This document shows, piece by piece, positions 1-64,000 of a stretch of 64,000 bases of DNA. Where the stretch lies: assembly GCF_900112575.1 (NCBI RefSeq), contig NZ_FOMH01000001.1, positions 186,001-250,000 on the forward strand. Direction: 5' to 3'. Made by a program: the position numbers and the translations under genes. Below the pieces are notes generated by a model, which ran no database searches, was not told where the DNA came from, and saw nothing but the letters and a program-made list of their open reading frames with translations. Source of the stretch: Flavobacterium phragmitis (lineage in GTDB: Bacteria > Bacteroidota > Bacteroidia > Flavobacteriales > Flavobacteriaceae). The first letter of the stretch is position 1. Each line of letters opens with the position of its first letter.

Positions 1-808
1 TTCTATGCGTACTTCCTATCACCGAATAATTAACATTTACGGTATTTCCTAATCGCGTTTTTTGAAGCGAAATAAAATTGCTGATGTAATTGATCTCTTT
101 GGTTAAATCAATAACCTCATCATTGGAATTGACCATAATGTAACGCATCAGTTCTGACAATTGCACTACAGCATCTGGCGTTTTATCGTCTTTTTTTAAG
201 GCAAGCGCATAAATACTGTTCAATGTATTGAATAGAAAATGTGGATTAATCTGTGCTTTTAAAAAGGCTAATTCTGATTTTACTTTTTCTTTCTCCACAC
301 TCTGCAGTCTTCCAGAAATAGCAAAAAGCAGACTGGTAGCTACGCCAATTAGATATACAAGTGTCGTATGCCCGTATTGAGTTGGTGGTCCTCCTTTGAA
401 TCCAAAAGACATGGGATGATTGCCATGCGGAGGCGGTGGAAATCTTCCATCAAAAGGTTTCGGGTGGCCGGCGAACTTTCCAGAATGGTATTCAAAATCT
501 AAAAAGTTTCGGCTTGGATGATCTAAAACGGTTGAAATCCAAAGAAAGAATAAAAGAAAAACAATTATGATTAAATAGTACAGAAGCTTTTTATCTGAAA
601 AGTAGAGCTTCGGAATTAAATAATAATAGTTGAAGTAAAAAAAGCAAAGAAGCGTGAAATAGATAAAGAAGTAAATCCGGTCATGCGCGTTGGTATACAA
701 ATGTGGTAATAAAAAAACGGTATTGGTTGACGTAAATGCATACGGCAAAAATAAAAAAGCGAGGCACAAAACTATGTGTTTCGCATAAAGTGAAAATTTT
801 GCTTTCAT
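1..808 (-). CDS. Sensor histidine kinase, LytS/YehU type (partial, C-terminus off the left edge)
   Basis: Membrane sensor kinase that would phosphorylate a LytTR-type response regulator. About 269 residues are readable from the ATG at 808 with no stop before the window edge. Four hydrophobic segments are visible (about residues 10-30, 46-67, 73-95 and 147-165), followed by the His_kinase motif QINPHFLFNTLNS with the phospho-acceptor His near residue 190. This is the signature of the LytS family rather than of classical HisKA kinases. The ATPase domain lies beyond the edge. Between the third and fourth membrane segments (about residues 102-146) is an unusual Gly/Pro/His-rich stretch with five histidines. 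It is transcribed in the same direction as sprF but is separated from it by about 165 bp, so it is probably a separate unit. The family call is secure; the signal sensed is unknown. Confidence 0.88.
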   Translation of the reverse strand, partial: MKAKFSLYAKHIVLCLAFLFLPYAFTSTNTVFLLPHLYTNAHDRIYFFIYFTLLCFFYFNYYYLIPKLYFSDKKLLYYLIIIVFLLFFLWISTVLDHPSRNFLDFEYHSGKFAGHPKPFDGRFPPPPHGNHPMSFGFKGGPPTQYGHTTLVYLIGVATSLLFAISGRLQSVEKEKVKSELAFLKAQINPHFLFNTLNSIYALALKKDDKTPDAVVQLSELMRYIMVNSNDEVIDLTKEINYISNFISLQKTRLGNTVNVNYSVIGSTHR

Positions 809-929
809 GAATCAATTTTGGTTTATACCGTTTTGAAAAACAAAATGATAAAACTCAAATTTAATGGTATTGCAGCTTTATTTCAAATTATTGCGGTAAA
901 AACACCTAATGTTGCGACTCGCTTTAAAA

Positions 930-955
930 TGATAGCCTTTTTCGGGCTTATATTC
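930..955 (-). terminator. Weak hairpin after sprF
   Basis: A short stem (AGCC/GGCT) lies just downstream of the sprF stop on the minus strand and is followed by a T-rich stretch. It is a weak candidate terminator for the spr operon. Confidence 0.3.
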
Positions 956-972
956 TAATCGTTATTTGACGA

Positions 973-1941
973 TTAATCGTGAACTGGACTCTGCGTACAA
1001 GGACAGTTACTGATAGATTGTAAGAAATCAAATCCGATCGTGATTGAATGTGTTCCAGAATTGTAAGTACCAAGACCGTTAAACATTAACTGGTAAGAGT
1101 AAGCAAAATAAAATTTTGATTTCATAAAACCAGCCATTGGACCCATTGCTAATGGTTTTGGGAACTGGTCGTTTAAGAAACGGTACGAAACGCCAATCCA
1201 ATAGTAATCTTCGTAACGATTGTAACGTCTGTATTTGAAGTTAAAATCGGTTGTAGAACGCTGGTCACTTGCAAAATACTGCAGGAACACCGATGGTTCA
1301 TATTCTATACGTCTGTTTTCACCATCTCTAAAAGTAAATCCAGAATATAACTGAAAGTTTGAAAGCAAATCTGGTTCATTCGTTCTTTCCTTAGTCAAGT
1401 TTTTCTTTAAAACGTTATTGGCATTAAAACTTAAATAAAAACCTTTATGGCGGTATAACGCACTAATATCAAAGTTATTATTAGAAGTTTGGCGATTATC
1501 TGTTACCGTAGGATCAAGACCTCCTCCGCCTCCTTCAAAATTTCCTGTTTCTAAACGAAAAGTATTTAAGTTATACGAGATACCAAATGATAGATATTTT
1601 TCAGAATAATAATCTAAAATAAGGTGGTGTGCAAACGAAACTTTAGCTCCTGTTTGCTTAGTGTTACCGTTACTATCATTGTATAATGAAATACCAACTC
1701 CTGAACGATCCAGGACACGAAAATCTGCATACAATGATTGGTTATCTGGTGCATCTTTAATTCCGACCCATTGTGTTAAACCATTGGCTCTAATACGGAG
1801 GTTATCTCCAATACCCGCATAAGCTGGTGAAAGAATAAAAGGGTTATCAGCTAAATACTGGGTAAACACCGGTAGGTTTAACTCTTGGCTGTAACTTGTT
1901 GTTACAGCCATGAGTACTAAGGATAAAATAAGCTTTTTCAT
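973..1941 (-). CDS. sprF: SprF, PorP/SprF-family type IX secretion outer-membrane protein
   Basis: PorP/SprF family protein. In Flavobacterium johnsoniae SprF is needed for export of SprB by the T9SS. I start it at the ATG at 1941 (MKKLILSLVLMAVTTSYSQ, a signal peptide); an upstream in-frame extension inside the intergenic region adds no recognisable sequence. The mature protein opens with LPVFTQYLADNPFILSPAYAG, typical of PorP/SprF beta-barrels. It is followed by alternating short beta strands and ends in a Cys-containing tail (SNCPCTQSPVHD). Length is 322 residues, normal for the family. It lies 43 bp downstream of sprB on the same strand and is surely co-transcribed. Identity rests on the family signature plus the adjacent SprB. 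Confidence 0.93.
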   Translation of the reverse strand: MKKLILSLVLMAVTTSYSQELNLPVFTQYLADNPFILSPAYAGIGDNLRIRANGLTQWVGIKDAPDNQSLYADFRVLDRSGVGISLYNDSNGNTKQTGAKVSFAHHLILDYYSEKYLSFGISYNLNTFRLETGNFEGGGGGLDPTVTDNRQTSNNNFDISALYRHKGFYLSFNANNVLKKNLTKERTNEPDLLSNFQLYSGFTFRDGENRRIEYEPSVFLQYFASDQRSTTDFNFKYRRYNRYEDYYWIGVSYRFLNDQFPKPLAMGPMAGFMKSKFYFAYSYQLMFNGLGTYNSGTHSITIGFDFLQSISNCPCTQSPVHD

Positions 1942-1984
1942 TGTAATAATTTTTTTAGATAACATCATTGGGGCTATAATTTTG

Positions 1985-4900
1985 TTATCTGTATAATGTG
2001 AAATGTCCAACAAACTCTCTATTATCTTTTGGATCATTTAGTTTAAGAACATACCAGTAATCTCCTGTTGGTAATTCGTCTCCATTGTATCTACCATCCC
2101 ATTTTCCTCCAACTCTATATTTACCAACTACTCTACCGTATCTGTCGTAAACATCGAATGTAAGGTCTTTGTAAGCTAATGCACCACAATCAGGACCAAT
2201 AGTTGTGTTAGTTCCTGTACCGTTTGGTGTAAAGTAGTTCGGCAGACAGAAGTCATAGAACGTACCAGGAACATCAATTGTAGCCTCACAACCATTTTTA
2301 TCTCTCACAATTACTTTATAAACATCTGTTTTATAGATTCTATAAGTATTTGATGAAGAGAATGGTTCTCCGTTGAAACTGTACTCATAAGGAGCAAATC
2401 CTCCTGAAGCTTTCACTGATATCGTATTGATTTCATTACTTTGGTTTGTTATATCAATCAGACTTAATGGAGCAACCGGATCTACCTTAAAGATTGCTGT
2501 CGGCACTTCACAACCATTAGTGTGTCTAGCCACAATGAAGTGATCACCTGCAGGAACATCAATAAATATGTTACTTGGCTGGTAAGTACCATTGTTGTCT
2601 AATGAATAATCTACATCTGTAGGATTATTAGAAGCATCAACAGTAACTACTACTCTATTGGCTTGTGCATTGTTCACACAGTCATATGTAACTTCAGCAA
2701 TTGGGTTAAGAATTACTGGCTCTGGCATATTTACTTCAAAATCGACAGGACAACCTTTAGCATCTTTCACATAAACAGTGTGTGCTCCACCGCTAAGATT
2801 TGTAAAATCAAATACTGTTTGTGTAAGTGCACCTTCTGTAAATGGTCCAGTTGGAACATCTAAACTTACGCTATATGGAGCTGTACCACCTCTAACTTCA
2901 ATACTAAATGCACCATCTTTGTCTCCATCACAAACTTCAGGAATCATTGAGTTTGGAACTTCAGTAACGATTACTGGACGTGGTTCATGAATAGTGAAAT
3001 CATACAATACATAACATCCATTTTCGTCTTGAGCAATTGCTTGATAATCTCCAGGAGCTAACTTATCGTAAACAACTTTTGTATCAAACTGGCTCATATT
3101 AGGAGAAACCGCGTACTTAATAATACCTGTTCCACCAGAAGCAACAATTTCTAATCTTCCGTTATTCTGACCAAAACAAGTAACATCTGTTGGGAAGAAC
3201 TCAGCTTGTAGTGCTCTACTAGGCTCAGTTATAACAATCTCTTCTGATGTGATAGCACAATCAACGCTATTTACTGTTATTCTGTAAGTACCAATTGCAA
3301 GATTTTCGAATATACCGTTGTCCTGAGCTGGACGTGTCTCACTACCTGTAAGAGTATAAGTATAACTTCCTAATCCTCCGAAAGCCTCAACTATAATCGC
3401 TCCTGTTGCCTGACCAGTACATTTAACAACTGCACTTTCTTTGTTAACTTCAAGTCTTAATGGTTCTAAAGGATCAATCTCAACACTATTAGAAACAAAA
3501 CTGTTACATCCGTTAGCATCTCTTACAAAGTATTTATAAGATCCCACTGGAACTTCAAAAGAAACCGTCGAAGCAAATGGTGCGCTATAGTTTGTTCCAT
3601 CTGCACTATAAGTATATGGAGGAGTTCCTCCTTCTACTGTTAAAGTCAATTCAGTCAATGTTTGACATGTTTGTGCTCTAGACTGTTTCAACATAGGCGT
3701 AACCAAAGTTGGTTCTTCGATCAGAATTTCATTTGTTGTACCTTGACAAGTAAATCCATCAGTAACCGTAACACTATATCTTCCCGCTGCTAAACCACTG
3801 AAAACAGGAGACACCACAGGCCCAGAACTTATAACTGGATTTTCAGAAAGATAATTTAATGTGTATAGATAATTACTTCCTTGTCCACCTGTTGGAGGAT
3901 TAACCGTAATTACACCTGTTTTATCTCCATAACAAGCAAGCATCGTTAAATTCACTGTTGCTGTTGCTGTTATTGGAGCAGGAATAACCAAAGTTTCTGT
4001 GCTACTAGCAATACAACCTTTAGAATCTTTAACATTAACTGTATATACACCTTCTGTTAAACCACTAAACGTAAACTGTTCAGAGTAATCTACTACAATT
4101 GTAGATCCTTTCACTAACTGGTACTCATATTCATTATCCCATCCACCTGTTGCAGTTGCATAAATTACACCATCGTTATTATCAGTTACACATGTAATAT
4201 CATCTTTAGTTGTAGTCACAACTAATTCATTAAATGGCTGGCTAATAGTAAACATTGTTGTAACAGTACAATATGGTTTTCCAACTAAAGTTGCTGTTAC
4301 GTCATACACGCCTGCTGCAAGATTTGATATAACTACTGGACCCGCATTTGCTGATCTCGTAGTAGCAAGTGAATATCCATTTGAACCCGTAATTATATAA
4401 TCAAATATACCTGCCTCATTTGTTGGCGTAGGCTGATTATCAATAAAAGTCAATTCAACGCTTCCATTTGTAGTTCCATAACAAATTTCTCTATTAGTCG
4501 TTACCGCTTTGATTTCGAAACTGTTTGCACTGTTTACATAATGCGGTGTTACGATTGAACATCCTGTTGCTGGATTTGTAACCGTTACAAGATAATTTCC
4601 AATTGGTAAATCTGTAAATATACCTGTTTGATTATTCGGATTACCTGCTACAGCATTTCCAGCTGCATCTGTAATTACGAAATCTAAAACTGGATTTACT
4701 CCTGGAGTTGTTGTAACTTCAACTAAGATATCTTCATTATTTGTACAAGTAATCTCGTCTGTAACTCTAATTACTACTTTATCTAAATTAATGTATGGAT
4801 TTACTGGTACAGTAACTACAACTGATCCCATACAGTTATTTTCATCGTATACATTTACAACATAGTTACCTCCTAAAAGATCTCTTTCTGTAAATACATT

Positions 4901-7900
4901 ACGCTCTCCTTTGTACATTACAACACCATTTCTGATGAACTCGTAGTTTGGATATTTTTCGTTACCACCTGTTACACCTGTAACTGTTATAGTCGCTGCA
5001 TTACTATTGTTTCCAGCTGCACAGCCGTATTGAACAACAGCTGGATTTGGTACAACAATTAATGCAGGCTCTGTAACAACAACAGTAGCTGAAGCAGGAC
5101 AATTTCTTCCAGAAACAACAGATACTGTGTAAGTTCCTTGCGTTAATCCTGTAAATACTGGACTCTCTTGTGGCGTTCCTCCGTTTATACTGTACATATA
5201 TTTCGGATTGTCATTTACGCCAGGGTTTGTTGGATCCATGCTCGCGATAATTGTACCATCACTTCCTCCGTTACACGTTACCGGAGTAGCAACCGCTTTA
5301 AATCCTGTAACTTCAGTAGCTTTCTCTAATTCGAATGTTACCGTATCTGTACAATTACTTGGTGTTCCTAAATCGGTTACTACAATAGTATGAGAACCAT
5401 GAGCTATACCTGTAAATATTGCAGGCGTAGTAGTTAAAGTTGTTACTCCATCAAGAGTATAACTAAAGTTACCTGTTCCTCCTGTTGCAGTTGCAGTTAC
5501 TTGACCATCACCATCTGCACAAGTTGGCTGAATGTCTTTTACTACATCTAAAACTACAGGCTGTAGTATAGTAAGAGCAACTGGGAATGTAGTTGTACAA
5601 CCAAATCTATCTCTTACTACTAAATCGTAAGCTTTAGGTACATTCACAGTAAATGTAAGCTCTGATTGGAATCCTCCACCAATACTATAAGTAAATGGTG
5701 CCATACCGCTACCTGGGGTCACTACAATTTCGTAGTTTCCGTCTCCATCAGGACATTGTGATGTCGCTGCCGCTGTAAATCCAGTCGGAAGTGGACTAGT
5801 TCCAATATTTACTAATAAAGGAAGAGAAGTACATCCGTTAATGTCTCTAGCATAAATATGCCATGCTGTAATTGTTGGGTCAAGCTCTCTTCTTGTTTCA
5901 GGATCAAATGTCCCTGGACCAGGAATACTTGCATCAACAAATGAATACGTATATCCAGGGTTTCCACCTTTACCAAGAACCTCTACTATTGCACCTCTGT
6001 TACAATTTGCATCTAAGTTTTCTATTAAATCAACTTCAACAATAGTTGGTTGTTTTACTTCTGCAGAAGCTTTAATATCACAACCTGTAATATTATCTAC
6101 AGCTGTTATTTCATAAACTCCGAAAGCTAAATTAGTTAACTCAATTGAAGCGTCTGATGTTACAGTTGGTCCTGTAAAAGGAGCGCCATCTTTAGTAATT
6201 GAGTAAGTATAAGTTCCTGCGAAACCAGAAACTGTAAAGGTTACTTTTCCATCATTTGTAGTGTTACAAGACATATCTGCAATTGACTGGCCATCTGCAT
6301 TTATTCTAATAACATCTTTGATCGTTAATAACTCATCATAAGAACATGTGTTGCTATCTGTAACTCTGAACAGATAATCTCCAAATGGTAAATCATTGAA
6401 TACCGCAGCAATTGTATTATCTGCAACTACTTGTGGTGTATAAGCTACTGCTGGAGCAGCACCGTTAAATTCAATAATTTCAAATGTTAATTGTCCAACA
6501 CCATTTGTTGCTCTAACTGTCACATCACTGCTGTTTCCTGTAACACAAGTAATCGCTGTTGGTGTGAAGTCTAAGTCTGATGGTTTGTTTAATGGTACGA
6601 TTGGTACCGTTACTACAGGAGTTTCACATCCGTTAGCATCTTTTACTGTATAAGTAACATTCGCAATTGAACCATCATTTGCAACTGATATTTTATTAGC
6701 TCCTTCTACATAACCTTTACCATTGAAATTATAGTAATAAGGCTGTGTTCCTCCTACAGGGCTTACAACAATTTCTGTTGTAGTATAACAACCTGCATTT
6801 GGTGTAATAGCGTGAGGAGCTGTAAGCTCAACCGGCTCATCTATAGTTACATTAACTGGCGCAGAAGTACATCCTTTAGAATCTGTTATTACTACAGAAT
6901 ATGAACCTGCTGCTAATCCAGTATAGATTCCCGTTGTATCTCCTGTTGTGTTTGCTACACCAGTAAGAACAAATGTATATGGACCAACTCCATCTGATGG
7001 TGTTATTGTTAAACTACCATCACTTAAAGTTTCACAAGTTACATCAATATGAGCTTCTAAACCTGTTGGATTAGTTGGAGTCGTTACTGTTACAGGATCT
7101 GTCTGTGCTGTACATGGTACATTACTATCTGTAATAACAAAATAGTAATCTCCAATTTGCGTAACTGTTTCTGTAAAGTCTCCTGTTGCAGTTCCTGGAA
7201 GTCCTTCTGGAACACCATTGCGATACATTTGATAAGTATATGTTCCTACACCTCCTTTAATTGTAACATCGATTAATGCAGTGCTAGGATTACAGTATAA
7301 ATCTTGTTGAATAGAAGCTCCAACTATTAGCTGCTCTTCAATGATATAATCTTGCTCGTCAGTACATCCGTTTTCATCTGTTAAAACAATTTTGTATTGT
7401 CCAGGACCAGTAAATGTTGCAGTTGAGCTCGTTGCTAATCCATCAATAGTAAATGATTTAACACCATTGAAAGTTGTTGAAAGAACGTCAAGGTCTACTG
7501 TTAGATTTGCACCCCTAAAACATTGCTGTGCTGGCATGTTAAGAACTGGCGCCGCATCGTGAGTAATATCAACACGAACTGGCTCAGAAATACATAAGTT
7601 ACTATCCTGAACGTAAACATCCCAAGAAAGGTTTGTTAAGTCAGTGTCTACTACTAATAAATCAGTAGCTGGCGCAAAAGTTGTTGGAGCTGGCTGACCT
7701 GCTCTAACTGCTGCATATGAATAAGCTGAAGTTCCTCCAGTTATGTTACTAATTGTAATTGTAGAATTATCTTCTGTACAATATACATTGCTACCCGTTG
7801 CAGTAAATACTATTGGAGCAGGCATTGTAATTACAACAGCAGCACTTTTTGAACAATGTGTTGTATTATCTTCTACAGTTACAGTATAAGTTCCTTCGAC

Positions 7901-10900
7901 TAGACCATTTAAAGTTATAACATCATTAACAATACTTGGTGTAACAACTGGTAATGTTGCTGGATTATATGAAACTGAAACTGTATAATTTCCAGTCGTA
8001 CTAAAATCAGAAACTGTAAAAGTTGCCGTACCATTATTGCTTGTTCCATTTAAGGTATTACAACTTACATTAGTAGATGAAGTTCGAACAATATTAATTG
8101 GAACAACTGGCTCTACTGTATAGTTACCCTCAATGTAACAACCATTTGCATCTGTAACTCTAAATAAGTAGTTTACATTTGGTGTTAAACCTGTGAATGT
8201 ATCTGAATTTAAATTATCTCTATATATAGGAGAAATGATCTCATACTTAGCATAAGGAGTATATCCTCCAGTCACATCAACTCTAATATCTGCCACATTT
8301 GTTGGACAAACAGGAGCAGTAGCAATTGCAAAATCTATTGTTGTTAACTCCTGATATGGATTAACATCAACATAATTACTAAAAGTACAGCCTTTACTAT
8401 CAATAACATAGTAGTAAATTCTTTGTACTGTTCCGTCATCAGTCACTAAAGTTGTATTATCATCATAATACTCTGTTCCACCGTCAAAATTATATTTGTA
8501 ATCTGTTGTACCTCCTGAAGGGATAATTCTCACAACAGCCTGTTGTACTTTATTACTAGCATTACAGCTATAAGGATCAACAGTTGCTATTGCATCTAAT
8601 GCTGCTGCTGGCTGATGTACATCATAAATGTGCGTTGCAGGACATCCTTTTCCTGAAGTCACTGTTATTTCATAACTTCCTTGAGGAACATTTGTAAATT
8701 TATTTCCTACTAATACTATTCCACCAGGAAGTGGCGTAGCTGTAGCAGATGCGATAGCATACGTATATGGAGTCTCCGTGTTTCCTGGAAGTAAATTAAC
8801 TGTAATACTTCCTGTCGCAGAATTATAACAAGCTGCATCTATAACATCAGCATCAAAAGTAACTGGGATTGGAGCTTTCAATTCAACAGGAACTGTTGCA
8901 TTACAGAAACCATCCGTAACAGTCACAGTGTAGTTTCCAAATGGTAAATTTGAAATTACATTATTTGTAACAACTGCTCCAGCAGCATCTATAGTATAAG
9001 TATAAGTACCTGTACCACCTGTAGTTGATAACGTAATACTACCAGCATTAACATCTGTACAAGTTGGATCTGCAGTAACTACAGCAGGCTGTAAATCAAG
9101 CGGTGCATTAATATTAATATCTTCAAAGTCAACACATCCGTTAGCGTCTTTAATATAAATTCTATGAGAACCCGAAGTAAGATTTGTTACAACATATGGT
9201 AATCCTCCTGTAAGAGGTGAATAAGCATTATCACTATCAACGCTTATAGAATATGCTCCAGTACCTGGATTTGTTTCTATAACATTTACTGAGAAATTAC
9301 CTTCAGCCACACATCGATCTACAATTTGTAAAGCAATTTCTGGACTAGAATCTACCGGAATTATTTGTGATCTTAAAACTTCACATCCTTTTGAATCTCT
9401 TACAACAATATTCCAATCTGTTCCTGAAGAAGGATCTAATTCTATAACATTATTAGTGCTTGTAAAAACAGTTGGCATTGCAGGTGAAAGTGCTACACCA
9501 TAATAATATGGAGCTGTTCCTCCAGTTGTTCTCATTGTTACAATAGCACCACTTCTACAATTTGCAGGTACCACACTAGTAATAATAGAATTAAGAGGTT
9601 GAGCTGGTTGATCAATTCTAAATGTATATGCAGTTGAACAAACCGTACCACCAACTTCAGTTACTTCCAGTATATAATTACCCGCTGGTAGATTATTAAT
9701 AGTCTCTGATACAGGTCCTCCTGCCGCTCCAGTTAAATCATCTTCAATTGGTGTTGTAAGTGGCAATTGAGTTAATTCATCTAATATTCTATAATGAATA
9801 GTCGTTACTGTAGAATCATAATCCTCAACAGTAAAGTTTAATATACCATTTGCACTTCCTGCACAAGTTGCATCAGTTTGTGATGTTGCTGTAATTTTAA
9901 TATTAGAAGGTGCTGGAGGCGTAATTACTTCTGCTATAGAAATACAGTTATTTTTGTCTTTTACTTGCAAATAGTAAGTTCTATTATGTGCTAAACCAAT
10001 AAATGTATAACTATTGCTTGCTAAAGGAGCCGTTTCAGCTTGACCAAAAATAGAATATCTATATGGTCCTTCTCCTCCCGTTGTAGTAACAGTAACATCC
10101 ACTCCTGTTGCACAGCTATTAGAATCTATTGTTGTTGTAATTTGTAAATATGGAGGTGTTTCAATTCGAAGTCTTGATGTTTCGAATTTACATCCATTAG
10201 CATCTACTATTGTAACATAATAGTAACCAAAATTTAGTCCTGAGAAAGTGTGAACAGCAGTTGGAGACACAGAAGTTTCAGTATATGTCTGTAACTGATT
10301 ACGGTTAGTATCATATAATGTATAAACAAACGGAGCTACTCCACCTGAAACCACACTTACTTTAAATGTACCTAATGTATTAAGGTCACATATAATTGGA
10401 GTTCCCTCAACAAGTCCGTCGATTGGAGCAGGTTCAGTTAAAACGGCAGTACTTGCATATTCACAACCTTTCGCATCTCTTACAATATAATTATAAGTTC
10501 CAGCTGTTAATCCACCAAAAATATATTTATCTCCAAAACCAGATCCATTAAAATTGTATTTAAATGGTGCTTCGCCTGTAAGTGCATTCAATTGTACTAC
10601 CCCATCTGTACCTGCATTACAAGTAGGATTTGTAGGCGTATAATCAGCAGTTACCACTGGTGTAGGATTAATAACAATTGTATTTGTTGCTTTAATACAA
10701 CCATTTGCATCTGTTATTTCAAACTCATATGTTCCATCAGTTGCTGTCGTATAAACAAAAGATCTAGTTGAAGTAAAAGGAATTGGTGTTCCTGTATATG
10801 CTGCAGGCAGCACTCTTACTCTATATCCAAAAGATGGATTTCCTCCTGTCACTTTAACTTCAATGCTTGCATCTGTTGGTGAAATTGCCGCACAAGTAAG

Positions 10901-13900
10901 ATCTTTTACTCTAACTGCCGTAGCAATCATTGCATCATTAACAGTAACTGTTTCTGTATTTGTACAGCCGTTTCCGTCTGTAATAGTTACCACATAAGTT
11001 CCCGCTCCTACTGTAAATCTATTTGCAGGACTTGGTGCAACTCCTGTATTGATAGTATAAGTATATGGTAAAACTCCATTTGCTCCCGTAGCTTCAATTA
11101 TAAATGAACTACCAGAAGCAGTACATTGATTTACTACATCTAGAGTAACTGTTGGTTGTGTATCTCCTGCAATAGTAACGTTTTCAGATGTAATACATCC
11201 ATTCGCATCTTTTGCATAGATTACCCAGTTTAAATCTGCACCTGAATTTGAATTGATTTCAAATACAGGATTTGGACCGTAAATTGGTGTAGCTGCAGTA
11301 TTGTCTGCATCTAAAATAGCATATTCATAAGTTCCTGTTCCTCCTGTAGCATGCACTGTTACAGTAGACGTTAACTTTTTACAATTAGAATTTACATTAG
11401 AATCTATAACTAAATCTAAAGCATCTGTAGGCTCCAAAATTTCAACCTGCTCAGTAGTCGTACAGTTTGTTGTTTCATCTACAAACACAACATTATATAT
11501 ACCAGCTGGGCGGTTTGCTAAAGTAAATACCGTTTGATTTCTTCCTGATACAGTTGCTTCACTGTTAACAGTATAGCTATATGTCGAAGTAAAGTTTGTA
11601 ACATTAAATCTAACATTTCCAGTACTTCCTCCTTTACAATAAACATCATTTAATTTAGTTGGCCTAACTGTAATCGCAACTACTGCTGGGATGTTTTTAG
11701 AAAATTCTGCATAACAGCCACTTGCATCTGTAACTCTGAAAACATAACTACCAGAAGTAAGTCCTGTAAATTCTCCATTTGCAACACCTGTAGTGTTTAT
11801 CGTTGGCCCTGAAACAATTGTATAAACCAATGTTCCTGTTCCAGCTGTTGCATTAATTTTAGCAGTACTAGTTCTGCTTGCAACAGGATCACAATAAATT
11901 ACAGTTGCACTAACCGAACTAATTTTAGGCGGATTAAGAGGTGAAATATTTATTGTTTTAACTGTTGTTGTACAGCCATTACCATCTTTCACAGAATATG
12001 TTACCGATTGAGGGCTTCCATTATCTGATACTTCGAATGTATTTCCAGTTTCATAAGAACCTCCGTTGAAACTATAAGTATAAGGAAGTACACCTCCTGT
12101 CACAGTAACCGTAACATCTTTAGATTCTTTTGCATTTGTAGTACTACAAGTAAATGGATCTACAGTTGCATCAGCTTCAAGTAAATCTGGTTGTGTAATC
12201 GTTACCTGAGCAGTACCCGTACAACCAATTCCATCCGTAACAGTAATATCGTAAACTCCAGCAATTAAACCTGTAGTCAAAGCAGTTGTAGAAACAGATG
12301 TTCCTCCTCTAGTTACGTTATAAGTATAAGGAGATTTACCAGCCGTTGTTGATACAGAAATAGTTCCTGTAGCAGCCCCGTTACATTTTACATCTGTTTT
12401 GCTTGTACTAATCGCAAAAGTAGTTGCATTTAAAGTAACTGGAATATCTGCTGTATAAGCATAACAAACTGGGTTTGCAGTATCATTAACTCTAAATTTA
12501 TAAGTTCCTGCTGCTGTTGCAGTATAAGGACTTGTAACTGCTGAATATGCACCTCCATTAAATGAAACCGCATATGCTCGAGTTCCAGTACCTCCTGTAG
12601 AAGATAAACTTATCGTTACATTCGGTGTACAAGTAGTATTTGCTACAATTGTAGGTGTAATTGTTAACTGCTGCGGCACTATATAAACAACACTAGCTTC
12701 ACAACCAAATTTATCTTTTAAAGTTAAATTATAAGTTTCAGGAGTCAAACTAAAAGTTGGTGATGATACAAAAGTAGTACCATCTTTACTGAACGTTGCT
12801 GGCCCTTGATAAGTACCTGTGATAGTCACGCTAACTGGTGATCCTGTATAACATTGCGTTGCAGGAGTATCAATTTGTGGAGCATCTTCTGTTGCGATAG
12901 AAACTGTTTTCTTAACTACACAACCATTTATATCTTTTACATATACATCAACAGTTGTTGTTAAAGATGCTGTATCTACTGTTAAAACAGTTCCATAAGG
13001 AGTTGTTGGAGCAGTAGAACCACTTGCTGCATAAGCATAAGTATATCCTGGAGCTCCACCTGTAATTCCTGTAATGCTTAATGTAGAAATTTTATTGTTA
13101 CAAGTAATTTTTGAAGCATTAACTGTAAAATCAATTTGAGTGGCTGCTTTAATTGTTACTGAAGCTGTATTTGATGTACATCCAGTCGCATTATCTCTAA
13201 CTACTAAAGTATAAGTACCAGTTGCTAAACCAGTAACTGTTATCGTATTATTATTTTTAGTTAGAGTTCCTGCAGTTGGAGAGAATGTATAAGTATAAGC
13301 ACCTGCACTGCTTGCTCCAATAATTTCGAACGTTGCAGTTCCGTTGTGTGCACTGTAACATAATTCATTTGTAAAGTCACCAGAAACTGAAATAGATGGC
13401 GCTGCATCAATAGTTTTAGAATCTGAAGCAACACAACCATTAGCATCTGTTACTCTAAAAGTATAGGTTCCCGGAACTAATCCTGTAAATGTACCTGAAG
13501 TAGTTTGAGTTGGTGAATTTGGACCAGACGTTACAGCATAAGTAAATGGTGCAACACCTCCTACAGCTGTTACTGTAAGACTAGTTGTTGTAGCGTTACA
13601 TGTAATACCAGCTGGTGTTGAAAAACTAAGTCCTGTAGGTGGATTGTATGCTGGAACTTTAATAGTTTCAGTATCTGTACAACCATTGCTGTCTCTTACA
13701 TTAAAAGTGATTGTTTGTTCACTGCTTGTATTTGTTACTGTTATTGTTCTAGTTCCGTTGTAAGTTGTATTTCCTGCTCCAAAACTATAGCTATATGTTC
13801 CTGTACCACCTACAGCAGAAACAGTAATTACTGTTGAAGTGCTACAAGTTGTATTAGGTGTAAAGCTAGCAGAAGCCACAACTTCTGTTGGGTTTGCTAA

Positions 13901-16900
13901 TGAAATATTGTAAACAGGAGAAAGACATCCTTTTCCATCTCTTACTTGATAAGTATAATCACCTGCACTTAAATTAGAAAGTGTAGCAGATGTACCAAAA
14001 GTAGCACTTCCGTTAAAACTATAAGTATAAGTCGCACCATTTCCTCCTTCTGGAGTTACTGTAATGCTTCCATCAGAACCATTGTGACATTTAGGATCTG
14101 TTCCTTTAGCCGTTGCCGTTGGAGCCAATTTTGTGCTTACCGTTACAGCTGGAGTAAGTGCTGTACAACCTTTTGAATCTGTTACTCTAAAGATATACGA
14201 TCCAGCAGCTGCAGCTGGGTAAACATTAGATCCTATCGATGCAAATGATGTTCCTCCATTAGTTGATACTTCATACGTATAACCTGGAGTCCCATCAGTA
14301 GCCGTAATCGTAATTTGGGCATCTGGTGAATTTGTACAATCTAAAGGTTTAGTAACTTCTGCTCTTACAAATAATTCTCTTGCAATAATAATATCTTTTA
14401 TTTCAACTGTACAACCATTTCCATCAGTAACAACAATAGTATGTGTTCCAGGACCAACATTTGTAAATGTATTATTATTTTGTCCATTACCGCCATTTAA
14501 ACTATAGCTATATGGTAATTTACCATCAGAAGCTGTTACAACCAAAGTTGCTCTATCTTTAGTATCATAACATAAATCTGAATTCGAAGCCAACACCGCT
14601 TTTGGTGGAACTGGCGCAATAACTGTAATTGGATCAGAAGCTGCAGACTCGCAACCTCCTGAATCCCTTACATAAACTCTATACGTTCCAACTGGAATGT
14701 TACTTCCGTCAGCTAATTTTGTAAATACATTATTAGCTTGATACGCAATAATAATATTAGAACCTTGACGTAATTCGTACTGGTAACCTGGTTTACCTCC
14801 ACCTGCAGTTGCTGTGATAACAGCACCGTCAATACAAGTAGGCTGTTTTGTTACAGTAGCCAATGAAGTAACAGGATTAGGAGCCGTAATATCTATATCA
14901 AATGACTCTGAACAAACTCCAGTCGCATCGCTTCTAATAATAATTTTGTAATTTCCAACAGCTAAATTATTAAGTTCAAGTGTAGCTGCAGTAGAAGGAG
15001 TCCATGATCCGTTATTTATTTTATATTCATATCCACTAGTAAAATTCTTTACTTCATAGACAATACTTCCTGTATTTCCTCCAGTACAAGTAACGTTGTT
15101 AATTTCTGGATCAGATACTTCAAAGCCTTTTCCGCTTTCGATTACAACAGGGAATTCTGTTTCACCGCCGCAAGATTCTGGAATCTGACGCACCCAGATA
15201 TCATCAATAAGAACGTCATTACCATTAAATTCATTACTGTAAGATCTAATAACAAAACTTAAATTATTGAAAGCTTTAGGATCTAACGATAATTCTCTAT
15301 ACTCCCATTGTTCTGTTTTTGGAACTACCCAAGGATTATTAGTATCAGTCGTAGCCACAATTGTTTCTGGACCTCCAACACCATTTAAGTTGTTTATTAA
15401 TTGGATAGTCAACTTTGGATCAGCATGTGAAGTTGATGTTTTTACGATTAAGTTTTCTGCCCATAATGAAATTATTACTGGCTGATTTGGAATTACATCA
15501 GAAATAGGTTTACTGTATAAAATACCACCAATACCTGCTGTACCACCAACGTTAACACATAAAAATCTTCCTAACGGATGTTGCGGAACCGTATGGTCTT
15601 TTGCAACAATCCAAGAATTATCGAATCTTGTTCTAATTGAACTTGCAACTGCATATTCCCCATCATTGATCCACTCATCTCTATTACATTTATAATCTGG
15701 AGCTAAGTGTGTAGATGTTTCGTCTTCAAAACAATATCCTGGGTTAATACCTGGTGTTGTGGTGTAAGATCCTCTTCCAAAATCTTCAATTAATAAGTTA
15801 CTGTAAGTTGGAACCTGAGTAGCTTTATATTTAACTTTAACCGTATAACTTCCTGATTTAACTCCAGTAAATACATTGTTTGTAATTGGTACGTTTGGTA
15901 CATCATCTAAATAATACTCATACGTATATGCAGTATCTCCACTTGTTTCAGGAGTTGTAACTTTTACTGTACTTGTTGCTAAACCATCACAACCGTATAC
16001 CGTATCAACCGTATTGATAATTGGGTTCGCTGGTATCGGATCTAATTTAACTTCATAAGGAATTGTAAAAGTACAACCGTTATCATCCTTTACAACTAAT
16101 TGATATGTTCCTGGTCTAGCTGCTATTTCTCTTGCTGTTCCAAAGTGAGCTCCATTATCAAAACTAAATTGGTATGGTGCTTTACCTCCTTCAACATTAT
16201 TAAATCTGATTATTCCACCATCTTTAATTCCATCTCCATCAGGATCTGTACAACCAGCTAATGCAGCAACACCAGCCGAAGCTGTCAATGCAGATGTTGG
16301 TCCTGTAATTATTACGTTTTCTGTATCGCTATAACAATGTTTTGTATCTCTAGAACCGTTACTTGTTGTATAAGTAATTGAATATCTAACTTTAACTTTA
16401 TAAGTACCTGGCTCTAAATTTAAAAAGTTAGGATTGGTCTGATAAGTTGCTCCATCATTAATACTATAAGCCATAGTATTCCCATTTGGAACTATGTTTT
16501 CAATTTTAATCGAAGAAGTACCATCATAACATAAACTGCTTGTAGCATTTACGGTATAAGTTGGTTTTGAAACTACAGGAACATTAATAGAAGTTTCTGC
16601 TTTACAACCTGCATCGTCAATAACAACAATATTATATTGCCCGCCTTCAGTTACAGCGAAAGGATTTTCACTTATATAACTACTAGCACCATTTACAAAA
16701 TAATGATAAGGAGCTCTTCCGTTTGATGCTGATAAAAAGATCTGACCAGGACTACAGGCCGTTAGTGGTTCTCTCAAAGTTGCCGTAACTCTTAATTGAT
16801 TATTTGGTGGATTTATCCTGAAATAAACTGATTGATCACAACTTGGCTGCGGGTTACCACTTCCTACTGGACTACTAGTAACCCTTACTCTGTAATTGAT

Positions 16901-19513
16901 ACCATTAGTACCATAACTCAAAGAAGCAAAGGTATATTCAAGATCTGAAACAGGCCCAGCACTTCTTTCTATTGTATTCCCATTATATAAATAAATATAA
17001 TACTGGGCATTATAATTTTCAACACCAATTTTAATACTTCCTGTATCTCCAACACAAACTGGCTGAGTCTGCTCATTAACCAAACTCATATTTCTGCGTC
17101 TTATTTGAATATTTTCAATCTTAAAAATACAAGGTATTGAAGTTACACCTTGTTGTTTAATAAAAACGGTATAGCTTCCTTCATTGTAAATTGGAAAAGT
17201 ATTACTGGTCTGCCATTCCCAATTCTGGATAGTGCCATTTGGATCTGTTTTAATAGCATATTGATAACCCGTTGGAACATCAAGTATTTTTATACTTCCG
17301 CTTTGCCCGCAAAGAATATCAACATGCTCTTCTCTAGGATTTAGTGGGTTTGTAAATACGTTAAAGTAAAATCTGCTGAAACAACCGCCTGCATAATTAA
17401 TAGTTAAACGGTATTGTCCTGCATCTTTTACGTTATAATCTGGTCCAGAAGCAACAGGCTGCCAGGTGCATGATTCATTTTCGTTTGCACATCTATCATT
17501 ACTGACTGCTGGACAACTCGCTGTATCTAATCTTTCCCAAACAATATTAGAACTATCTGTTATTCCTGTCTTAATTAATTTTGAAGCATTTGCCCCGCAT
17601 AAAAATATTTTAGGCAATTGTTTTCCATCATTAGGACAAGTAACGATTTCATCCGCAAAATCATTAACAGGATTATTGACTGTGGTTCCAAATCTTGTAA
17701 CAGTAAAGGCTTCATAGATAGATCTACATGGTGCAGGAGCAAGATTATAAACATAATAGGTTCCTGGTTCTTTAGCCACAAAAGTCTGACCTCTGCCTAT
17801 TTCTCTAGTTCTGGCTTCATCACTATACCATGTGTAGGTTGAATAACCGTCGGCCGCAACCAAGTTCACACTTGCAGTACACAAAGTGACATTTCTATTA
17901 TATCTACAGCCAGCAACTCCAACCAAGAAGTTTGTCGCTTTTGGAACTAAAATACATCCCGTGTTTGTATTCACACTCGGATCATCAGAAATCGTAAATG
18001 TAGTATTCTGAGTTCCTTTATAAGTGGCATAAGCAGAGTTATCAATACTATCAGAGCAAGCCTCATCAAGCATGGTACAATCAGGAATTACCTGAACTTT
18101 TAATTCAATTTTTGTTTCTGTTAGACGTCCTGCTTTTAGCAGATTAGCATCTGTAACTTCAAAAACAATATTACGTGTTGCCGGAGTCCAAGATTTTACT
18201 CGCACACCTGCTGGCAACACCATATCTCCTGGATAATTAAAAATTACATTTATTGGCAATTGATCACGAATCGTAAAATCTGTAGCATCATCATTACCTG
18301 TATTTCTAAAACCAATTATATAATTTAAATGCTGGCCTAATGTTACATTTTGTCCACCAATATTAGTTCCCTTATCATTTTCTACAATTTTAGTTAAAAC
18401 TATTTTTGGCTCAATAATTTCAACATTAAATGCATTAAAGAATAGACCATAACCATCACCACGGGTCTTTAACTTTAATGTTGCCTTGGTATCATTATTT
18501 TTAATAATGACATTATTAACCGTATTCCCTAATTTAATAATACCGGAATCATAACCAAGAGTATTTGAACTATTAGGTCTTCGATCATTTACACCATTAA
18601 AAGCGCCATCAACATTGTTAATTGTACTATTAAAGAAATTGTTTACTGGTCTTTCATTTGTAAAAAGATCTGTACCGTTTAAAGAGTAACTATCTCCAGT
18701 AGTATTATTATCCCCTTCTATAGCAGCAAAAGCGAGCTTTACTTTAACCTCTCCATTTGGTATCGTTTTAAATCCAGAAATTTCATAATTAACATCAGGA
18801 CTATTTGCTTTAATAAAACGGAAACCATCAAACGATGTAATATACTTAGCACTTAATTTAGGGTCTTCATAAACCACAAATAAAGACCATCCTGCAGCAA
18901 ATCCACCATCAATATTACCATTGGTAGCTATAACATTTGCGAGTGTATAACTCCCCTCAGGATTTGCTAAACCCTGTATTAAATTTGTTACATTACTATA
19001 GTAGGCATAAATGACCTGAGATCCATTTGCAGTATTTGGAGTATTTTCATAATAATCATAGATTTTCTCACCTTGTATTTTTTCGTAAGTATTGGTATTG
19101 GCAAGTTTGAACTCTACAGATCCCAGCTTTGTACGATCCACAACTCTATCATTAACATCTTTTATACTATAAATACCTGTCCAATAAAGACCTGCATAAG
19201 CAATCTTGTAACATTCTTTACTTGCCGCTGGTATTGTTAATGTTGCAGAGCTTGAACTAAATCGTCCTCCACCCGGATCAACATTAATATATCCCATATT
19301 AAAATTATTGTTGTCCTGTAATCCTGTGTAGTTATTGTTTGGACGTTCATTGTTTCGTACATCTCTATTCAAGATATTATTTCCAATCAAAAGCATGTCA
19401 CCCTTTAAACTTTTGTCATAACGGGGAGTAAAATCCTTTTGGGCGAAAACAATAAAAGTTTGTATAAAAAATAATACAACTAAAACTGATTTTAAAGTAG
19501 TAGGTTTCTTCAT
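1985..19513 (-). CDS. sprB: SprB, giant repetitive gliding-motility cell-surface adhesin
   Basis: In F. johnsoniae SprB is the mobile surface adhesin driven along the cell by the gliding motor and exported through the T9SS. This copy has 5842 residues. It starts with a signal peptide (residues 1-24, ending VFAQ), then a unique N-terminal region to about 370 and a DUF11-like domain at about 370-520 (LGQHLNYIIGFRNTGND). Roughly fifty SprB-type modules of 75-100 residues follow, each with a Cys near its start, a GG..PY.Y..NGG core and a V.D.NGC end. A lectin-like, jelly-roll-looking domain interrupts the modules at about 1240-1450 (IEDFGRGSYTT to DDIWVRQIPESC). The C-terminal about 90 residues (LPNYFTPNGTGTN, FDVYDRYGRVV, TGDYWYVLKLND) are the type B gliding/T9SS sorting domain. 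From about residue 1620 to 4560 the modules form a seven-module super-repeat. sprD lies 98 bp upstream and sprF 43 bp downstream. Confidence 0.96.
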   Translation of the reverse strand: MKKPTTLKSVLVVLFFIQTFIVFAQKDFTPRYDKSLKGDMLLIGNNILNRDVRNNERPNNNYTGLQDNNNFNMGYINVDPGGGRFSSSSATLTIPAASKECYKIAYAGLYWTGIYSIKDVNDRVVDRTKLGSVEFKLANTNTYEKIQGEKIYDYYENTPNTANGSQVIYAYYSNVTNLIQGLANPEGSYTLANVIATNGNIDGGFAAGWSLFVVYEDPKLSAKYITSFDGFRFIKANSPDVNYEISGFKTIPNGEVKVKLAFAAIEGDNNTTGDSYSLNGTDLFTNERPVNNFFNSTINNVDGAFNGVNDRRPNSSNTLGYDSGIIKLGNTVNNVIIKNNDTKATLKLKTRGDGYGLFFNAFNVEIIEPKIVLTKIVENDKGTNIGGQNVTLGQHLNYIIGFRNTGNDDATDFTIRDQLPINVIFNYPGDMVLPAGVRVKSWTPATRNIVFEVTDANLLKAGRLTETKIELKVQVIPDCTMLDEACSDSIDNSAYATYKGTQNTTFTISDDPSVNTNTGCILVPKATNFLVGVAGCRYNRNVTLCTASVNLVAADGYSTYTWYSDEARTREIGRGQTFVAKEPGTYYVYNLAPAPCRSIYEAFTVTRFGTTVNNPVNDFADEIVTCPNDGKQLPKIFLCGANASKLIKTGITDSSNIVWERLDTASCPAVSNDRCANENESCTWQPVASGPDYNVKDAGQYRLTINYAGGCFSRFYFNVFTNPLNPREEHVDILCGQSGSIKILDVPTGYQYAIKTDPNGTIQNWEWQTSNTFPIYNEGSYTVFIKQQGVTSIPCIFKIENIQIRRRNMSLVNEQTQPVCVGDTGSIKIGVENYNAQYYIYLYNGNTIERSAGPVSDLEYTFASLSYGTNGINYRVRVTSSPVGSGNPQPSCDQSVYFRINPPNNQLRVTATLREPLTACSPGQIFLSASNGRAPYHYFVNGASSYISENPFAVTEGGQYNIVVIDDAGCKAETSINVPVVSKPTYTVNATSSLCYDGTSSIKIENIVPNGNTMAYSINDGATYQTNPNFLNLEPGTYKVKVRYSITYTTSNGSRDTKHCYSDTENVIITGPTSALTASAGVAALAGCTDPDGDGIKDGGIIRFNNVEGGKAPYQFSFDNGAHFGTAREIAARPGTYQLVVKDDNGCTFTIPYEVKLDPIPANPIINTVDTVYGCDGLATSTVKVTTPETSGDTAYTYEYYLDDVPNVPITNNVFTGVKSGSYTVKVKYKATQVPTYSNLLIEDFGRGSYTTTPGINPGYCFEDETSTHLAPDYKCNRDEWINDGEYAVASSIRTRFDNSWIVAKDHTVPQHPLGRFLCVNVGGTAGIGGILYSKPISDVIPNQPVIISLWAENLIVKTSTSHADPKLTIQLINNLNGVGGPETIVATTDTNNPWVVPKTEQWEYRELSLDPKAFNNLSFVIRSYSNEFNGNDVLIDDIWVRQIPESCGGETEFPVVIESGKGFEVSDPEINNVTCTGGNTGSIVYEVKNFTSGYEYKINNGSWTPSTAATLELNNLAVGNYKIIIRSDATGVCSESFDIDITAPNPVTSLATVTKQPTCIDGAVITATAGGGKPGYQYELRQGSNIIIAYQANNVFTKLADGSNIPVGTYRVYVRDSGGCESAASDPITVIAPVPPKAVLASNSDLCYDTKDRATLVVTASDGKLPYSYSLNGGNGQNNNTFTNVGPGTHTIVVTDGNGCTVEIKDIIIARELFVRAEVTKPLDCTNSPDAQITITATDGTPGYTYEVSTNGGTSFASIGSNVYPAAAAGSYIFRVTDSKGCTALTPAVTVSTKLAPTATAKGTDPKCHNGSDGSITVTPEGGNGATYTYSFNGSATFGTSATLSNLSAGDYTYQVRDGKGCLSPVYNISLANPTEVVASASFTPNTTCSTSTVITVSAVGGTGTYSYSFGAGNTTYNGTRTITVTNTSSEQTITFNVRDSNGCTDTETIKVPAYNPPTGLSFSTPAGITCNATTTSLTVTAVGGVAPFTYAVTSGPNSPTQTTSGTFTGLVPGTYTFRVTDANGCVASDSKTIDAAPSISVSGDFTNELCYSAHNGTATFEIIGASSAGAYTYTFSPTAGTLTKNNNTITVTGLATGTYTLVVRDNATGCTSNTASVTIKAATQIDFTVNASKITCNNKISTLSITGITGGAPGYTYAYAASGSTAPTTPYGTVLTVDTASLTTTVDVYVKDINGCVVKKTVSIATEDAPQIDTPATQCYTGSPVSVTITGTYQGPATFSKDGTTFVSSPTFSLTPETYNLTLKDKFGCEASVVYIVPQQLTITPTIVANTTCTPNVTISLSSTGGTGTRAYAVSFNGGAYSAVTSPYTATAAGTYKFRVNDTANPVCYAYTADIPVTLNATTFAISTSKTDVKCNGAATGTISVSTTAGKSPYTYNVTRGGTSVSTTALTTGLIAGVYDITVTDGIGCTGTAQVTITQPDLLEADATVDPFTCSTTNAKESKDVTVTVTGGVLPYTYSFNGGSYETGNTFEVSDNGSPQSVTYSVKDGNGCTTTVKTINISPLNPPKISSVSATVIYCDPVASRTSTAKINATAGTGTLVYTIVSGPTINTTGVANGEFTGLTSGSYVFRVTDASGCYAEFSKNIPAVVAITVRPTKLNDVYCKGGSTGNVRFNVTNFTSTYSYTVNSEATVSGRNQTVFTLANRPAGIYNVVFVDETTNCTTTEQVEILEPTDALDLVIDSNVNSNCKKLTSTVTVHATGGTGTYEYAILDADNTAATPIYGPNPVFEINSNSGADLNWVIYAKDANGCITSENVTIAGDTQPTVTLDVVNQCTASGSSFIIEATGANGVLPYTYTINTGVAPSPANRFTVGAGTYVVTITDGNGCTNTETVTVNDAMIATAVRVKDLTCAAISPTDASIEVKVTGGNPSFGYRVRVLPAAYTGTPIPFTSTRSFVYTTATDGTYEFEITDANGCIKATNTIVINPTPVVTADYTPTNPTCNAGTDGVVQLNALTGEAPFKYNFNGSGFGDKYIFGGLTAGTYNYIVRDAKGCEYASTAVLTEPAPIDGLVEGTPIICDLNTLGTFKVSVVSGGVAPFVYTLYDTNRNQLQTYTETSVSPTAVHTFSGLNFGYYYVTIVDANGCKFETSRLRIETPPYLQITTTIDSNSCATGVDVTVTTTGGEGPYRYSIFGQAETAPLASNSYTFIGLAHNRTYYLQVKDKNNCISIAEVITPPAPSNIKITATSQTDATCAGSANGILNFTVEDYDSTVTTIHYRILDELTQLPLTTPIEDDLTGAAGGPVSETINNLPAGNYILEVTEVGGTVCSTAYTFRIDQPAQPLNSIITSVVPANCRSGAIVTMRTTGGTAPYYYGVALSPAMPTVFTSTNNVIELDPSSGTDWNIVVRDSKGCEVLRSQIIPVDSSPEIALQIVDRCVAEGNFSVNVIETNPGTGAYSISVDSDNAYSPLTGGLPYVVTNLTSGSHRIYIKDANGCVDFEDININAPLDLQPAVVTADPTCTDVNAGSITLSTTGGTGTYTYTIDAAGAVVTNNVISNLPFGNYTVTVTDGFCNATVPVELKAPIPVTFDADVIDAACYNSATGSITVNLLPGNTETPYTYAIASATATPLPGGIVLVGNKFTNVPQGSYEITVTSGKGCPATHIYDVHQPAAALDAIATVDPYSCNASNKVQQAVVRIIPSGGTTDYKYNFDGGTEYYDDNTTLVTDDGTVQRIYYYVIDSKGCTFSNYVDVNPYQELTTIDFAIATAPVCPTNVADIRVDVTGGYTPYAKYEIISPIYRDNLNSDTFTGLTPNVNYLFRVTDANGCYIEGNYTVEPVVPINIVRTSSTNVSCNTLNGTSNNGTATFTVSDFSTTGNYTVSVSYNPATLPVVTPSIVNDVITLNGLVEGTYTVTVEDNTTHCSKSAAVVITMPAPIVFTATGSNVYCTEDNSTITISNITGGTSAYSYAAVRAGQPAPTTFAPATDLLVVDTDLTNLSWDVYVQDSNLCISEPVRVDITHDAAPVLNMPAQQCFRGANLTVDLDVLSTTFNGVKSFTIDGLATSSTATFTGPGQYKIVLTDENGCTDEQDYIIEEQLIVGASIQQDLYCNPSTALIDVTIKGGVGTYTYQMYRNGVPEGLPGTATGDFTETVTQIGDYYFVITDSNVPCTAQTDPVTVTTPTNPTGLEAHIDVTCETLSDGSLTITPSDGVGPYTFVLTGVANTTGDTTGIYTGLAAGSYSVVITDSKGCTSAPVNVTIDEPVELTAPHAITPNAGCYTTTEIVVSPVGGTQPYYYNFNGKGYVEGANKISVANDGSIANVTYTVKDANGCETPVVTVPIVPLNKPSDLDFTPTAITCVTGNSSDVTVRATNGVGQLTFEIIEFNGAAPAVAYTPQVVADNTIAAVFNDLPFGDYLFRVTDSNTCSYDELLTIKDVIRINADGQSIADMSCNTTNDGKVTFTVSGFAGTYTYSITKDGAPFTGPTVTSDASIELTNLAFGVYEITAVDNITGCDIKASAEVKQPTIVEVDLIENLDANCNRGAIVEVLGKGGNPGYTYSFVDASIPGPGTFDPETRRELDPTITAWHIYARDINGCTSLPLLVNIGTSPLPTGFTAAATSQCPDGDGNYEIVVTPGSGMAPFTYSIGGGFQSELTFTVNVPKAYDLVVRDRFGCTTTFPVALTILQPVVLDVVKDIQPTCADGDGQVTATATGGTGNFSYTLDGVTTLTTTPAIFTGIAHGSHTIVVTDLGTPSNCTDTVTFELEKATEVTGFKAVATPVTCNGGSDGTIIASMDPTNPGVNDNPKYMYSINGGTPQESPVFTGLTQGTYTVSVVSGRNCPASATVVVTEPALIVVPNPAVVQYGCAAGNNSNAATITVTGVTGGNEKYPNYEFIRNGVVMYKGERNVFTERDLLGGNYVVNVYDENNCMGSVVVTVPVNPYINLDKVVIRVTDEITCTNNEDILVEVTTTPGVNPVLDFVITDAAGNAVAGNPNNQTGIFTDLPIGNYLVTVTNPATGCSIVTPHYVNSANSFEIKAVTTNREICYGTTNGSVELTFIDNQPTPTNEAGIFDYIITGSNGYSLATTRSANAGPVVISNLAAGVYDVTATLVGKPYCTVTTMFTISQPFNELVVTTTKDDITCVTDNNDGVIYATATGGWDNEYEYQLVKGSTIVVDYSEQFTFSGLTEGVYTVNVKDSKGCIASSTETLVIPAPITATATVNLTMLACYGDKTGVITVNPPTGGQGSNYLYTLNYLSENPVISSGPVVSPVFSGLAAGRYSVTVTDGFTCQGTTNEILIEEPTLVTPMLKQSRAQTCQTLTELTLTVEGGTPPYTYSADGTNYSAPFASTVSFEVPVGSYKYFVRDANGCNSFVSNSVEIDPLEPLRLEVNKESAVVKCTGQATGAIIVEAFGGLGSYTYTLTGSETRPAQDNGIFENLAIGTYRITVNSVDCAITSEEIVITEPSRALQAEFFPTDVTCFGQNNGRLEIVASGGTGIIKYAVSPNMSQFDTKVVYDKLAPGDYQAIAQDENGCYVLYDFTIHEPRPVIVTEVPNSMIPEVCDGDKDGAFSIEVRGGTAPYSVSLDVPTGPFTEGALTQTVFDFTNLSGGAHTVYVKDAKGCPVDFEVNMPEPVILNPIAEVTYDCVNNAQANRVVVTVDASNNPTDVDYSLDNNGTYQPSNIFIDVPAGDHFIVARHTNGCEVPTAIFKVDPVAPLSLIDITNQSNEINTISVKASGGFAPYEYSFNGEPFSSSNTYRIYKTDVYKVIVRDKNGCEATIDVPGTFYDFCLPNYFTPNGTGTNTTIGPDCGALAYKDLTFDVYDRYGRVVGKYRVGGKWDGRYNGDELPTGDYWYVLKLNDPKDNREFVGHFTLYR
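5840..14650 (-). repeat. Higher-order seven-module super-repeat inside sprB (five periods of about 1.76 kb)
   Basis: The module ending in a W/V-x-I/V-Y/V-x-(K/R/Q)-D-x-x-x-C motif, followed by a linker and a module starting with QC, RC or LC, recurs near 14.65, 12.92, 11.20, 9.39, 7.60 and 5.84 kb. Seven Cys-marked modules lie between each pair. Position-specific traits recur within each cycle; for example the fourth module often carries VxDNG or VTDDG before its terminal V.D..GC. The periods were counted by eye from the translation. Confidence 0.7.
15160..15795 (-). other. Non-repeat, jelly-roll-like domain inserted in SprB
   Basis: Residues about 1240-1450 of SprB break the module series. 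The block opens with LIEDFGRG, holds several Cys and aromatic residues, and continues through IISLWAENLIV, LTIQLINNLNG and LSFVIRSYSN to VLIDDIWVRQIPESC. The strand pattern resembles carbohydrate-binding or MAM-like beta-sandwiches found in bacterial adhesins. Ligand binding is inferred, not shown. Confidence 0.5.
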
Positions 19514-19611
19514 ATGTTTATGGTTTCAGTTTAACTAATTGTCTGTCGAAGGGGCTTTCAAAAAACAATATGTAATCTTATTTATTTTTAATTCTTTTGA
19601 ATATATTTTTA

Positions 19612-22600
19612 TTAATTCTCCACTTTTACAATCGCCATTTTGCCATTGTATGGTTTATTACCTTTTGCCTCTAATGCTTTTGTTGCATCCTGTAAACCAT
19701 CAAATTTCTCATAATAGATGTAATATTTACTTGTTGCTACATTGTAAAAGAAATTAATATCTGTGCGTCCAGCTGCTACCGCTTTAGTCAAGAACTCGTC
19801 ACGTTTCTCCACACTACTATGGACAGCAACAATTAAATAATAACCGTTTTCAGAATTTTTAATATTCTTAATAATCTGCATGTTTGACTGCTCTTCTCCA
19901 AAATCAAAATCATTAGCTGTCATTGGTGCATTACTTAATTTCGTTGTTTCCTTAATACGTTTAAGAGCGGCAACATCCTGTGCATATCTTCCTTGATCAT
20001 TCTCATAAGCCGCACGTTTGATTCTACGCTTACGCTCGATTTCAGTCTCTGTTTTAATACGCTCTAAATCGGCTATTAAAGCAGCTCCTTCACTTTCCAT
20101 TTTCAATTGAGCTGCTTTCAACTCATTTATCTTATCCAGATATGCTTTATTCAACGGATCATTTTTAGGGAACTTTTTAAGTCGATCGTTATACAGAGCC
20201 GTTAATCTGTCAATCTCATTTTTCATGCTCTTGTTAGCGTCGGCAATCTGAAGTTTTAATGCTTCTATCTGACTGTTCTCTGCTGCTACACTCTTGAATG
20301 GTTTTGGCTCTCTATAAATTCCTCTTTCACTTAAATCATTCTCCTCTTTTAAATCATTTAAATCTTTTTGTTTATTAGCAACAGTAGCTTTAAACTGACT
20401 TAATAAATCACTTTGGATTTTACTAGTACTTTCAACAGACTGTGTTAAACTTTCGATTGCTTTTCCTGTATCATCTTTTGCTTTTGCTGCAAGTGCCGCC
20501 GCTTCGGCATCTGCCTTAGCTTTTTCTGCTGCTAACTGAGCTTGACGTTCTTCTTCTTCTCTTAAGCGTCTTGTTTCTTCCTCTGCCTTTAACTTTTCAG
20601 TCGCTTCAGCATCTGCTTTTGCTTTTGCTGCGGCTAAAAGTCTTGCTTGCTCCGCTTCCATGTCAGCTTTCGCTTTTACATCGGCAGCTAATTTTGCTTG
20701 AAGTGCTTCAGCATCTGCTTTTGCTTTCGCATCAGCGGCCAATTTAGCTTGGCGAGCCTCTTCATCTGCTTTTGCTTTTGCATCGGCCGCTTGTTTTGCT
20801 TTTAATGCTTCTGCATCCGCTTTAGCTTTCGCATCTGCCGCTAATTTAGCTTGACGAGCTTCTTCCTCAACTCTTGCTTTTTCTTCAGCAGCTTGTTTTG
20901 CTAGTAATGCTTCTGCGTCTGCTTTAGCTTTTGTCTCTGCCGCTAATCTTGCTTTTTCTGCTTCTGCATCGGCCTTAGCTTTCGCATCTGCTGCTTGTTT
21001 CGCTTTTAGTGCTTCAGCATCTGCCTTAGCTTTTGCGTCTGCAGCCAATTTAGCTTGACGTGCCTCTTCTTCCTCTTGTAATTTTTTCGCTTCTGCTTCC
21101 GCTTTTGCTTTCGCAGTTGCCTCTGCATCGGCTTTAACTTTTGCGTCTGCTAATAATTTTGCTTGTAGAGCAACCATATCAGCTTTTGCTTTTGCCTCCT
21201 CAGCTAGTTTAGCTTCAGCATCTGCTTTTGCTTTCGCATCAGCAGCTAATTTTGCCTGACGAGCTTCTTCTTCTACCCTTGCTTTTTCGTCAGCAACCTG
21301 TTTTATTCTCAATGCTTCTGCATCGGCTTTCGCTTTTGCTTCGGCTGCTAATCTTGCTTTTTCGGCTTCAGCATCCGCTTTTGCTTTTGCGTCAGCCGCT
21401 AATTTTGCCTGACGAGCTTCTTCTTCTACCCTTGCTTTTTCGTCAGCGGCTTGTTTTATTCTCAACGCTTCTGCATCTGCTTTCGCTTTTGCTTCGGCTG
21501 CTAATCTTGCTTTTTCGGCTTCAGCATCTGCCTTAGCTTTTGCATCTGCAGCCAATTTAGCTTGACGCACCTCTTCTTCCTCTTGTAATTTTTTCGCTTC
21601 TGCTTCCGCTTTTGCTTTTGCAGTTGCTTCTGCGTCGGCTTTAACTCTAGCATCAGCTATTAACTTAGCTTGTAAAGCTTCCATATCAGCTTTTGCTTTT
21701 GCATCGGCTGCTAATCTTGCTTTTTCTGCTTCTGCATCTGCTTTTGCTTTTGCGTCAGCCGCTAATCTTGCCTTCTCAGCTTCTGCGTCTGCTTTAGCTT
21801 TATTTTCTGCCTCCAATTTAGCTTTAGCTGCAGCTTCCGCATCGGCTTTAGCCTTAGCATCTGCAACTAATTTAGCTTGAAGTGCCTCTGCATCTGCTTT
21901 GGCTTTGGCTTCTGCCGCTAGTTGTGCCTGACGAGCTTCTTCAGCTTGTTTTACCTTTAGTGCTTCAGCATCAGATTTGGCTTTAGCTTCGGCAGCTATC
22001 AATGCTTGTCTTGCCTCTTCATCCGCTTTTGCTTTTGCTTCTGCTGCCAATCTTTCTTTTAATGCCGCATCTTCAGCAGCTTTTGCTTTCGCATCAGCGG
22101 CTAGTTTTGCTTTGTTCGCAGCATCTATAGATGATTTTGTTTTAGCTTCTGCGGCTGCTTTCGCTTTTGCTTCTGCTGCTAATCTAGCTTGTAATGCATC
22201 TGAATCCGCTTTTGCTTTTGCATCGGCTGCAATTATAGATTGTAAATCTGCCGCCTCAGCTTTTGCTTTTGCATCAGCTTTACGTTTTGCCTCAGCTGCC
22301 TCAGCTTTTGCTTGATTATCTGCGATTAATTTCTGTCTTGCTGCTTCTGCATCGGCTTTTGCTTTTTCGGCTGCCGCTAATCTTGCTTGTCTAGCCGCTT
22401 CAGCATCGGCCTTTAATTTTTCAGCTGCCGCTAATCTTGCCTTCGCAGCGGCTTCAGAATTTGCTCTTGCTCTTTCAACCGCAAGCTGTGCAGCTGTTTT
22501 TTGCTGTGTTGGCGTTGCCGCATTTGCTGCAGCTGCTTTCGCTTTTGCTGCCTCAGCATCGGCTTTAGCCTTATCTGCTGCATCTAATTTTGCTTGTAAA

Positions 22601-24240
22601 GCTTCAGCATCAGCCTTAGCTTTTGCGTCTGCTGCTAATTTTATTTTTAAAGCTTCAGCGTCTGCTTGTGCTTTATCTGCTGCTAATTGTTCTGGCGTTT
22701 TTTGTGCTGCACCTGCTTTGTTTGCCGCCGCTTGTGCTCTTGCAGCCGCTGCTGCATCAACTCTTGCTTTATTATCAGCTGCCAGTTTTATTCTGCGCTG
22801 TTCTGCATCAGCTCTTGCCTTATCAGCAGCTAATTGCGCTTGTGTTTTTTGTGTTTCAGCAACAGCTTTATTTGCGGCTGCCGTTTGTGCTCTCGCGGCT
22901 ACTGCGGCATCTGCCTTAGCTTTTGCCTCTGCTGCAAGTTTTATTTTAATAGCCTCAGCATCCGCTTTAGCTTTATTGTCTGCTTCCAGTTTTGCTTTTG
23001 CTTTCGCTTCGGCATCTGCTTTTGCTTTATTATCTGCTTCTAATCTGGCTTTCGCTTTAGCCTCTGCATCTGCTTTTGCTTTGTTATCAGCCTCTAATTT
23101 AGCTTTTGCTTTTGCCTCTGCATCTGCCTTCACTTTTTCTGCTGCCAAAAGTTTTGCTTGTTTTGCTTCAGCATCTGCTTGTGCTTTTGCTTCGGCAGCC
23201 AATCTGTTCTTTTCAGCAATTTCAGCTCTGTTTACTTGTGTTGCTTCTGAATTTTGTTTCGCTGGAACTCGTTTTGGCTTAGCTGGATCAATCAATGATC
23301 CTTCATCATCATCTCCGTAATAGTAATTTCTGTTTTTGAATTTGTAGGCAATTGCGAATTCATGTGATCCGCCCATATTAGAGAAATTGCCCATTCCTCT
23401 TTCGTAATTATATTCAATAGCAATACTTGGAGAAATATTAATCCCAAGTCCTGCTGAAACTCCGTATAAAGTGTTATATCCTGCCTGAGCCCAAACTCCC
23501 TGCTGAAGAGTAAGCATAGCCAAACCAGAAATAACGGTTTTGTCTTTTTTTAATTCTGTTCTTACAATACCTGAAAATTTACTTCTGTCAAAAAAACCAT
23601 AACTGTCAATATAACCAGTATACATTGCATGTAGTTGAATGGCTCTTTCCGGATCTTCTTTTACCATACCCGATCCAAAATTGTACAGTACCAAATTGTT
23701 AATCGCCAATCCAAAATCCAAAAATTCTGTACCGTAATTAATTCCAGGATTTACCGTAAACAAGGTGCTTTTTGGAAAATCACCCTGTAGAATTGTAGAA
23801 TCATCAGAAATGATTTTTCCAGTATTTAATCCGCTTTGGTAAACACCTACATTTAAACCAAAAGTCAAATTACTGTCTTGTTCTAAAACAATGTTATGTG
23901 CAAAATTTCCGATTGCTCCAAAAACGGTCATTAGTCCGTAATTCTGTTGAAAAAGACCTGCCGCAAAAGCTTCATTTTCTCTAAAACGTCCAGAATAATT
24001 AAACAAATAACTCTGTGGTGCATTCTCAAATTGTACCCATTGTCTTTTGTTGTAAAAGCTTATGTAGGGATTTGATTCACGAACAAAACTGAACGCTGGA
24101 TTAATTATATATCTATTAAACTTTAAAGAATTTCTGATAGGTAACGAAAACGAAACAACTCCATCCTCAGAACCGTTCTGAGCATAGAGTACATTTGATA
24201 AACCATAAAATAAAGTGATGAATAGTAGGATTTTCTTCAT
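19612..24240 (-). CDS. sprD: SprD, PorP/SprF-like barrel fused to a long Ala/Lys/Glu helical repeat and a SPOR-like end
   Basis: Gliding motility protein of the sprCDBF operon, 1542 residues. Residues 1-20 are a signal peptide (LSNVLYAQ). Residues about 25-310 form a PorP/SprF-like outer-membrane domain (RYIINPAFSFVRESNPYISFYNKRQW, given here only as a start marker around residues 44-69, then YNTLYGVSAGLGI). Residues about 335-1257 are an Ala/Lys/Asp/Glu-rich helical region, TolA-like, with a 17-residue period such as QAKLAADAKAKADAEAL. Residues about 1257-1450 look like ordinary coiled coil (LKLQIADANKSMKNEIDRL). Residues about 1467-1542 (GYYLIVAVHSSVEKRDEF, YYIYYEKFDG, GKMAIVKVEN) resemble a SPOR-type fold. 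A barrel, long helix and SPOR-like end would suit a protein bridging outer membrane and periplasm; this is inference. sprC ends one base upstream of its start. Confidence 0.9.
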   Translation of the reverse strand: MKKILLFITLFYGLSNVLYAQNGSEDGVVSFSLPIRNSLKFNRYIINPAFSFVRESNPYISFYNKRQWVQFENAPQSYLFNYSGRFRENEAFAAGLFQQNYGLMTVFGAIGNFAHNIVLEQDSNLTFGLNVGVYQSGLNTGKIISDDSTILQGDFPKSTLFTVNPGINYGTEFLDFGLAINNLVLYNFGSGMVKEDPERAIQLHAMYTGYIDSYGFFDRSKFSGIVRTELKKDKTVISGLAMLTLQQGVWAQAGYNTLYGVSAGLGINISPSIAIEYNYERGMGNFSNMGGSHEFAIAYKFKNRNYYYGDDDEGSLIDPAKPKRVPAKQNSEATQVNRAEIAEKNRLAAEAKAQADAEAKQAKLLAAEKVKADAEAKAKAKLEADNKAKADAEAKAKARLEADNKAKADAEAKAKAKLEADNKAKADAEAIKIKLAAEAKAKADAAVAARAQTAAANKAVAETQKTQAQLAADKARADAEQRRIKLAADNKARVDAAAAARAQAAANKAGAAQKTPEQLAADKAQADAEALKIKLAADAKAKADAEALQAKLDAADKAKADAEAAKAKAAAANAATPTQQKTAAQLAVERARANSEAAAKARLAAAEKLKADAEAARQARLAAAEKAKADAEAARQKLIADNQAKAEAAEAKRKADAKAKAEAADLQSIIAADAKAKADSDALQARLAAEAKAKAAAEAKTKSSIDAANKAKLAADAKAKAAEDAALKERLAAEAKAKADEEARQALIAAEAKAKSDAEALKVKQAEEARQAQLAAEAKAKADAEALQAKLVADAKAKADAEAAAKAKLEAENKAKADAEAEKARLAADAKAKADAEAEKARLAADAKAKADMEALQAKLIADARVKADAEATAKAKAEAEAKKLQEEEEVRQAKLAADAKAKADAEAEKARLAAEAKAKADAEALRIKQAADEKARVEEEARQAKLAADAKAKADAEAEKARLAAEAKAKADAEALRIKQVADEKARVEEEARQAKLAADAKAKADAEAKLAEEAKAKADMVALQAKLLADAKVKADAEATAKAKAEAEAKKLQEEEEARQAKLAADAKAKADAEALKAKQAADAKAKADAEAEKARLAAETKAKADAEALLAKQAAEEKARVEEEARQAKLAADAKAKADAEALKAKQAADAKAKADEEARQAKLAADAKAKADAEALQAKLAADVKAKADMEAEQARLLAAAKAKADAEATEKLKAEEETRRLREEEERQAQLAAEKAKADAEAAALAAKAKDDTGKAIESLTQSVESTSKIQSDLLSQFKATVANKQKDLNDLKEENDLSERGIYREPKPFKSVAAENSQIEALKLQIADANKSMKNEIDRLTALYNDRLKKFPKNDPLNKAYLDKINELKAAQLKMESEGAALIADLERIKTETEIERKRRIKRAAYENDQGRYAQDVAALKRIKETTKLSNAPMTANDFDFGEEQSNMQIIKNIKNSENGYYLIVAVHSSVEKRDEFLTKAVAAGRTDINFFYNVATSKYYIYYEKFDGLQDATKALEAKGNKPYNGKMAIVKVEN
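20470..23240 (-). repeat. 51-bp (17-residue) repeat tract encoding the SprD helix
   Basis: Degenerate 51-bp units encode successive 17-residue blocks rich in Ala, Lys, Asp and Glu. A recent 153-bp (three-unit) duplication is nearly identical: the stretch around 21247-21294 recurs 153 bp further on at 21400-21447. The tract also produces many false open frames on the opposite strand. Confidence 0.85.
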
Positions 24241-24241
24241 A

Positions 24242-25672
24242 TTATTTTATAACCGTTATTGATCCTTTTTTTTCACTTGCATCGCTTTTAATGACATAGT
24301 AATAAACCGGATTTACATTTTTAAAATCTATATTGCTTTGAGGCCAATCGCCTTGATAATTCATAACATCGAGTACTTTATCTCCGTTTGAACTTATAAT
24401 AATGACTTGGGTGCTTGCATTTTTGTATTCGTCTGGGATATCCCAATAAGGATTTCCTCTTAAGCTTATAATGTTTGGAATAACTGTTGCTTTTCCCGGT
24501 TCTCCATTTATTCGGAATGAAAATTCTCTGCTGGCAGTACAACCTGATACTTGCGAAATTTTCACTTTATAATTACCTTTTACTGTAACTAAATAAGAAC
24601 TTCCCGTTTCACCGGAAATTAGATTATCATTTAAATACCACTCATAAGTTGGAGTTTGAGCATCAGTAGTAACAGACACATTTAATGTTTCTCCTTCGCT
24701 TAATTTGTAACCATCCTGAGCATCGATACTAGCTTCAAAACCGTTACTCTTAAGGTCAATTGTTCCTGTTGCTTTACATCCGCCAAAATCTACCTCAACA
24801 CTATAAACACCAGATTCATTTGTTGAATAGGTTCTGCTGGTTGCACCATTGATAGTAGCACCATATTTTTTCCAAACATAGCTATTTCCAGAAGTAGCTG
24901 TTAAAACAGTTCCTGCACCACTTGCACAAAAAGGATTTCCTAAACTTGAAGATATTGTAACGCTAGAACCTGAAGTAGAAGATGTAACATTTACACGATT
25001 AGAACTAAAGTTTACATCCGAACATTGTCCATAATCGATTTCTGCATAATATCTACCAGTTGTATTTACCACAAGATCTTTTGAACTTTGTCCAGCAATC
25101 ACTACATCATCTTTATACCATTTGTATTTAATATTAGTAAAAGTTAATGGAGATGGTGCTTCTGCACTGATAGATAAGGTTAAACTGCCACCTGAACATA
25201 ACATAGCTGTTTCACTTTTATTATTGATAAAAAATGAATTTTCGTATGCTTTATAATATGCTGGAAAAGAAGTATTTCCTAAAGAGTTTCTAAATCTTGA
25301 GCTTACAACTCCTGTAGAACTTTTAACTCTTAAACTGTATACGTCAGATCCAACTAAATTTGTTGGTACAGCATATCGGATTGTTTTTTGAGTTGCAGAA
25401 ACATCGATAGTCTGAAGTAATGTTGTAGCAATTGGCGTTGTAAAACTTCCTGTGGCATCTGAAAGTTCTACAACAAAAGTTGTTCCCGCAGGAAAATCAA
25501 TATAACTAAAGGTAGCGTTGAATTCATTAAAAGATCCTCCGGCGCAAAGTTTCTCAAGTCCATCAAATGTTTGAGGCACAATTGTTTGTGCATTAACACT
25601 AGATTCGAGGGCAAACAATGCGCCGAAGAATATTATCCATTTGGTAAAAGATAAAGTAATTTTTTGAATCAT
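24242..25672 (-). CDS. sprC: SprC, secreted Ig-like protein with type B-like sorting domain
   Basis: Gliding motility protein of the sprCDBF operon, 476 residues. It has a signal peptide (residues 1-28, ending SSVNAQ), then beta-rich Ig/PKD-like segments with paired cysteines at about 155-230 (YKWYKDDVVIAGQSS), 235-310 (YVWKKYGATINGATS) and 315-390 (YEWYLNDNLISGETG). The C-terminal part (VIPNIISLRGNPYWDIP, VIIISSNGDKVLDV, PVYYYVIKSD, GSITVIK) resembles the gliding/T9SS type B C-terminal domain, so export by the T9SS is expected. Its start overlaps the stop of the upstream 136-residue gene by four bases (ATGA) and its stop sits one base before sprD. Name given by position and domain agreement with F. 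johnsoniae. Confidence 0.87.
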   Translation of the reverse strand: MIQKITLSFTKWIIFFGALFALESSVNAQTIVPQTFDGLEKLCAGGSFNEFNATFSYIDFPAGTTFVVELSDATGSFTTPIATTLLQTIDVSATQKTIRYAVPTNLVGSDVYSLRVKSSTGVVSSRFRNSLGNTSFPAYYKAYENSFFINNKSETAMLCSGGSLTLSISAEAPSPLTFTNIKYKWYKDDVVIAGQSSKDLVVNTTGRYYAEIDYGQCSDVNFSSNRVNVTSSTSGSSVTISSSLGNPFCASGAGTVLTATSGNSYVWKKYGATINGATSRTYSTNESGVYSVEVDFGGCKATGTIDLKSNGFEASIDAQDGYKLSEGETLNVSVTTDAQTPTYEWYLNDNLISGETGSSYLVTVKGNYKVKISQVSGCTASREFSFRINGEPGKATVIPNIISLRGNPYWDIPDEYKNASTQVIIISSNGDKVLDVMNYQGDWPQSNIDFKNVNPVYYYVIKSDASEKKGSITVIK

Positions 25673-26079
25673 ATAGTGCGTGTTCTGGCTAAATCTATAC
25701 GCTCAAAAAACAAAATATCTATAAATGTTTCTGAAAAGTCATACTTATAGTTTTCGATGATATCTTTTGCAAGAATCGAAGTAGCTGTTAAAGATGAATC
25801 TTCTTTACATTCGTTTGATACAGAATTTGATTCAGCGGCAATAGTAAGGCTATCCTTGGGGGTGGACATCCTTACTATTAACTGATTAAAATTATCTGAA
25901 CTGCTGTTTTTAAGTACAGCATTATTAGTATTGTTTTGGTTATTTTCTAATAACGCTACACAGCTATCAGAACCAGCTTCCGTTGTAGGCTTTTGTGCTG
26001 TATTCTGTGCGTATAGAGTTAACGAAATAGGTGAAACCAAAAATATTATATATAAAAAATATTTTTTCGTAGATACCAT
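25669..26079 (-). CDS. Small secreted protein of unknown function, coupled to sprC
   Basis: A 136-residue protein with a clear signal peptide (ending SLTLYAQ). The body is low in complexity and rich in Ser, Asn and Thr (ENNQNNTNNAVLKNSSSDN), with two or three Cys. The C-terminal part is better ordered (DIIENYKYDFSETFIDILFFERIDLARTR). I recognise no family. Its stop codon overlaps the sprC start in an ATGA, so translation is probably coupled and it may be the true first gene of the spr operon. No TAnnTTTG promoter was found in the 100 bp upstream. A role in gliding or T9SS is inferred from position only. Confidence 0.75.
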   Translation of the reverse strand: MVSTKKYFLYIIFLVSPISLTLYAQNTAQKPTTEAGSDSCVALLENNQNNTNNAVLKNSSSDNFNQLIVRMSTPKDSLTIAAESNSVSNECKEDSSLTATSILAKDIIENYKYDFSETFIDILFFERIDLARTRTI

Positions 26080-26181
26080 TATGTTTTGATCTTTATTTGG
26101 GTCCGTTATAGACGATACATAAATTGTGTCTGGGGACTTAATTAATAAAATTTACGCTCGGAAATAAAAATCGAAATCTAT

Positions 26182-27474
26182 TTATCTATTGCCGCTTGAA
26201 GCCGTGATTTTTCCTAATTGTAATCTGTAATCTGGTTTTTTAGGGTTTGCGATATCAATGAAAGTTTCATTGTTACTGCTTTGAGAATAAACATTAAAGA
26301 ATACACTGTTACCATACCAGCTCTCTAAATCTTCATTGTTAGAATTGTACTCAGTAAAGATGTTTCCATTACATAAGTTAAAGTACATTTCTTCAAATTT
26401 GATTTTTTTAAGATTCGCATCGTTGATCTCAATTTTACTATCTAATAAAACAGCAGGATTGAATCCAGAGATTACACTACGCTTTAATTCAAGAGAAGCA
26501 CTTTCTGCAACATAAACACATTCTTTAACTAACCCTGCCTGGATATCAGATTTAATGTTTTCACTATCGTTAAGCATTGTGATATTTGTAGCGGCTACAA
26601 GAGTTTGTTTTTTTGTAAAGTCTGTTTCGTTCTTTTTCTCATAAGATTTCACCTCCATACAACGAGATCCGTCTTTATTACTTGATAAGTAAGAAGATCT
26701 AACTGCTAAAGAGTTGAATAAACGACATTGTACACCTTGTGTAAATTTGAAGTCGTCGTTGATAGATTTGTAAGAAACTAATTTTGATGCATTCACATCA
26801 CCACCAAAGAAAGCAAATGAATCACCTCCAGAGTAGCTTACCATAACGTTGTCAATAACTGTTTTGCTACCCACACCTGCAACAGTCAAACCGTTGAAAG
26901 TATCTGCACCTTTTACTTTTTTACCTGCAAACTCGATTCTCACGAATCTTAAAATTCCAGAGTTTGAAGCTACGTTGTCTCCACCGTAAGTAGTAAGTGT
27001 TGGATCTAAATCAAGGTTGTAAGAACCTACGTTTCCAAATTTATTGATTGGCGCATCACCAAGGATTACCACTCCACCCCAGTCTCCAGCTTTTTTCATG
27101 CTGCGGTTTGAAGTAAATACGATTGGGTCTGTTTCTAAACCATCAGCAATAATCTGAGCACCTTTTGTAACTACCAATGTTCCTTTTGTTTCGAAATCAC
27201 CAATAATTAAAGTTCCTGGTTCAATTGTTAAAACAGCGTTGTTTGTAACATATACGTTTCCTTGCAAAACGTAGATATTTCTTTTCAGCAATTTAGTATT
27301 AACAGAAATGTTTCCTGCTAAAATTTGGTTTGCTTCTCCATAGTCCACTTTGTTAGGCTTAAATTCGGTCCAATTATTTAACCAATTGTTGTAGCCCATA
27401 ATTCCTTTCTCTTGTTGAGCACTCATACTCGTAACCGTCAAAAGAACGCAGATTAATTGAGTAATTTTTTTCAT
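26182..27474 (-). CDS. Secreted beta-helix-like protein of unknown function
   Basis: A 430-residue exported protein (signal peptide residues 1-19, MSAQ). Residues about 60-130 hold a motif common in large Bacteroidota surface proteins (LTIEPGTLIIGDFETKG, PIVFTSNRSMKKAGDWGG). It is followed by parallel beta-helix-like rungs (RFVRIEFAG, GLTVAGVGSKTVIDNVMVSY). Such proteins usually carry a C-terminal sorting domain, but none is evident here; the end (DYRLQLGKITASSGNR) is short and basic. It lies 102 bp upstream of the small gene leading into sprC and in the same direction, so it could be co-transcribed with the gliding locus. Function unknown. Confidence 0.82.
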   Translation of the reverse strand: MKKITQLICVLLTVTSMSAQQEKGIMGYNNWLNNWTEFKPNKVDYGEANQILAGNISVNTKLLKRNIYVLQGNVYVTNNAVLTIEPGTLIIGDFETKGTLVVTKGAQIIADGLETDPIVFTSNRSMKKAGDWGGVVILGDAPINKFGNVGSYNLDLDPTLTTYGGDNVASNSGILRFVRIEFAGKKVKGADTFNGLTVAGVGSKTVIDNVMVSYSGGDSFAFFGGDVNASKLVSYKSINDDFKFTQGVQCRLFNSLAVRSSYLSSNKDGSRCMEVKSYEKKNETDFTKKQTLVAATNITMLNDSENIKSDIQAGLVKECVYVAESASLELKRSVISGFNPAVLLDSKIEINDANLKKIKFEEMYFNLCNGNIFTEYNSNNEDLESWYGNSVFFNVYSQSSNNETFIDIANPKKPDYRLQLGKITASSGNR

Positions 27475-27521
27475 GATAAGGGGGTATTAGGGTTAATAAT
27501 AAATTTGGGTATGCGTAAATG

Positions 27522-27572
27522 AAAAAACTCCTCTCGAACTTTCTTAAATTATAAGAAACCTCGAGAATGAGT
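27522..27572 (-). terminator. Terminator between two secreted-protein genes
   Basis: Composite stem made of ACTC/GAGT, CTCGA/TCGAG and TTCTTA/TAAGAA segments. It is followed on the minus strand by a T run (complement of 27522-27527). It would end the transcript of the 150-residue gene that stops at 27666, which argues against read-through from it into the spr genes. Confidence 0.6.
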
Positions 27573-27665
27573 CTTTTTTTATTTTGTTTTTCAAAAGCGC
27601 TCCACTTAGATTTTATCCATCTACGTAAATACTTCGAAAAAGGTTTTAAAAAAAATTATTCAATA

Positions 27666-28118
27666 TTACATTTCGTTCAAATCGTTGAACTCGTGTAATG
27701 ATTTCAATGTACTTTCGTAAAATAAAATAGCCGCAATTAGATTTCCTTTATCAGAGTAAGGCATCATCTTTCTTTGGAATTCTACCGTAGTATCCAAAAA
27801 TGTCGATGTCCCAACTGCTTGAGCATCTAAGATTTTTTTGTGATCTCCATCGTCTGGAATACCAAGGTCGGCCATAGTAACTCCCGGTTTTGTAACCAAA
27901 GCAATGTAAGGAAGAGTTTTCACCAAAACTTTAATACGTTCAATGTATAACTCCAAAAGTTCCCCTTTTTGCATACCACTTAATTCTTTTTGATCATGGT
28001 ATTTACGAATAAGAGCTGTTGTACTAATAATACTTCTTGGCGCGTTTTTAGCCTGTGCCGAAACGGCTGCAGTAGTTAAAATAAAAAGTGCACTTAGCAG
28101 AGTAATTTTCCCTTTCAT
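27666..28118 (-). CDS. Small secreted helical protein of unknown function
   Basis: A 150-residue exported protein with a signal peptide ending AAVSAQ. The mature part is predominantly helical (STTALIRKYHDQKELSGMQ, ERIKVLVKTLPYIALV, FLDTTVEFQRKMMPYSD, ILFYESTLKSLHEFNDL) with no Cys and no recognised catalytic motif. It has its own good promoter immediately upstream and a hairpin terminator downstream, so it is probably a single-gene unit. I do not recognise the family. It lies upstream of the gliding locus, but co-regulation is not shown. Confidence 0.78.
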   Translation of the reverse strand: MKGKITLLSALFILTTAAVSAQAKNAPRSIISTTALIRKYHDQKELSGMQKGELLELYIERIKVLVKTLPYIALVTKPGVTMADLGIPDDGDHKKILDAQAVGTSTFLDTTVEFQRKMMPYSDKGNLIAAILFYESTLKSLHEFNDLNEM

Positions 28119-28151
28119 AGATTCTTATTTATAATTGGTTGTTGATAAAAA

Positions 28152-28181
28152 CAAAAATATAGAAATTAACTTAAATTACAA
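28152..28181 (-). promoter_or_regulatory. Bacteroidota promoter for the 150-residue secreted protein
   Basis: On the minus strand a TTG (28181-28179) is followed after 19 bases by TATTTTTG (28159-28152), a perfect match to TAnnTTTG. It lies about 33 bp before the start codon. Confidence 0.7.
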
Positions 28182-28520
28182 CTGGAATGATTTTTTTTTT
28201 CAAAAAAAAACCTTAAAAAAACCTTAAAAATCAGTCTTATGTCGAGAAAATGTGCGTTTTAACGGGCTTTTTGTTAAAATCGTTAAAATCAAAACCGTAA
28301 GATTAACGCTATAAAAAAAGCGTCTTTTTTCTTTTAAATAATCAAAAAAAACTTACGTTTATCGATTTTCTCAAAAAAAATATTAACAAAAACATCTCGA
28401 TATCTGCTCATCTTGAGCTATTTATTAACAAAATTATTCTCTATAACGACCAAAAAAAATCTTAAAGAGCACCTTAATTTTTAAAATTATGACTATAAAA
28501 TAATCTTTGTGTCGAAAATT

Positions 28521-28549
28521 TTTGACTACATCATTTTCTTCTATCTTTG
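28521..28549 (+). promoter_or_regulatory. Bacteroidota promoter abutting the holB start codon
   Basis: TTTG (28521-28524), a 17-base spacer and TATCTTTG (28542-28549) match the -33/-7 consensus. The ATG at 28554 begins only five positions after the last G, so the transcript may have no leader. Confidence 0.75.
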
Positions 28550-28553
28550 CTCC

Positions 28554-29702
28554 ATGCAATTTTCTCAAATTTTAGGTCAAGATTATATCAAAAGCCACTT
28601 GATAAAAAGTGCTGCTTCTGGTAGAATTCCGCATGCACAATTGTTTGTTGGTCCAGAAGGAAGCGGTACATTAATAACTGCCATTGCTTATGCTCAGTAT
28701 ATTTTGTGTAGCAATACAGGCGATGAAAATTCGAACGGAAATGATTCCTGTAATCTAAAGTTTGATAACATATCGCATCCCGATCTGCATTTTATCTATC
28801 CAACCGTTACTACCGAAGACGTAAAAACAAAACCAAAAAGTTTAGATTTTATTCAGGACTGGCGCGGTTTTATTCAGGAAATGCCTTATGGAGGTTTATT
28901 CGATTGGTACAAAATTCTGGGCGTTCAAAACAAACAGGGAGAAATTCGTGTCGAAGATGCGCAGGAAGTTTTAAAATCGCTTTCGCTGAAATCTTATGAA
29001 GGCGGTTATAAAATCATGATTATTTGGATGGCCGATAAAATGAATATCGCCGCTTCGAATAAACTTTTGAAACTTTTGGAAGAACCATCAGATAAAACCA
29101 TGTTTATTCTGATTTCTGAAAATGAAGAAGATATTATACAAACCATACGTTCCCGCTGTCAGGTAATTCACTTTAACGGACTTCCCGAAAAGGTAATTGC
29201 TGAAGCTCTGGTCGCCCGTGAAAATACAGATCCAAATTTAGCCAAAAAAATTGCACACCAGGCGCAGGGCAATTTTAATAAAGCTTTGCATTTGCTAAAA
29301 GAAGACGATGACGATTTTCCTTTTGAGCAATGGTTTGTCAATTGGGTCCGCGCTGCTTTTAGGGCAAAAGGAAATGCAGCCGCCATTCAGGATTTAATTT
29401 CCTGGAGCGAACAGATTGCCGCTTTGGGACGCGAAAGCCAGAAAAAATTCATTCAGTATTGTATCGAAATGTTCCGTCAAGCGCTTATGCTAAATTATCA
29501 AGCACCGAGTTTGGTGTATATCGAGCCAAAAGTGGATAAGTTCAAATTGGAAAATTTTGCTCCGTTTGTTAATGGAAATAATATCCACGAAATATTCAAA
29601 GAACTTTCAGATGCCATGTACCACATCGAAAGAAACGGAAATGCAAAAATTATTTTAACCGATTTATCCATCAAATTAACTCGTTTAATTCATAAAAAAT
29701 AA
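28554..29702 (+). CDS. holB: DNA polymerase III subunit delta' (clamp-loader ATPase family)
   Basis: Clamp-loader subunit that helps load the sliding clamp during replication. I start at the ATG at 28554 (MQFSQILGQDYIKSHLI), because an earlier TTG start would lie within the promoter. Residues about 10-45 carry a degenerate P-loop (GPEGSGTLIT, no Lys), as usual for delta' subunits. The Zn-binding Cys region (CSNTGDENSNGNDSC) is reduced. A conserved SRC motif (TIRSRCQVIHF) and the ASNKLLKLLEEP helix are present. Length is 382 residues. The DoxX gene starts five bases downstream and may be co-transcribed. The family call is solid; the gene name follows the usual convention for this clade. Confidence 0.9.
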   Translation: MQFSQILGQDYIKSHLIKSAASGRIPHAQLFVGPEGSGTLITAIAYAQYILCSNTGDENSNGNDSCNLKFDNISHPDLHFIYPTVTTEDVKTKPKSLDFIQDWRGFIQEMPYGGLFDWYKILGVQNKQGEIRVEDAQEVLKSLSLKSYEGGYKIMIIWMADKMNIAASNKLLKLLEEPSDKTMFILISENEEDIIQTIRSRCQVIHFNGLPEKVIAEALVARENTDPNLAKKIAHQAQGNFNKALHLLKEDDDDFPFEQWFVNWVRAAFRAKGNAAAIQDLISWSEQIAALGRESQKKFIQYCIEMFRQALMLNYQAPSLVYIEPKVDKFKLENFAPFVNGNNIHEIFKELSDAMYHIERNGNAKIILTDLSIKLTRLIHKK

Positions 29703-29707
29703 ATTTC

Positions 29708-30091
29708 ATGAACAATGTTGCCTCAATTTTAATTTTAGCTTTTTTAGCTTTAACGTTCTTACAATCAGGTTACGAAAAAATATTTTATTGGAATGATAAT
29801 GTCACTTGGCTTAAAGAACATTTTTCAAAAACGAAATTAAAAAATCATGTTCCACTGGCATTAGGGCATCTTTTAATTGTAGAATTAATTTCAGGAATTT
29901 TATGCGTTGTCGGAGGCATTCAATTATTCACAAATAACGGTCGTGAATTTGGTTTTTACGGAGCCATCTTTTCCTGCATCTCTTTGTTAATGATGCTTTT
30001 CGGACAGCGACTAGCAAAAGATTACGATGGTGCGAGAACTATTGTAATTTATTTTATACCAGCTGTAATGGCGGTTTACTGGTTAAATTAA
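29708..30091 (+). CDS. DoxX-like small integral membrane protein
   Basis: A 127-residue protein with four hydrophobic helices (about residues 3-20, 45-68, 76-95 and 107-125), matching the DoxX/DoxD-like membrane family. The motif FLQSGYEKIFYW after the first helix and LALGHLLIVELISG in the second are typical. The substrate is unknown; some relatives take part in thiosulfate or redox metabolism, but nothing here points to that. It starts five bases after holB, so the two are probably one transcript. Confidence 0.82.
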   Translation: MNNVASILILAFLALTFLQSGYEKIFYWNDNVTWLKEHFSKTKLKNHVPLALGHLLIVELISGILCVVGGIQLFTNNGREFGFYGAIFSCISLLMMLFGQRLAKDYDGARTIVIYFIPAVMAVYWLN

Positions 30092-30452
30092 AAAAAAACC
30101 ACAGCTTTAAAGAAAGTACGTTTGCGACTTTGACAAAGAGTGGCTAACTTGAAAATGCTTAGAGGGAATCTTAAGAATAATTTTAAAAAACATTTGCTTT
30201 AAAATCTTAGCGTCTTAGCGACTTTGCGAGATTAAAACATAAAGTTTTTGTTTCAGCAACAAGAGATTTGCACGCAAAGTCGCTAAGACGCTAAGATTTT
30301 ACACTTAAATTTTAAGGTTAAAAAAGAGAAACTAAAAAGAATTATATAGAATTACACAGATAAAATGATTAAAAAAATCATTCGAATCCTTTTAATCTGT
30401 GGCAAAAAAACGCTTTCATAGCGAGCAAAAAACAAATTTATTATTCAAAAAA
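30092..30452. repeat. Intergenic repeat with a perfect 28-bp inverted repeat
   Basis: Two 28-bp arms, 30201-30228 and 30273-30300, are exact reverse complements with a 44-base loop. They carry the words TTAGCGTCTTAGCGAC and GTCGCTAAGACGCTAA. Related words (TTTGCGACTTTG) occur at 30120-30133. The same class of CGCAAAG/CGCAGAG words returns around the GxxExxY gene at 33.5 and 34.2 kb. No gene was found in the stretch. Confidence 0.8.
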
Positions 30453-30962
30453 ATGAATCCAAAACATCCTTCAGAATCTCTAACTATTTTAACTGATTTA
30501 GTTTTACCGAGCGAAACTAATCCTTTAAACAATCTTTTTGGTGGCGAGTTATTAGCCCGAATGGATCGCGCTGCAAGTATCGCTGCCCGCAGACATTCAC
30601 GCCGAATTGTAGTAACAGCTTCTGTAAATCACGTTGCTTTTAATAGAGCCATTTCGCTTGGAAGCGTTGTAACAGTCGAAGCAAAAGTTTCAAGATCTTT
30701 CAAAAGTTCTATGGAAGTTTTTATAGACGTTTGGGTAGAAGACCGCGAATCTGGAAACAGAACAAAAGCCAACGAAGCCATTTATACTTTTGTAGCTGTA
30801 GACGATACAGGAAGGCCTGTTGAAGTACCGCCAATTGTACCAGAAACCGAATTGGAAATCCAGCGATTTGATGCGGCTTTGCGTCGTAAACAATTAAGTT
30901 TATTATTAGCTGGGAAAATAAAACCTTCTGATGCCACGGAATTAAAGGCTTTGTTTTTGTAG
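30453..30962 (+). CDS. Acyl-CoA thioesterase, hotdog fold (YciA-like)
   Basis: Hydrolyses acyl-CoA to free acid and CoA in the cytoplasm. I start it at the ATG at 30453 (MNPKHPSESLTILTDL) because the upstream in-frame extension is a lysine-rich tail outside the family. The hotdog core is clear: NPLNNLFGGELLARMDRAAS with the central helix, then ASVNHVAFNRAISLG and SMEVFIDVWVEDRES. The asparagine/aspartate helix residues of the YciA/BFIT group are present. Length is 169 residues. It is separated from the DoxX gene by the intergenic repeat and from recA by 156 bp. Substrate chain length cannot be read from the sequence. Confidence 0.88.
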   Translation: MNPKHPSESLTILTDLVLPSETNPLNNLFGGELLARMDRAASIAARRHSRRIVVTASVNHVAFNRAISLGSVVTVEAKVSRSFKSSMEVFIDVWVEDRESGNRTKANEAIYTFVAVDDTGRPVEVPPIVPETELEIQRFDAALRRKQLSLLLAGKIKPSDATELKALFL

Positions 30963-31118
30963 TTCAAATTTGTGACAATTTGGAACAATTGGAAATAATG
31001 AAACTTCAAAAAAAGGAGTAATTTTACAATTTACAAAACAGACCAGTAAATTTTAAGAAAGAATTTTCTTAATTTTATCCGGAAAGGCAAAATAAAAATT
31101 TAGATAATTTAAGAAAAT

Positions 31119-32126
31119 ATGAGTTCAGACAAAGAAGCCAAATTAAAAGCGTTACAGTTAACACTTGATAAACTTGACAAAACCTACGGAAAAGGAACCG
31201 TAATGAAAATGGGCGACAGAGCTATTGTGGAGGTAGAAACGATTTCTTCAGGTTCACTTGGTGTTGATTTAGCTCTTGGAGTTAATGGTTATCCTAAAGG
31301 AAGAATTATTGAAATATATGGTCCAGAATCTTCTGGAAAAACTACTTTGACGCTTCACGCTATTGCTGAGGCTCAAAAAGCTGGAGGTATTGCTGCGTTT
31401 ATCGATGCGGAACACGCTTTTGATAGAAACTATGCTGAAAAATTAAATGTTGATATTGAGAATCTAATCATTTCTCAGCCAGATAACGGTGAGCAGGCTT
31501 TAGAAATTGCCGAAAACCTAATCCGTTCTGGAGCCATAGATATTGTTGTTATTGACTCTGTTGCGGCTTTAACTCCCAAAAGTGAGATTGAAGGTGAAAT
31601 GGGAGATTCTAAAATGGGGCTTCACGCACGTTTGATGTCTCAAGCTTTGAGAAAACTTACTGGAACTATCAGTAAAACAAACTGTACGGTTTTCTTTATC
31701 AACCAGCTTCGTGAAAAAATTGGTGTAATGTTCGGAAATCCGGAGACTACAACGGGAGGTAACGCCTTAAAATTCTACGCTTCTGTGCGTTTGGATATTC
31801 GTCGTTCAGCTCAAATTAAAGATGGTGAAAACGTAATTGGTAACAGAACAAAAGTTAAAATTGTTAAAAACAAAGTGGCGCCACCTTTTAAAACTGCCGA
31901 ATTTGATATTATGTATGGAGAAGGTGTTTCTAAAACTGGTGAAATCTTAGATTTAGCAGTAGAATTTGACATCGTTAAAAAAGCGGGATCTTGGTTTAGC
32001 TATGGTGACACCAAATTAGGGCAAGGTCGTGATGCCGTTAAAGCTTTGATTAAAGATAATCCTGAACTTGCTGAAGAATTGGAAGTAAAAATTAAAGAAC
32101 ACATAAAAGAATTAGCAGACGCTTAA
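31119..32126 (+). CDS. recA: RecA recombinase
   Basis: Strand-exchange ATPase for homologous recombination and SOS induction. All key elements are present: Walker [10 protein letters not shown] at about residues 66-74, the VVIDSVAAL Walker B strand, the L1/L2 DNA-binding loop region with [27 protein letters not shown]-type sequence (about residues 195-221), and a short acidic C-terminal tail. Length is 335 residues, normal for the family. A strong hairpin terminator follows 35 bp after the stop. No clear LexA box or TAnnTTTG promoter was recognised in the upstream 150 bp. Confidence 0.98.
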
Positions 32127-32160
32127 TTCATTTCCATAAATAAAAACACTGATTTTGAGT

Positions 32161-32197
32161 CCGATAGATCCTAAAATTCTATCGGGCTTTTTATTTT
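32161..32197 (+). terminator. recA terminator
   Basis: Stem CCGATAGA (32161-32168) pairs with TCTATCGG (32178-32185), then a T-rich tail. Confidence 0.85.
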
Positions 32198-32328
32198 TTA
32201 GAAACTTTTAAAATCTACACGCAACCATTTCAATAAATCCTCATCTTATTAAAAAGCAAGTTTCCAAAATTGATATGCCATATATCACTTTGGATTTTTT
32301 TAGAATTTACATTGGTTGGTTATTTGAA

Positions 32329-32366
32329 CAAAAATCCGTTAGTTATTGGGTACTAACGGATTTTTT
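32329..32366. terminator. Second hairpin terminator downstream of recA
   Basis: AAAATCCGTTAGT (32331-32343) pairs with ACTAACGGATTTT (32352-32364), with A and T runs on both sides so it could work in both directions. About 130 bp lies between it and the recA terminator, with no gene recognised. Confidence 0.8.
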
Positions 32367-32481
32367 ATCATTTTTTTCCTTTTTTGACGCAACCTTTTTT
32401 GCTTTTCCATATCTATACTAATGTGACGTTAACTTGAGTTATGATTAAACTCTTTATTATCAACCATTAATATTTTTAACC

Positions 32482-32586
32482 ATGAAAGAAAAAATAGAAT
32501 TGTTGTACAATAAAAACCGAAGAAAAACCAAATTAAAATTTAAAAAAGTATTACGTTTTATTTCCGAAAAGATAATTCACAGATAA
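32482..32586 (+). CDS. Possible very small basic protein (34 residues)
   Basis: An ATG at 32482 opens a 34-residue frame (begins MKEKIELLYNKNRRKTK, ends FISEKIIHR) that is strongly basic and helical. It ends 38 bp before a perfect terminator hairpin, and a terminator also precedes it, so it sits in its own bracketed unit. There is no recognised family, no clear promoter and no Shine-Dalgarno sequence. It could equally be a chance frame in AT-rich DNA. Confidence 0.25.
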   Translation: MKEKIELLYNKNRRKTKLKFKKVLRFISEKIIHR

Positions 32587-32624
32587 TGACTTTTGAATAA
32601 AAATAGGGGGTTTTTAATTCAAAG

Positions 32625-32660
32625 AAAAGCCGGTAGATTTTAAGAAATCTACCGGCTTTT
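32625..32660. terminator. Strong bidirectional terminator
   Basis: A 16-bp perfect stem (32625-32640 with 32645-32660, core GCCGGTAGATTT) with a four-base loop and flanking A/T runs. It lies at the 3' end of the minus-strand plsC and after the small plus-strand frame. Confidence 0.9.
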
Positions 32661-32679
32661 GTATTCTAAATTATCTTTG

Positions 32680-33426
32680 CTAATTCTTTTTTTGAAAATC
32701 AATTAATCCGTTATAAATCAAATTTCTAACTTGATCTCTCAACTCCTTTCTGTGATCGATTGTTAAATCTTTTGTTTCAATGAAAGGAAGAATTCTCGCT
32801 CTCATTTTCCCAGGACTTCCGCTCAAAAAGGTATACGAAAAACGTTCTTTGTTATCTGGAAAAACAATTGGCACAATTGGAATCTGGTGATCAATTGCCA
32901 GTCTAAATGCACCGTCTTTAAATTCATCCAGCAAAATGCTTTCATCATCTGGAACACCCCCTTCAGGAAAAATACAAATACTTAAACCTTGATTCAAACG
33001 GCTTTGAGCTCTTTTAAAAACTTCATTTTTGCTTCGTGAAGAATTTCGGTCAACCAAAATACAGGTTCGTTTATAGAAAAATCCAAAAAGCGGAATCTTC
33101 ACCAGCTCTTTTTTTCCAACAAAAACAAACGGATTTTTAATCAGAGCCAGCATAAGCATAATATCGGTCATCGAGGTGTGATTGGCCACAATCATGTAAC
33201 TTTTGCCTTTAATGAGCTTCTGTTCGCGTTTTACGGTATAGTAAAATCCCATTCCGAAAAGGATAAATTTTGCCCAAATTCGAGCCATTTTAAAAAAATA
33301 AGGATATCCTTTCTCCGAAAGAATAGAAATCACTAAAAATGGCAACATAATCAAGATTGGAATCGCCATTAAGACGTAAAACCAAACGCGCCAAAGAATC
33401 CAAAAAACAATTTTAAGTATTTTCAT
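32680..33426 (-). CDS. plsC: 1-acyl-sn-glycerol-3-phosphate acyltransferase (PlsC family)
   Basis: Membrane-bound acyltransferase that makes phosphatidic acid in phospholipid synthesis. Length is 248 residues. An N-terminal hydrophobic segment (residues about 5-35, FWILWRVWFYVLMAIPILI) is followed by acyltransferase motif I NHTSMTD (catalytic His, Asp four residues later), motif II-like FFYKRTCILVDR and motif III FPEGGVPD. Then comes IPIVPIVFPDN, which ends the conserved core. A perfect TACATTTG element lies only five bases before the ATG, implying a leaderless or near-leaderless transcript. It is a single gene followed by a strong terminator. Paralogues with other acyl acceptors exist, so the symbol is a family-level call. 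Confidence 0.85.
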   Translation of the reverse strand: MKILKIVFWILWRVWFYVLMAIPILIMLPFLVISILSEKGYPYFFKMARIWAKFILFGMGFYYTVKREQKLIKGKSYMIVANHTSMTDIMLMLALIKNPFVFVGKKELVKIPLFGFFYKRTCILVDRNSSRSKNEVFKRAQSRLNQGLSICIFPEGGVPDDESILLDEFKDGAFRLAIDHQIPIVPIVFPDNKERFSYTFLSGSPGKMRARILPFIETKDLTIDHRKELRDQVRNLIYNGLIDFQKKN

Positions 33427-33431
33427 AGCTT

Positions 33432-33439
33432 CAAATGTA
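33432..33439 (-). promoter_or_regulatory. -7 promoter element abutting the plsC start
   Basis: TACATTTG on the minus strand (33439-33432) is a perfect TAnnTTTG match. Its last G is separated from the ATG by five bases. No clear -33 TTG was found, only TTCG near the right distance. Confidence 0.5.
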
Positions 33440-33484
33440 ATAAAACGGGAATGAATTTTCTATAACGAATTTATTCTATTCGCT

Positions 33485-33680
33485 ATTTTTTTGTAACGCA
33501 GAGAACGCTGAGATTTTTCGCAAAGAAAAGAAGTTTAATCCGAGTATTGCTAAAGCAAAAAGTTCGCAGAGCTTTGTAAATAAGGTGTTATTTCTTTGTA
33601 ACACAAAGATTACAGAGATTTTTCGCAAAGAAAAGAAGTTTATTTTGAGATAAATGCTAAAGCAAAAAAGTTCGCAGAGC
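33485..33680. repeat. Two direct copies of a ~105-bp intergenic repeat beside the GxxExxY gene
   Basis: Copy one (33485-33572) and copy two (33590-33680) share TTTGTAAC, then TTTTTCGCAAAGAAAAGAAG and GCTAAAGCAAAAA.GTTCGCAGAGC at offsets of 105-108 bp. The surrounding gap between plsC and the GxxExxY gene (33427-33818) otherwise holds only AT-rich sequence. A partial inverted copy lies on the far side of the gene. Confidence 0.8.
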
Positions 33681-33818
33681 ATAACTTGAAATAATCTCTC
33701 TGAAAATTTTGCATATTCTCGGATATCTATGTTATCAATAAATTTCAAAAAATAACATTTCATTTAAAAACAAATTAATATATTTATACGAAAATCTGCG
33801 TTAAAATATAAAATAAAA

Positions 33819-34214
33819 ATGACTGAAAATGAAATTTCGACTATTGTAATTGGTCTGGCAATCGAAATACACAGAACCCTAGGACTCGGCTTATTAGAAA
33901 ATGTCTATCAGGAATGTTTATTTTATAAACTCAAAAAAAGAGGGCTCTCTGCAGAAAAGGAAAAAGCAATGCCGTTAATTTTTGAAGAAGTAAAACTGGA
34001 CTGTGGATATCGCATTGATATACTAGTAGAAAATAAACTAGTTATTGAAATTAAAGCTGTCGAATCTTTAACAATAAATCACTTAGCACAGGCATTAACT
34101 TATTTAAAATTAGGGAACTATAAACTTGGATTACTGATAAATTTCAACGAACAGCTTTTAAAAAATGGAATTAGAAGAGTAGTGAATAATCTACAAATAA
34201 ACCAACCTCTCTGA
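33819..34214 (+). CDS. GxxExxY protein (PD-(D/E)XK-like fold)
   Basis: Named for its motif, seen here as GLLENVY near residue 25. Length is 131 residues, typical of the family. It has a PD-(D/E)XK nuclease-like core: an Asp in YRIDILV and an E-x-K in VIEIKAVE. The C-terminal end (NFNEQLLKNGIRRVVNN) is also family-typical. The biological role is unknown. It lies among repeats: two direct copies of a ~105-bp repeat upstream and a partial inverted copy downstream, suggesting that gene and repeats move or spread together. No promoter was seen. The family call is firm; nuclease activity is inference. Confidence 0.88.
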   Translation: MTENEISTIVIGLAIEIHRTLGLGLLENVYQECLFYKLKKRGLSAEKEKAMPLIFEEVKLDCGYRIDILVENKLVIEIKAVESLTINHLAQALTYLKLGNYKLGLLINFNEQLLKNGIRRVVNNLQINQPL

Positions 34215-34230
34215 GACCTAATAAAAAACT

Positions 34231-34292
34231 CAAAAAAAAACTTAGCGTTCTCTGCGAAAAAAACTCTGCTATCTCTGCGTTACAAAGAAATA
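34231..34292. repeat. Partial inverted copy of the GxxExxY-flanking repeat
   Basis: Its reverse complement carries TTTCTTTGTAACGCAGAG, then CAGAG, a T run and CGCAGAGAACGCTAAG, matching the repeat upstream of the GxxExxY gene in the opposite orientation. Confidence 0.75.
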
Positions 34293-34353
34293 CGTAGTCA
34301 ACTTTGCGGTTAGAAAAAACATCACGACATTTGCAATTCAGAAAAAATTGAGA

Positions 34354-35328
34354 ATGGCAAAAATACTTACGGGTGTTCAGAGTACAGGAACGCCGCATTT
34401 AGGAAATTTATTAGGAGCAATTATTCCAGCAATCGAATTATCAAATGATCCGGCTAACGAATCTTTTTTGTTTATTGCTGATTTACATTCAATCACTCAG
34501 ATTAAAGACGGAAAAACTTTAAGAGAGAATACCTACAGCACTGCTGCAGCATGGCTTGCTTGTGGTTTAAATCCAGATAAAGTGACGTTTTACAGACAAT
34601 CTGATGTGGTGCAGACTACTGAATTGACTTGGTATTTAAGCTGTTTTTTTCCTTTTCAGAGATTGACTTTGGCACATTCTTTCAAAGATAAAGCTGACCG
34701 TTTGGATGATGTTAACGCCGGACTTTTCACCTATCCAATGTTAATGGCGGCAGATATTTTATTGTATGATGCTGAATTTGTTCCTGTTGGAAAAGATCAG
34801 TTGCAGCATTTAGAAATTACACGTGATGTGGCTTCTCGTTTTAACCATCAAATGGGCGAAACTTTTGTTCTTCCTGAAGCAAAAATTCAGGAAAACATCA
34901 TGTTGATACCGGGAACAAATGGAGGAAAAATGAGTAAGTCTGCCAATAACATTATCAATATTTTCTTGGATGATAAGACCTTACGCAAACAAGTAATGAG
35001 TATCGAAACAGATTCTACACCACTTGAAGATCCTAAAAATCCTGATACCTGTAATGCATTTGCAATCTATTCGCTTTTAGCAAATGAAGAACAAATTGCA
35101 CAAATGAGAGCTAATTATCTTGGTGGAAATTATGGATACGGCCATGCAAAACAAGCTTTGTTTGAATTGATTACAGAAAAATTCAAAGCAGAAAGAGAGA
35201 AATATAATTACTACATCAACAACCTTGAAGAAGTAGATGCCTTATTGAAAAAAGGCGCAGCTAAAGCTTCTATAATTGCCGATGGTGTTTTGGCAAAAGT
35301 TAGAGAAGTCTTAGGGTTTTCGAAGTAA
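34354..35328 (+). CDS. trpS: Tryptophanyl-tRNA synthetase
   Basis: Class I aminoacyl-tRNA synthetase charging tRNA-Trp. I take the ATG at 34354 (MAKILTGVQSTGTPHLGN) as the start; a TTG six bases earlier is possible but unnecessary. The HIGH-type motif TPHLGN lies at about residues 14-19, and the KMSKS loop (GGKMSKSANN) at about 190-200. The dimer and Trp-pocket region (MAADILLYDAEFVPVGKDQ) is intact. Length is 324 residues, normal. It lies just downstream of the GxxExxY repeat unit and ends in its own hairpin terminator. Confidence 0.97.
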   Translation: MAKILTGVQSTGTPHLGNLLGAIIPAIELSNDPANESFLFIADLHSITQIKDGKTLRENTYSTAAAWLACGLNPDKVTFYRQSDVVQTTELTWYLSCFFPFQRLTLAHSFKDKADRLDDVNAGLFTYPMLMAADILLYDAEFVPVGKDQLQHLEITRDVASRFNHQMGETFVLPEAKIQENIMLIPGTNGGKMSKSANNIINIFLDDKTLRKQVMSIETDSTPLEDPKNPDTCNAFAIYSLLANEEQIAQMRANYLGGNYGYGHAKQALFELITEKFKAEREKYNYYINNLEEVDALLKKGAAKASIIADGVLAKVREVLGFSK

Positions 35329-35357
35329 TTCCCCAACTCTCAATATATTTTAAAATC

Positions 35358-35396
35358 AAACGTTGATTAGTTTTGAAACTGATCAACGTTTTTTTA
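35358..35396 (+). terminator. trpS terminator
   Basis: AAACGTTGATTAG (35358-35370) pairs with CTGATCAACGTTT (35379-35391), with one wobble, followed by a T run. Confidence 0.85.
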
Positions 35397-35431
35397 TTAA
35401 AATTCAATGATTATATATAAGGTTTTCTGTG

Positions 35432-36532
35432 TTAAATTGACTCAAAAAGTTTTCCCGGAAGTGGCCTTATTAAACCTTTTAATTCCATATTTAAGAGAAT
35501 TCCAGACATTTTGAAAATCGGAAAATCACATTGAATGGCAATAATATCAAGTAATTCCTTTCCGTTAACTTGAAGAAAATCATATACTTTTTGTTCCTCT
35601 GGTTCCAAGTCAACAAAAAGTAGTTTCTGGATGGGCTTTGGTTTTTCTTTAATATCCCAATTCAACATATAAATCAAATCGGCCACATTGGTCAATACAC
35701 TTGCTTTCTGGGTTTTAATCAAATTATTACAACCTTGACTATATTTATCAGTCACTCTTCCAGGCACTGCAAAAACATCACGATTGTATTCATTGGCCAT
35801 GTTCGCTGTGATTAATGAACCTCCCTTATCTGCAGATTCTATTACGATTGTTGCTTCGCTCATACCAGCAACAATACGATTTCGGCGTACAAACTTTTCT
35901 TTATCAGGATTTGAATCGCTCCAAAATTCTGTAATAAAACCCCCATTCTCCTCCATCTTTGCCATATACTTTTTATGCGATCTAGGATATATCTGATTTA
36001 GACCGTGAGCCAAAACACCAATGGTCTGCAAATTATGATCTATAGCAGCTTGATGTGCCACGATATCTACGCCATAAGCAAATCCGCTTACGATTACAGG
36101 ATCTAGTGGAGCTAAATCTTCAATCAATTTTCTGCAGAATTCTGTTCCATAAGAGGTAATCTGTCTGGTACCGACAATGCTGATTATTTTCCTGTTTTTT
36201 AAATTTAAATTTCCAGCCGTAAAAATTAAAATAGGACCATCAAGGCAATGTTTCAGTCTTTCCGGATAGCTTTCGTCTTGAAAAAAAGAAGTTTGAATGG
36301 TATTATTTTTAATAAAAGACAATTCTTTTTCGGCTTTATCAAAAACGCTTTTATCTTTTAAGTTTTTCAATAAAACACTTCCAATTCCATCAACTGCTGC
36401 GAGTTGGCTATTTTTTGCTTTAAAAATAGATTCGGCATTACCAAAAGAATGCAGTAATTTCTTCCCCATAATATCTCCTACTCCATCCACTTTTAAAAGT
36501 GCAAGCAAATAAAACAACTCTTGATCCTTCAT
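35432..36532 (-). CDS. dprA: DNA-processing protein DprA/Smf
   Basis: Single-stranded DNA-binding protein that loads RecA during natural transformation. I start at the ATG at 36532 (MKDQELFYLLALLKVDG); an upstream TTG-like extension adds only four residues. The N-terminal helix-hairpin-helix region (VDGIGSVLLKNL) is followed by the Rossmann-like DprA core (IVGTRQITSYGTEFCRKL, SGFAYGVDIVAHQAAI, ITEFWSDSNPDKEKF, VIESADKGGSLITANMA) and a C-terminal winged-helix-like part (EEQKVYDFLQVNGKELLDII). Length is 366 residues, normal. It is divergent from the HU/SPOR gene. Confidence 0.96.
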   Translation of the reverse strand: MKDQELFYLLALLKVDGVGDIMGKKLLHSFGNAESIFKAKNSQLAAVDGIGSVLLKNLKDKSVFDKAEKELSFIKNNTIQTSFFQDESYPERLKHCLDGPILIFTAGNLNLKNRKIISIVGTRQITSYGTEFCRKLIEDLAPLDPVIVSGFAYGVDIVAHQAAIDHNLQTIGVLAHGLNQIYPRSHKKYMAKMEENGGFITEFWSDSNPDKEKFVRRNRIVAGMSEATIVIESADKGGSLITANMANEYNRDVFAVPGRVTDKYSQGCNNLIKTQKASVLTNVADLIYMLNWDIKEKPKPIQKLLFVDLEPEEQKVYDFLQVNGKELLDIIAIQCDFPIFKMSGILLNMELKGLIRPLPGKLFESI

Positions 36533-36734
36533 CTTATATAACATTATGTAAAATAGAATTTCTATTTTTATTAATTCAAAAGCGCAAATATCACTAAAAT
36601 AAAGTAAATTCTTAATAAATTAAATAGTTAAATTTTAAAATCACTTCCGAAATTGCATAAACACTGACTTATATATTTGAAAATGAATTCTCTAAAAATA
36701 AAACTCAATTGTTAATAAAAATTGTGAATAAAAT

Positions 36735-36764
36735 TTTGATAACTATAAGCGATGCATAACTTTG
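36735..36764 (+). promoter_or_regulatory. Bacteroidota promoter abutting the HU/SPOR gene start
   Basis: TTTG (36735-36738), an 18-base spacer and TAACTTTG (36757-36764). The ATG at 36770 follows the last G after five bases, so the mRNA may be leaderless. Confidence 0.75.
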
Positions 36765-36769
36765 TGATT

Positions 36770-37741
36770 ATGAAAATCGAAGTATACATCTCACAGTTAT
36801 TGTATCGTTATCAGTGTGTAACGGTTCCAGGATTTGGTGCATTTTTAACCGAAAGTCATTCAGCGCAGCTTAATCCAAGCACTAATTCGTTTTTTCCTCC
36901 TAAAAAAACCGTTTCTTTCAACAGTCGTATCAAAAATAACGACGGATTGTTAGCAAATCATATCGCGCAAGCTGAAAAAACCTCTTATGGTTTTGCTGTA
37001 AGTGCAATTGCTTTTGAAGTTTTAAGCTGGAAAAAAACATTAGAAGAAAATGGCGTAATTCTTTTGAAGAATATTGGAGAACTGCGTTTAAACTCTGAAA
37101 GTAATATCGTTTTCACACCAAACGATCAAACCAATTATCAAGCAAATTCTTTTGGATTAAGTCCTTTTGTCTCTCCTATTGTGAAAAAAGAGATTTTCGA
37201 GAAAAAAATCGAAAAAATCGCTGCAAAAGAAAAAGATGCAGTTTTATTATATGAAAATGAAGAACAAGTAAAATCTTCAAATCCATTCTTGAAATATGCT
37301 GCGATAATTGTTCTTGGACTTGGAATTACAGGAAGCATTGGTTATCCTTTATATCAAAATCAGATTGACAACCAAACTCTTATGGTTGAAAAATCGGTTC
37401 AGAAAAAAGTACAGAACAAAATACAAGAGGCCACTTTCTTTATCAAAAGTCCGCTTCCAGCAGTAACACTTTCTGTAGATTCTGCTAAAGTTGAAACAGC
37501 TGAGCCAACCATGCCTTATCACATTATCGCTGGTGCTTTTAGAAGCGAAGCCAATGCAAGAAAAGCTTACAATCAACTGATTAAAGATGGTTTCAAAGCT
37601 AGGATGCTGAAAGAAAACAAACATGGATTATTTCCAGTTTTATACGGAAGCTACACTACCATGCAAGAAGCTGAACAAGCTAAAAGAGAAATACAAAAAG
37701 GCGAAAATCCAGATGCCTGGATCTTAGTCGAAAATCTATAA
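36770..37741 (+). CDS. HU-CCDC81/SPOR-domain membrane protein
   Basis: A 323-residue protein with an HU-like double domain of the bacterial CCDC81 type at about residues 1-125 (YISQLLYRYQCVTVPGFGAF, IAQAEKTSYGFAV, VILLKNIGELRLN). A single membrane helix follows at about 166-185 (YAAIIVLGLGITGSIGYP), and a C-terminal SPOR domain at about 245-323 (YHIIAGAFRSEANARKAYNQL, FPVLYGSYTTMQEAEQAKREI). SPOR domains bind denuded peptidoglycan at division sites, and the HU-like part would face the cytoplasm. A link between division site and nucleoid is possible but inferred. The start at 36770 is fixed by the promoter directly before it. It is followed by a clear terminator. Confidence 0.9.
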   Translation: MKIEVYISQLLYRYQCVTVPGFGAFLTESHSAQLNPSTNSFFPPKKTVSFNSRIKNNDGLLANHIAQAEKTSYGFAVSAIAFEVLSWKKTLEENGVILLKNIGELRLNSESNIVFTPNDQTNYQANSFGLSPFVSPIVKKEIFEKKIEKIAAKEKDAVLLYENEEQVKSSNPFLKYAAIIVLGLGITGSIGYPLYQNQIDNQTLMVEKSVQKKVQNKIQEATFFIKSPLPAVTLSVDSAKVETAEPTMPYHIIAGAFRSEANARKAYNQLIKDGFKARMLKENKHGLFPVLYGSYTTMQEAEQAKREIQKGENPDAWILVENL

Positions 37742-37750
37742 AACTATTGA

Positions 37751-37783
37751 AAATCCTATTCTTCCGAATAGGATTTTTTTTTT
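37751..37783 (+). terminator. Terminator after the HU/SPOR gene
   Basis: AAATCCTATTC (37751-37761) pairs with GAATAGGATTT (37766-37776), then a long T run. Confidence 0.9.
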
Positions 37784-37906
37784 GATTTCCACTGATTATA
37801 AACATTATATAAAAATTATACTTTTGAGCTTATCAAACTGTAACGATAGCAATTGAAGAAAAATCAACTTCATAAGAAATCTGAAATAAATTGTAAAAAG
37901 AAAATT

Positions 37907-37914
37907 TACTTTTG
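37907..37914 (+). promoter_or_regulatory. Candidate -7 element for the AraC gene
   Basis: TACTTTTG is a perfect TAnnTTTG match about 90 bp before the ATG. A properly spaced -33 TTG is not evident. A parS-like palindrome lies between it and the gene. Confidence 0.4.
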
Positions 37915-37930
37915 CTAATTCATTTTCTTC

Positions 37931-37946
37931 CGTTTCACGTGGAAAA
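37931..37946. other. parS-like ParB-binding site (outlier)
   Basis: CGTTTCACGTGGAAAA carries the palindromic CACGTG core with TTTC/GGAA flanks. Intergenic, upstream of the AraC regulator; near but not perfect match to the parS consensus. Confidence 0.5.
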
Positions 37947-38006
37947 CATTCATTGTTAAATCAATACGAACGAAATCGTATCAGATTCCTAAAAGGAAAA
38001 AACTCT

Positions 38007-38750
38007 ATGAGTTATAAAGAAATAAAGCCAACAGGAATTTTAAGCAATTTTGTGCAGTCCTTCTGGTATTATGAAACTTCAGAAACAGTAGTAAGGCATA
38101 CTATTCTGCCCGATGGTTATTTTGATCTTATTGCCGAATTTGAAAACCAATCCTTATCCAAAGTAAAACTGACTGGAATATGGACAACGCCAAAAGATAT
38201 CCACATACCCAAGAATACTACTTTCTTTGCCATCAGATTTAAACTCCTATCGCTCGAGTATTTTTTTAAAACAGAAATCAAATCTATTTTAGATACCACA
38301 CAAAATTTACCTTTATCGTTCTGGAATATAGACTCTTTCGCCTTTGATGAATTCGAAAAATTTACAACCGTCGTTTCTGAAAACCTGAACGCTGAAATCA
38401 TTAGATTTACTGAAATTGACAACCGGAAACTTAAATTATTTGAATTTGTGTATCAACATCAGGTAAAAACAGTTTCAGAAATTTCTACTCAAATTTTCTG
38501 GAGCAGCCGGCAGATCAATCGCTATTTCAATTCGCAGTTTGGAATTCCGCTTAAAGAATTTCTGAAAATTGTTCGCTGTAATGCTGCTTATCAGGAAATT
38601 TCAAATGGAAATCTCAAACCACAAACCGATTTCTTCGATCAGGCACATTTCATAAAAGAAATCAAAAAATATACTGGCGCTACTCCAAAGGAACTTCACA
38701 GAAATAAAAACGACCGATTTTTACAATTATCAACACGGGAAGAAAAATAA
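38007..38750 (+). CDS. AraC-family transcriptional regulator
   Basis: A 247-residue regulator. I start at the ATG at 38007 (MSYKEIKPTGILSNFVQSFW), since the upstream TTG extension runs through a parS-like site. The N-terminal half (YETSETVVRHTILPDGYFDL, TTFFAIRFK) matches the small sensing domain common in such Bacteroidota regulators. The C-terminal half is the AraC helix-turn-helix region: TVSEISTQIFWSSRQINRYF, then LKEFLKIVRCNAAYQEI and DQAHFIKEIKKYTGATPKEL. The target is unknown. The VOC-family gene follows 31 bp downstream and is the likely co-transcribed partner. Confidence 0.88.
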   Translation: MSYKEIKPTGILSNFVQSFWYYETSETVVRHTILPDGYFDLIAEFENQSLSKVKLTGIWTTPKDIHIPKNTTFFAIRFKLLSLEYFFKTEIKSILDTTQNLPLSFWNIDSFAFDEFEKFTTVVSENLNAEIIRFTEIDNRKLKLFEFVYQHQVKTVSEISTQIFWSSRQINRYFNSQFGIPLKEFLKIVRCNAAYQEISNGNLKPQTDFFDQAHFIKEIKKYTGATPKELHRNKNDRFLQLSTREEK

Positions 38751-38781
38751 TTTTGGGACTTAATTTTTTAATTTCATTCCA

Positions 38782-39204
38782 ATGAAAATAAGTAAACTAT
38801 CTCCCAATTTTGAAGTAAGAGACATCAGAAAAAGTGTCGAATTCTACACCCAGTATTTTGGCTTTAAACTAATTATGGCAGTTTCCGAAAGTCAAGACGG
38901 CGTTGACAACGTGATCCACTCCGATAAAGAATATGTCTATGCTATGTTACAGCAAGATGCTGTTGAAATTATGTTTCAACGTTCGGATACTTTTAAGACA
39001 GATGTCGCTTTTTCTGAAGGACTACCGATTGGAGCAACAGTATCTTTTTACATGGAAGTCGAAGGCATACAAAATTTATATCAAAGCCTTAAAAATGAAA
39101 AACTTGAAATTACAGAACTCCAAAAAACCTGGTACGGAATGCAGGAGTTTTATGTAAAAGATTTGGATGGCTACATCTTGGTTTTTGCTGAAAAAGCGGC
39201 ATAA
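38782..39204 (+). CDS. VOC (glyoxalase/bleomycin-resistance) family protein
   Basis: A 140-residue single-unit vicinal-oxygen-chelate fold protein: FEVRDIRKSVEFYTQYFGF opens the first beta-alpha-beta-beta-beta unit. The second unit runs through VSFYMEVEGIQNLYQSL, WYGMQEFYVKDLDGYILVFAE. The metal-binding residue set resembles that of glyoxalase/dioxygenase relatives, but the substrate cannot be told. A TAATTTTG word overlaps the AraC stop (38748-38755), so it may have its own promoter as well as read-through. Confidence 0.85.
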   Translation: MKISKLSPNFEVRDIRKSVEFYTQYFGFKLIMAVSESQDGVDNVIHSDKEYVYAMLQQDAVEIMFQRSDTFKTDVAFSEGLPIGATVSFYMEVEGIQNLYQSLKNEKLEITELQKTWYGMQEFYVKDLDGYILVFAEKAA

Positions 39205-39206
39205 AT

Positions 39207-39247
39207 AAAAAACACTTTCTCTTGAGTTGTTAGAGAAAGTGTTTTTT
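39207..39247. terminator. Convergent terminator between VOC gene and a minus-strand gene
   Basis: AAAAAACACTTTCTCT (39207-39222) pairs with AGAGAAAGTGTTTTTT (39232-39247); A and T runs on both sides serve both strands. Confidence 0.9.
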
Positions 39248-39258
39248 AAGTTTGGATT

Positions 39259-40020
39259 TTACTGCCTCAAAATTTTTGCATCTTGAGACAAAATTTCTTT
39301 TCCAGATTGATAAACCGTTAGAATTGCAGGCGGTGAATCGGATTGGCCTAAAACAATGATGTAGCAATTGTATGTGAAGTTTCCTTTTTTAAATTCATAG
39401 TAATGATTACCTCCAGTTCCATCGGCATGAAAAACTCCTTTTTCGATTATCAAATCTGGTTTTTCTGTCATTTTCTGTTTTACTGACCATGAAGCGTATC
39501 TGTAATTGTCATTTCCAAGATCATCAATTCTGATTCTGAATTTTGCCGTTTCAAGGATTGCAACCGGTTCTTTAAATTTTGAAAGTGAAGCATTTACTTC
39601 TTTTTTCTGCACCGCAATCAATTCTTTTTTTAATTTCAGTTCCTCATCAGATTGGTGATTTATGCTGCTAATTTTTCCATCGGTATCAATCCACAAATCG
39701 CCTCTGTTCAGCATAATTCCTCTCCAACCTACTTCCGACCAATCTATTGCCGGATCTGATTTCGTTATTTTTTCAATCAAAACTTTATCAAAAATCTGGT
39801 TGTATCTTTTTATAAAATCTTGCTTATCCTTTACCAATGGAATTGGATATTCTCGTTTAAATGGAAATTTAAAATGTTTTGAAACCGCTTCTTTATCATT
39901 GTTTTTCACTTCCAAAATAAACTTCGAAATGAATTTCTGATATTCGGGTTTCAAATCCTGTGCGTTTGTAAATAACGAACAAAAGATTAGAAATAGTAGA
40001 AAAGTTCTGTATGTTTTCAT
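39259..40020 (-). CDS. Secreted protein of unknown function
   Basis: A 253-residue exported protein (signal peptide ending SLFTNAQ). The first part of the mature protein resembles small lipocalin/DUF-type periplasmic proteins (ILEVKNNDKEAVSKHFKFP, WRGIMLNRGDLWI). The second part (RIRIDDLGNDNYRYASW, FHADGTGGNHYYEFKKGNFTY, YNCYIIVLGQSDSPPAIL) is beta-rich. No catalytic motif is recognised. It has its own terminator downstream and a parS-like site 50 bp upstream. Function unknown. Confidence 0.78.
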   Translation of the reverse strand: MKTYRTFLLFLIFCSLFTNAQDLKPEYQKFISKFILEVKNNDKEAVSKHFKFPFKREYPIPLVKDKQDFIKRYNQIFDKVLIEKITKSDPAIDWSEVGWRGIMLNRGDLWIDTDGKISSINHQSDEELKLKKELIAVQKKEVNASLSKFKEPVAILETAKFRIRIDDLGNDNYRYASWSVKQKMTEKPDLIIEKGVFHADGTGGNHYYEFKKGNFTYNCYIIVLGQSDSPPAILTVYQSGKEILSQDAKILRQ

Positions 40021-40071
40021 GCCAAAATTGATTTAATACTTTATAAACTAGATTTTTAAGAAACAAAACAA

Positions 40072-40087
40072 TGTTTCACGTGGGACG
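40072..40087. other. parS-like ParB-binding site (outlier)
   Basis: TGTTTCACGTGGGACG, with left half identical to the parS consensus and a degenerate right half. Intergenic, between the secreted protein gene and the helicase stop. Confidence 0.5.
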
Positions 40088-40098
40088 TTCAAATACAA

Positions 40099-42378
40099 TT
40101 AATTAATGCTCGCTTTGAACATTTTTAATTCATCCCAAGTAAATTCATCACCATGTTTTTCTTTCAAACCGCTTAACGATTCTTCTTGATAAAACTGAAA
40201 CGCTTCTCTTAGTGCTAAAATTTTATCGTACGGCAAAACATCTGTAATTTCAATCTTTTTAGCCTGAATCAGTCTAATCAAATGTCCTTCGATGGTTTGA
40301 ACATTCAATTTACGCATTCTCGCAATATCTTCTACAGAATTTTTCTCGATCCACAAATCGTACGTTTCTTCAACAGTCGTTTTTTTAGCCGTTTTAAGCT
40401 CGTTTTTCTCCGCTTTAGCTGATTTGTATCGAACCACGGGTTCTTCTGTCCTGAAAATGTCTGTATTTGTCGTTTTCAGCTCTTCTCGGATTCTTTCCGC
40501 TTTGTTGGTTTTATAATTTCGAATAACTGGCGATGATAATTTTTCTTTAGAGATTGCTTCGCCAGAAACCACAACTTCGATCAATAATTTGGCTTTCATC
40601 AATCGTAGAACTGCTTTGGTCTGCAGATCTTCCAAAAAAATCAGTTCTTCGTAAAATTCCTTGACTTTTTTAAATTTCTGAATTTCATTGATTTTATAAA
40701 TCAGATCATCAACCAACTTGTCCATCGGTTTGAAGAAATAATCATAGGCCGCTTCTACCCTTTCTTTCACAAAAAACAAATCAACCGTTTCTTTGATGAA
40801 AATTTTATTGAGTTGTGCAATGAATTTCTGCGAAGGATCCAAAAGTTGCTCCATGATTTCCATTCGCTTATGCGCCCAGGCAGCGTGTTTCGCTTTTTCA
40901 GATCCTGCAGCATTTTCGTTATAACTGAAACGATGATTTCGCCATTCTTGCGCCAATTCTCCCCAATTAAAACTGTTGATCAAATAGTTATGAATAAAAT
41001 TTTTGGTTTCAAAGTGAAGTGAACTCTTCAAAACTTCTTCCGTCGCTCTATTCAAAGCATAATCCATCACATCTTGATCGTTCGAAATACCATTCATCTG
41101 CATCGGAGAAAGCAAAATAAGCCCGTTTAAGGAACGCAAACGCGAAAGTGCCACATACGCCTGCCCAGGCAGAAAAACTTGTGATACATCAAGCGCTGCT
41201 TTGTCAAAAGTTAAACCTTGGCTTTTGTGCACCGTAATTGCCCACGCCAGTTTGATTGGATAATGCGCAAAGGTTCCTAAAACCTCTTCCTCGATATCTT
41301 TGGTTTGTTCGTTGACTTTGTAACGGATATTCTTCCATTCGTACTTCTCCACTTCCAGAGTCATGTTCTCTTCAGGGAAGTGAACAAAGATTTCTTCATC
41401 TGAAAGCGATTTGATTACCCCCATCTTTCCATTGAAATATCTCTTTTCAAAAGATAAGTCATTCTTAACAAACATAATTTGCGCTCCGACCTTCAATTTC
41501 AATTCTTCTTCAACAGGAAAAATCTTTTCAGGAAAATCTCCAACAACAAATGGCGTATAAATGTATTCTTTACCACCTAAATCATTGATTGACTGATTGT
41601 TAATAGAATCTGCTTTTGCATTGTGTGTAGTCAGCGTGATATAACCTTTGTTCTCTTTGAAGTCAAAATCAGGCTTAACATATTGATTTAGAATGGCTAT
41701 ATCTTCTGGGGTGATCTGATTATTTCGAAGATTGTTCAAAACCGAGATAAAAGCATCATCGGTTTGACGATAGATTTTTGACAATTCGATATAAATCGGT
41801 GGATACGTTTGAAGAACATGGGAATGGAAAAAGAACTTGCCGCGGTAATAGTTTTTCAGCGTGCGCCATTCTTCATCCCGAATAACTGGCGGTAACTGAA
41901 GCAAATCTCCAATAAACAACACTTGAACTCCACCAAAAGGTTGCGTGTTTCTTCGAACAGTCTGCATCATAAAATCGACAGCATCCAGCAAATCAGCTCG
42001 CATCATACTGACTTCATCAATAACTAGAAGCTCCATGTTTTTGATTACATTTCGCTTGACATTATTCATTTTGAAATGACGTCGCAGCGATTCCTTGTTT
42101 TCGAACTTAACCGTATCGGTAAATTGTGCACTTGCTTCGTACGAAGGAATAAATGCAGAAAACGGAAGCTGGAACATAGAGTGAATCGTAACACCGCCTG
42201 CATTCAAAGCTGCAATTCCAGTTGGTGCGACAACCACAGTATTTTTGTGAGTGGTTGCAATGATTTCGCGCAAAAGCGTAGTTTTTCCTGTTCCTGCTTT
42301 ACCGGTAAGGAAAATAGATTTTTGCGTCTGATTGATGAATTGTAAAGTGTAAGCTGCCGCTTCTGAAACGTTTTGCAT
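40099..42378 (-). CDS. Pif1/RecD-like helicase with C-terminal helix-turn-helix domain
   Basis: A 759-residue superfamily 1 DNA helicase. The Walker A is GKAGTGKTTL near residue 26, then VVVAPTGIAALNAGG, Walker B LLVIDEVSM, IGDLLQLPPV and the late motif ITVHKSQGLTFDKA at about 385-400 with VALSRLRSL. These mark the Pif1/RecD group. The C-terminal part (about residues 690-735, DLWIEKNSVEDIARMRKLN, TIEGHLIRLIQAKKIEI) is a helix-turn-helix of the HTH_40/RQC type. Such proteins are thought to act in DNA replication or recombination. The exact role is not known. It is a single gene; a terminator separates it from ompH upstream. Confidence 0.9.
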   Translation of the reverse strand: MQNVSEAAAYTLQFINQTQKSIFLTGKAGTGKTTLLREIIATTHKNTVVVAPTGIAALNAGGVTIHSMFQLPFSAFIPSYEASAQFTDTVKFENKESLRRHFKMNNVKRNVIKNMELLVIDEVSMMRADLLDAVDFMMQTVRRNTQPFGGVQVLFIGDLLQLPPVIRDEEWRTLKNYYRGKFFFHSHVLQTYPPIYIELSKIYRQTDDAFISVLNNLRNNQITPEDIAILNQYVKPDFDFKENKGYITLTTHNAKADSINNQSINDLGGKEYIYTPFVVGDFPEKIFPVEEELKLKVGAQIMFVKNDLSFEKRYFNGKMGVIKSLSDEEIFVHFPEENMTLEVEKYEWKNIRYKVNEQTKDIEEEVLGTFAHYPIKLAWAITVHKSQGLTFDKAALDVSQVFLPGQAYVALSRLRSLNGLILLSPMQMNGISNDQDVMDYALNRATEEVLKSSLHFETKNFIHNYLINSFNWGELAQEWRNHRFSYNENAAGSEKAKHAAWAHKRMEIMEQLLDPSQKFIAQLNKIFIKETVDLFFVKERVEAAYDYFFKPMDKLVDDLIYKINEIQKFKKVKEFYEELIFLEDLQTKAVLRLMKAKLLIEVVVSGEAISKEKLSSPVIRNYKTNKAERIREELKTTNTDIFRTEEPVVRYKSAKAEKNELKTAKKTTVEETYDLWIEKNSVEDIARMRKLNVQTIEGHLIRLIQAKKIEITDVLPYDKILALREAFQFYQEESLSGLKEKHGDEFTWDELKMFKASIN

Positions 42379-42423
42379 TGGGCTTGTATTAAAAACTAAA
42401 ATTACCTTATTCTTATAAAAAGA

Positions 42424-42455
42424 AAAAACCTAAATCTTAGTGGATTTAGGTTTTT
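42424..42455 (-). terminator. Terminator for the OmpH gene
   Basis: AAAAACCTAAATC (42424-42436) pairs with GATTTAGGTTTTT (42443-42455); A/T runs on both flanks. Confidence 0.9.
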
Positions 42456-42480
42456 AGTAATTTAGTTAGTTTGGTAGTTT

Positions 42481-43065
42481 TTATTTTTTTGCTTCACCTT
42501 CTTTTGTTTCAGCTGCTGGTTTAGCATCTGCTTTTGGTGTTGCTTTGTATTTTTCGTTTAATTCTTTGATAATCTCTTTTGTGATATCATATTTATCTTC
42601 AGCATACAAAACAGTTGCAGCATCTCCAGTTCCGTAGATGTAAGAGTATCCGTTTTTCTTTCCGTAGTCTTTAATGAATTTTTTAACACCACTGATTAAA
42701 GAATCCATTTCAACTCCACTCTCTTGTTGTAATTGTTGAGCCAATGCTTGTTGAGCATATCCTAACTGTTGTTCTCTTTTTTGTAATTCCGCACCTCTTT
42801 GCTGCGCCCAAGCTTGACCATTTGCTTGTGCCTGACTTTGAAAACTAGCAGCGTCTTGTTTAAAACGTGAAATCTCAGCCTGTAATTGTCTTCCTTTTTC
42901 TTCCGCTTGAGCTTTGTATTTTGCCTCTAAATCTTTTGCCTCAGTGTACTCTTTCATCAAAACCGAAGTATCCACGTAAGCTGTTTTTACTTCCTTTACC
43001 TCTGCTGTTTTGTTACAAGAAACTGCGAAAACTGAAAGTGCGATAATAACTAATGCTTTTTTCAT
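42481..43065 (-). CDS. OmpH/Skp-family periplasmic chaperone, predicted lipoprotein
   Basis: Periplasmic chaperone-like protein for outer-membrane protein assembly (Skp/OmpH family). I start at the ATG at 43065 (MKKALVIIALSVFAVSC); an in-frame extension is not supported. The lipobox VSC suggests lipidation at Cys17. The body (about residues 28-130) is coiled coil (EYTEAKDLEAKYKAQAEEKG, KREQQLGYAQQALAQQLQQ) and ends in a beta-rich base (KKNGYSYIYGTGDAATVLY). Length is 194 residues, normal. The Ala/Lys-rich C-tail (KADAKPAAETKEGEAKK) is unusual for Skp but common in this clade. A perfect TATTTTTG element (43106-43099) lies 33 bp before the start. Confidence 0.88.
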   Translation of the reverse strand: MKKALVIIALSVFAVSCNKTAEVKEVKTAYVDTSVLMKEYTEAKDLEAKYKAQAEEKGRQLQAEISRFKQDAASFQSQAQANGQAWAQQRGAELQKREQQLGYAQQALAQQLQQESGVEMDSLISGVKKFIKDYGKKNGYSYIYGTGDAATVLYAEDKYDITKEIIKELNEKYKATPKADAKPAAETKEGEAKK

Positions 43066-43301
43066 TTTTTTTAATTCTAATTTTAAAGTGATTGAAGACA
43101 AAAATATAAAAAAATCAATAGTAACAGCATAAAGTTTAAAAAATGCTCAAATTTTATCATATTGTTTTTATTTATAGAAAGAATTCTTACTATAAATCGA
43201 CGCTATCGCATTGATTTTGATGTTTTTTTCTCCTTTTTTAAACAATAAAGGCTATTTCATCCTTGAAAAGACAAAATAGCGTTTTCTATTTTATACCGTT
43301 T

Positions 43302-44150
43302 TTATTTGTTCTTCAAAACATAAATATGCGAAGAATATTCTTTTGTGCTCTTGGCTTTCCAGTTCGATTTTAAACCAACGAAAAAAGCTTTGATATAATT
43401 CATTTTTCCTGTTTTATATTTTTCTGATAAAAGACTAACATAAAACGAATCAAATTTCATTGGAAGTATTTTTTCTAATTTTATATCCACTTTTTCAAAA
43501 AGCAACTGAATTGATTTTTTAGAGAAATGCCAAAAGTGAATTGGCACATCATAAGCAGCCCAAAAAGTTTCATAATGATTTGCATCAAACGATTTGTAAT
43601 TTGGAACCGCAACAATTAATGTTCCAGTTGGTTTTAACAAACGCTTCAATTCCTGGATTTGTTGTTCTAAATTTGGAACGTGTTCCAAAACATGCCACAT
43701 CGTAATTACATCTAAAGAATTATTTTCTAAAGTGCTAATTTCTTCTACAAACGAAATTCCTTTTTGTTTGGCAATATTTTTTGCTCTGTCGCTTGGTTCA
43801 ACTCCAATAGTTTCCCAACCATTGTTTTTTGCTGTTAAAAGAAAATCTCCCGTTCCGGCACCAATATCCAGTAATTTACCTTTTTGTGGCTGTTCGCTAT
43901 TAATTAAATTCAATTTATTCTGAAGCGCTATATTTTTCACAAAATGATAGGCTTTTTCAAATAAGGAACGTTTGTTGTCTGTATGTGAAATATAATCTTC
44001 ACTTTCATAATATTTGCCTAAATTTTGCAGTTCAGGTTGTGGCGATGTAATCAGCATATCTAATTCTTCATCATAATACAAATCGAAAATTTCTTTTGAA
44101 ACAGAATGGTCTTTTACTGTAAGAAAGTGTTTTTTGTTTAAAACGTCCAT
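43302..44150 (-). CDS. Class I SAM-dependent methyltransferase
   Basis: A 282-residue methyltransferase of the Methyltransf_23 type. Motif I KLLDIGAGTGDFLLTAKN lies near residues 90-107, then the GVEPSDRAKNIAKQKG strand and SLDVITMWHVLEHVPN, which carries the WHVLEH motif IV. LIVAVPNYKSFDANHYETFW and HFWHFSKKSIQLLFEK are also typical. Relatives are often found in surface-polysaccharide or lipid pathways, but the substrate cannot be told. It has a weak hairpin downstream; the GNAT gene upstream lies 84 bp away and the two could be co-transcribed. Confidence 0.86.
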   Translation of the reverse strand: MDVLNKKHFLTVKDHSVSKEIFDLYYDEELDMLITSPQPELQNLGKYYESEDYISHTDNKRSLFEKAYHFVKNIALQNKLNLINSEQPQKGKLLDIGAGTGDFLLTAKNNGWETIGVEPSDRAKNIAKQKGISFVEEISTLENNSLDVITMWHVLEHVPNLEQQIQELKRLLKPTGTLIVAVPNYKSFDANHYETFWAAYDVPIHFWHFSKKSIQLLFEKVDIKLEKILPMKFDSFYVSLLSEKYKTGKMNYIKAFFVGLKSNWKAKSTKEYSSHIYVLKNK

Positions 44151-44234
44151 TTTTAAAATTATAGATATTTGGGTTTAATTTATAGCAAATCCTAAAAACG
44201 AAATTTCATCATTTTTAGGATTTTTTAGTTTTTG

Positions 44235-44705
44235 TTATTTGTTACTTTTCCAATTGATCTTAACGGCCGAAATCTTTTCATTTTCTAATCTGATATCATC
44301 CAAAACAGCAAAACCATTTCGAACATAAAATTCCAATGGTGATTTGTATTTTTTATTATTTCGTTTGAGATCCTTTTCATGATCGATTACCCAGCCGTTC
44401 AAATTTTGATTATTCTTTTTGATTTCCTCCAATAAAATTCTGCCATATCCTTTTCCTTGAAATTCATAATTCAACATTATTGCAAACCAAATTTCGCTAT
44501 CGCGAAAAAAAGTATAAGCCCAACCTTGAATAACATTTCCAGAATCAATCAGAATGTAATTTTCTGTTTTTACTAAAGCATTGCAATACGACTCAAATTC
44601 CTGAAAAGTTTCATGACCAAATTGAATTGGATATTCATTATTTCGAAGTTGCCACAATGTTTCTTTTTCATTCTCTGAAAAACTATTTTGATGTACAACT
44701 TTCAT
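44235..44705 (-). CDS. GNAT-family N-acetyltransferase
   Basis: A 156-residue acetyltransferase with the acetyl-CoA-binding loop FQGKGYGRILLEEIKKN (Q/RxxGxG/A type), preceded by the ILIDSGNVIQGWAYTFF and WFAIMLNYEF beta strands. The C-terminal strand (SPLEFYVRNGFAVLDDIRLE) completes the fold. The substrate is unknown. A parS-like site lies 25 bp upstream. The family call is firm. Confidence 0.85.
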   Translation of the reverse strand: MKVVHQNSFSENEKETLWQLRNNEYPIQFGHETFQEFESYCNALVKTENYILIDSGNVIQGWAYTFFRDSEIWFAIMLNYEFQGKGYGRILLEEIKKNNQNLNGWVIDHEKDLKRNNKKYKSPLEFYVRNGFAVLDDIRLENEKISAVKINWKSNK

Positions 44706-44729
44706 TTTTTGATCTTTTTTTTATTAAAA

Positions 44730-44745
44730 CGTTTCACGTGGAACA
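44730..44745. other. parS-like ParB-binding site (outlier)
   Basis: CGTTTCACGTGGAACA. Intergenic, between the GNAT gene and the mnmG stop; core CACGTG with T(T)C/GAAC flanks. Confidence 0.6.
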
Positions 44746-44836
44746 TTGTTTTAGTTTTCAGTCACAGTTCTCAGTCTCAATCCGAACTTTCAGTACTCAG
44801 TTCTACTGAAACTGAAAACTGCCACTGCTAACTTTT

Positions 44837-46708
44837 TTATCTTCCCATATAAATCAAAAGCACGGAAATATCACTTGGTGATACTCCGCTAATTCTCGAA
44901 GCTTGAGAAATGGTTACAGGACGAATCTTGCTTAATTTCTGTTTTGCTTCAATAGACATTGACTTGATTTTGTTATAATCAAAATTGTCTGGAATTTTTA
45001 CTTCTTCCAAACGATTCAACTTATCTGCATTATTTCTTTCTTTTTCGATATAACCAGAATATTTCACCTGAATTACGGCTTGCTCAACAATTTCTTCATC
45101 CAAATCATTCTCTTCGATGTAAGCCGAAACTTTTTCAAATTTCAACATATCTTCTAATTCAATCTGTGGACGAGAGAAAATCTTAAACATTTTATCTCCT
45201 TGTGAAATCGGTGCAGATTCTTTCGCTTCCAAAATCGGGTTTGTTTCTGCGATCGTAACACTTGTTTCTTTGAAGAATTGAACCATCTTTTCAGACTCGT
45301 TCAATTTCTTTTCCATTCTTCTTAAACGCTCTTCAGAAGCTAAACCAATTTCATATGACATTGGAGTCAATCTGAAATCGGCATTATCTTGACGCAACAA
45401 TGTTCTATATTCTGCTCTTGATGTAAACATACGATATGGTTCTTCCGTTCCTTTCGTAATTAAGTCATCAATTAAAACTCCGATGTAAGCTTCATCACGT
45501 TTTAAAATCAACGGATCTTTTTCGTGCACTTTCAAGTGTGCATTTATTCCAGCCATCAAACCTTGAGAAGCTGCTTCTTCATATCCTGTTGTTCCGTTAA
45601 TCTGTCCAGCGAAATACAAACCTTCCACTAACTTTGTTTCCAAAGTATGTTTCAATTGCGTTGGAGGAAAGAAATCATATTCGATTGCATAACCAGGTCT
45701 AAAGAATTTTACATTTTCAAAACCTGCTACCGAACGAAGCGCTTTGAATTGAATATCTTCAGGAAGTGAAGTTGAAAATCCGTTTACGTAAACTTCACAT
45801 GTATTCCATCCTTCAGGCTCCACAAATAATTGATGGCGTTCTTTGTCTGCAAAACGATTAATCTTATCTTCAATTGATGGACAGTATCTTGGTCCTAAAC
45901 TTTTGATTCTTCCATTGAACATTGGAGAGCGATCAAAACCTTCTCTCAAAATATCGTGAACATCCAAAGACGTATACGTCATATAACAAGAACGCTGATG
46001 CGTTAACGGAGAAGTCACATCTGAATAAGAAAACTTATCTGGCTTTGCATCTCCCTTTTCTTCGTTCATTTTAGAATAATCTAAAGAACGTCCATCCACT
46101 CGAGGTGGCGTTCCTGTTTTCATTCTTCCAGCTTCAAAACCTGCTTTAATCAAATCTTCGGTAATTCCGGTCGCAGCACTTTCTCCTGCTCTACCACCTC
46201 CGAATTGTTTTTCTCCAATATGAATCAAACCATTCAAAAAAGTACCATTTGTCAAAACCACAGATTTGGAACGAATCTCAACTCCAAGTGAAGTTCTAAT
46301 TCCTTTTATCTTTCCGCCTTCAATTATCAACCCTTTTACCATCTCTTGATAAAAATCAAGATTTGGAGTTGCTTCCAACATCATTCTCCATTCTTCTGCA
46401 AAACGCATTCTGTCACTTTGAACTCTCGGCGACCACATTGCCGGTCCTTTCGATTTATTCAACATCTTGAACTGAATTGCAGTTCGATCAGAAACAATTC
46501 CTGAATATCCTCCAAGTGCATCAATCTCACGAACAATTTGTCCTTTTGCAATTCCACCCATCGCAGGATTACAAGACATCTGCGCAATGTTTTGCAAACT
46601 CATTGTAACCAATAAAGTTTTCGATCCCAAATTTGCAGCCGCAGCTGCAGCTTCAGAACCAGCATGGCCTGCACCAACCACAATAACATCGTATTCTTCT
46701 AAAAACAT
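44837..46708 (-). CDS. mnmG: MnmG (GidA), tRNA uridine-34 carboxymethylaminomethyl synthesis enzyme
   Basis: FAD-dependent tRNA modification enzyme that acts with MnmE at wobble uridines. Length is 623 residues. The FAD-binding Rossmann motif GAGHAGSEAAAAAANLGSKT lies at residues 12-31. It continues with SCNPAMGGIAKGQIVREID and KTGTPPRVDGRSLDYSK, and has family-conserved NGTTGYEEAASQGLMAG and EEPYRMFTSRAEYR. The C-terminal helical domain (ISQASRISGVSPSDISVLLIYM) is complete. gidA often lies close to the replication origin in bacteria, which fits the parS-like sites packed just upstream. No other gene overlaps it. Confidence 0.97.
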   Translation of the reverse strand: MFLEEYDVIVVGAGHAGSEAAAAAANLGSKTLLVTMSLQNIAQMSCNPAMGGIAKGQIVREIDALGGYSGIVSDRTAIQFKMLNKSKGPAMWSPRVQSDRMRFAEEWRMMLEATPNLDFYQEMVKGLIIEGGKIKGIRTSLGVEIRSKSVVLTNGTFLNGLIHIGEKQFGGGRAGESAATGITEDLIKAGFEAGRMKTGTPPRVDGRSLDYSKMNEEKGDAKPDKFSYSDVTSPLTHQRSCYMTYTSLDVHDILREGFDRSPMFNGRIKSLGPRYCPSIEDKINRFADKERHQLFVEPEGWNTCEVYVNGFSTSLPEDIQFKALRSVAGFENVKFFRPGYAIEYDFFPPTQLKHTLETKLVEGLYFAGQINGTTGYEEAASQGLMAGINAHLKVHEKDPLILKRDEAYIGVLIDDLITKGTEEPYRMFTSRAEYRTLLRQDNADFRLTPMSYEIGLASEERLRRMEKKLNESEKMVQFFKETSVTIAETNPILEAKESAPISQGDKMFKIFSRPQIELEDMLKFEKVSAYIEENDLDEEIVEQAVIQVKYSGYIEKERNNADKLNRLEEVKIPDNFDYNKIKSMSIEAKQKLSKIRPVTISQASRISGVSPSDISVLLIYMGR

Positions 46709-46770
46709 TTTGTTTTATTATTCTCCAAAAACCGCTAACGCGGTTTCTAGAATTACTTTTATATTTTTCT

Positions 46771-46786
46771 TGTTCCACGTGGAACG
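46771..46786. other. parS-like site 1 of the cluster
   Basis: TGTTCCACGTGGAACG; near-perfect palindrome, about 63 bp upstream of the mnmG start. Confidence 0.75.
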
Positions 46787-46824
46787 TATAATTCTTTTTA
46801 TTTCAGGTTTCACATTTCAAGTTC

Positions 46825-46908
46825 AAACTAGAATCTTCAAACTAGAATCTTCAAACTAGAATCTTCAAACTAGAATCTTCAAACTAGAATCTTCAAACTA
46901 GAAGCTTC
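46825..46908. repeat. 14-bp tandem repeat, six copies
   Basis: AAACTAGAATCTTC repeated six times in register; the last copy has GCTTC in place of TCTTC. Lies between the first and second parS-like sites. Confidence 0.9.
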
Positions 46909-46913
46909 GAAAA

Positions 46914-46929
46914 TGTTTCACGTGAAACA
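46914..46929. other. parS-like site 2 of the cluster (perfect consensus)
   Basis: TGTTTCACGTGAAACA, a 16-bp perfect palindrome identical to the consensus parS of Bacillus-type chromosomal ParB. Confidence 0.88.
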
Positions 46930-46935
46930 TTTCAA

Positions 46936-47007
46936 AAACTTCCATTCTAAACTTCCATTCTAAACTTCCATTCTAAACTTCCATTCTAAACTTCCATTCT
47001 AAACTTC
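46936..47007. repeat. 13-bp tandem repeat, five copies plus a partial one
   Basis: AAACTTCCATTCT repeated five times (46936-47000), then AAACTTC of a sixth. Lies between the second and third parS-like sites. Confidence 0.9.
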
Positions 47008-47026
47008 AAAGACCATTTCAAAATCA

Positions 47027-47042
47027 TGTTCCACGTGAAACA
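47027..47042. other. parS-like site 3 of the cluster
   Basis: TGTTCCACGTGAAACA; one position from the exact consensus. Confidence 0.85.
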
Positions 47043-47079
47043 TCCTATTTCTTTTCTTTTAAATTCAAACTTAAAAAAT

Positions 47080-47095
47080 CGTTCCACGTGGAACG
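47080..47095. other. parS-like site 4 of the cluster
   Basis: CGTTCCACGTGGAACG; a perfect palindrome of the GTTCCACGTGGAAC variant. Confidence 0.75.
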
Positions 47096-47127
47096 ATTTA
47101 ATTTATTATTCAAAATTTTTATTCTAA

Positions 47128-47143
47128 CGTTCCACGTGGAACG
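47128..47143. other. parS-like site 5 of the cluster
   Basis: CGTTCCACGTGGAACG, identical to site 4 and 48 bp further on. Confidence 0.75.
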
Positions 47144-47172
47144 TTGTTATTTTTACCTATAATCTCTAAATA

Positions 47173-47188
47173 TGTTTCACGTGGAACG
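47173..47188. other. parS-like site 6 of the cluster
   Basis: TGTTTCACGTGGAACG; mixed TTTC/GGAAC flanks. Confidence 0.75.
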
Positions 47189-47212
47189 TTGTAACAAATC
47201 AAAACTTAAAAA

Positions 47213-47228
47213 CGTTTCACGTGGAACA
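47213..47228. other. parS-like site 7 of the cluster
   Basis: CGTTTCACGTGGAACA; 40 bp after site 6. Confidence 0.75.
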
Positions 47229-47252
47229 TCTCTATAATAAAAAGAAATTTAA

Positions 47253-47672
47253 TTACTGTTCCACGTGAAACATCTTCATCTTCTCCTCTTCCTTAGCTCT
47301 CATTAATTGAGCATCTTCATCAGTCTTATCTTTATATCCACAGTAATGTAGTATACCATGAGACAGCACTCTTTTAAGTTCTTCGGCAAATGAAACATTG
47401 AAGTCTTTTGCATTGTCTGCAACACGTTCTACAGAAACAAAAATATCGCCATTTAACTCGTTACCAACTGTATAATCAAAACTGATAATATCAGTAAGAG
47501 TATCATGATCTAGATATTCAACGTTGATTTTATGAAGATATTCATCATCACAAAATATATAATTGATCTCTCCTTCATTCTTGTTTTCAGAAACAATTAC
47601 AGCACTAAGCCAGTCACTAAAAGCCTGCTCGTCTCCTAGAGTAAAATCTGTTTCGTAATTAAAATTTATCAT
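47253..47672 (-). CDS. ybeY: YbeY, rRNA maturation endoribonuclease
   Basis: Metal-dependent RNase involved in 16S rRNA maturation and ribosome quality control. Length is 139 residues. The core LSHGILHYCGYKDKTDEDAQ carries the family's H-x3-H pair; the third metal-binding His expected six residues after the second is replaced here by Asp (GYKD instead of GYDH). The upstream NVEYLDHDTLTDIISFDY is typical. The last six codons, Met-Phe-His-Val-Glu-Gln, are encoded by a parS-like palindrome, so the gene's 3' end doubles as a ParB site. The start overlaps the stop of the DUF4175 gene by four bases (ATGA), indicating translational coupling. Confidence 0.92.
   Translation of the reverse strand: MINFNYETDFTLGDEQAFSDWLSAVIVSENKNEGEINYIFCDDEYLHKINVEYLDHDTLTDIISFDYTVGNELNGDIFVSVERVADNAKDFNVSFAEELKRVLSHGILHYCGYKDKTDEDAQLMRAKEEEKMKMFHVEQ
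47257..47272. other. parS-like site 8 of the cluster, inside the ybeY 3' end
   Basis: TGTTCCACGTGAAACA lies within the last codons of ybeY, read on the minus strand as ATG TTT CAC GTG GAA CA. Confidence 0.85.
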
Positions 47673-50600
47673 TTTGTATTAAAGTATTCTTGAACTTTTT
47701 GATTAAAATTCGAGCGCAAAGGTAGTGATTGTCTGTTTAATATCTCCACACTGTTTAAATATTCCAATAGTGAACTTGGTAAAGCATTTGAACGATTCGT
47801 AAATTCAGCCTTATTTGTTTCAGATTGTCTTTGTGTATCCTGACCTTGTTGCTGAACTGCATTGTTTAATTTCCATAATTCTTGCTGGATATTTAGAATG
47901 CGTTGTAAGTTCTCATTCTTAAAACCTTTATTTAAAATCTGCTTTTCAGATTGTTTCATCTGATCAATAATAGATCTGCCTTGAGCATCTAAACCTTTCT
48001 TCGCTAACTCTTTTTGAAGTGCTTCACGAAGCTTAACTTGCTCTTTGTATATTTCCATTATTGCTTCTGCATCGCCTTCTCCATCTTCTCCTTCATTACC
48101 ATTCTTCTCTCCTTTTCCACTTTTTCCATCTTTACCAGAAGAACCTTTATCTCCACTTTTGTTACCTTGTCCTTCCTTTCCTTGTCCATCTTTACCCTGA
48201 CCGTTTTGTCCTTGTCCAGACTTTCCATCTTTACCTTCACCAGGTTTGTCTCCCGGTTGTTGTCCAGGTTTCATTCCTTCTTTCATTTTATCTGCAAGAC
48301 CTTTTTGTTTCTGAATAATATCTGGTAACTGCATTCCTTGTCCGTCTCCTGGTTTAGGTTTTCCAGCTCCCGGTTTAGGCATAGACATCTGCATGTTGTT
48401 CAATAAATCACTTAAAAAATCGGCTAACTTATTTGCTGATGAAACTGCATATTGCTGGTGTGAAACTCCTCTTGGAATCTGAACATCGGTCAAGGTTTCT
48501 ATAGCTTTGTCCATGTTGTATTGCACGTTTCCTATTTCCTTAGTAACGTCTTCAGCAACCTTTGGATTACGTAATGAAAGTGCAAACAAACTATCATCTA
48601 CATGTCGGAACTGCTGTTTCAAGTTCTGCTGAATCTTGATATTTTTTGTGAATGTAGAAGAACCTAGTTTCATTGCTTTGAACTGTTTCATCACATCTTC
48701 TTGCGATAAAGAATAAGCTAAAAGATTATCTAGAATCTGACGAAGCATTGCTACATCTTCCTCTAATTGTTCTTGTTCTCCACCTTCCATTTCGCTCTGC
48801 ATTTCCTGAGCCATAGACTTCATTTTCTTTGCAGCACTTTTCTGTTTTGGTTTAGCTCCAGAAGTATTCTTTTTACTTAATTCCTCAGAAGCTTTATTCA
48901 AATCATTGTCTACATCTTTCTCTTTAGAAGCATCAGATGGAATATCTAAAGGCTTCTTTAAAGTCTTATTTTCTTCCTTCAAATCTTTTAAATCTTCCTG
49001 AATCTTATCAAAAGATTTATTGATTTCATCCTGCTTCTCTTTAGTATTTTCTTTCTCTTTATTAGATAACTGTTCCTGTTGTTCTGACAGTTTGTTTAGT
49101 TTCTCTGCAACTTGTTCTGCTTTCTTTGAAACATAAAAACGTTTGGTTAGCTCAACCAATTGTTCTAAATTACGAGATTGGTTTTTACTTATTTGTTTGA
49201 ACTTTTCCATCTTATCAAACAGTTCTTCACTGTTTAATTTATCGTTTAAGTTCTTTAATTCGTCTAATAATTTCTGATTTTTTTCTAAATCTTTCTGGGC
49301 ATTATCTAAACGCTTTTGTAAATCTTCAGCTGTTTTATCTTTCTTATCATCTTTAAACTTGTCCAAATTCTGATTCATTTTTTCAGAAAACTGTTTCATC
49401 ATTTCATCTTGTTGTTTCTGACGTTTTATAAAATCATTGATCTTCTGTTGATCTTTAAACTCTAAATTATCTTTTTCTTTTCCCGTATTTTGAAGCTTAT
49501 CCATTTCTGAAATCTGCTTCGTTTGGTTCTTCAAAGATTTAGATAAACTATTAATGTTTTGATTTTGCTGCTGTAATTCCTGATCCTGAATTTCATCTGT
49601 TGTAGCTACACGATCTGAAAATGTAGAAGACTTTGTAGACTTAAATCCGTGTGGTGCATCGTTATCGAAAACTTCAAAATAGTACTCGTATGAAACTCCT
49701 TCTTCTACTGGAAGATTGCTTGGAAAATTAAAAACAAACTGATCAAATACTCCAGACTTCACAGGAATATTTCCACGCTTAGCAGACTGTGGTTTGTTAC
49801 GTTCATAGTATACAATTTGTAATTTCGAAAGTCCGTAATCGTCACCCAATCTTCCAAGAATATAGTTCTTATCTAGCTTCAAACTGTCTGGTGCAGGACC
49901 TACATTGATGGTTGGAAACTGATCTTTGATTACAGATAGCTGATAATCTAGTTTTTCGTAGTTTTTCACCTTATCATTAGACGTAAGAATCTGATATTCT
50001 GTATTTTGATTAATATTTTTAGCCAATTTAAACTCATTTTCTGCCTTATTGAACTTAAATACTTCATTATCTCTTTTCCATACTACTTCTTGTGTAGATT
50101 TGGTATTCATTTTCCAGGTTACAGTTGTTCCTTCTGGTACAATAGCGTTTCCAGTTCCTTGAATCGTCTCTGATTTTTTCTTCAGATAAGAAGGAAAATT
50201 TAAAACCATTTCGAAGTTTGCAATGGATGGAACTGTGATTACTTTCAATTCATATTCTTCTGAAACTACATTATTTCCTTCAAAAGAAAAGGGAACATTT
50301 TCAACAGGTTTTTCAATTTTAAATTCAAACTTTCCAGGTTGAGAAGATTCCATAAAATAACTTTCATCACCAATATGAATCATGACATTTTCTGGAACTA
50401 CATTTCCAACAGATTCCATTTTGATCACAAAATCTTTGTTTTGTTCTGCTTGTAAATTAGAATTCAAAACCACAAATTTGAAAGGAGCAGGTGGTAAAAA
50501 TGCAGAATTGAAATGCACTACTCTATTCAAACTTTGAGAAATTATATTGCTATTTCCAGAAATATAAAACACAGCAAAAAGCAAAATTGGCACTAAAGCC

Positions 50601-51070
50601 AATGGTAAATATTTTTTATTCGCTTTAAAATTGATTGCATTTCCAAAAGGAATTGGTTGCAAAGAATTAGCCTTTTGTTCTATCGAAGCCAAAACTAATT
50701 CTGAACTTTCAGCATTATTTTCAGATGACAATTGCAAAAAGTTAGTCAGTTTATCACTCACTTCTGTGAAATGATTTCCAATGATTTTTGAAGCTTGAGT
50801 ATAATCAATTCCCTTTTGAAGTTTGAATAACTTAAATAATGGAAACAGAATTAAACGTACCAAAAGGAAAACTTCAACTGCAATAAATAACCAAAATAGA
50901 AACGTTCTTCCTATAGGTTTTAGCCAAAGAAAATACTCTACAAAAAGCGTAAATAGAAAATACAATAAACCAAAACCGGTAAAAAGTAATATCCCTTTTA
51001 TCAGTTCGTTGGTATAATATTTCTTAATGAAAGCTTCTAACTTTTGATATATAGCAGATGATGTTTTCAA
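47669..51070 (-). CDS. Large DUF4175-type membrane protein
   Basis: A 1133-residue protein of the DUF4175 type, widespread in Bacteroidota but of unknown function. Three hydrophobic segments lie at about residues 22-43 (GILLFTGFGLLYFLFTLF), 53-76 and 154-172. A large beta-rich exposed region follows at about 190-490. A long coiled-coil region runs from about 520 to 800 (KQISEMDKLQNTGKEKDN, KRQKQQDEMMKQFSEKM). A Gly/Lys/Gln/Asp-rich linker follows at about 920-1000 (GQGQNGQGKDGQGKEGQGN), then a helical end. It overlaps ybeY by four bases, so the two form an operon. The low-complexity tract is natural to this family and is not an error. Confidence 0.82.
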   Translation of the reverse strand: MKTSSAIYQKLEAFIKKYYTNELIKGILLFTGFGLLYFLFTLFVEYFLWLKPIGRTFLFWLFIAVEVFLLVRLILFPLFKLFKLQKGIDYTQASKIIGNHFTEVSDKLTNFLQLSSENNAESSELVLASIEQKANSLQPIPFGNAINFKANKKYLPLALVPILLFAVFYISGNSNIISQSLNRVVHFNSAFLPPAPFKFVVLNSNLQAEQNKDFVIKMESVGNVVPENVMIHIGDESYFMESSQPGKFEFKIEKPVENVPFSFEGNNVVSEEYELKVITVPSIANFEMVLNFPSYLKKKSETIQGTGNAIVPEGTTVTWKMNTKSTQEVVWKRDNEVFKFNKAENEFKLAKNINQNTEYQILTSNDKVKNYEKLDYQLSVIKDQFPTINVGPAPDSLKLDKNYILGRLGDDYGLSKLQIVYYERNKPQSAKRGNIPVKSGVFDQFVFNFPSNLPVEEGVSYEYYFEVFDNDAPHGFKSTKSSTFSDRVATTDEIQDQELQQQNQNINSLSKSLKNQTKQISEMDKLQNTGKEKDNLEFKDQQKINDFIKRQKQQDEMMKQFSEKMNQNLDKFKDDKKDKTAEDLQKRLDNAQKDLEKNQKLLDELKNLNDKLNSEELFDKMEKFKQISKNQSRNLEQLVELTKRFYVSKKAEQVAEKLNKLSEQQEQLSNKEKENTKEKQDEINKSFDKIQEDLKDLKEENKTLKKPLDIPSDASKEKDVDNDLNKASEELSKKNTSGAKPKQKSAAKKMKSMAQEMQSEMEGGEQEQLEEDVAMLRQILDNLLAYSLSQEDVMKQFKAMKLGSSTFTKNIKIQQNLKQQFRHVDDSLFALSLRNPKVAEDVTKEIGNVQYNMDKAIETLTDVQIPRGVSHQQYAVSSANKLADFLSDLLNNMQMSMPKPGAGKPKPGDGQGMQLPDIIQKQKGLADKMKEGMKPGQQPGDKPGEGKDGKSGQGQNGQGKDGQGKEGQGNKSGDKGSSGKDGKSGKGEKNGNEGEDGEGDAEAIMEIYKEQVKLREALQKELAKKGLDAQGRSIIDQMKQSEKQILNKGFKNENLQRILNIQQELWKLNNAVQQQGQDTQRQSETNKAEFTNRSNALPSSLLEYLNSVEILNRQSLPLRSNFNQKVQEYFNTK

Positions 51071-51187
51071 AATAAATCTGTTTTAATTATAACCTATAAA
51101 AGTAGTAATTATAAAGATTCAAATTCTAAAAAATTAAATTCCAAATTCCAAGGATTCACCTAGTTTGGAATTTGGAATTTTTAAAAA

Positions 51188-51215
51188 TTTGAATTTATTG
51201 AAAGTCGTATCTTTG
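51188..51215 (+). promoter_or_regulatory. Bacteroidota promoter for gltX
   Basis: TTTG (51188-51191), 16-base spacer, TATCTTTG (51208-51215). The ATG at 51234 lies 18 bases after the -7 element, giving a short leader. Confidence 0.7.
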
Positions 51216-51233
51216 CAACAAAATTTTAAACAA

Positions 51234-52739
51234 ATGTCAAAGCAAGTTCGTGTGCGTTTTGCACCAAGTCCGACTGGACCGTTACATATTGGCGGAGTTC
51301 GTACTGCCCTATTTAATTATTTATTTGCAAAGAAACATAACGGTGTTTTTTATCTGAGAATTGAAGATACAGATCAAACTCGTTTTGTTCCAGGTGCAGA
51401 GGCTTACATTATGGAAGCTCTTGAATGGTTAGGAATTGCTCCTGAAGAAACGGTTGGAAAAAATGAAAAATTTGGTCCATACAGACAAAGCGAACGTAAA
51501 GATTTATACCAACAATATGCAGATCAGTTGATAAATTCTGGTTGGGCATATTATGCTTTTGATACTCCTGAAGCTTTGGATGCACATAGAAAACAACACG
51601 AAGCTGAAGGAAAAACATTTATTTACAATCATCACAATCGTGAAAAATTAGATACTTCTTTGGTAATTTCTGCAGAAGAAACGGCTAAAAGAATTGCAAA
51701 TGGAGAACATTATGTAATCCGTTTTAAAACTCCGGTTGATGAAACTTTACATTTAAAAGATATCATTCGTGGTGATGTTAAGTTTGAAACTAATCTTTTG
51801 GATGATAAAGTTCTTTTCAAAAGTGACGGAATGCCAACGTACCATTTAGCCAATATTGTAGATGATCATTTGATGGAAACTTCACATGTAATTCGTGGTG
51901 AAGAATGGTTACCATCGATGCCACTTCACGTTTTATTATACAAAGCATTTGGTTGGGAAGCTCCGGAATTTGCTCATTTACCTTTGATTTTGAAACCAGT
52001 TGGAAATGGTAAATTATCAAAAAGAGATGGAGACAAAATGGGATTCCCTGTATTTCCTTTAGAATGGAAAACCGAAGAAGGAATTTCATCTGGTTATAGA
52101 GAAAAAGGATTTTTCCCGGAAGCAGTTGTAAACTTCCTTGCTTTATTAGGATGGAATGACGGAACTGATAAAGAATTATTTTCTTTAGAAGAATTAGCAG
52201 AAGCTTTTGACTTAAACAGAGTTCACAAAGCTGGGGCTAAATTTGATCCAGAGAAAAACAAATGGTTCAACCATCAATATTTAGTAAAACAAAATGATGC
52301 AGATTTGGCCAAAACCTTCTCTCCTATTTTAGAGAAAAAAGGCTTCTCGACTCCGCTCGAAGTGACAACTCGTATTGTTTCACTTGTAAAAGAAAGAGCA
52401 AACTTTGTTTCAGAATTTTGGGATCTGACAGATTTCTTTTTCCAAGCTCCAACTGCTTATGATGAAAAAGCAAGTAAAAACTGGAAAGAAGAAACTCCAA
52501 CTTTAATGCAGGAACTGATTTCTGTTTTAGAAAATATTGAAGATTTTACTTCTGCAAATATTGAAGCAATCGTAAAAGATTGGTTAACTAAAAACGAAAT
52601 CGGAATGGGTAAAGTAATGCAACCTTTCCGTTTAAGTTTGGTTGGAGCTCTTAAAGGTCCTCACCTATTTGATATTGTTGAAATCATTGGAAAAGAAGAA
52701 ACAATTTCTAGAATTCAAAAAGCGATTGAAACTTTATAA
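51234..52739 (+). CDS. gltX: Glutamyl-tRNA synthetase
   Basis: Class I aminoacyl-tRNA synthetase charging tRNA-Glu. I start at the ATG at 51234 (MSKQVRVRFAPSPTGPLHIGG), since the upstream extension would cross the promoter. The HIGH motif PTGPLHIGG lies at residues 13-21 and the KMSKS equivalent KLSKRDGD at about 259-266. A helical anticodon-binding domain ends the protein (GMGKVMQPFRLSLVGALKG, DIVEIIGKEETISRIQKAI). Length is 501 residues, normal. It is divergent from the DUF4175-ybeY operon and ends in a terminator. Confidence 0.97.
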   Translation: MSKQVRVRFAPSPTGPLHIGGVRTALFNYLFAKKHNGVFYLRIEDTDQTRFVPGAEAYIMEALEWLGIAPEETVGKNEKFGPYRQSERKDLYQQYADQLINSGWAYYAFDTPEALDAHRKQHEAEGKTFIYNHHNREKLDTSLVISAEETAKRIANGEHYVIRFKTPVDETLHLKDIIRGDVKFETNLLDDKVLFKSDGMPTYHLANIVDDHLMETSHVIRGEEWLPSMPLHVLLYKAFGWEAPEFAHLPLILKPVGNGKLSKRDGDKMGFPVFPLEWKTEEGISSGYREKGFFPEAVVNFLALLGWNDGTDKELFSLEELAEAFDLNRVHKAGAKFDPEKNKWFNHQYLVKQNDADLAKTFSPILEKKGFSTPLEVTTRIVSLVKERANFVSEFWDLTDFFFQAPTAYDEKASKNWKEETPTLMQELISVLENIEDFTSANIEAIVKDWLTKNEIGMGKVMQPFRLSLVGALKGPHLFDIVEIIGKEETISRIQKAIETL

Positions 52740-52761
52740 TTAAAATTTCATTTAAAAATAG

Positions 52762-52803
52762 AAACGCTAAGTAACATCAAAAAAATGTTCTTAGCGTTTT
52801 TTT
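52762..52803 (+). terminator. gltX terminator
   Basis: AAACGCTAA (52762-52770) pairs with TTAGCGTTT (52791-52799); an inner AACAT/ATGTT pair extends it and a T run follows. Confidence 0.85.
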
Positions 52804-52873
52804 AATGTTTGATAATTCCTTTTTAGAAGAATTTTCGTAATTTACCAGAATCATAAATATAAATTACATAACC

Positions 52874-53857
52874 ATGAGTACAGCATTTATTATCTTTTTA
52901 GTATTGGCATTCTTCATTTTCATGTCATCTTTCTTTACTGTAAAACAGCAATCGTCTGTTATTATCGAACGATTTGGAAAATTTCAGAGTGTTAGAAATT
53001 CAGGATTACAACTTAAAATTCCGATGGTTGATAGATTGGCCGGAAGAGTAAATCTTAAAATTCAGCAATTGGATGTTATCATTGAAACTAAAACAAGAGA
53101 CAACGTTTTCATCAAAATGAAAGTTTCAGTTCAGTTCAAAGTGATTCAAGATAAAGTTTACGAAGCATTTTATAAACTAGAATATCCACATGATCAGATT
53201 ACTTCTTATGTTTTTGATGTAGTTCGTGCTGAAGTTCCGAAACTAAAACTGGATGATGTTTTTGAAAGAAAAGACGATATTGCGGTTGCAGTAAAACGTG
53301 AATTGAACGAGGCAATGTCTGCATATGGATATGATATCATCAATACTCTGGTTACCGATATTGACCCAGACATCCAGGTAAAAAATGCAATGAACAGAAT
53401 CAACGCTGCCGATAGAGAAAAAACGGCTGCAGAATTTGAAGCAGAAAGTTCAAGAATTAGAATCGTTGCCAAAGCAAAAGCTGAAGCTGAAAGTAAACGT
53501 TTACAAGGACAAGGTATTGCAGATCAGCGTCGTGAAATTGCAAGAGGTCTTGTAGAAAGTGTTGAAGTTTTAAACAAAGTTGGAATTAATTCTCAAGAAG
53601 CTTCTGCCTTAATTGTAGTAACACAACATTACGATACTTTACAATCAATTGGTTCTGATGCAAATTCAAACTTAATTCTTTTACCAAATTCGCCTCAAGC
53701 TGGAAGCGACATGTTAAACAATATGGTTGCATCATTTACAGCTTCAAACCAAGTTGGAGAAATGATGAAGAAGAATAATAAAAAAATTGAAAAACCAAAA
53801 CAAACCCCAAGACAATCTGGTTATGAAGATGACATTCAACCAGACGTTCAACAATAA
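52874..53857 (+). CDS. SPFH (band 7/stomatin) domain membrane protein
   Basis: A 327-residue protein with an N-terminal membrane anchor (residues 3-24, AFIIFLVLAFFIFMSSFF) and an SPFH domain (VIIERFGKFQSVRNSGLQLK, IQQLDVIIETKTRDNVFIKM, VRAEVPKLKLDDVFERKD). A coiled coil follows (AMNRINAADREKTAAEFEAE, KAKAEAESKRLQGQG). It resembles the QmcA/HflK group, which organise membrane microdomains or act with proteases; the precise role is not known. The C-tail (about residues 290-327) is charged and Asn/Lys-rich. A converging terminator hairpin lies at the end and overlaps the stop of the next minus-strand gene. Confidence 0.9.
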   Translation: MSTAFIIFLVLAFFIFMSSFFTVKQQSSVIIERFGKFQSVRNSGLQLKIPMVDRLAGRVNLKIQQLDVIIETKTRDNVFIKMKVSVQFKVIQDKVYEAFYKLEYPHDQITSYVFDVVRAEVPKLKLDDVFERKDDIAVAVKRELNEAMSAYGYDIINTLVTDIDPDIQVKNAMNRINAADREKTAAEFEAESSRIRIVAKAKAEAESKRLQGQGIADQRREIARGLVESVEVLNKVGINSQEASALIVVTQHYDTLQSIGSDANSNLILLPNSPQAGSDMLNNMVASFTASNQVGEMMKKNNKKIEKPKQTPRQSGYEDDIQPDVQQ

Positions 53858-53869
53858 TTTAAAAACAAA

Positions 53870-53891
53870 AAAGAGGCTTAATCGCCTCTTT
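53870..53891. terminator. Bidirectional terminator between the SPFH gene and the small envelope operon
   Basis: AAAGAGGC (53870-53877) pairs with GCCTCTTT (53884-53891). The stop codon of the minus-strand gene lies in its loop. Confidence 0.85.
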
Positions 53892-54132
53892 TTTTATTTA
53901 TAAACCAATTGATAATAAATGGTAAAATAGATTGTAAAATTTCTGGAAATGATTTTTTAACATAACCTGTGTAAGAGGAAACAAAACCATTTACAATATT
54001 TTGCGGTGTAATGCTTTCCTTAGTTTTCTGAAAACTCAAAACCAATTTCTGATAATTGATCTCTTTTTCTAATTTTAAGACTTCCAGATCTCTGTCGATT
54101 TCAGCATAAGAAGAGTATTTTTTCTTTTCCAT
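53878..54132 (-). CDS. Small membrane-associated protein (resembles DUF6327)
   Basis: An 84-residue protein with a charged N-terminal helix (YAEIDRDLEVLKLEKEINYQ) and a hydrophobic C-terminal segment (about residues 60-80, PEILQSILPFIINWFIN). It resembles a small family usually found next to YtxH and holin-like genes in Flavobacteria. It is third of the three-gene cluster, six bases after the holin-like gene. Function unknown; the family assignment is from memory and uncertain. Confidence 0.7.
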   Translation of the reverse strand: MEKKKYSSYAEIDRDLEVLKLEKEINYQKLVLSFQKTKESITPQNIVNGFVSSYTGYVKKSFPEILQSILPFIINWFINKKRGD

Positions 54133-54137
54133 AAGTC

Positions 54138-54488
54138 TTAGTCATTAAAAAATATTTCTGAAAATTTCTCTAAAATTGGGCCTTCAACTACTTTATCTTT
54201 TACAAAGAAAAGTAAAATGGTAAACAAAAGATAGATCCCTCCTACTGTTAAAAATCCTAAAGCATTACTTTCGAACAAAGAACCAAAAGCATAAGCTGCG
54301 GCGAAAGATCCAAAAATTAAAACCATCGTGAAACACAACAAGATCAAAGTGAATTTGAAAATCAAGGTTGTAGATTTCATTGCCACTTTAAATCCCCAAA
54401 GTTTATAGTAAGCCAAATGACTGTCAATATAAATCTTAGTTTGATCCTGAATTTTTTCAGTGTTTTCTTTTAACTCTTCAAAAGCCAT
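54138..54488 (-). CDS. Holin-like (phage_holin_3_6/Hol-X type) membrane protein
   Basis: A 116-residue protein with two hydrophobic helices (about residues 41-70 and 77-98, FKFTLILLCFTMVLIFGSFA and LGFLTVGGIYLLFTILLFFV). The flanks are charged. Such proteins are common in Bacteroidota without any prophage and are linked to envelope stress rather than lysis. Nothing phage-related is nearby, so a lytic role is unlikely. It lies between the YtxH and DUF6327-like genes in one orientation. Confidence 0.82.
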   Translation of the reverse strand: MAFEELKENTEKIQDQTKIYIDSHLAYYKLWGFKVAMKSTTLIFKFTLILLCFTMVLIFGSFAAAYAFGSLFESNALGFLTVGGIYLLFTILLFFVKDKVVEGPILEKFSEIFFND

Positions 54489-54510
54489 AATTATAAATTT
54501 TTAAAATAAA

Positions 54511-54556
54511 AAAAGCACAAAACTTTACTATAAAATTAAGCAAGTTATGTGCTTTT
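54511..54556 (-). terminator. Hairpin after the YtxH gene
   Basis: AAAAGCACA and AACTT (54511-54525) pair with AAGTT and TGTGCTTTT (54542-54556). It lies between ytxH and the holin-like gene and may lower, rather than stop, read-through. Confidence 0.65.
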
Positions 54557-54565
54557 AAAAAATTA

Positions 54566-54892
54566 TTATTTCTGAAGTTTCGCGTTCTGTGCTTTCAATT
54601 CAGCCAATTTAGTTTCTAAAAAAGTAATTACTTCTTCTGTTTTATGGCTGACATTTGAAAGTAAATCATTCAAAGTTCCATCAAGGTTTTGAGTAGCATT
54701 TGTAAATCTTTCACGAAGAACTTCAGAGCTGGCCTCAAAAGAATCTTTGATATTATGCTTTGCATCGTCAATACCCTCTTTGATTTTTGCTCTCGTTTTT
54801 GATCCTTTATCCGGAGCAAATAAAATTCCTATTGCTGCACCTGCAGCTGCAGCCGCTAAAATTGCAGCTGCCGTATTTAAGTTCTTAGACAT
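54566..54892 (-). CDS. YtxH-like protein
   Basis: A 108-residue protein of the YtxH family: a Gly/Ala-rich hydrophobic N-terminal segment (AAAILAAAAAGAAIGILFAP, residues about 8-27), then an amphipathic helical tail (KTRAKIKEGIDDAKHNIKDS, TEEVITFLETKLAELKAQN). YtxH proteins are stress-associated small envelope proteins in many bacteria. A TATCTTTA word (one mismatch to TAnnTTTG) lies about 25 bp upstream of the start. It appears to head the three-gene envelope cluster. Confidence 0.84.
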   Translation of the reverse strand: MSKNLNTAAAILAAAAAGAAIGILFAPDKGSKTRAKIKEGIDDAKHNIKDSFEASSEVLRERFTNATQNLDGTLNDLLSNVSHKTEEVITFLETKLAELKAQNAKLQK

Positions 54893-54985
54893 GATTTCAC
54901 AATTTTTAAATTATTATTAAAGATACTCATTTTTAAAATGATAAAACTTTGATTAATTGTTATTTACTAAAAATTAACAATCTAA

Positions 54986-55465
54986 TTAATACACATAAGC
55001 TACAGCTTCGTACTTTCCATCACCTTTTTCAACAATGCTTACGAAAGGATAACCATTTGAAGCCGATTTAGATTTGATTCTCATAGCAGTCTGTTTTTGA
55101 TTTGCAATTGGAGGCTCACCTTTTGTCCTTGTCGAGACTCCTGTAAAACTAGCTGCTTGTTTCAGTCCAATTGTTTTTTCCTGAGGCAGCACAGTTACCA
55201 TTTTGAAATCGTCTTTTGAATCTACTACTATTTTATCAGAAATTTTCTGAGTTGTTTTTGTTTGTTTATTCGTAATAGATGAAACAGCATGTTTGCTAAT
55301 TTTTACTTCTTCTGAACTTCCATTCAATGAATAGTAAATTAAACCATTTTCGTTTTTTATGAAATTAACATCAAGTTGTTCACCATTGTGTTTTGTAATT
55401 TGATGTGTTTGAGAAATTGCAACATTTGCAAATAACATCGTTAGCGTAAAATATAAAATTTTCAT
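54986..55465 (-). CDS. Secreted protein of unknown function
   Basis: A 159-residue exported protein with a signal peptide ending NVAISQ. The mature part is beta-rich (GEQLDVNFIKNENGLIYYSL, EVKISKHAVSSITNKQ) and continues through EPPIANQKQTAMRIKSKSA to a compact C-terminal strand pair (SIVEKGDGKYEAVAYVY). Several Lys-rich stretches but no catalytic motif or Cys pair. Its 5' region opens into the AT-rich non-coding tract. Function unknown. Confidence 0.78.
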   Translation of the reverse strand: MKILYFTLTMLFANVAISQTHQITKHNGEQLDVNFIKNENGLIYYSLNGSSEEVKISKHAVSSITNKQTKTTQKISDKIVVDSKDDFKMVTVLPQEKTIGLKQAASFTGVSTRTKGEPPIANQKQTAMRIKSKSASNGYPFVSIVEKGDGKYEAVAYVY

Positions 55466-56679
55466 GATTATTAGATTTAAATTAAAAATGATCAGATTTG
55501 AAATTTTAAAACTAAAGCTTCACACAAATTCAATGTTATGGAATTTTGTACATTATGATACAATTTGAAAAATACCTTTTACGCGAAATATTATCAAAGT
55601 TACACCACAATAAAAATGAGAACATAAAATTGTCTTTTCAGGAAAACAATTTTGAAAATCTACTGCTATAAAAATTACGAGTTTTTAAAAACAGTAAAAT
55701 CCAGTTTAGCTTCCGTCACGGCAAATTTTAATTTTTCTTAAATCATCTCTGATTTCTGGTATTGAGTTAAAAATAGCAACTTTATAAACAATTGTATGTT
55801 AACAAGCCGTTAAACTGACAAAAATAACAGCTAAAAGTTAAATAAAAGCTCTAAATAAATAATTATTCAAAAAATGAGTTATCTATCAACTAACTTTAAA
55901 AAACGTCTTAAAATCGATTTATGACGGTTAAAATCAATATATAAAAACTATTATTTTTATATTTTACATCATTTTTATAAATAATAACTAAAAACTAAAT
56001 TTTTAGTAAAAATATAATAAAAATCTATAAGTTAAAAATTAAAATCAAAGACTCAAAAAATAACAAAAAACTATAGTTTTAAATTCTATAGTCAGTTTTA
56101 TAAATAATAACTATAATCTAAATTTTAAATAATAATAATAAAAAAAAATTATAATTATAAAAATTGAAATTAAAAATTTAAAAAAATAAGAAAAAACTTT
56201 AATTTAAATTTTTTGAGAAGAAAACTATAACCAAAAAAGAGAAAAATTGAAATAAAGAATTTTAAGGAATGAAAAACAAAAAAAGGTCTTCTCTATTCGA
56301 CTGTTTTTTATATTAGCTCACAGATAATTTATGAAAGTCAATTATAATTTATAAAATAAATCAAAATTATAAAAATAATAAATTTTATAAATAATAAATA
56401 CATTTAATTAAATAAATAAATTACATCAATTAAAACTATATTATAAAATTTAATGGGAAAAATTAGGAGTTAAAAAAGACCAAAATTAAAATAAAGCTTA
56501 TAGATAAACGAAAATTTAAAAAATGAATTCCTTATCCAACATTTTTTTATTTTCCATTAAAATTAATTTATGAAAGCCACTTTTAATATATAAAAATTAT
56601 AAAATTACTATTTATAATAGTTATTATATATAATAAAAAAAAGCGCTTATAAAAGCGCTTTTCATAAATTAAGTTGATA
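55466..56679. other. 1.2-kb non-coding, extremely AT-rich tract
   Basis: No gene found. From about 55930 to 56640 the sequence is almost all A and T, with recurring words such as TTTATAAATAATAA (55977, 56098 and 56389) and TTTATGAAAG (56328 and 56568). Two DnaA-box-like words occur, TTATCCAAC (56532-56540) and TTATCTATC (55879-55887), but they are imperfect and not clustered. A replication origin is conceivable given the parS cluster 8.7 kb away; the evidence is weak. Confidence 0.55.
56639..56662 (-). terminator. glnS terminator
   Basis: AAAAGCGCTT (56639-56648) pairs with AAGCGCTTTT (56653-56662); a T run follows on the minus strand. Confidence 0.85.
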
Positions 56680-58797
56680 TTATTTCTTCACCATTTCAGA
56701 AAGAATTTCAATTTCTCTTTCAGAAGCATTTTTTGGAGGATTTGAATATAATTTCAAAATTTCATCATCAAATTGATTTTTGAAACTTTCACTTTCAATA
56801 TCTCTTAAATTTAAAAGTGCTTTTGATCTTACATAAGTCGACTCACTTTTTAAAGACATTGAATATAATTTTTTAATATCATCTTCTTCAAAATCAGTTG
56901 ATTTCCAGTTTGAATATTTCAAAATAAACTGAGAAAACAACAGCGAAGCCTTATTATTGTTGATATTTTTCTTCAAAGAATTCTGTAAAAGTGAAAAAGT
57001 AGAGATGTTTTTGATGTTCTCTCCTATTGCACTTTCAATTGCAATTCTTTCAGCTTTAGTTTCAACTTTAAAATATTTGTTGATATCTTTCAAAGAATTA
57101 TTGATGCTGTTTTCTTCTTTTTTACCTTTTTCTTCCCAAGCATCTTTCAATCCAACAGTCTTGTTAAACACTAATTTTGAAGCAGTTGAGTCTTTATCAA
57201 CAGTAAAATATCCTAAACGTTGAAACTGAAATTTATCTTCATTTTGAGCTGTTGATAAACTTGGTTCAACATATCCAGTTACAATTTCTAACGAATTTGG
57301 ATTCACAAAATCTAAGAAATTTTTCTCTTTATAACTGTCCGGCGCTTCATCTGTAAACAAACGATCGTACAAACGAACTTCTGCTTCTAATGCATGTTTG
57401 ATAGAAACCCAATGTAAGGTTCCCGATACTTTTCTTTGGCTTGCTTCAGTTCCGCTTCCGCTCAAAGAATCAGTATCATAAGTAACATGAATTTCAGTAA
57501 TATTTCCGTTTTCATCTTTTATAACAGATTCACCTTTAATGATATAAGCATTTTTAAGACGAACTTCTTTTCCTAAAGTCAAACGGAAAAACTTAGCTGG
57601 AGCTTCTTCCAAAAAGTCTTCTCTTTCTATGTATAATTCACGAGAAAAAGGCACTTTTCTGAATCCAGCACTTTCATCTTCCTGATTATTTTCAGCTTCC
57701 AACCACTCTTCTTTTCCTTCTGGATAATTTGTAATTACCAATTTTACAGGATCTAAAACAGCCATTACACGCGGTGCAATTTTGTTCAAATCTTCACGAA
57801 TACAGAATTCTAAAACGGATACATTGATCAAATTATCACGTTTTGCAATACCAATTGTGTTAGCAAAATTACGCAAAGAAGCAGCTGTATAACCACGTCT
57901 TCTTAATCCAGAAATGGTTGACATTCTTGGATCATCCCAACCGTTAACATGCTTTTCTTTAACTAGTTGCTGTAATTTTCTTTTACTAACAACAGTGTGT
58001 GATAAGTTACGTCTTGCAAATTCTCTTTGTTTTGGACGCAGTTTATTTTCGTCAAAAATCTGATCTAAAAACCAATCGTATAATTCACGGTGAGGCAAGA
58101 ATTCAAGTGTACAAAATGAATGTGAAATTTGCTCTAAATAATCACTTTGACCGTGTGCCCAATCGTACATTGGATAGATTTTCCAAGTATCTCCAGTTCT
58201 GTGGTGGTGTTTGTGTAAAATTCTGTACATAATTGGATCACGCATTAACATGTTTGTTGATTTCATGTCAATTTTTGCACGAAGAATATGTGTACCAGCC
58301 TCAAATTCACCATTTTTCATTCTTTCGAATAAATCTAAGTTTTCTTCAACAGAACGATTTCTATATGGACTGTCAGTTCCTGGAGTTGTTGGAGTTCCTT
58401 TCTGGATTGCCATTTCTTCAGAAGATTGGCTGTCAACATACGCTTTATCTTTTTTAATCAATAAAACTGCCCAATCGTATAATTGCTGGAAATAATCTGA
58501 TGCATAACATTCTTCAGCCCATTTGTAACCCAGCCATTCTACATCTTTTTTAATAGCATCAACAAATTCTTGTTCTTCTTTTTCAGGGTTTGTATCATCA
58601 AAACGTAAATTCACAGGAGATTGATAATCAATTCCTAAACCAAAATTTAACGCAATAGAACTCGCGTGTCCAATGTGTAAATAACCATTTGGTTCTGGTG
58701 GAAAACGAAAGCGAAGTTTAGTATTTGAAAGACCTGATTTTACGTCTTCCTCTATGATTTGTTCAATAAAATTGAGTGATTTCTCTTCTGATGCCAT
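56680..58797 (-). CDS. glnS: Glutaminyl-tRNA synthetase with a C-terminal extension
   Basis: Class I aminoacyl-tRNA synthetase charging tRNA-Gln. Length is 705 residues, against about 550 in Escherichia coli. The HIGH motif PPEPNGYLHIGH lies at about residues 32-43 and the KMSKS-equivalent VSKRKLQQL at about 268-276. The anticodon-binding barrels are complete (RLGYFTVDKDSTASKLVFNK). The additional 130 or so C-terminal residues are helical and repeat-like (NNNKASLLFSQFILKYSNW, YVRSKALLNLRDIESES). They do not look like the YqeY domain fused to some GlnRS. A perfect TATCTTTG element lies at 58824-58817, about 20 bp before the ATG. Presence of GlnRS means tRNA-Gln is charged directly. Confidence 0.95.
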   Translation of the reverse strand: MASEEKSLNFIEQIIEEDVKSGLSNTKLRFRFPPEPNGYLHIGHASSIALNFGLGIDYQSPVNLRFDDTNPEKEEQEFVDAIKKDVEWLGYKWAEECYASDYFQQLYDWAVLLIKKDKAYVDSQSSEEMAIQKGTPTTPGTDSPYRNRSVEENLDLFERMKNGEFEAGTHILRAKIDMKSTNMLMRDPIMYRILHKHHHRTGDTWKIYPMYDWAHGQSDYLEQISHSFCTLEFLPHRELYDWFLDQIFDENKLRPKQREFARRNLSHTVVSKRKLQQLVKEKHVNGWDDPRMSTISGLRRRGYTAASLRNFANTIGIAKRDNLINVSVLEFCIREDLNKIAPRVMAVLDPVKLVITNYPEGKEEWLEAENNQEDESAGFRKVPFSRELYIEREDFLEEAPAKFFRLTLGKEVRLKNAYIIKGESVIKDENGNITEIHVTYDTDSLSGSGTEASQRKVSGTLHWVSIKHALEAEVRLYDRLFTDEAPDSYKEKNFLDFVNPNSLEIVTGYVEPSLSTAQNEDKFQFQRLGYFTVDKDSTASKLVFNKTVGLKDAWEEKGKKEENSINNSLKDINKYFKVETKAERIAIESAIGENIKNISTFSLLQNSLKKNINNNKASLLFSQFILKYSNWKSTDFEEDDIKKLYSMSLKSESTYVRSKALLNLRDIESESFKNQFDDEILKLYSNPPKNASEREIEILSEMVKK

Positions 58798-58816
58798 TAT
58801 TTTATAGTAATTTTAG

Positions 58817-58824
58817 CAAAGATA
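58817..58824 (-). promoter_or_regulatory. -7 promoter element for glnS
   Basis: TATCTTTG on the minus strand, a perfect match, about 20 bp before the ATG. Upstream (58830-58860) lies a short run of TTTATAGTT/TTTATGGTT repeats instead of a clear -33 box. Confidence 0.5.
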
Positions 58825-58923
58825 AAAAAGTTTATAGTTTATAGTTTATGGTTTATGGTTTTCTTTGGAAACTTACTGAAAACATGAAACGTTAAACTCA
58901 AAACCTTCAATTAATTTATTTAG

Positions 58924-58931
58924 TATTTTTG
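58924..58931 (+). promoter_or_regulatory. -7 promoter element for the toxin-antitoxin pair
   Basis: TATTTTTG is a perfect TAnnTTTG match with 17 bases between it and the ATG at 58949. No good -33 TTG. Confidence 0.5.
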
Positions 58932-58948
58932 TATAAATATTCAGAATT

Positions 58949-59164
58949 ATGAGACAATTAACTGTTACAATTCCAGACGATTTTTACGAAACTTTTATTA
59001 GTTTTTTCAAACATGTTCCAGACGTTTCTATAGATGAAAATGTTGAGAGTGAAATTCCATTATGGCAACAAGAAATGGTTTTAGAACGTATGAAGAATGC
59101 TAAGCCAGAGGATTATCTTCCTGTAGAAGATGCCTTAAAAGAGTTAGATAAAAAATGGCTTTAG
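58949..59164 (+). CDS. Antitoxin-like protein of a type II toxin-antitoxin pair
   Basis: A 71-residue acidic protein: a beta strand (RQLTVTIPDDFYETFISFF) at the start, then two helices (LWQQEMVLERMKNAKPEDYL, VEDALKELDKKWL). It resembles small antitoxins with a short N-terminal part that lacks an obvious DNA-binding motif. The C-terminal helix would wrap the toxin. It overlaps the toxin gene by ten bases, the usual arrangement, and the order antitoxin then toxin also fits. The call rests mainly on its partner. Confidence 0.72.
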   Translation: MRQLTVTIPDDFYETFISFFKHVPDVSIDENVESEIPLWQQEMVLERMKNAKPEDYLPVEDALKELDKKWL

Positions 59165-59466
59165 AAGAAAATTATAAAACCATAATTCTTCAGAGAGCAA
59201 AACTAGAAGTAGATGAAACAGCTTTTTATTATGAATCTATAAGAAAAGGCTTGGGCAAATTATTTTATAAAGAGTTTAAAAACTATGCTTTGACGTTAAA
59301 AAATATGCCTTTTTTTGAGGAAAAATACAATATTGTCCGTACATTACCTTTAAAGAAATTTCCTTATACCATTCACTTTACAGTTGATGAAATAGAAAAA
59401 ATTGTTTCTATTCAAGCTGTAACATCCAATTACCAAGATCCAAACACCACAAGAATAAAATTATAA
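59155..59466 (+). CDS. RelE/ParE-superfamily toxin
   Basis: A 103-residue protein with the ParE/RelE toxin layout: helices AKLEVDETAFYYESIRKGLG and LFYKEFKNYALTLKNMP, then strands NIVRTLPLKKFPYTIHFTV and KIVSIQAVTSNYQDP. It is preceded by an overlapping antitoxin and followed four bases later by folB, so read-through into folB is likely. Whether it cuts mRNA (RelE-like) or poisons gyrase (ParE-like) cannot be told. Confidence 0.8.
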   Translation: MALEENYKTIILQRAKLEVDETAFYYESIRKGLGKLFYKEFKNYALTLKNMPFFEEKYNIVRTLPLKKFPYTIHFTVDEIEKIVSIQAVTSNYQDPNTTRIKL

Positions 59467-59469
59467 AAA

Positions 59470-59829
59470 ATGGGAGTCATTAAACTTAAAAATATCCGTA
59501 CTTTTTCGTACCACGGATGTTTAATTGAAGAAGGAAAAATTGGATCTGATTACACAGTAGATCTAAAAATTAAAACCAATTTACAGAAATCAGCCGAAAC
59601 AGATCATCTTTTAGACACTGTTGACTACGTACATTTGAACAAAATTGTGACGGAAGAAATGGCAATTCGTTCGCATTTATTAGAACATGTAGCCAAAAGA
59701 ATCAATATTCGAGTACTGGCAGAGATAGAAACGGTAGAAAAAACAACAGTTTGGGTTTCTAAAATAAATCCTCCTATTGGTGGTGATGTTGAGTCAGTTA
59801 CTATAAAAATGACGGAAATTAGAAAGTAA
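59470..59829 (+). CDS. folB: Dihydroneopterin aldolase
   Basis: Folate-pathway enzyme that cleaves dihydroneopterin. Length is 119 residues, normal. It has the family pattern IRTFSYHGCLIEEGKIGSDY at about residues 9-28, the strand VDLKIKTNLQ, LDTVDYVHLNKIV with the conserved Asp-Tyr, HLLEHVAKRI (about residues 64-73) and KINPPIGGDVESVTIKM. It begins four bases after the toxin gene; a separate promoter was not found. Confidence 0.93.
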   Translation: MGVIKLKNIRTFSYHGCLIEEGKIGSDYTVDLKIKTNLQKSAETDHLLDTVDYVHLNKIVTEEMAIRSHLLEHVAKRINIRVLAEIETVEKTTVWVSKINPPIGGDVESVTIKMTEIRK

Positions 59830-59876
59830 TATTCAAAATTAAAATCGTAAAATTTTAAAATACTTTCTTTGAAACT

Positions 59877-59906
59877 TTTGAAATTTAAAGATTTTAGTTA
59901 CTTTTG
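59877..59906 (+). promoter_or_regulatory. Bacteroidota promoter for tRNA-Cys
   Basis: TTTG (59877-59880), an 18-base spacer, TACTTTTG (59899-59906), both near-perfect. The tRNA starts 18 bases after the -7 element. Confidence 0.8.
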
Positions 59907-59923
59907 CCAACCGTTCAAGTAAT

Positions 59924-59994
59924 GGCGTCGTGGCCGAGCGGCTAGGCTGGGCTCTGCAAAAGCTCCTACTCCGGTTCGAATCCGGACGATGACT
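59924..59994 (+). tRNA. tRNA-Cys (anticodon GCA)
   Basis: 71-nt cloverleaf. The acceptor stem pairs GGCGTCG (59924-59930) with CGATGAC (59987-59993) with one G-T wobble and one G-A mismatch at the second pair. The D-stem is GCC/GGC. The anticodon loop CTGCAAA has GCA at 59956-59958. The variable loop is short and the T-arm is TCCGG TTCGAAT CCGGA. The discriminator is T (59994), as expected for tRNA-Cys. CCA is not encoded. Three further copies of its T-arm and 3' end lie in tandem downstream. Confidence 0.92.
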
Positions 59995-60303
59995 CAAAAA
60001 ACTCTAAAGTAATTTAGAGGTTTTTTTATGTATAATTTTTAGAAAAAATTAATTAAAATATATGTTCGAATCCTGACGATGACTCGAAAATCTCTAAAGT
60101 AATTTATAGGTTTTTTTATGTATAATTTTTAGAAAAAATTAATTAAAATATATGTTCGAATCCGGACGATGACTCGAAAATCTCTAAAGTAATTTAGAGG
60201 TTTTTTTATGTATAATTTTTAGAAAATTTAATTAAAAATATATTGTTTGAATCTGGAGGATTCCTCAAAACCTCTAAAGCAATTTAGAGTTTTTTTTATG
60301 GTA
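59974..60303 (+). repeat. 90-bp tandem array of the tRNA-Cys 3' end plus terminator
   Basis: GTTCGAATCC recurs at exactly 90-bp intervals (59974, 60064 and 60154) and decayed as GTTTGAATCT at 60245. Each unit holds the T-loop and acceptor 3' strand (…GACGATGACTC), a CTCTAAA/TTTAGAG-type hairpin and T run, and an AT-rich spacer. The third copy keeps the tRNA 3' 20 nt exactly, the fourth is decayed. The rest of the 438-bp gap to lysE holds hairpins only. Confidence 0.92.
60002..60027 (+). terminator. tRNA-Cys terminator
   Basis: CTCTAAA (60002-60008) pairs with TTTAGAG (60013-60019), then a T run. Copies recur in each 90-bp unit. Confidence 0.85.
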
Positions 60304-60323
60304 AATTTTAGGATTTCATAAGC

Positions 60324-60356
60324 AAACCCGACAGGTTTTTAAAACCTGTCGGGTTT
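60324..60356. repeat. Palindromic hairpin with an AACCTGTCGGGTTT arm
   Basis: AAACCCGACAGGTTTT (60324-60339) and AAAACCTGTCGGGTTT (60341-60356) are exact complements. Its form is that of a REP-like dispersed palindrome, of a kind I associate with Flavobacterium genomes. Confidence 0.75.
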
Positions 60357-60375
60357 ATATATTTACGTTATAAAC

Positions 60376-60404
60376 ACAAAAAAACCTCTGAAATACAGAG
60401 GTTT
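60376..60404 (-). terminator. Terminator of the rnr - DUF2807 - lysE operon
   Basis: AAACCTCTG (60382-60390) pairs with CAGAGGTTT (60396-60404); a T run follows on the minus strand (60376-60383 complement). Confidence 0.85.
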
Positions 60405-60432
60405 AATTTTATATTCTTAAGTTATTAACAAA

Positions 60433-61110
60433 CTACTTTTCTATCTTTTCAAAGGCATTTTTAACCATTTCTTTTTCTTTTGGAAACCATCCTTGAACCA
60501 TTAATGCAATTCCAAAAACCATCAGAACAATACTTATTCCTTTTTTAATTTTTAAAATATTAGTTGGTGTCATTTTAGATTTTAATTGTTTGGCTAATAA
60601 TATTTTAAGACAATCAACTAGTAAGTAAGTAACAATTACAGCTGTAAAAAAGGTCATCATTCTTGGTGTTTTCATTTGTAATTTTGGTCCCACAGAAATA
60701 ATAACTGCCAGCCAGAAACCCAAAACACCAATGTTAATAACGTTCAATAAAAACCCTTTTACAAATAAACTTCCGTAGTTTCTTTTGATAATATCTCGGT
60801 CGATTTCTTCATCATTAATTTTTGCTTCTTTTTTTAATCTCACAAAAGAAATTATACCATAGGCCAGCATTATAATTCCACCAAAAATAAAGAGTGCAGG
60901 TTTATCTTTTAAACTGGAAATCAATCTATAACTTCCTAAATAGGCAATTGCTATAAAGAATATATCACCTAAGACTACTCCTAAATCAAAAACAATTGCA
61001 GCTCTGAATCCTTTAGTAATACTGGTTTCTAATAGTATAAAAAATACCGGACCTACCATAAAGCTTAGAAAAAGTCCCCATGGCAGTCCAGCCAGAATAT
61101 CATTTATCAT
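60433..61110 (-). CDS. LysE-family amino-acid or metabolite exporter
   Basis: A 225-residue membrane protein of the LysE/RhtB translocator family with six hydrophobic segments. The conserved N-terminal pattern GLPWGLFLSFMVGPVFFILL, then KGFRAAIVFDLGVVLGDIFF, GSLFVKGFLLNVINIGVLGF and KIKKGISIVLMVFGIALMVQ. I use the ATG at 61110; a TTG three bases earlier is unlikely. It lies 14 bp after the DUF2807 gene and seems to be the last gene of the rnr operon. The substrate is unknown. Confidence 0.87.
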   Translation of the reverse strand: MINDILAGLPWGLFLSFMVGPVFFILLETSITKGFRAAIVFDLGVVLGDIFFIAIAYLGSYRLISSLKDKPALFIFGGIIMLAYGIISFVRLKKEAKINDEEIDRDIIKRNYGSLFVKGFLLNVINIGVLGFWLAVIISVGPKLQMKTPRMMTFFTAVIVTYLLVDCLKILLAKQLKSKMTPTNILKIKKGISIVLMVFGIALMVQGWFPKEKEMVKNAFEKIEK

Positions 61111-61124
61111 CAAAATACGACTTG

Positions 61125-61793
61125 TTATTTTACTTCTTCTATTTTACCTCCAAACACTGTTTTCTGATTAATCTGCTTTGGTTTTCCATAAATGTAAATA
61201 GAGCCTCCTGCGCTCACTTTTGCATCGACAAGAGTCGAAGCATTAACATCAGCTTTTCCGCCAGCAGAAACGCTTACTTTCGTCTGAGAAGTGGCTAATT
61301 TACTTCCAAGGAAGTAACCACCTGCTCCTAAACTTGCATCAAGGTTATCTGCTTTACCAGTTGCAGTGATTTCTCCGCCTGAAACTGAACTTACTTTTAG
61401 TTTATCAACATTCAAATCTACATTAATTTTAGCTCCTTCCTGTGCGCTTACTTTAAATGAAGTTGCTTTTATAGCTTCTTTACTTATAACTTCAGCACCT
61501 TCGTTGGCATCAATCAATTCAATATGTTTATAATACAAAGTAACTTCTAAATCATTTCCTGATAACAATTTTGGAAAAGGCATTCTTAATTTTAAAATAC
61601 CGTTCTTATTAACAGCTTCTAATTCTGCTTCTCTTGTTCCTTTTATAACAACCTTATTCTCTGAAGACTGAACTAATTTTACAGTTAATTTATCGTAAAC
61701 TTTTACGGTATCAAAATCGCCTAATTCTTTGGTAACCTGACCAAAAGATATTTGTACAAATAAAATTGCTACTCCAATTATTAGCTTTTTCAT
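61125..61793 (-). CDS. DUF2807 (auto-transporter head GIN-like) secreted protein
   Basis: A 222-residue exported protein with a signal peptide ending VQISFGQ. The body matches DUF2807, with right-handed beta-helix-like repeats (GDFDTVKVYDKLTVKL, KATSFKVSAQEGAKINVDL, VDKLKVSSVSGGEITATG, KVSAGGSIYIYGKPKQ). Such domains are common in Bacteroidota cell-surface proteins of unknown role. It lies 24 bp after rnr and is probably co-transcribed with it. Confidence 0.88.
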   Translation of the reverse strand: MKKLIIGVAILFVQISFGQVTKELGDFDTVKVYDKLTVKLVQSSENKVVIKGTREAELEAVNKNGILKLRMPFPKLLSGNDLEVTLYYKHIELIDANEGAEVISKEAIKATSFKVSAQEGAKINVDLNVDKLKVSSVSGGEITATGKADNLDASLGAGGYFLGSKLATSQTKVSVSAGGKADVNASTLVDAKVSAGGSIYIYGKPKQINQKTVFGGKIEEVK

Positions 61794-61817
61794 ACTTTTA
61801 TTTTTTAAATTAATACT

Positions 61818-64000
61818 TTATTCTGCTCGTCGCAAAAAATGAAAATCCAATTGTTTTTTAACCAAATCGGCATTTTTAACTTTCACATAAATTTCGTCTC
61901 CTAACTGCAATAAACGATTTGAAGTTGCCCCAACCAATGCATATTGCCTTTCGTCAAAAGTATAATAATCCTCTTTTATTTCTCTGATTCTTACCATTCC
62001 TTCGCATTTGTTAGAAACGATTTCAACATAAATTCCCCATTCAGTAACACCAGAAATAACACCAAGGAATTCTTCGTCCTGATGATCCTGCATGTATTTA
62101 ACCTGCATGTATTTAATACTGTCGCGCTCTGCATTTGTTGCCAAATTTTCCATATTTGAGCAATGCAGACATTTAGTTTCGTAGGTTTCTTCATCTACAG
62201 AAGCTCCTCCATCCAGATAATATTGCAGCAAACGGTGTACCATTACGTCTGGATAACGACGAATTGGCGATGTAAAATGGCTATAATAATCAAAAGCTAA
62301 ACCATAATGGCCAATATTATCTGTCGAATATTTGGCTTTACTCATACTTCTAATAGCAAGAGTATCAATTAGATTTTGCTCTTTTTTGCCATTTACTTCT
62401 TCCATTAAAGAATTCAAAGATTTTGCAATATCGCCTTTATTTCTAAAATCAATTTTATAACCAAATTTAGCGATAACGGTCTGCATTGCAATTAGTTTAT
62501 CTTCATTTGGTTCGTCGTGAATACGGTACACAAAAGTTTTCTTTTGCTTTCCAATGTATTCCGCCACTTTTCTGTTGGCTAAAAGCATAAATTCTTCAAT
62601 CAAATGATTGGCATCTTTTGAGATTTTAAAATAAACCCCTTCTGGTTCTCCTTCTTCGTTAAGATTAAATTTCACTTCAACTTTATCAAAAGAAATAGCA
62701 CCTTGTTGCATTCTTTTCTTTCTTAAAATCTTTGCTAATTCATCTAGTTTCAAAGTAGCTTCAACAATTTCATCTGAAACCACATAAGATTCTCCAGTAA
62801 TAGAAATATCAACTGGAATGGTATTATCTCCTTTTGTTTCAATGATATGTTGTGCTTCTTCGTAAGCAAAACGCTGGTCAGAATAAATTACAGTTCTTCC
62901 AAACCATTGATTGATAACCTGAGCTGTTGGAGAAACTTCAAATATTGCAGAGAATGTATATTTTTCCTCATTTGGACGAAGTGAACAAGCAAAGTTAGAC
63001 AATACTTCTGGAAGCATTGGCACTACTCTATCTACCAAATAAACCGAAGTGGCTCTCTGATACGCTTCATCATCCAAGATTGTTCCTTCTTCCAAGTAAT
63101 ACGAAACATCGGCAATATGGATTCCAATTTCGAAGTTTCCGTTTTCTAACTTTTTGAAAGACAAGGCATCATCAAAATCTTTTGCATCTTTTGGATCTAT
63201 TGTAAACGTAAGCGTATCACGCATATCACGACGTTTTGCAATCTCAGATTCCTGAATTGAGGTATCTAGTTTTTGTGCAAAAACTTCTACTTCAACAGGA
63301 AAATCTGCTGGCAATCCATATTCAGCCAAAATAGCATGAATCTCAGTATTATGTTCTCCAGGTTTTCCTAAAACACGAATTACAGATCCAAACGGACTAT
63401 CGGCTCTTTTTGGCCAATCTTCAATCTTAACTAAAACAACGTCACCGTTTTCTGCTTCACCAATTTTATCTTTTGGAATAAAAATATCGGTATACATTTT
63501 AGGATTTGCAGTAGAAACAAAAGCAAAATTTGGCTGCATATCAATTACACCTACAAACTCTGTTTTATCTCTTTCTATAACTTCAATTACTTCACCTTCA
63601 GGTCTTTTTCCTTTTCTTCTGTTATAAACATAAACCTTTACTTTGTCTTTATCTAAAGCTCGATTCAAATTATTGGTCGGAATAAAAACATCTTCTTCAA
63701 ACTCGTCACAAATAAAATATGCCGTTTTTCTGCTCGTCATATCTATCGTTCCTTCGTAGTAATCCTGACTTACAGCTTTTACTAAGTATTTTCCAGGTTC
63801 TGTTTCTACTATTTTCTTCTGAGCTGCCAAAATCTTTAGATCTTTTATAATCTGATTTCTGCTTTTTGTATCATCAAGTTCTAGCTTTGCTCCTATCTGT
63901 TTGTAATTGAATGGCTTATTAGCATTTTGCGATAAAATCTTCAAGATTTTCCCAGAGAAATCTTTCTCTTTTTTTATCGGCTTTCTAATTTTCTTACTCA
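61818..64000 (-). CDS. rnr: Ribonuclease R (first base of the start codon outside the window)
   Basis: 3'-5' exoribonuclease of the RNase II/RNB family. Translating to the right edge gives SKKIRKPIKKEKDFSGK upstream of the later in-frame TTG at 63944. Only the A of the ATG (at 64001) is missing, giving a 727-residue protein. Order: N-terminal winged helix (residues about 18-70), cold-shock domains (EGTIDMTSRKTAYFICDEF, EFVGVIDMQPNFAFVSTA), the RNB catalytic domain with DPKDAKDFDDALSF, and a C-terminal S1 domain (LGVISGVTEWGIYVEIVSN). The catalytic aspartates of the RNB motif are present. Read-through into DUF2807 and lysE is likely because gaps are 24 and 14 bp. Confidence 0.95.
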   Translation of the reverse strand, partial: SKKIRKPIKKEKDFSGKILKILSQNANKPFNYKQIGAKLELDDTKSRNQIIKDLKILAAQKKIVETEPGKYLVKAVSQDYYEGTIDMTSRKTAYFICDEFEEDVFIPTNNLNRALDKDKVKVYVYNRRKGKRPEGEVIEVIERDKTEFVGVIDMQPNFAFVSTANPKMYTDIFIPKDKIGEAENGDVVLVKIEDWPKRADSPFGSVIRVLGKPGEHNTEIHAILAEYGLPADFPVEVEVFAQKLDTSIQESEIAKRRDMRDTLTFTIDPKDAKDFDDALSFKKLENGNFEIGIHIADVSYYLEEGTILDDEAYQRATSVYLVDRVVPMLPEVLSNFACSLRPNEEKYTFSAIFEVSPTAQVINQWFGRTVIYSDQRFAYEEAQHIIETKGDNTIPVDISITGESYVVSDEIVEATLKLDELAKILRKKRMQQGAISFDKVEVKFNLNEEGEPEGVYFKISKDANHLIEEFMLLANRKVAEYIGKQKKTFVYRIHDEPNEDKLIAMQTVIAKFGYKIDFRNKGDIAKSLNSLMEEVNGKKEQNLIDTLAIRSMSKAKYSTDNIGHYGLAFDYYSHFTSPIRRYPDVMVHRLLQYYLDGGASVDEETYETKCLHCSNMENLATNAERDSIKYMQVKYMQDHQDEEFLGVISGVTEWGIYVEIVSNKCEGMVRIREIKEDYYTFDERQYALVGATSNRLLQLGDEIYVKVKNADLVKKQLDFHFLRRAE

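Follow-up and report, generated by a model that had tools for sequence, protein, structure and literature searches.

A dense parS array around mnmG as a probable ParB-loading centromere in Flavobacterium phragmitis

The mnmG–ybeY locus and its palindromes

The window analyzed here is a stretch of 64,000 nucleotides from Flavobacterium phragmitis, in which two minus-strand genes, ybeY and mnmG, flank a short interval packed with palindromes (Table 1). Eight of these form a cluster of 502 bp (46771–47272), with start-to-start spacings of 143, 113, 53, 48, 45, 40, and 44 bp, and each fits GTTYCACGTGRAAC without mismatch. Two tandem arrays, whose unit and copy number vary between close relatives, lie among the sites. 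The initial annotation of this DNA had reported the eight palindromes, the identity of one of them with the parS consensus, and the two short arrays, and all of these are present where it placed them. Its account requires amendment in two respects. It set all eight sites between mnmG and ybeY, which holds for the cluster but not for its last member, located inside the 3′ coding end of ybeY; and its list was incomplete, as a ninth exact site lies beyond mnmG. The locus therefore holds the 16-bp parS palindrome of ParABS systems nine times as GTTYCACGTGRAAC, once in the perfect form TGTTTCACGTGAAACA.

These nine sites are the only exact copies in the 6.04-Mb genome. The genome-wide search for the 16-mer that the annotation had proposed recovered all of them on a single contig (C13) within 2.5 kb, against a chance expectation from base composition of 0.043 per genome, and a reversed control pattern gave no matches in the same search. 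Sites with a single mismatch number four in the 400 kb surrounding the cluster, compared with 0.13 expected, and none were found in 4 × 400 kb sampled from four relatives. Two of these imperfect sites, listed in Table 1, are possibly weak or decayed outliers.

Table 1. Features of the parS locus and its surroundings (positions within the window)
Feature	Position	Strand	Basis
parS-like site with a single mismatch, GTTTCACGTGGAAA core	37931–37946	.	motif search
parS-like site with a single mismatch, GTTTCACGTGGGAC core	40072–40087	.	motif search
parS site 9, about 95 bp past the mnmG 3′ end	44730–44745	.	motif match
mnmG (gidA), parS sites on either side	44837–46708	-	TIGR00136
parS site 1, TGTTCCACGTGGAACG	46771–46786	.	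motif match
Tandem array, 14 bp × 6.2	46822–46908	.	repeat analysis
parS site 2, perfect consensus TGTTTCACGTGAAACA, between both tandem arrays	46914–46929	.	motif match
Tandem array, 13 bp × 5.5	46936–47007	.	repeat analysis
parS site 3	47027–47042	.	motif match
parS site 4, CGTTCCACGTGGAACG	47080–47095	.	motif match
parS site 5, CGTTCCACGTGGAACG	47128–47143	.	motif match
parS site 6	47173–47188	.	motif match
parS site 7	47213–47228	.	motif match
ybeY, 3′ end bearing parS site 8	47253–47672	-	TIGR00043
parS site 8, within the last ybeY codons, encoding MFHVEQ-stop on the minus strand	47257–47272	.	motif match
AT-rich gap (GC 0.175) adjoining glnS, within the skew-switch interval	55466–56679	.	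composition

The site embedded in ybeY recurs across the genus. In 21 of 21 genus genomes, the parS nearest ybeY fills the same final codons of the gene (...FHV[E/K]..stop) in the same register, and His and Val are written CAC and GTG in every case, compared with genome-wide usage of 30% and 11%, respectively; variation is confined to the two degenerate positions of the motif (Phe as TTT in 15 genomes and TTC in six; Glu in 19 and Lys in two) and to bases outside the core. Among the matches listed in a broader scan for dense parS loci, 15 of the 20 loci bearing ybeY have a parS inside the end of the gene, 14 of them in the usual frame and one (L286) in another, and in the remaining five the first parS follows the stop codon. 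The fixed codons, together with the frame change in L286, suggest that selection has acted on the DNA sequence and not on the protein tail. At the opposite end of mnmG, at least one site lies past the stop codon in 20 of 21 genus genomes, the remaining contig (G052) stopping there. The housekeeping genes around the array are conserved, and their order is shared by the relatives examined.

Palindromes that separate two co-directional genes could also act as operators or as RNA hairpins (terminators) regulating ybeY and mnmG, with no centromere involved, and three of the palindromes do score as terminator-like (four strand-specific hits vs. 0.2 expected). We consider such a role highly unlikely, however, as sites also occur inside ybeY and past mnmG, and the Y/R position is asymmetric in five of the nine exact sites, which a hairpin stem would not favor. 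Further, the motif is the ParB consensus, a matching ParB is encoded, and the 61 genus genomes searched show the motif linked to mnmG in every case with listed positions.

Two other features of the window were observed. A single minus-strand ORF of 5842 codons (1985–19513), adjoining another of 1542 codons, probably encodes a giant surface protein. The second feature is a tRNA-Cys gene; inspection by eye showed it to precede about three imperfect copies, in tandem, of about 120 bp that start with its 3′ end (59924–60290). These would resemble leftovers of repeated integration or slippage at a tRNA.

ParB, ParA, and the search for SMC

In ParABS systems, parS serves as the loading site for ParB, which forms a CTP clamp there and spreads, with ParA driving its movement. 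The initial annotation held that its reading would fail if the genome lacked a chromosomal parB; one ParB over the TIGR00180 cut-off is in fact encoded, on another contig (C10), with the parA ORF directly upstream and adjacent, as in a parA–parB operon. The protein contains ParB_N, HTH_ParB, and ParB_C (dimerization) domains (Pfam) as well as a GERR motif, and the best-matching proteins of solved structure are chromosomal ParBs. Across the genus, all 61 genomes encode at least one ParB over the cut-off, and eight have a second, weaker match below it. In a gap-free count from GKKRST to MGHGR, following the numbering of PMC7383237 (excerpt), residues R, N, G, and R map to R173, N178, G201, and R204 of Caulobacter ParB, with K rather than S at position 172, Y at 179, and K at 184. 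Positions 179 and 184 are called variable in that source; R173 and G201, both present here as parS-type specificity residues, are conserved among ParB proteins, whereas Noc has other residues there (PMC7383237, excerpt). Nucleoid occlusion (Noc/NBS) was considered as a function and is not supported: the protein has R and G, not Q173 and R201, and scores 242 bits against TIGR04285, below the cut-off of 315.

Dense, iterated centromeres are typical of plasmids, and the array might by that likeness belong to an integrated plasmid or a conjugative element and serve as its partition site; the tRNA-Cys 13 kb away, with repeated 3′ fragments of the kind that integrases leave, would fit such a history. 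This explanation is nonetheless extremely unlikely. No parAB of a mobile element lies beside the sites, the parAB operon being on another contig; conserved housekeeping genes flank the array and keep their order in relatives; and the basic pair of sites at mnmG is found across the family.

The palindrome and the type of ParB are the same as in Bacillus subtilis and Caulobacter, but there ParB loads Smc-ScpAB, whereas none of 21 Flavobacteriaceae genomes has an SMC over the TIGR02168 cut-off. All 21 have weak matches only, and 10 of 14 control genomes score over the cut-off; among SMC-type complexes, the search covered Smc alone, through TIGR02168. Two Bacteroidetes gut species have also been described as lacking recognizable condensins (PMC10197239, excerpt). 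Given that no Smc exceeds the cut-off in the 21 genomes tested, the loading of Smc-ScpAB is unlikely to be the job of the array here. If SMC is indeed absent, the array would serve ParA-driven movement of the origin or an unknown folding machine.

Position relative to the replication origin

Placing the origin by GC skew had been suggested in the initial annotation. Within the 400 kb examined on the F. phragmitis contig, the cumulative GC3 skew reaches its minimum about 17 kb away from the cluster. A close relative (G042) has its minimum over 400 kb at the same gene, which is RNase R-like, again at a distance of about 17 kb. Whole chromosomes were sampled in four complete relatives (20 × 20 kb each). 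In three of these (G042, G051, and G058), the skew origin, taken as the switch from negative to positive, lies at 4.0%, 2.0%, and 0.2% of the genome from parS, respectively, and the opposite switch, taken as the terminus, at 48–50%. The fourth (G022, 2.96 Mb) has almost no GC3-skew contrast (+0.035 vs. −0.004) and hence no usable skew; a nominal fit to this virtually skewless chromosome sets the switch 24% of the genome away from parS and 6% away from parB. The near absence of third-position skew in G022, unlike its relatives, may reflect a recent rearrangement or a different mutation pattern.

Both dnaA and parB are distant from the array. In eight relatives (seven assembled in one contig and one in two), dnaA lies 0.89–1.27 Mb and parB 0.82–1.26 Mb from parS; the F. 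phragmitis assembly consists of 24 contigs, with parS on C13, dnaA on C21, and parB on C10, and these distances come from the relatives only. As dnaA is the usual marker, and six of eight complete genus genomes start there (with dnaA at position 25 or 127), the origin might really lie at dnaA, leaving the centromere in one chromosome arm about 1 Mb away. We find this very unlikely, since the GC3 skew of G042, G051, and G058 keeps the same sign across dnaA and switches at or near parS. Moreover, parS clusters and skew, backed by read coverage, have been used elsewhere to locate origins, and these do not always coincide with dnaA (PMC10197239, excerpt). The proximity of parB to parS that PMC7022226 (excerpt) would lead one to look for is not seen either, the two being 15–33% of the genome apart in eight relatives with complete or near-complete assemblies. 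Contrary to the textbook arrangement, parAB thus lies outside the origin domain in these relatives; nearness of parAB is a habit of a family and no requirement for function.

An exact oriC was looked for, but neither it nor a cluster of DnaA boxes was found near the skew switch. The AT-rich gap adjoining glnS is a speculative candidate for oriC or an unwinding element: of the 20 relatives in which glnS was within range, 19 (all but G029) have their lowest-GC 800 bp in or abutting this gap, at the end of glnS. DnaA-like boxes in the gap are unclustered, the densest 600-bp windows holding three boxes and one of the four such windows lying in glnS, and the words best conserved in the gap belong to the hairpin next to the end of glnS. 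By eye, the gap also contains three recurring, similar stretches around ATTTATGA.

The exact sites occur at this locus only, their layout is conserved, they lie near the skew minimum, and the genome encodes a single ParB with parS-type residues. On these observations, the locus is very probably the ParB-loading centromere of the chromosome, a parS array close to the replication origin, and the proposal of the initial annotation that it is the main partition site gains support. By analogy with characterized ParABS systems, we infer binding, clamp loading, spreading, and ParA-driven movement here. ParB from the distant parAB operon would recognize each palindrome of 14–16 bp, be loaded there as a CTP-dependent clamp, and slide outward over mnmG and the neighboring genes; the resulting ParB–parS complexes would then be pulled apart by ParA once the origin has been copied. 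The basic unit would be one site on each side of mnmG, and Flavobacterium would have multiplied the sites on the ybeY side, including one within the codons of ybeY itself.

Distribution and copy number of parS sites

The motif is present in 61 of 61 genus genomes, at 1–10 sites each (the reversed control matched once, in G016), and in 344 of 346 Flavobacteriaceae genomes (187 genera), two having no exact site and six having one match each to the reversed control. Outside the genus, exactly two sites are found in 300 of 342 Flavobacteriaceae genomes, and in a sample of the phylum 139 of 148 genomes carry the motif, mostly twice, with nine lacking an exact site. The position of the sites relative to mnmG was checked in 50 genomes, which were those among the matches listed and not a random draw. 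Sites lie on both sides of the gene in 38 of the 39 Flavobacteriaceae genomes from outside the genus, mostly 9–90 bp away, the exception having a single site on the 5′ side; other families of the class are represented by 11 genomes, of which nine have sites 5′ of mnmG only and two (G437 and G462) have parS and mnmG on different contigs. The comparison of sides therefore covers 48 of the 50, and the two left out count against linkage to mnmG at the level of the class. Copy numbers, genome sizes, and site and mnmG coordinates were transcribed by hand from result tables. Taken across family, class, and phylum, this distribution indicates that the linkage of parS to mnmG is old, that two-sided bracketing is a trait of the Flavobacteriaceae, and that the array expanded in Flavobacterium.

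Dense parS clusters and parS-marked origins away from dnaA are already known. The initial annotation had presented dense packing as unusual, which stands for the layout described here but not for density as such, given that dense clusters exist in other phyla. In most bacteria, parS clusters are spread over 5–40 kb (PMC8357415, excerpt), compared with nine sites in 2.5 kb here. M. xanthus, however, packs 22 near-identical parS sites into about 3 kb close to its origin, and their consensus, TGTTCCACGTGGAACG, is site 1 of the present cluster (PMC3899335, excerpt). That cluster differs in lying about 4 kb from parA and, with parAB, about 35 kb from oriC (PMC3899335, excerpt), whereas the Flavobacterium array is smaller, brackets mnmG, and has parAB 0.82–1.26 Mb away in the eight relatives. 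Bacteroidetes gut species examined by Hi-C are similar in that a parS cluster marks the skew origin, dnaA may lie elsewhere, and condensins are unrecognized; the available excerpt of that work (PMC10197239) describes no Flavobacteriaceae, mnmG bracketing, ybeY-embedded site, or expansion series. A pattern scan for dense triples (at least three sites within about 120 bp) recovered at least 117 stretches from many phyla (L197–L313), and among the matches listed the fetched DNA includes mnmG for 50 of the 117 loci. These triples, collected by pattern alone, are alike in spacing. Two Bacilli MAG contigs (L269 and L275) contain long, regular parS arrays with several adjacent triple matches, denser than the Flavobacterium cluster. 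Another MAG contig, labelled Limnohabitans (L234, 3231–5659), has the order ybeY–parS–mnmG and an MnmG 82% identical to that of Flavobacterium, and is probably a misbinned Bacteroidota contig. The combination of mnmG bracketing, a ybeY-embedded site, distant parAB and dnaA, no SMC found, and a series from two to ten sites was not met in the literature, as far as the excerpts go. A literature search for parS sites and ParB in Flavobacterium found no papers, which is no proof of absence, and one for ParB and chromosome segregation in Flavobacterium johnsoniae found two.

Within the genus, site number increases with genome size (rho 0.75 over 61 genomes; 0.79 over the 45 genomes at least 95% complete). 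The contrast-corrected correlation is r 0.54 (p 0.001; 32 contrasts, 33 genomes), calculated on a single-gene MnmG tree that includes 12 partial sequences, for genomes that were not randomly drawn. Outside the genus, the relationship is weak (rho 0.13, p 0.014, 342 genomes), and 16 of 20 genomes of at least 5 Mb keep two sites; the idea that parS number follows genome size as a general rule was accordingly dropped.

It is quite possible, if somewhat less than an even prospect, that the centromere is real and the surplus Flavobacterium sites are neutral duplicates, the trend with size arising because larger genomes delete less DNA. The large genomes outside the genus that retain two sites, and the weak correlation there, are consistent with this explanation, as are the tandem arrays that change freely between the sites among close relatives and the reported sufficiency of a single parS in P. 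aeruginosa (PMC4368675). Yet the sites remain exact while the intervening DNA diverges, and copy number in the genus still tracks genome size after contrast correction, which argues against neutrality. We also offer, as a tentative and rather unlikely proposal, that an SMC-free, minimal two-site Flavobacteriaceae centromere clips mnmG, with the origin uncoupled from dnaA and parAB, and that the Flavobacterium array grew with chromosome size, as a larger chromosome would need more ParB loading for its origin to be pulled when ParA works alone.

By this account, Flavobacterium chromosomes would have their centromere, and judged by skew also their origin, at mnmG rather than at dnaA. Because parS, parAB, and dnaA are mutually distant and no SMC exceeds the cut-off, ParA-driven segregation could be studied in these bacteria apart from SMC-driven folding. 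The natural series of two to ten sites, one of them fixed in the codons of ybeY, makes the purpose of copy number directly testable. If the array is indeed matched to chromosome size, parS copy number would be a tunable part of an SMC-free segregation machine.
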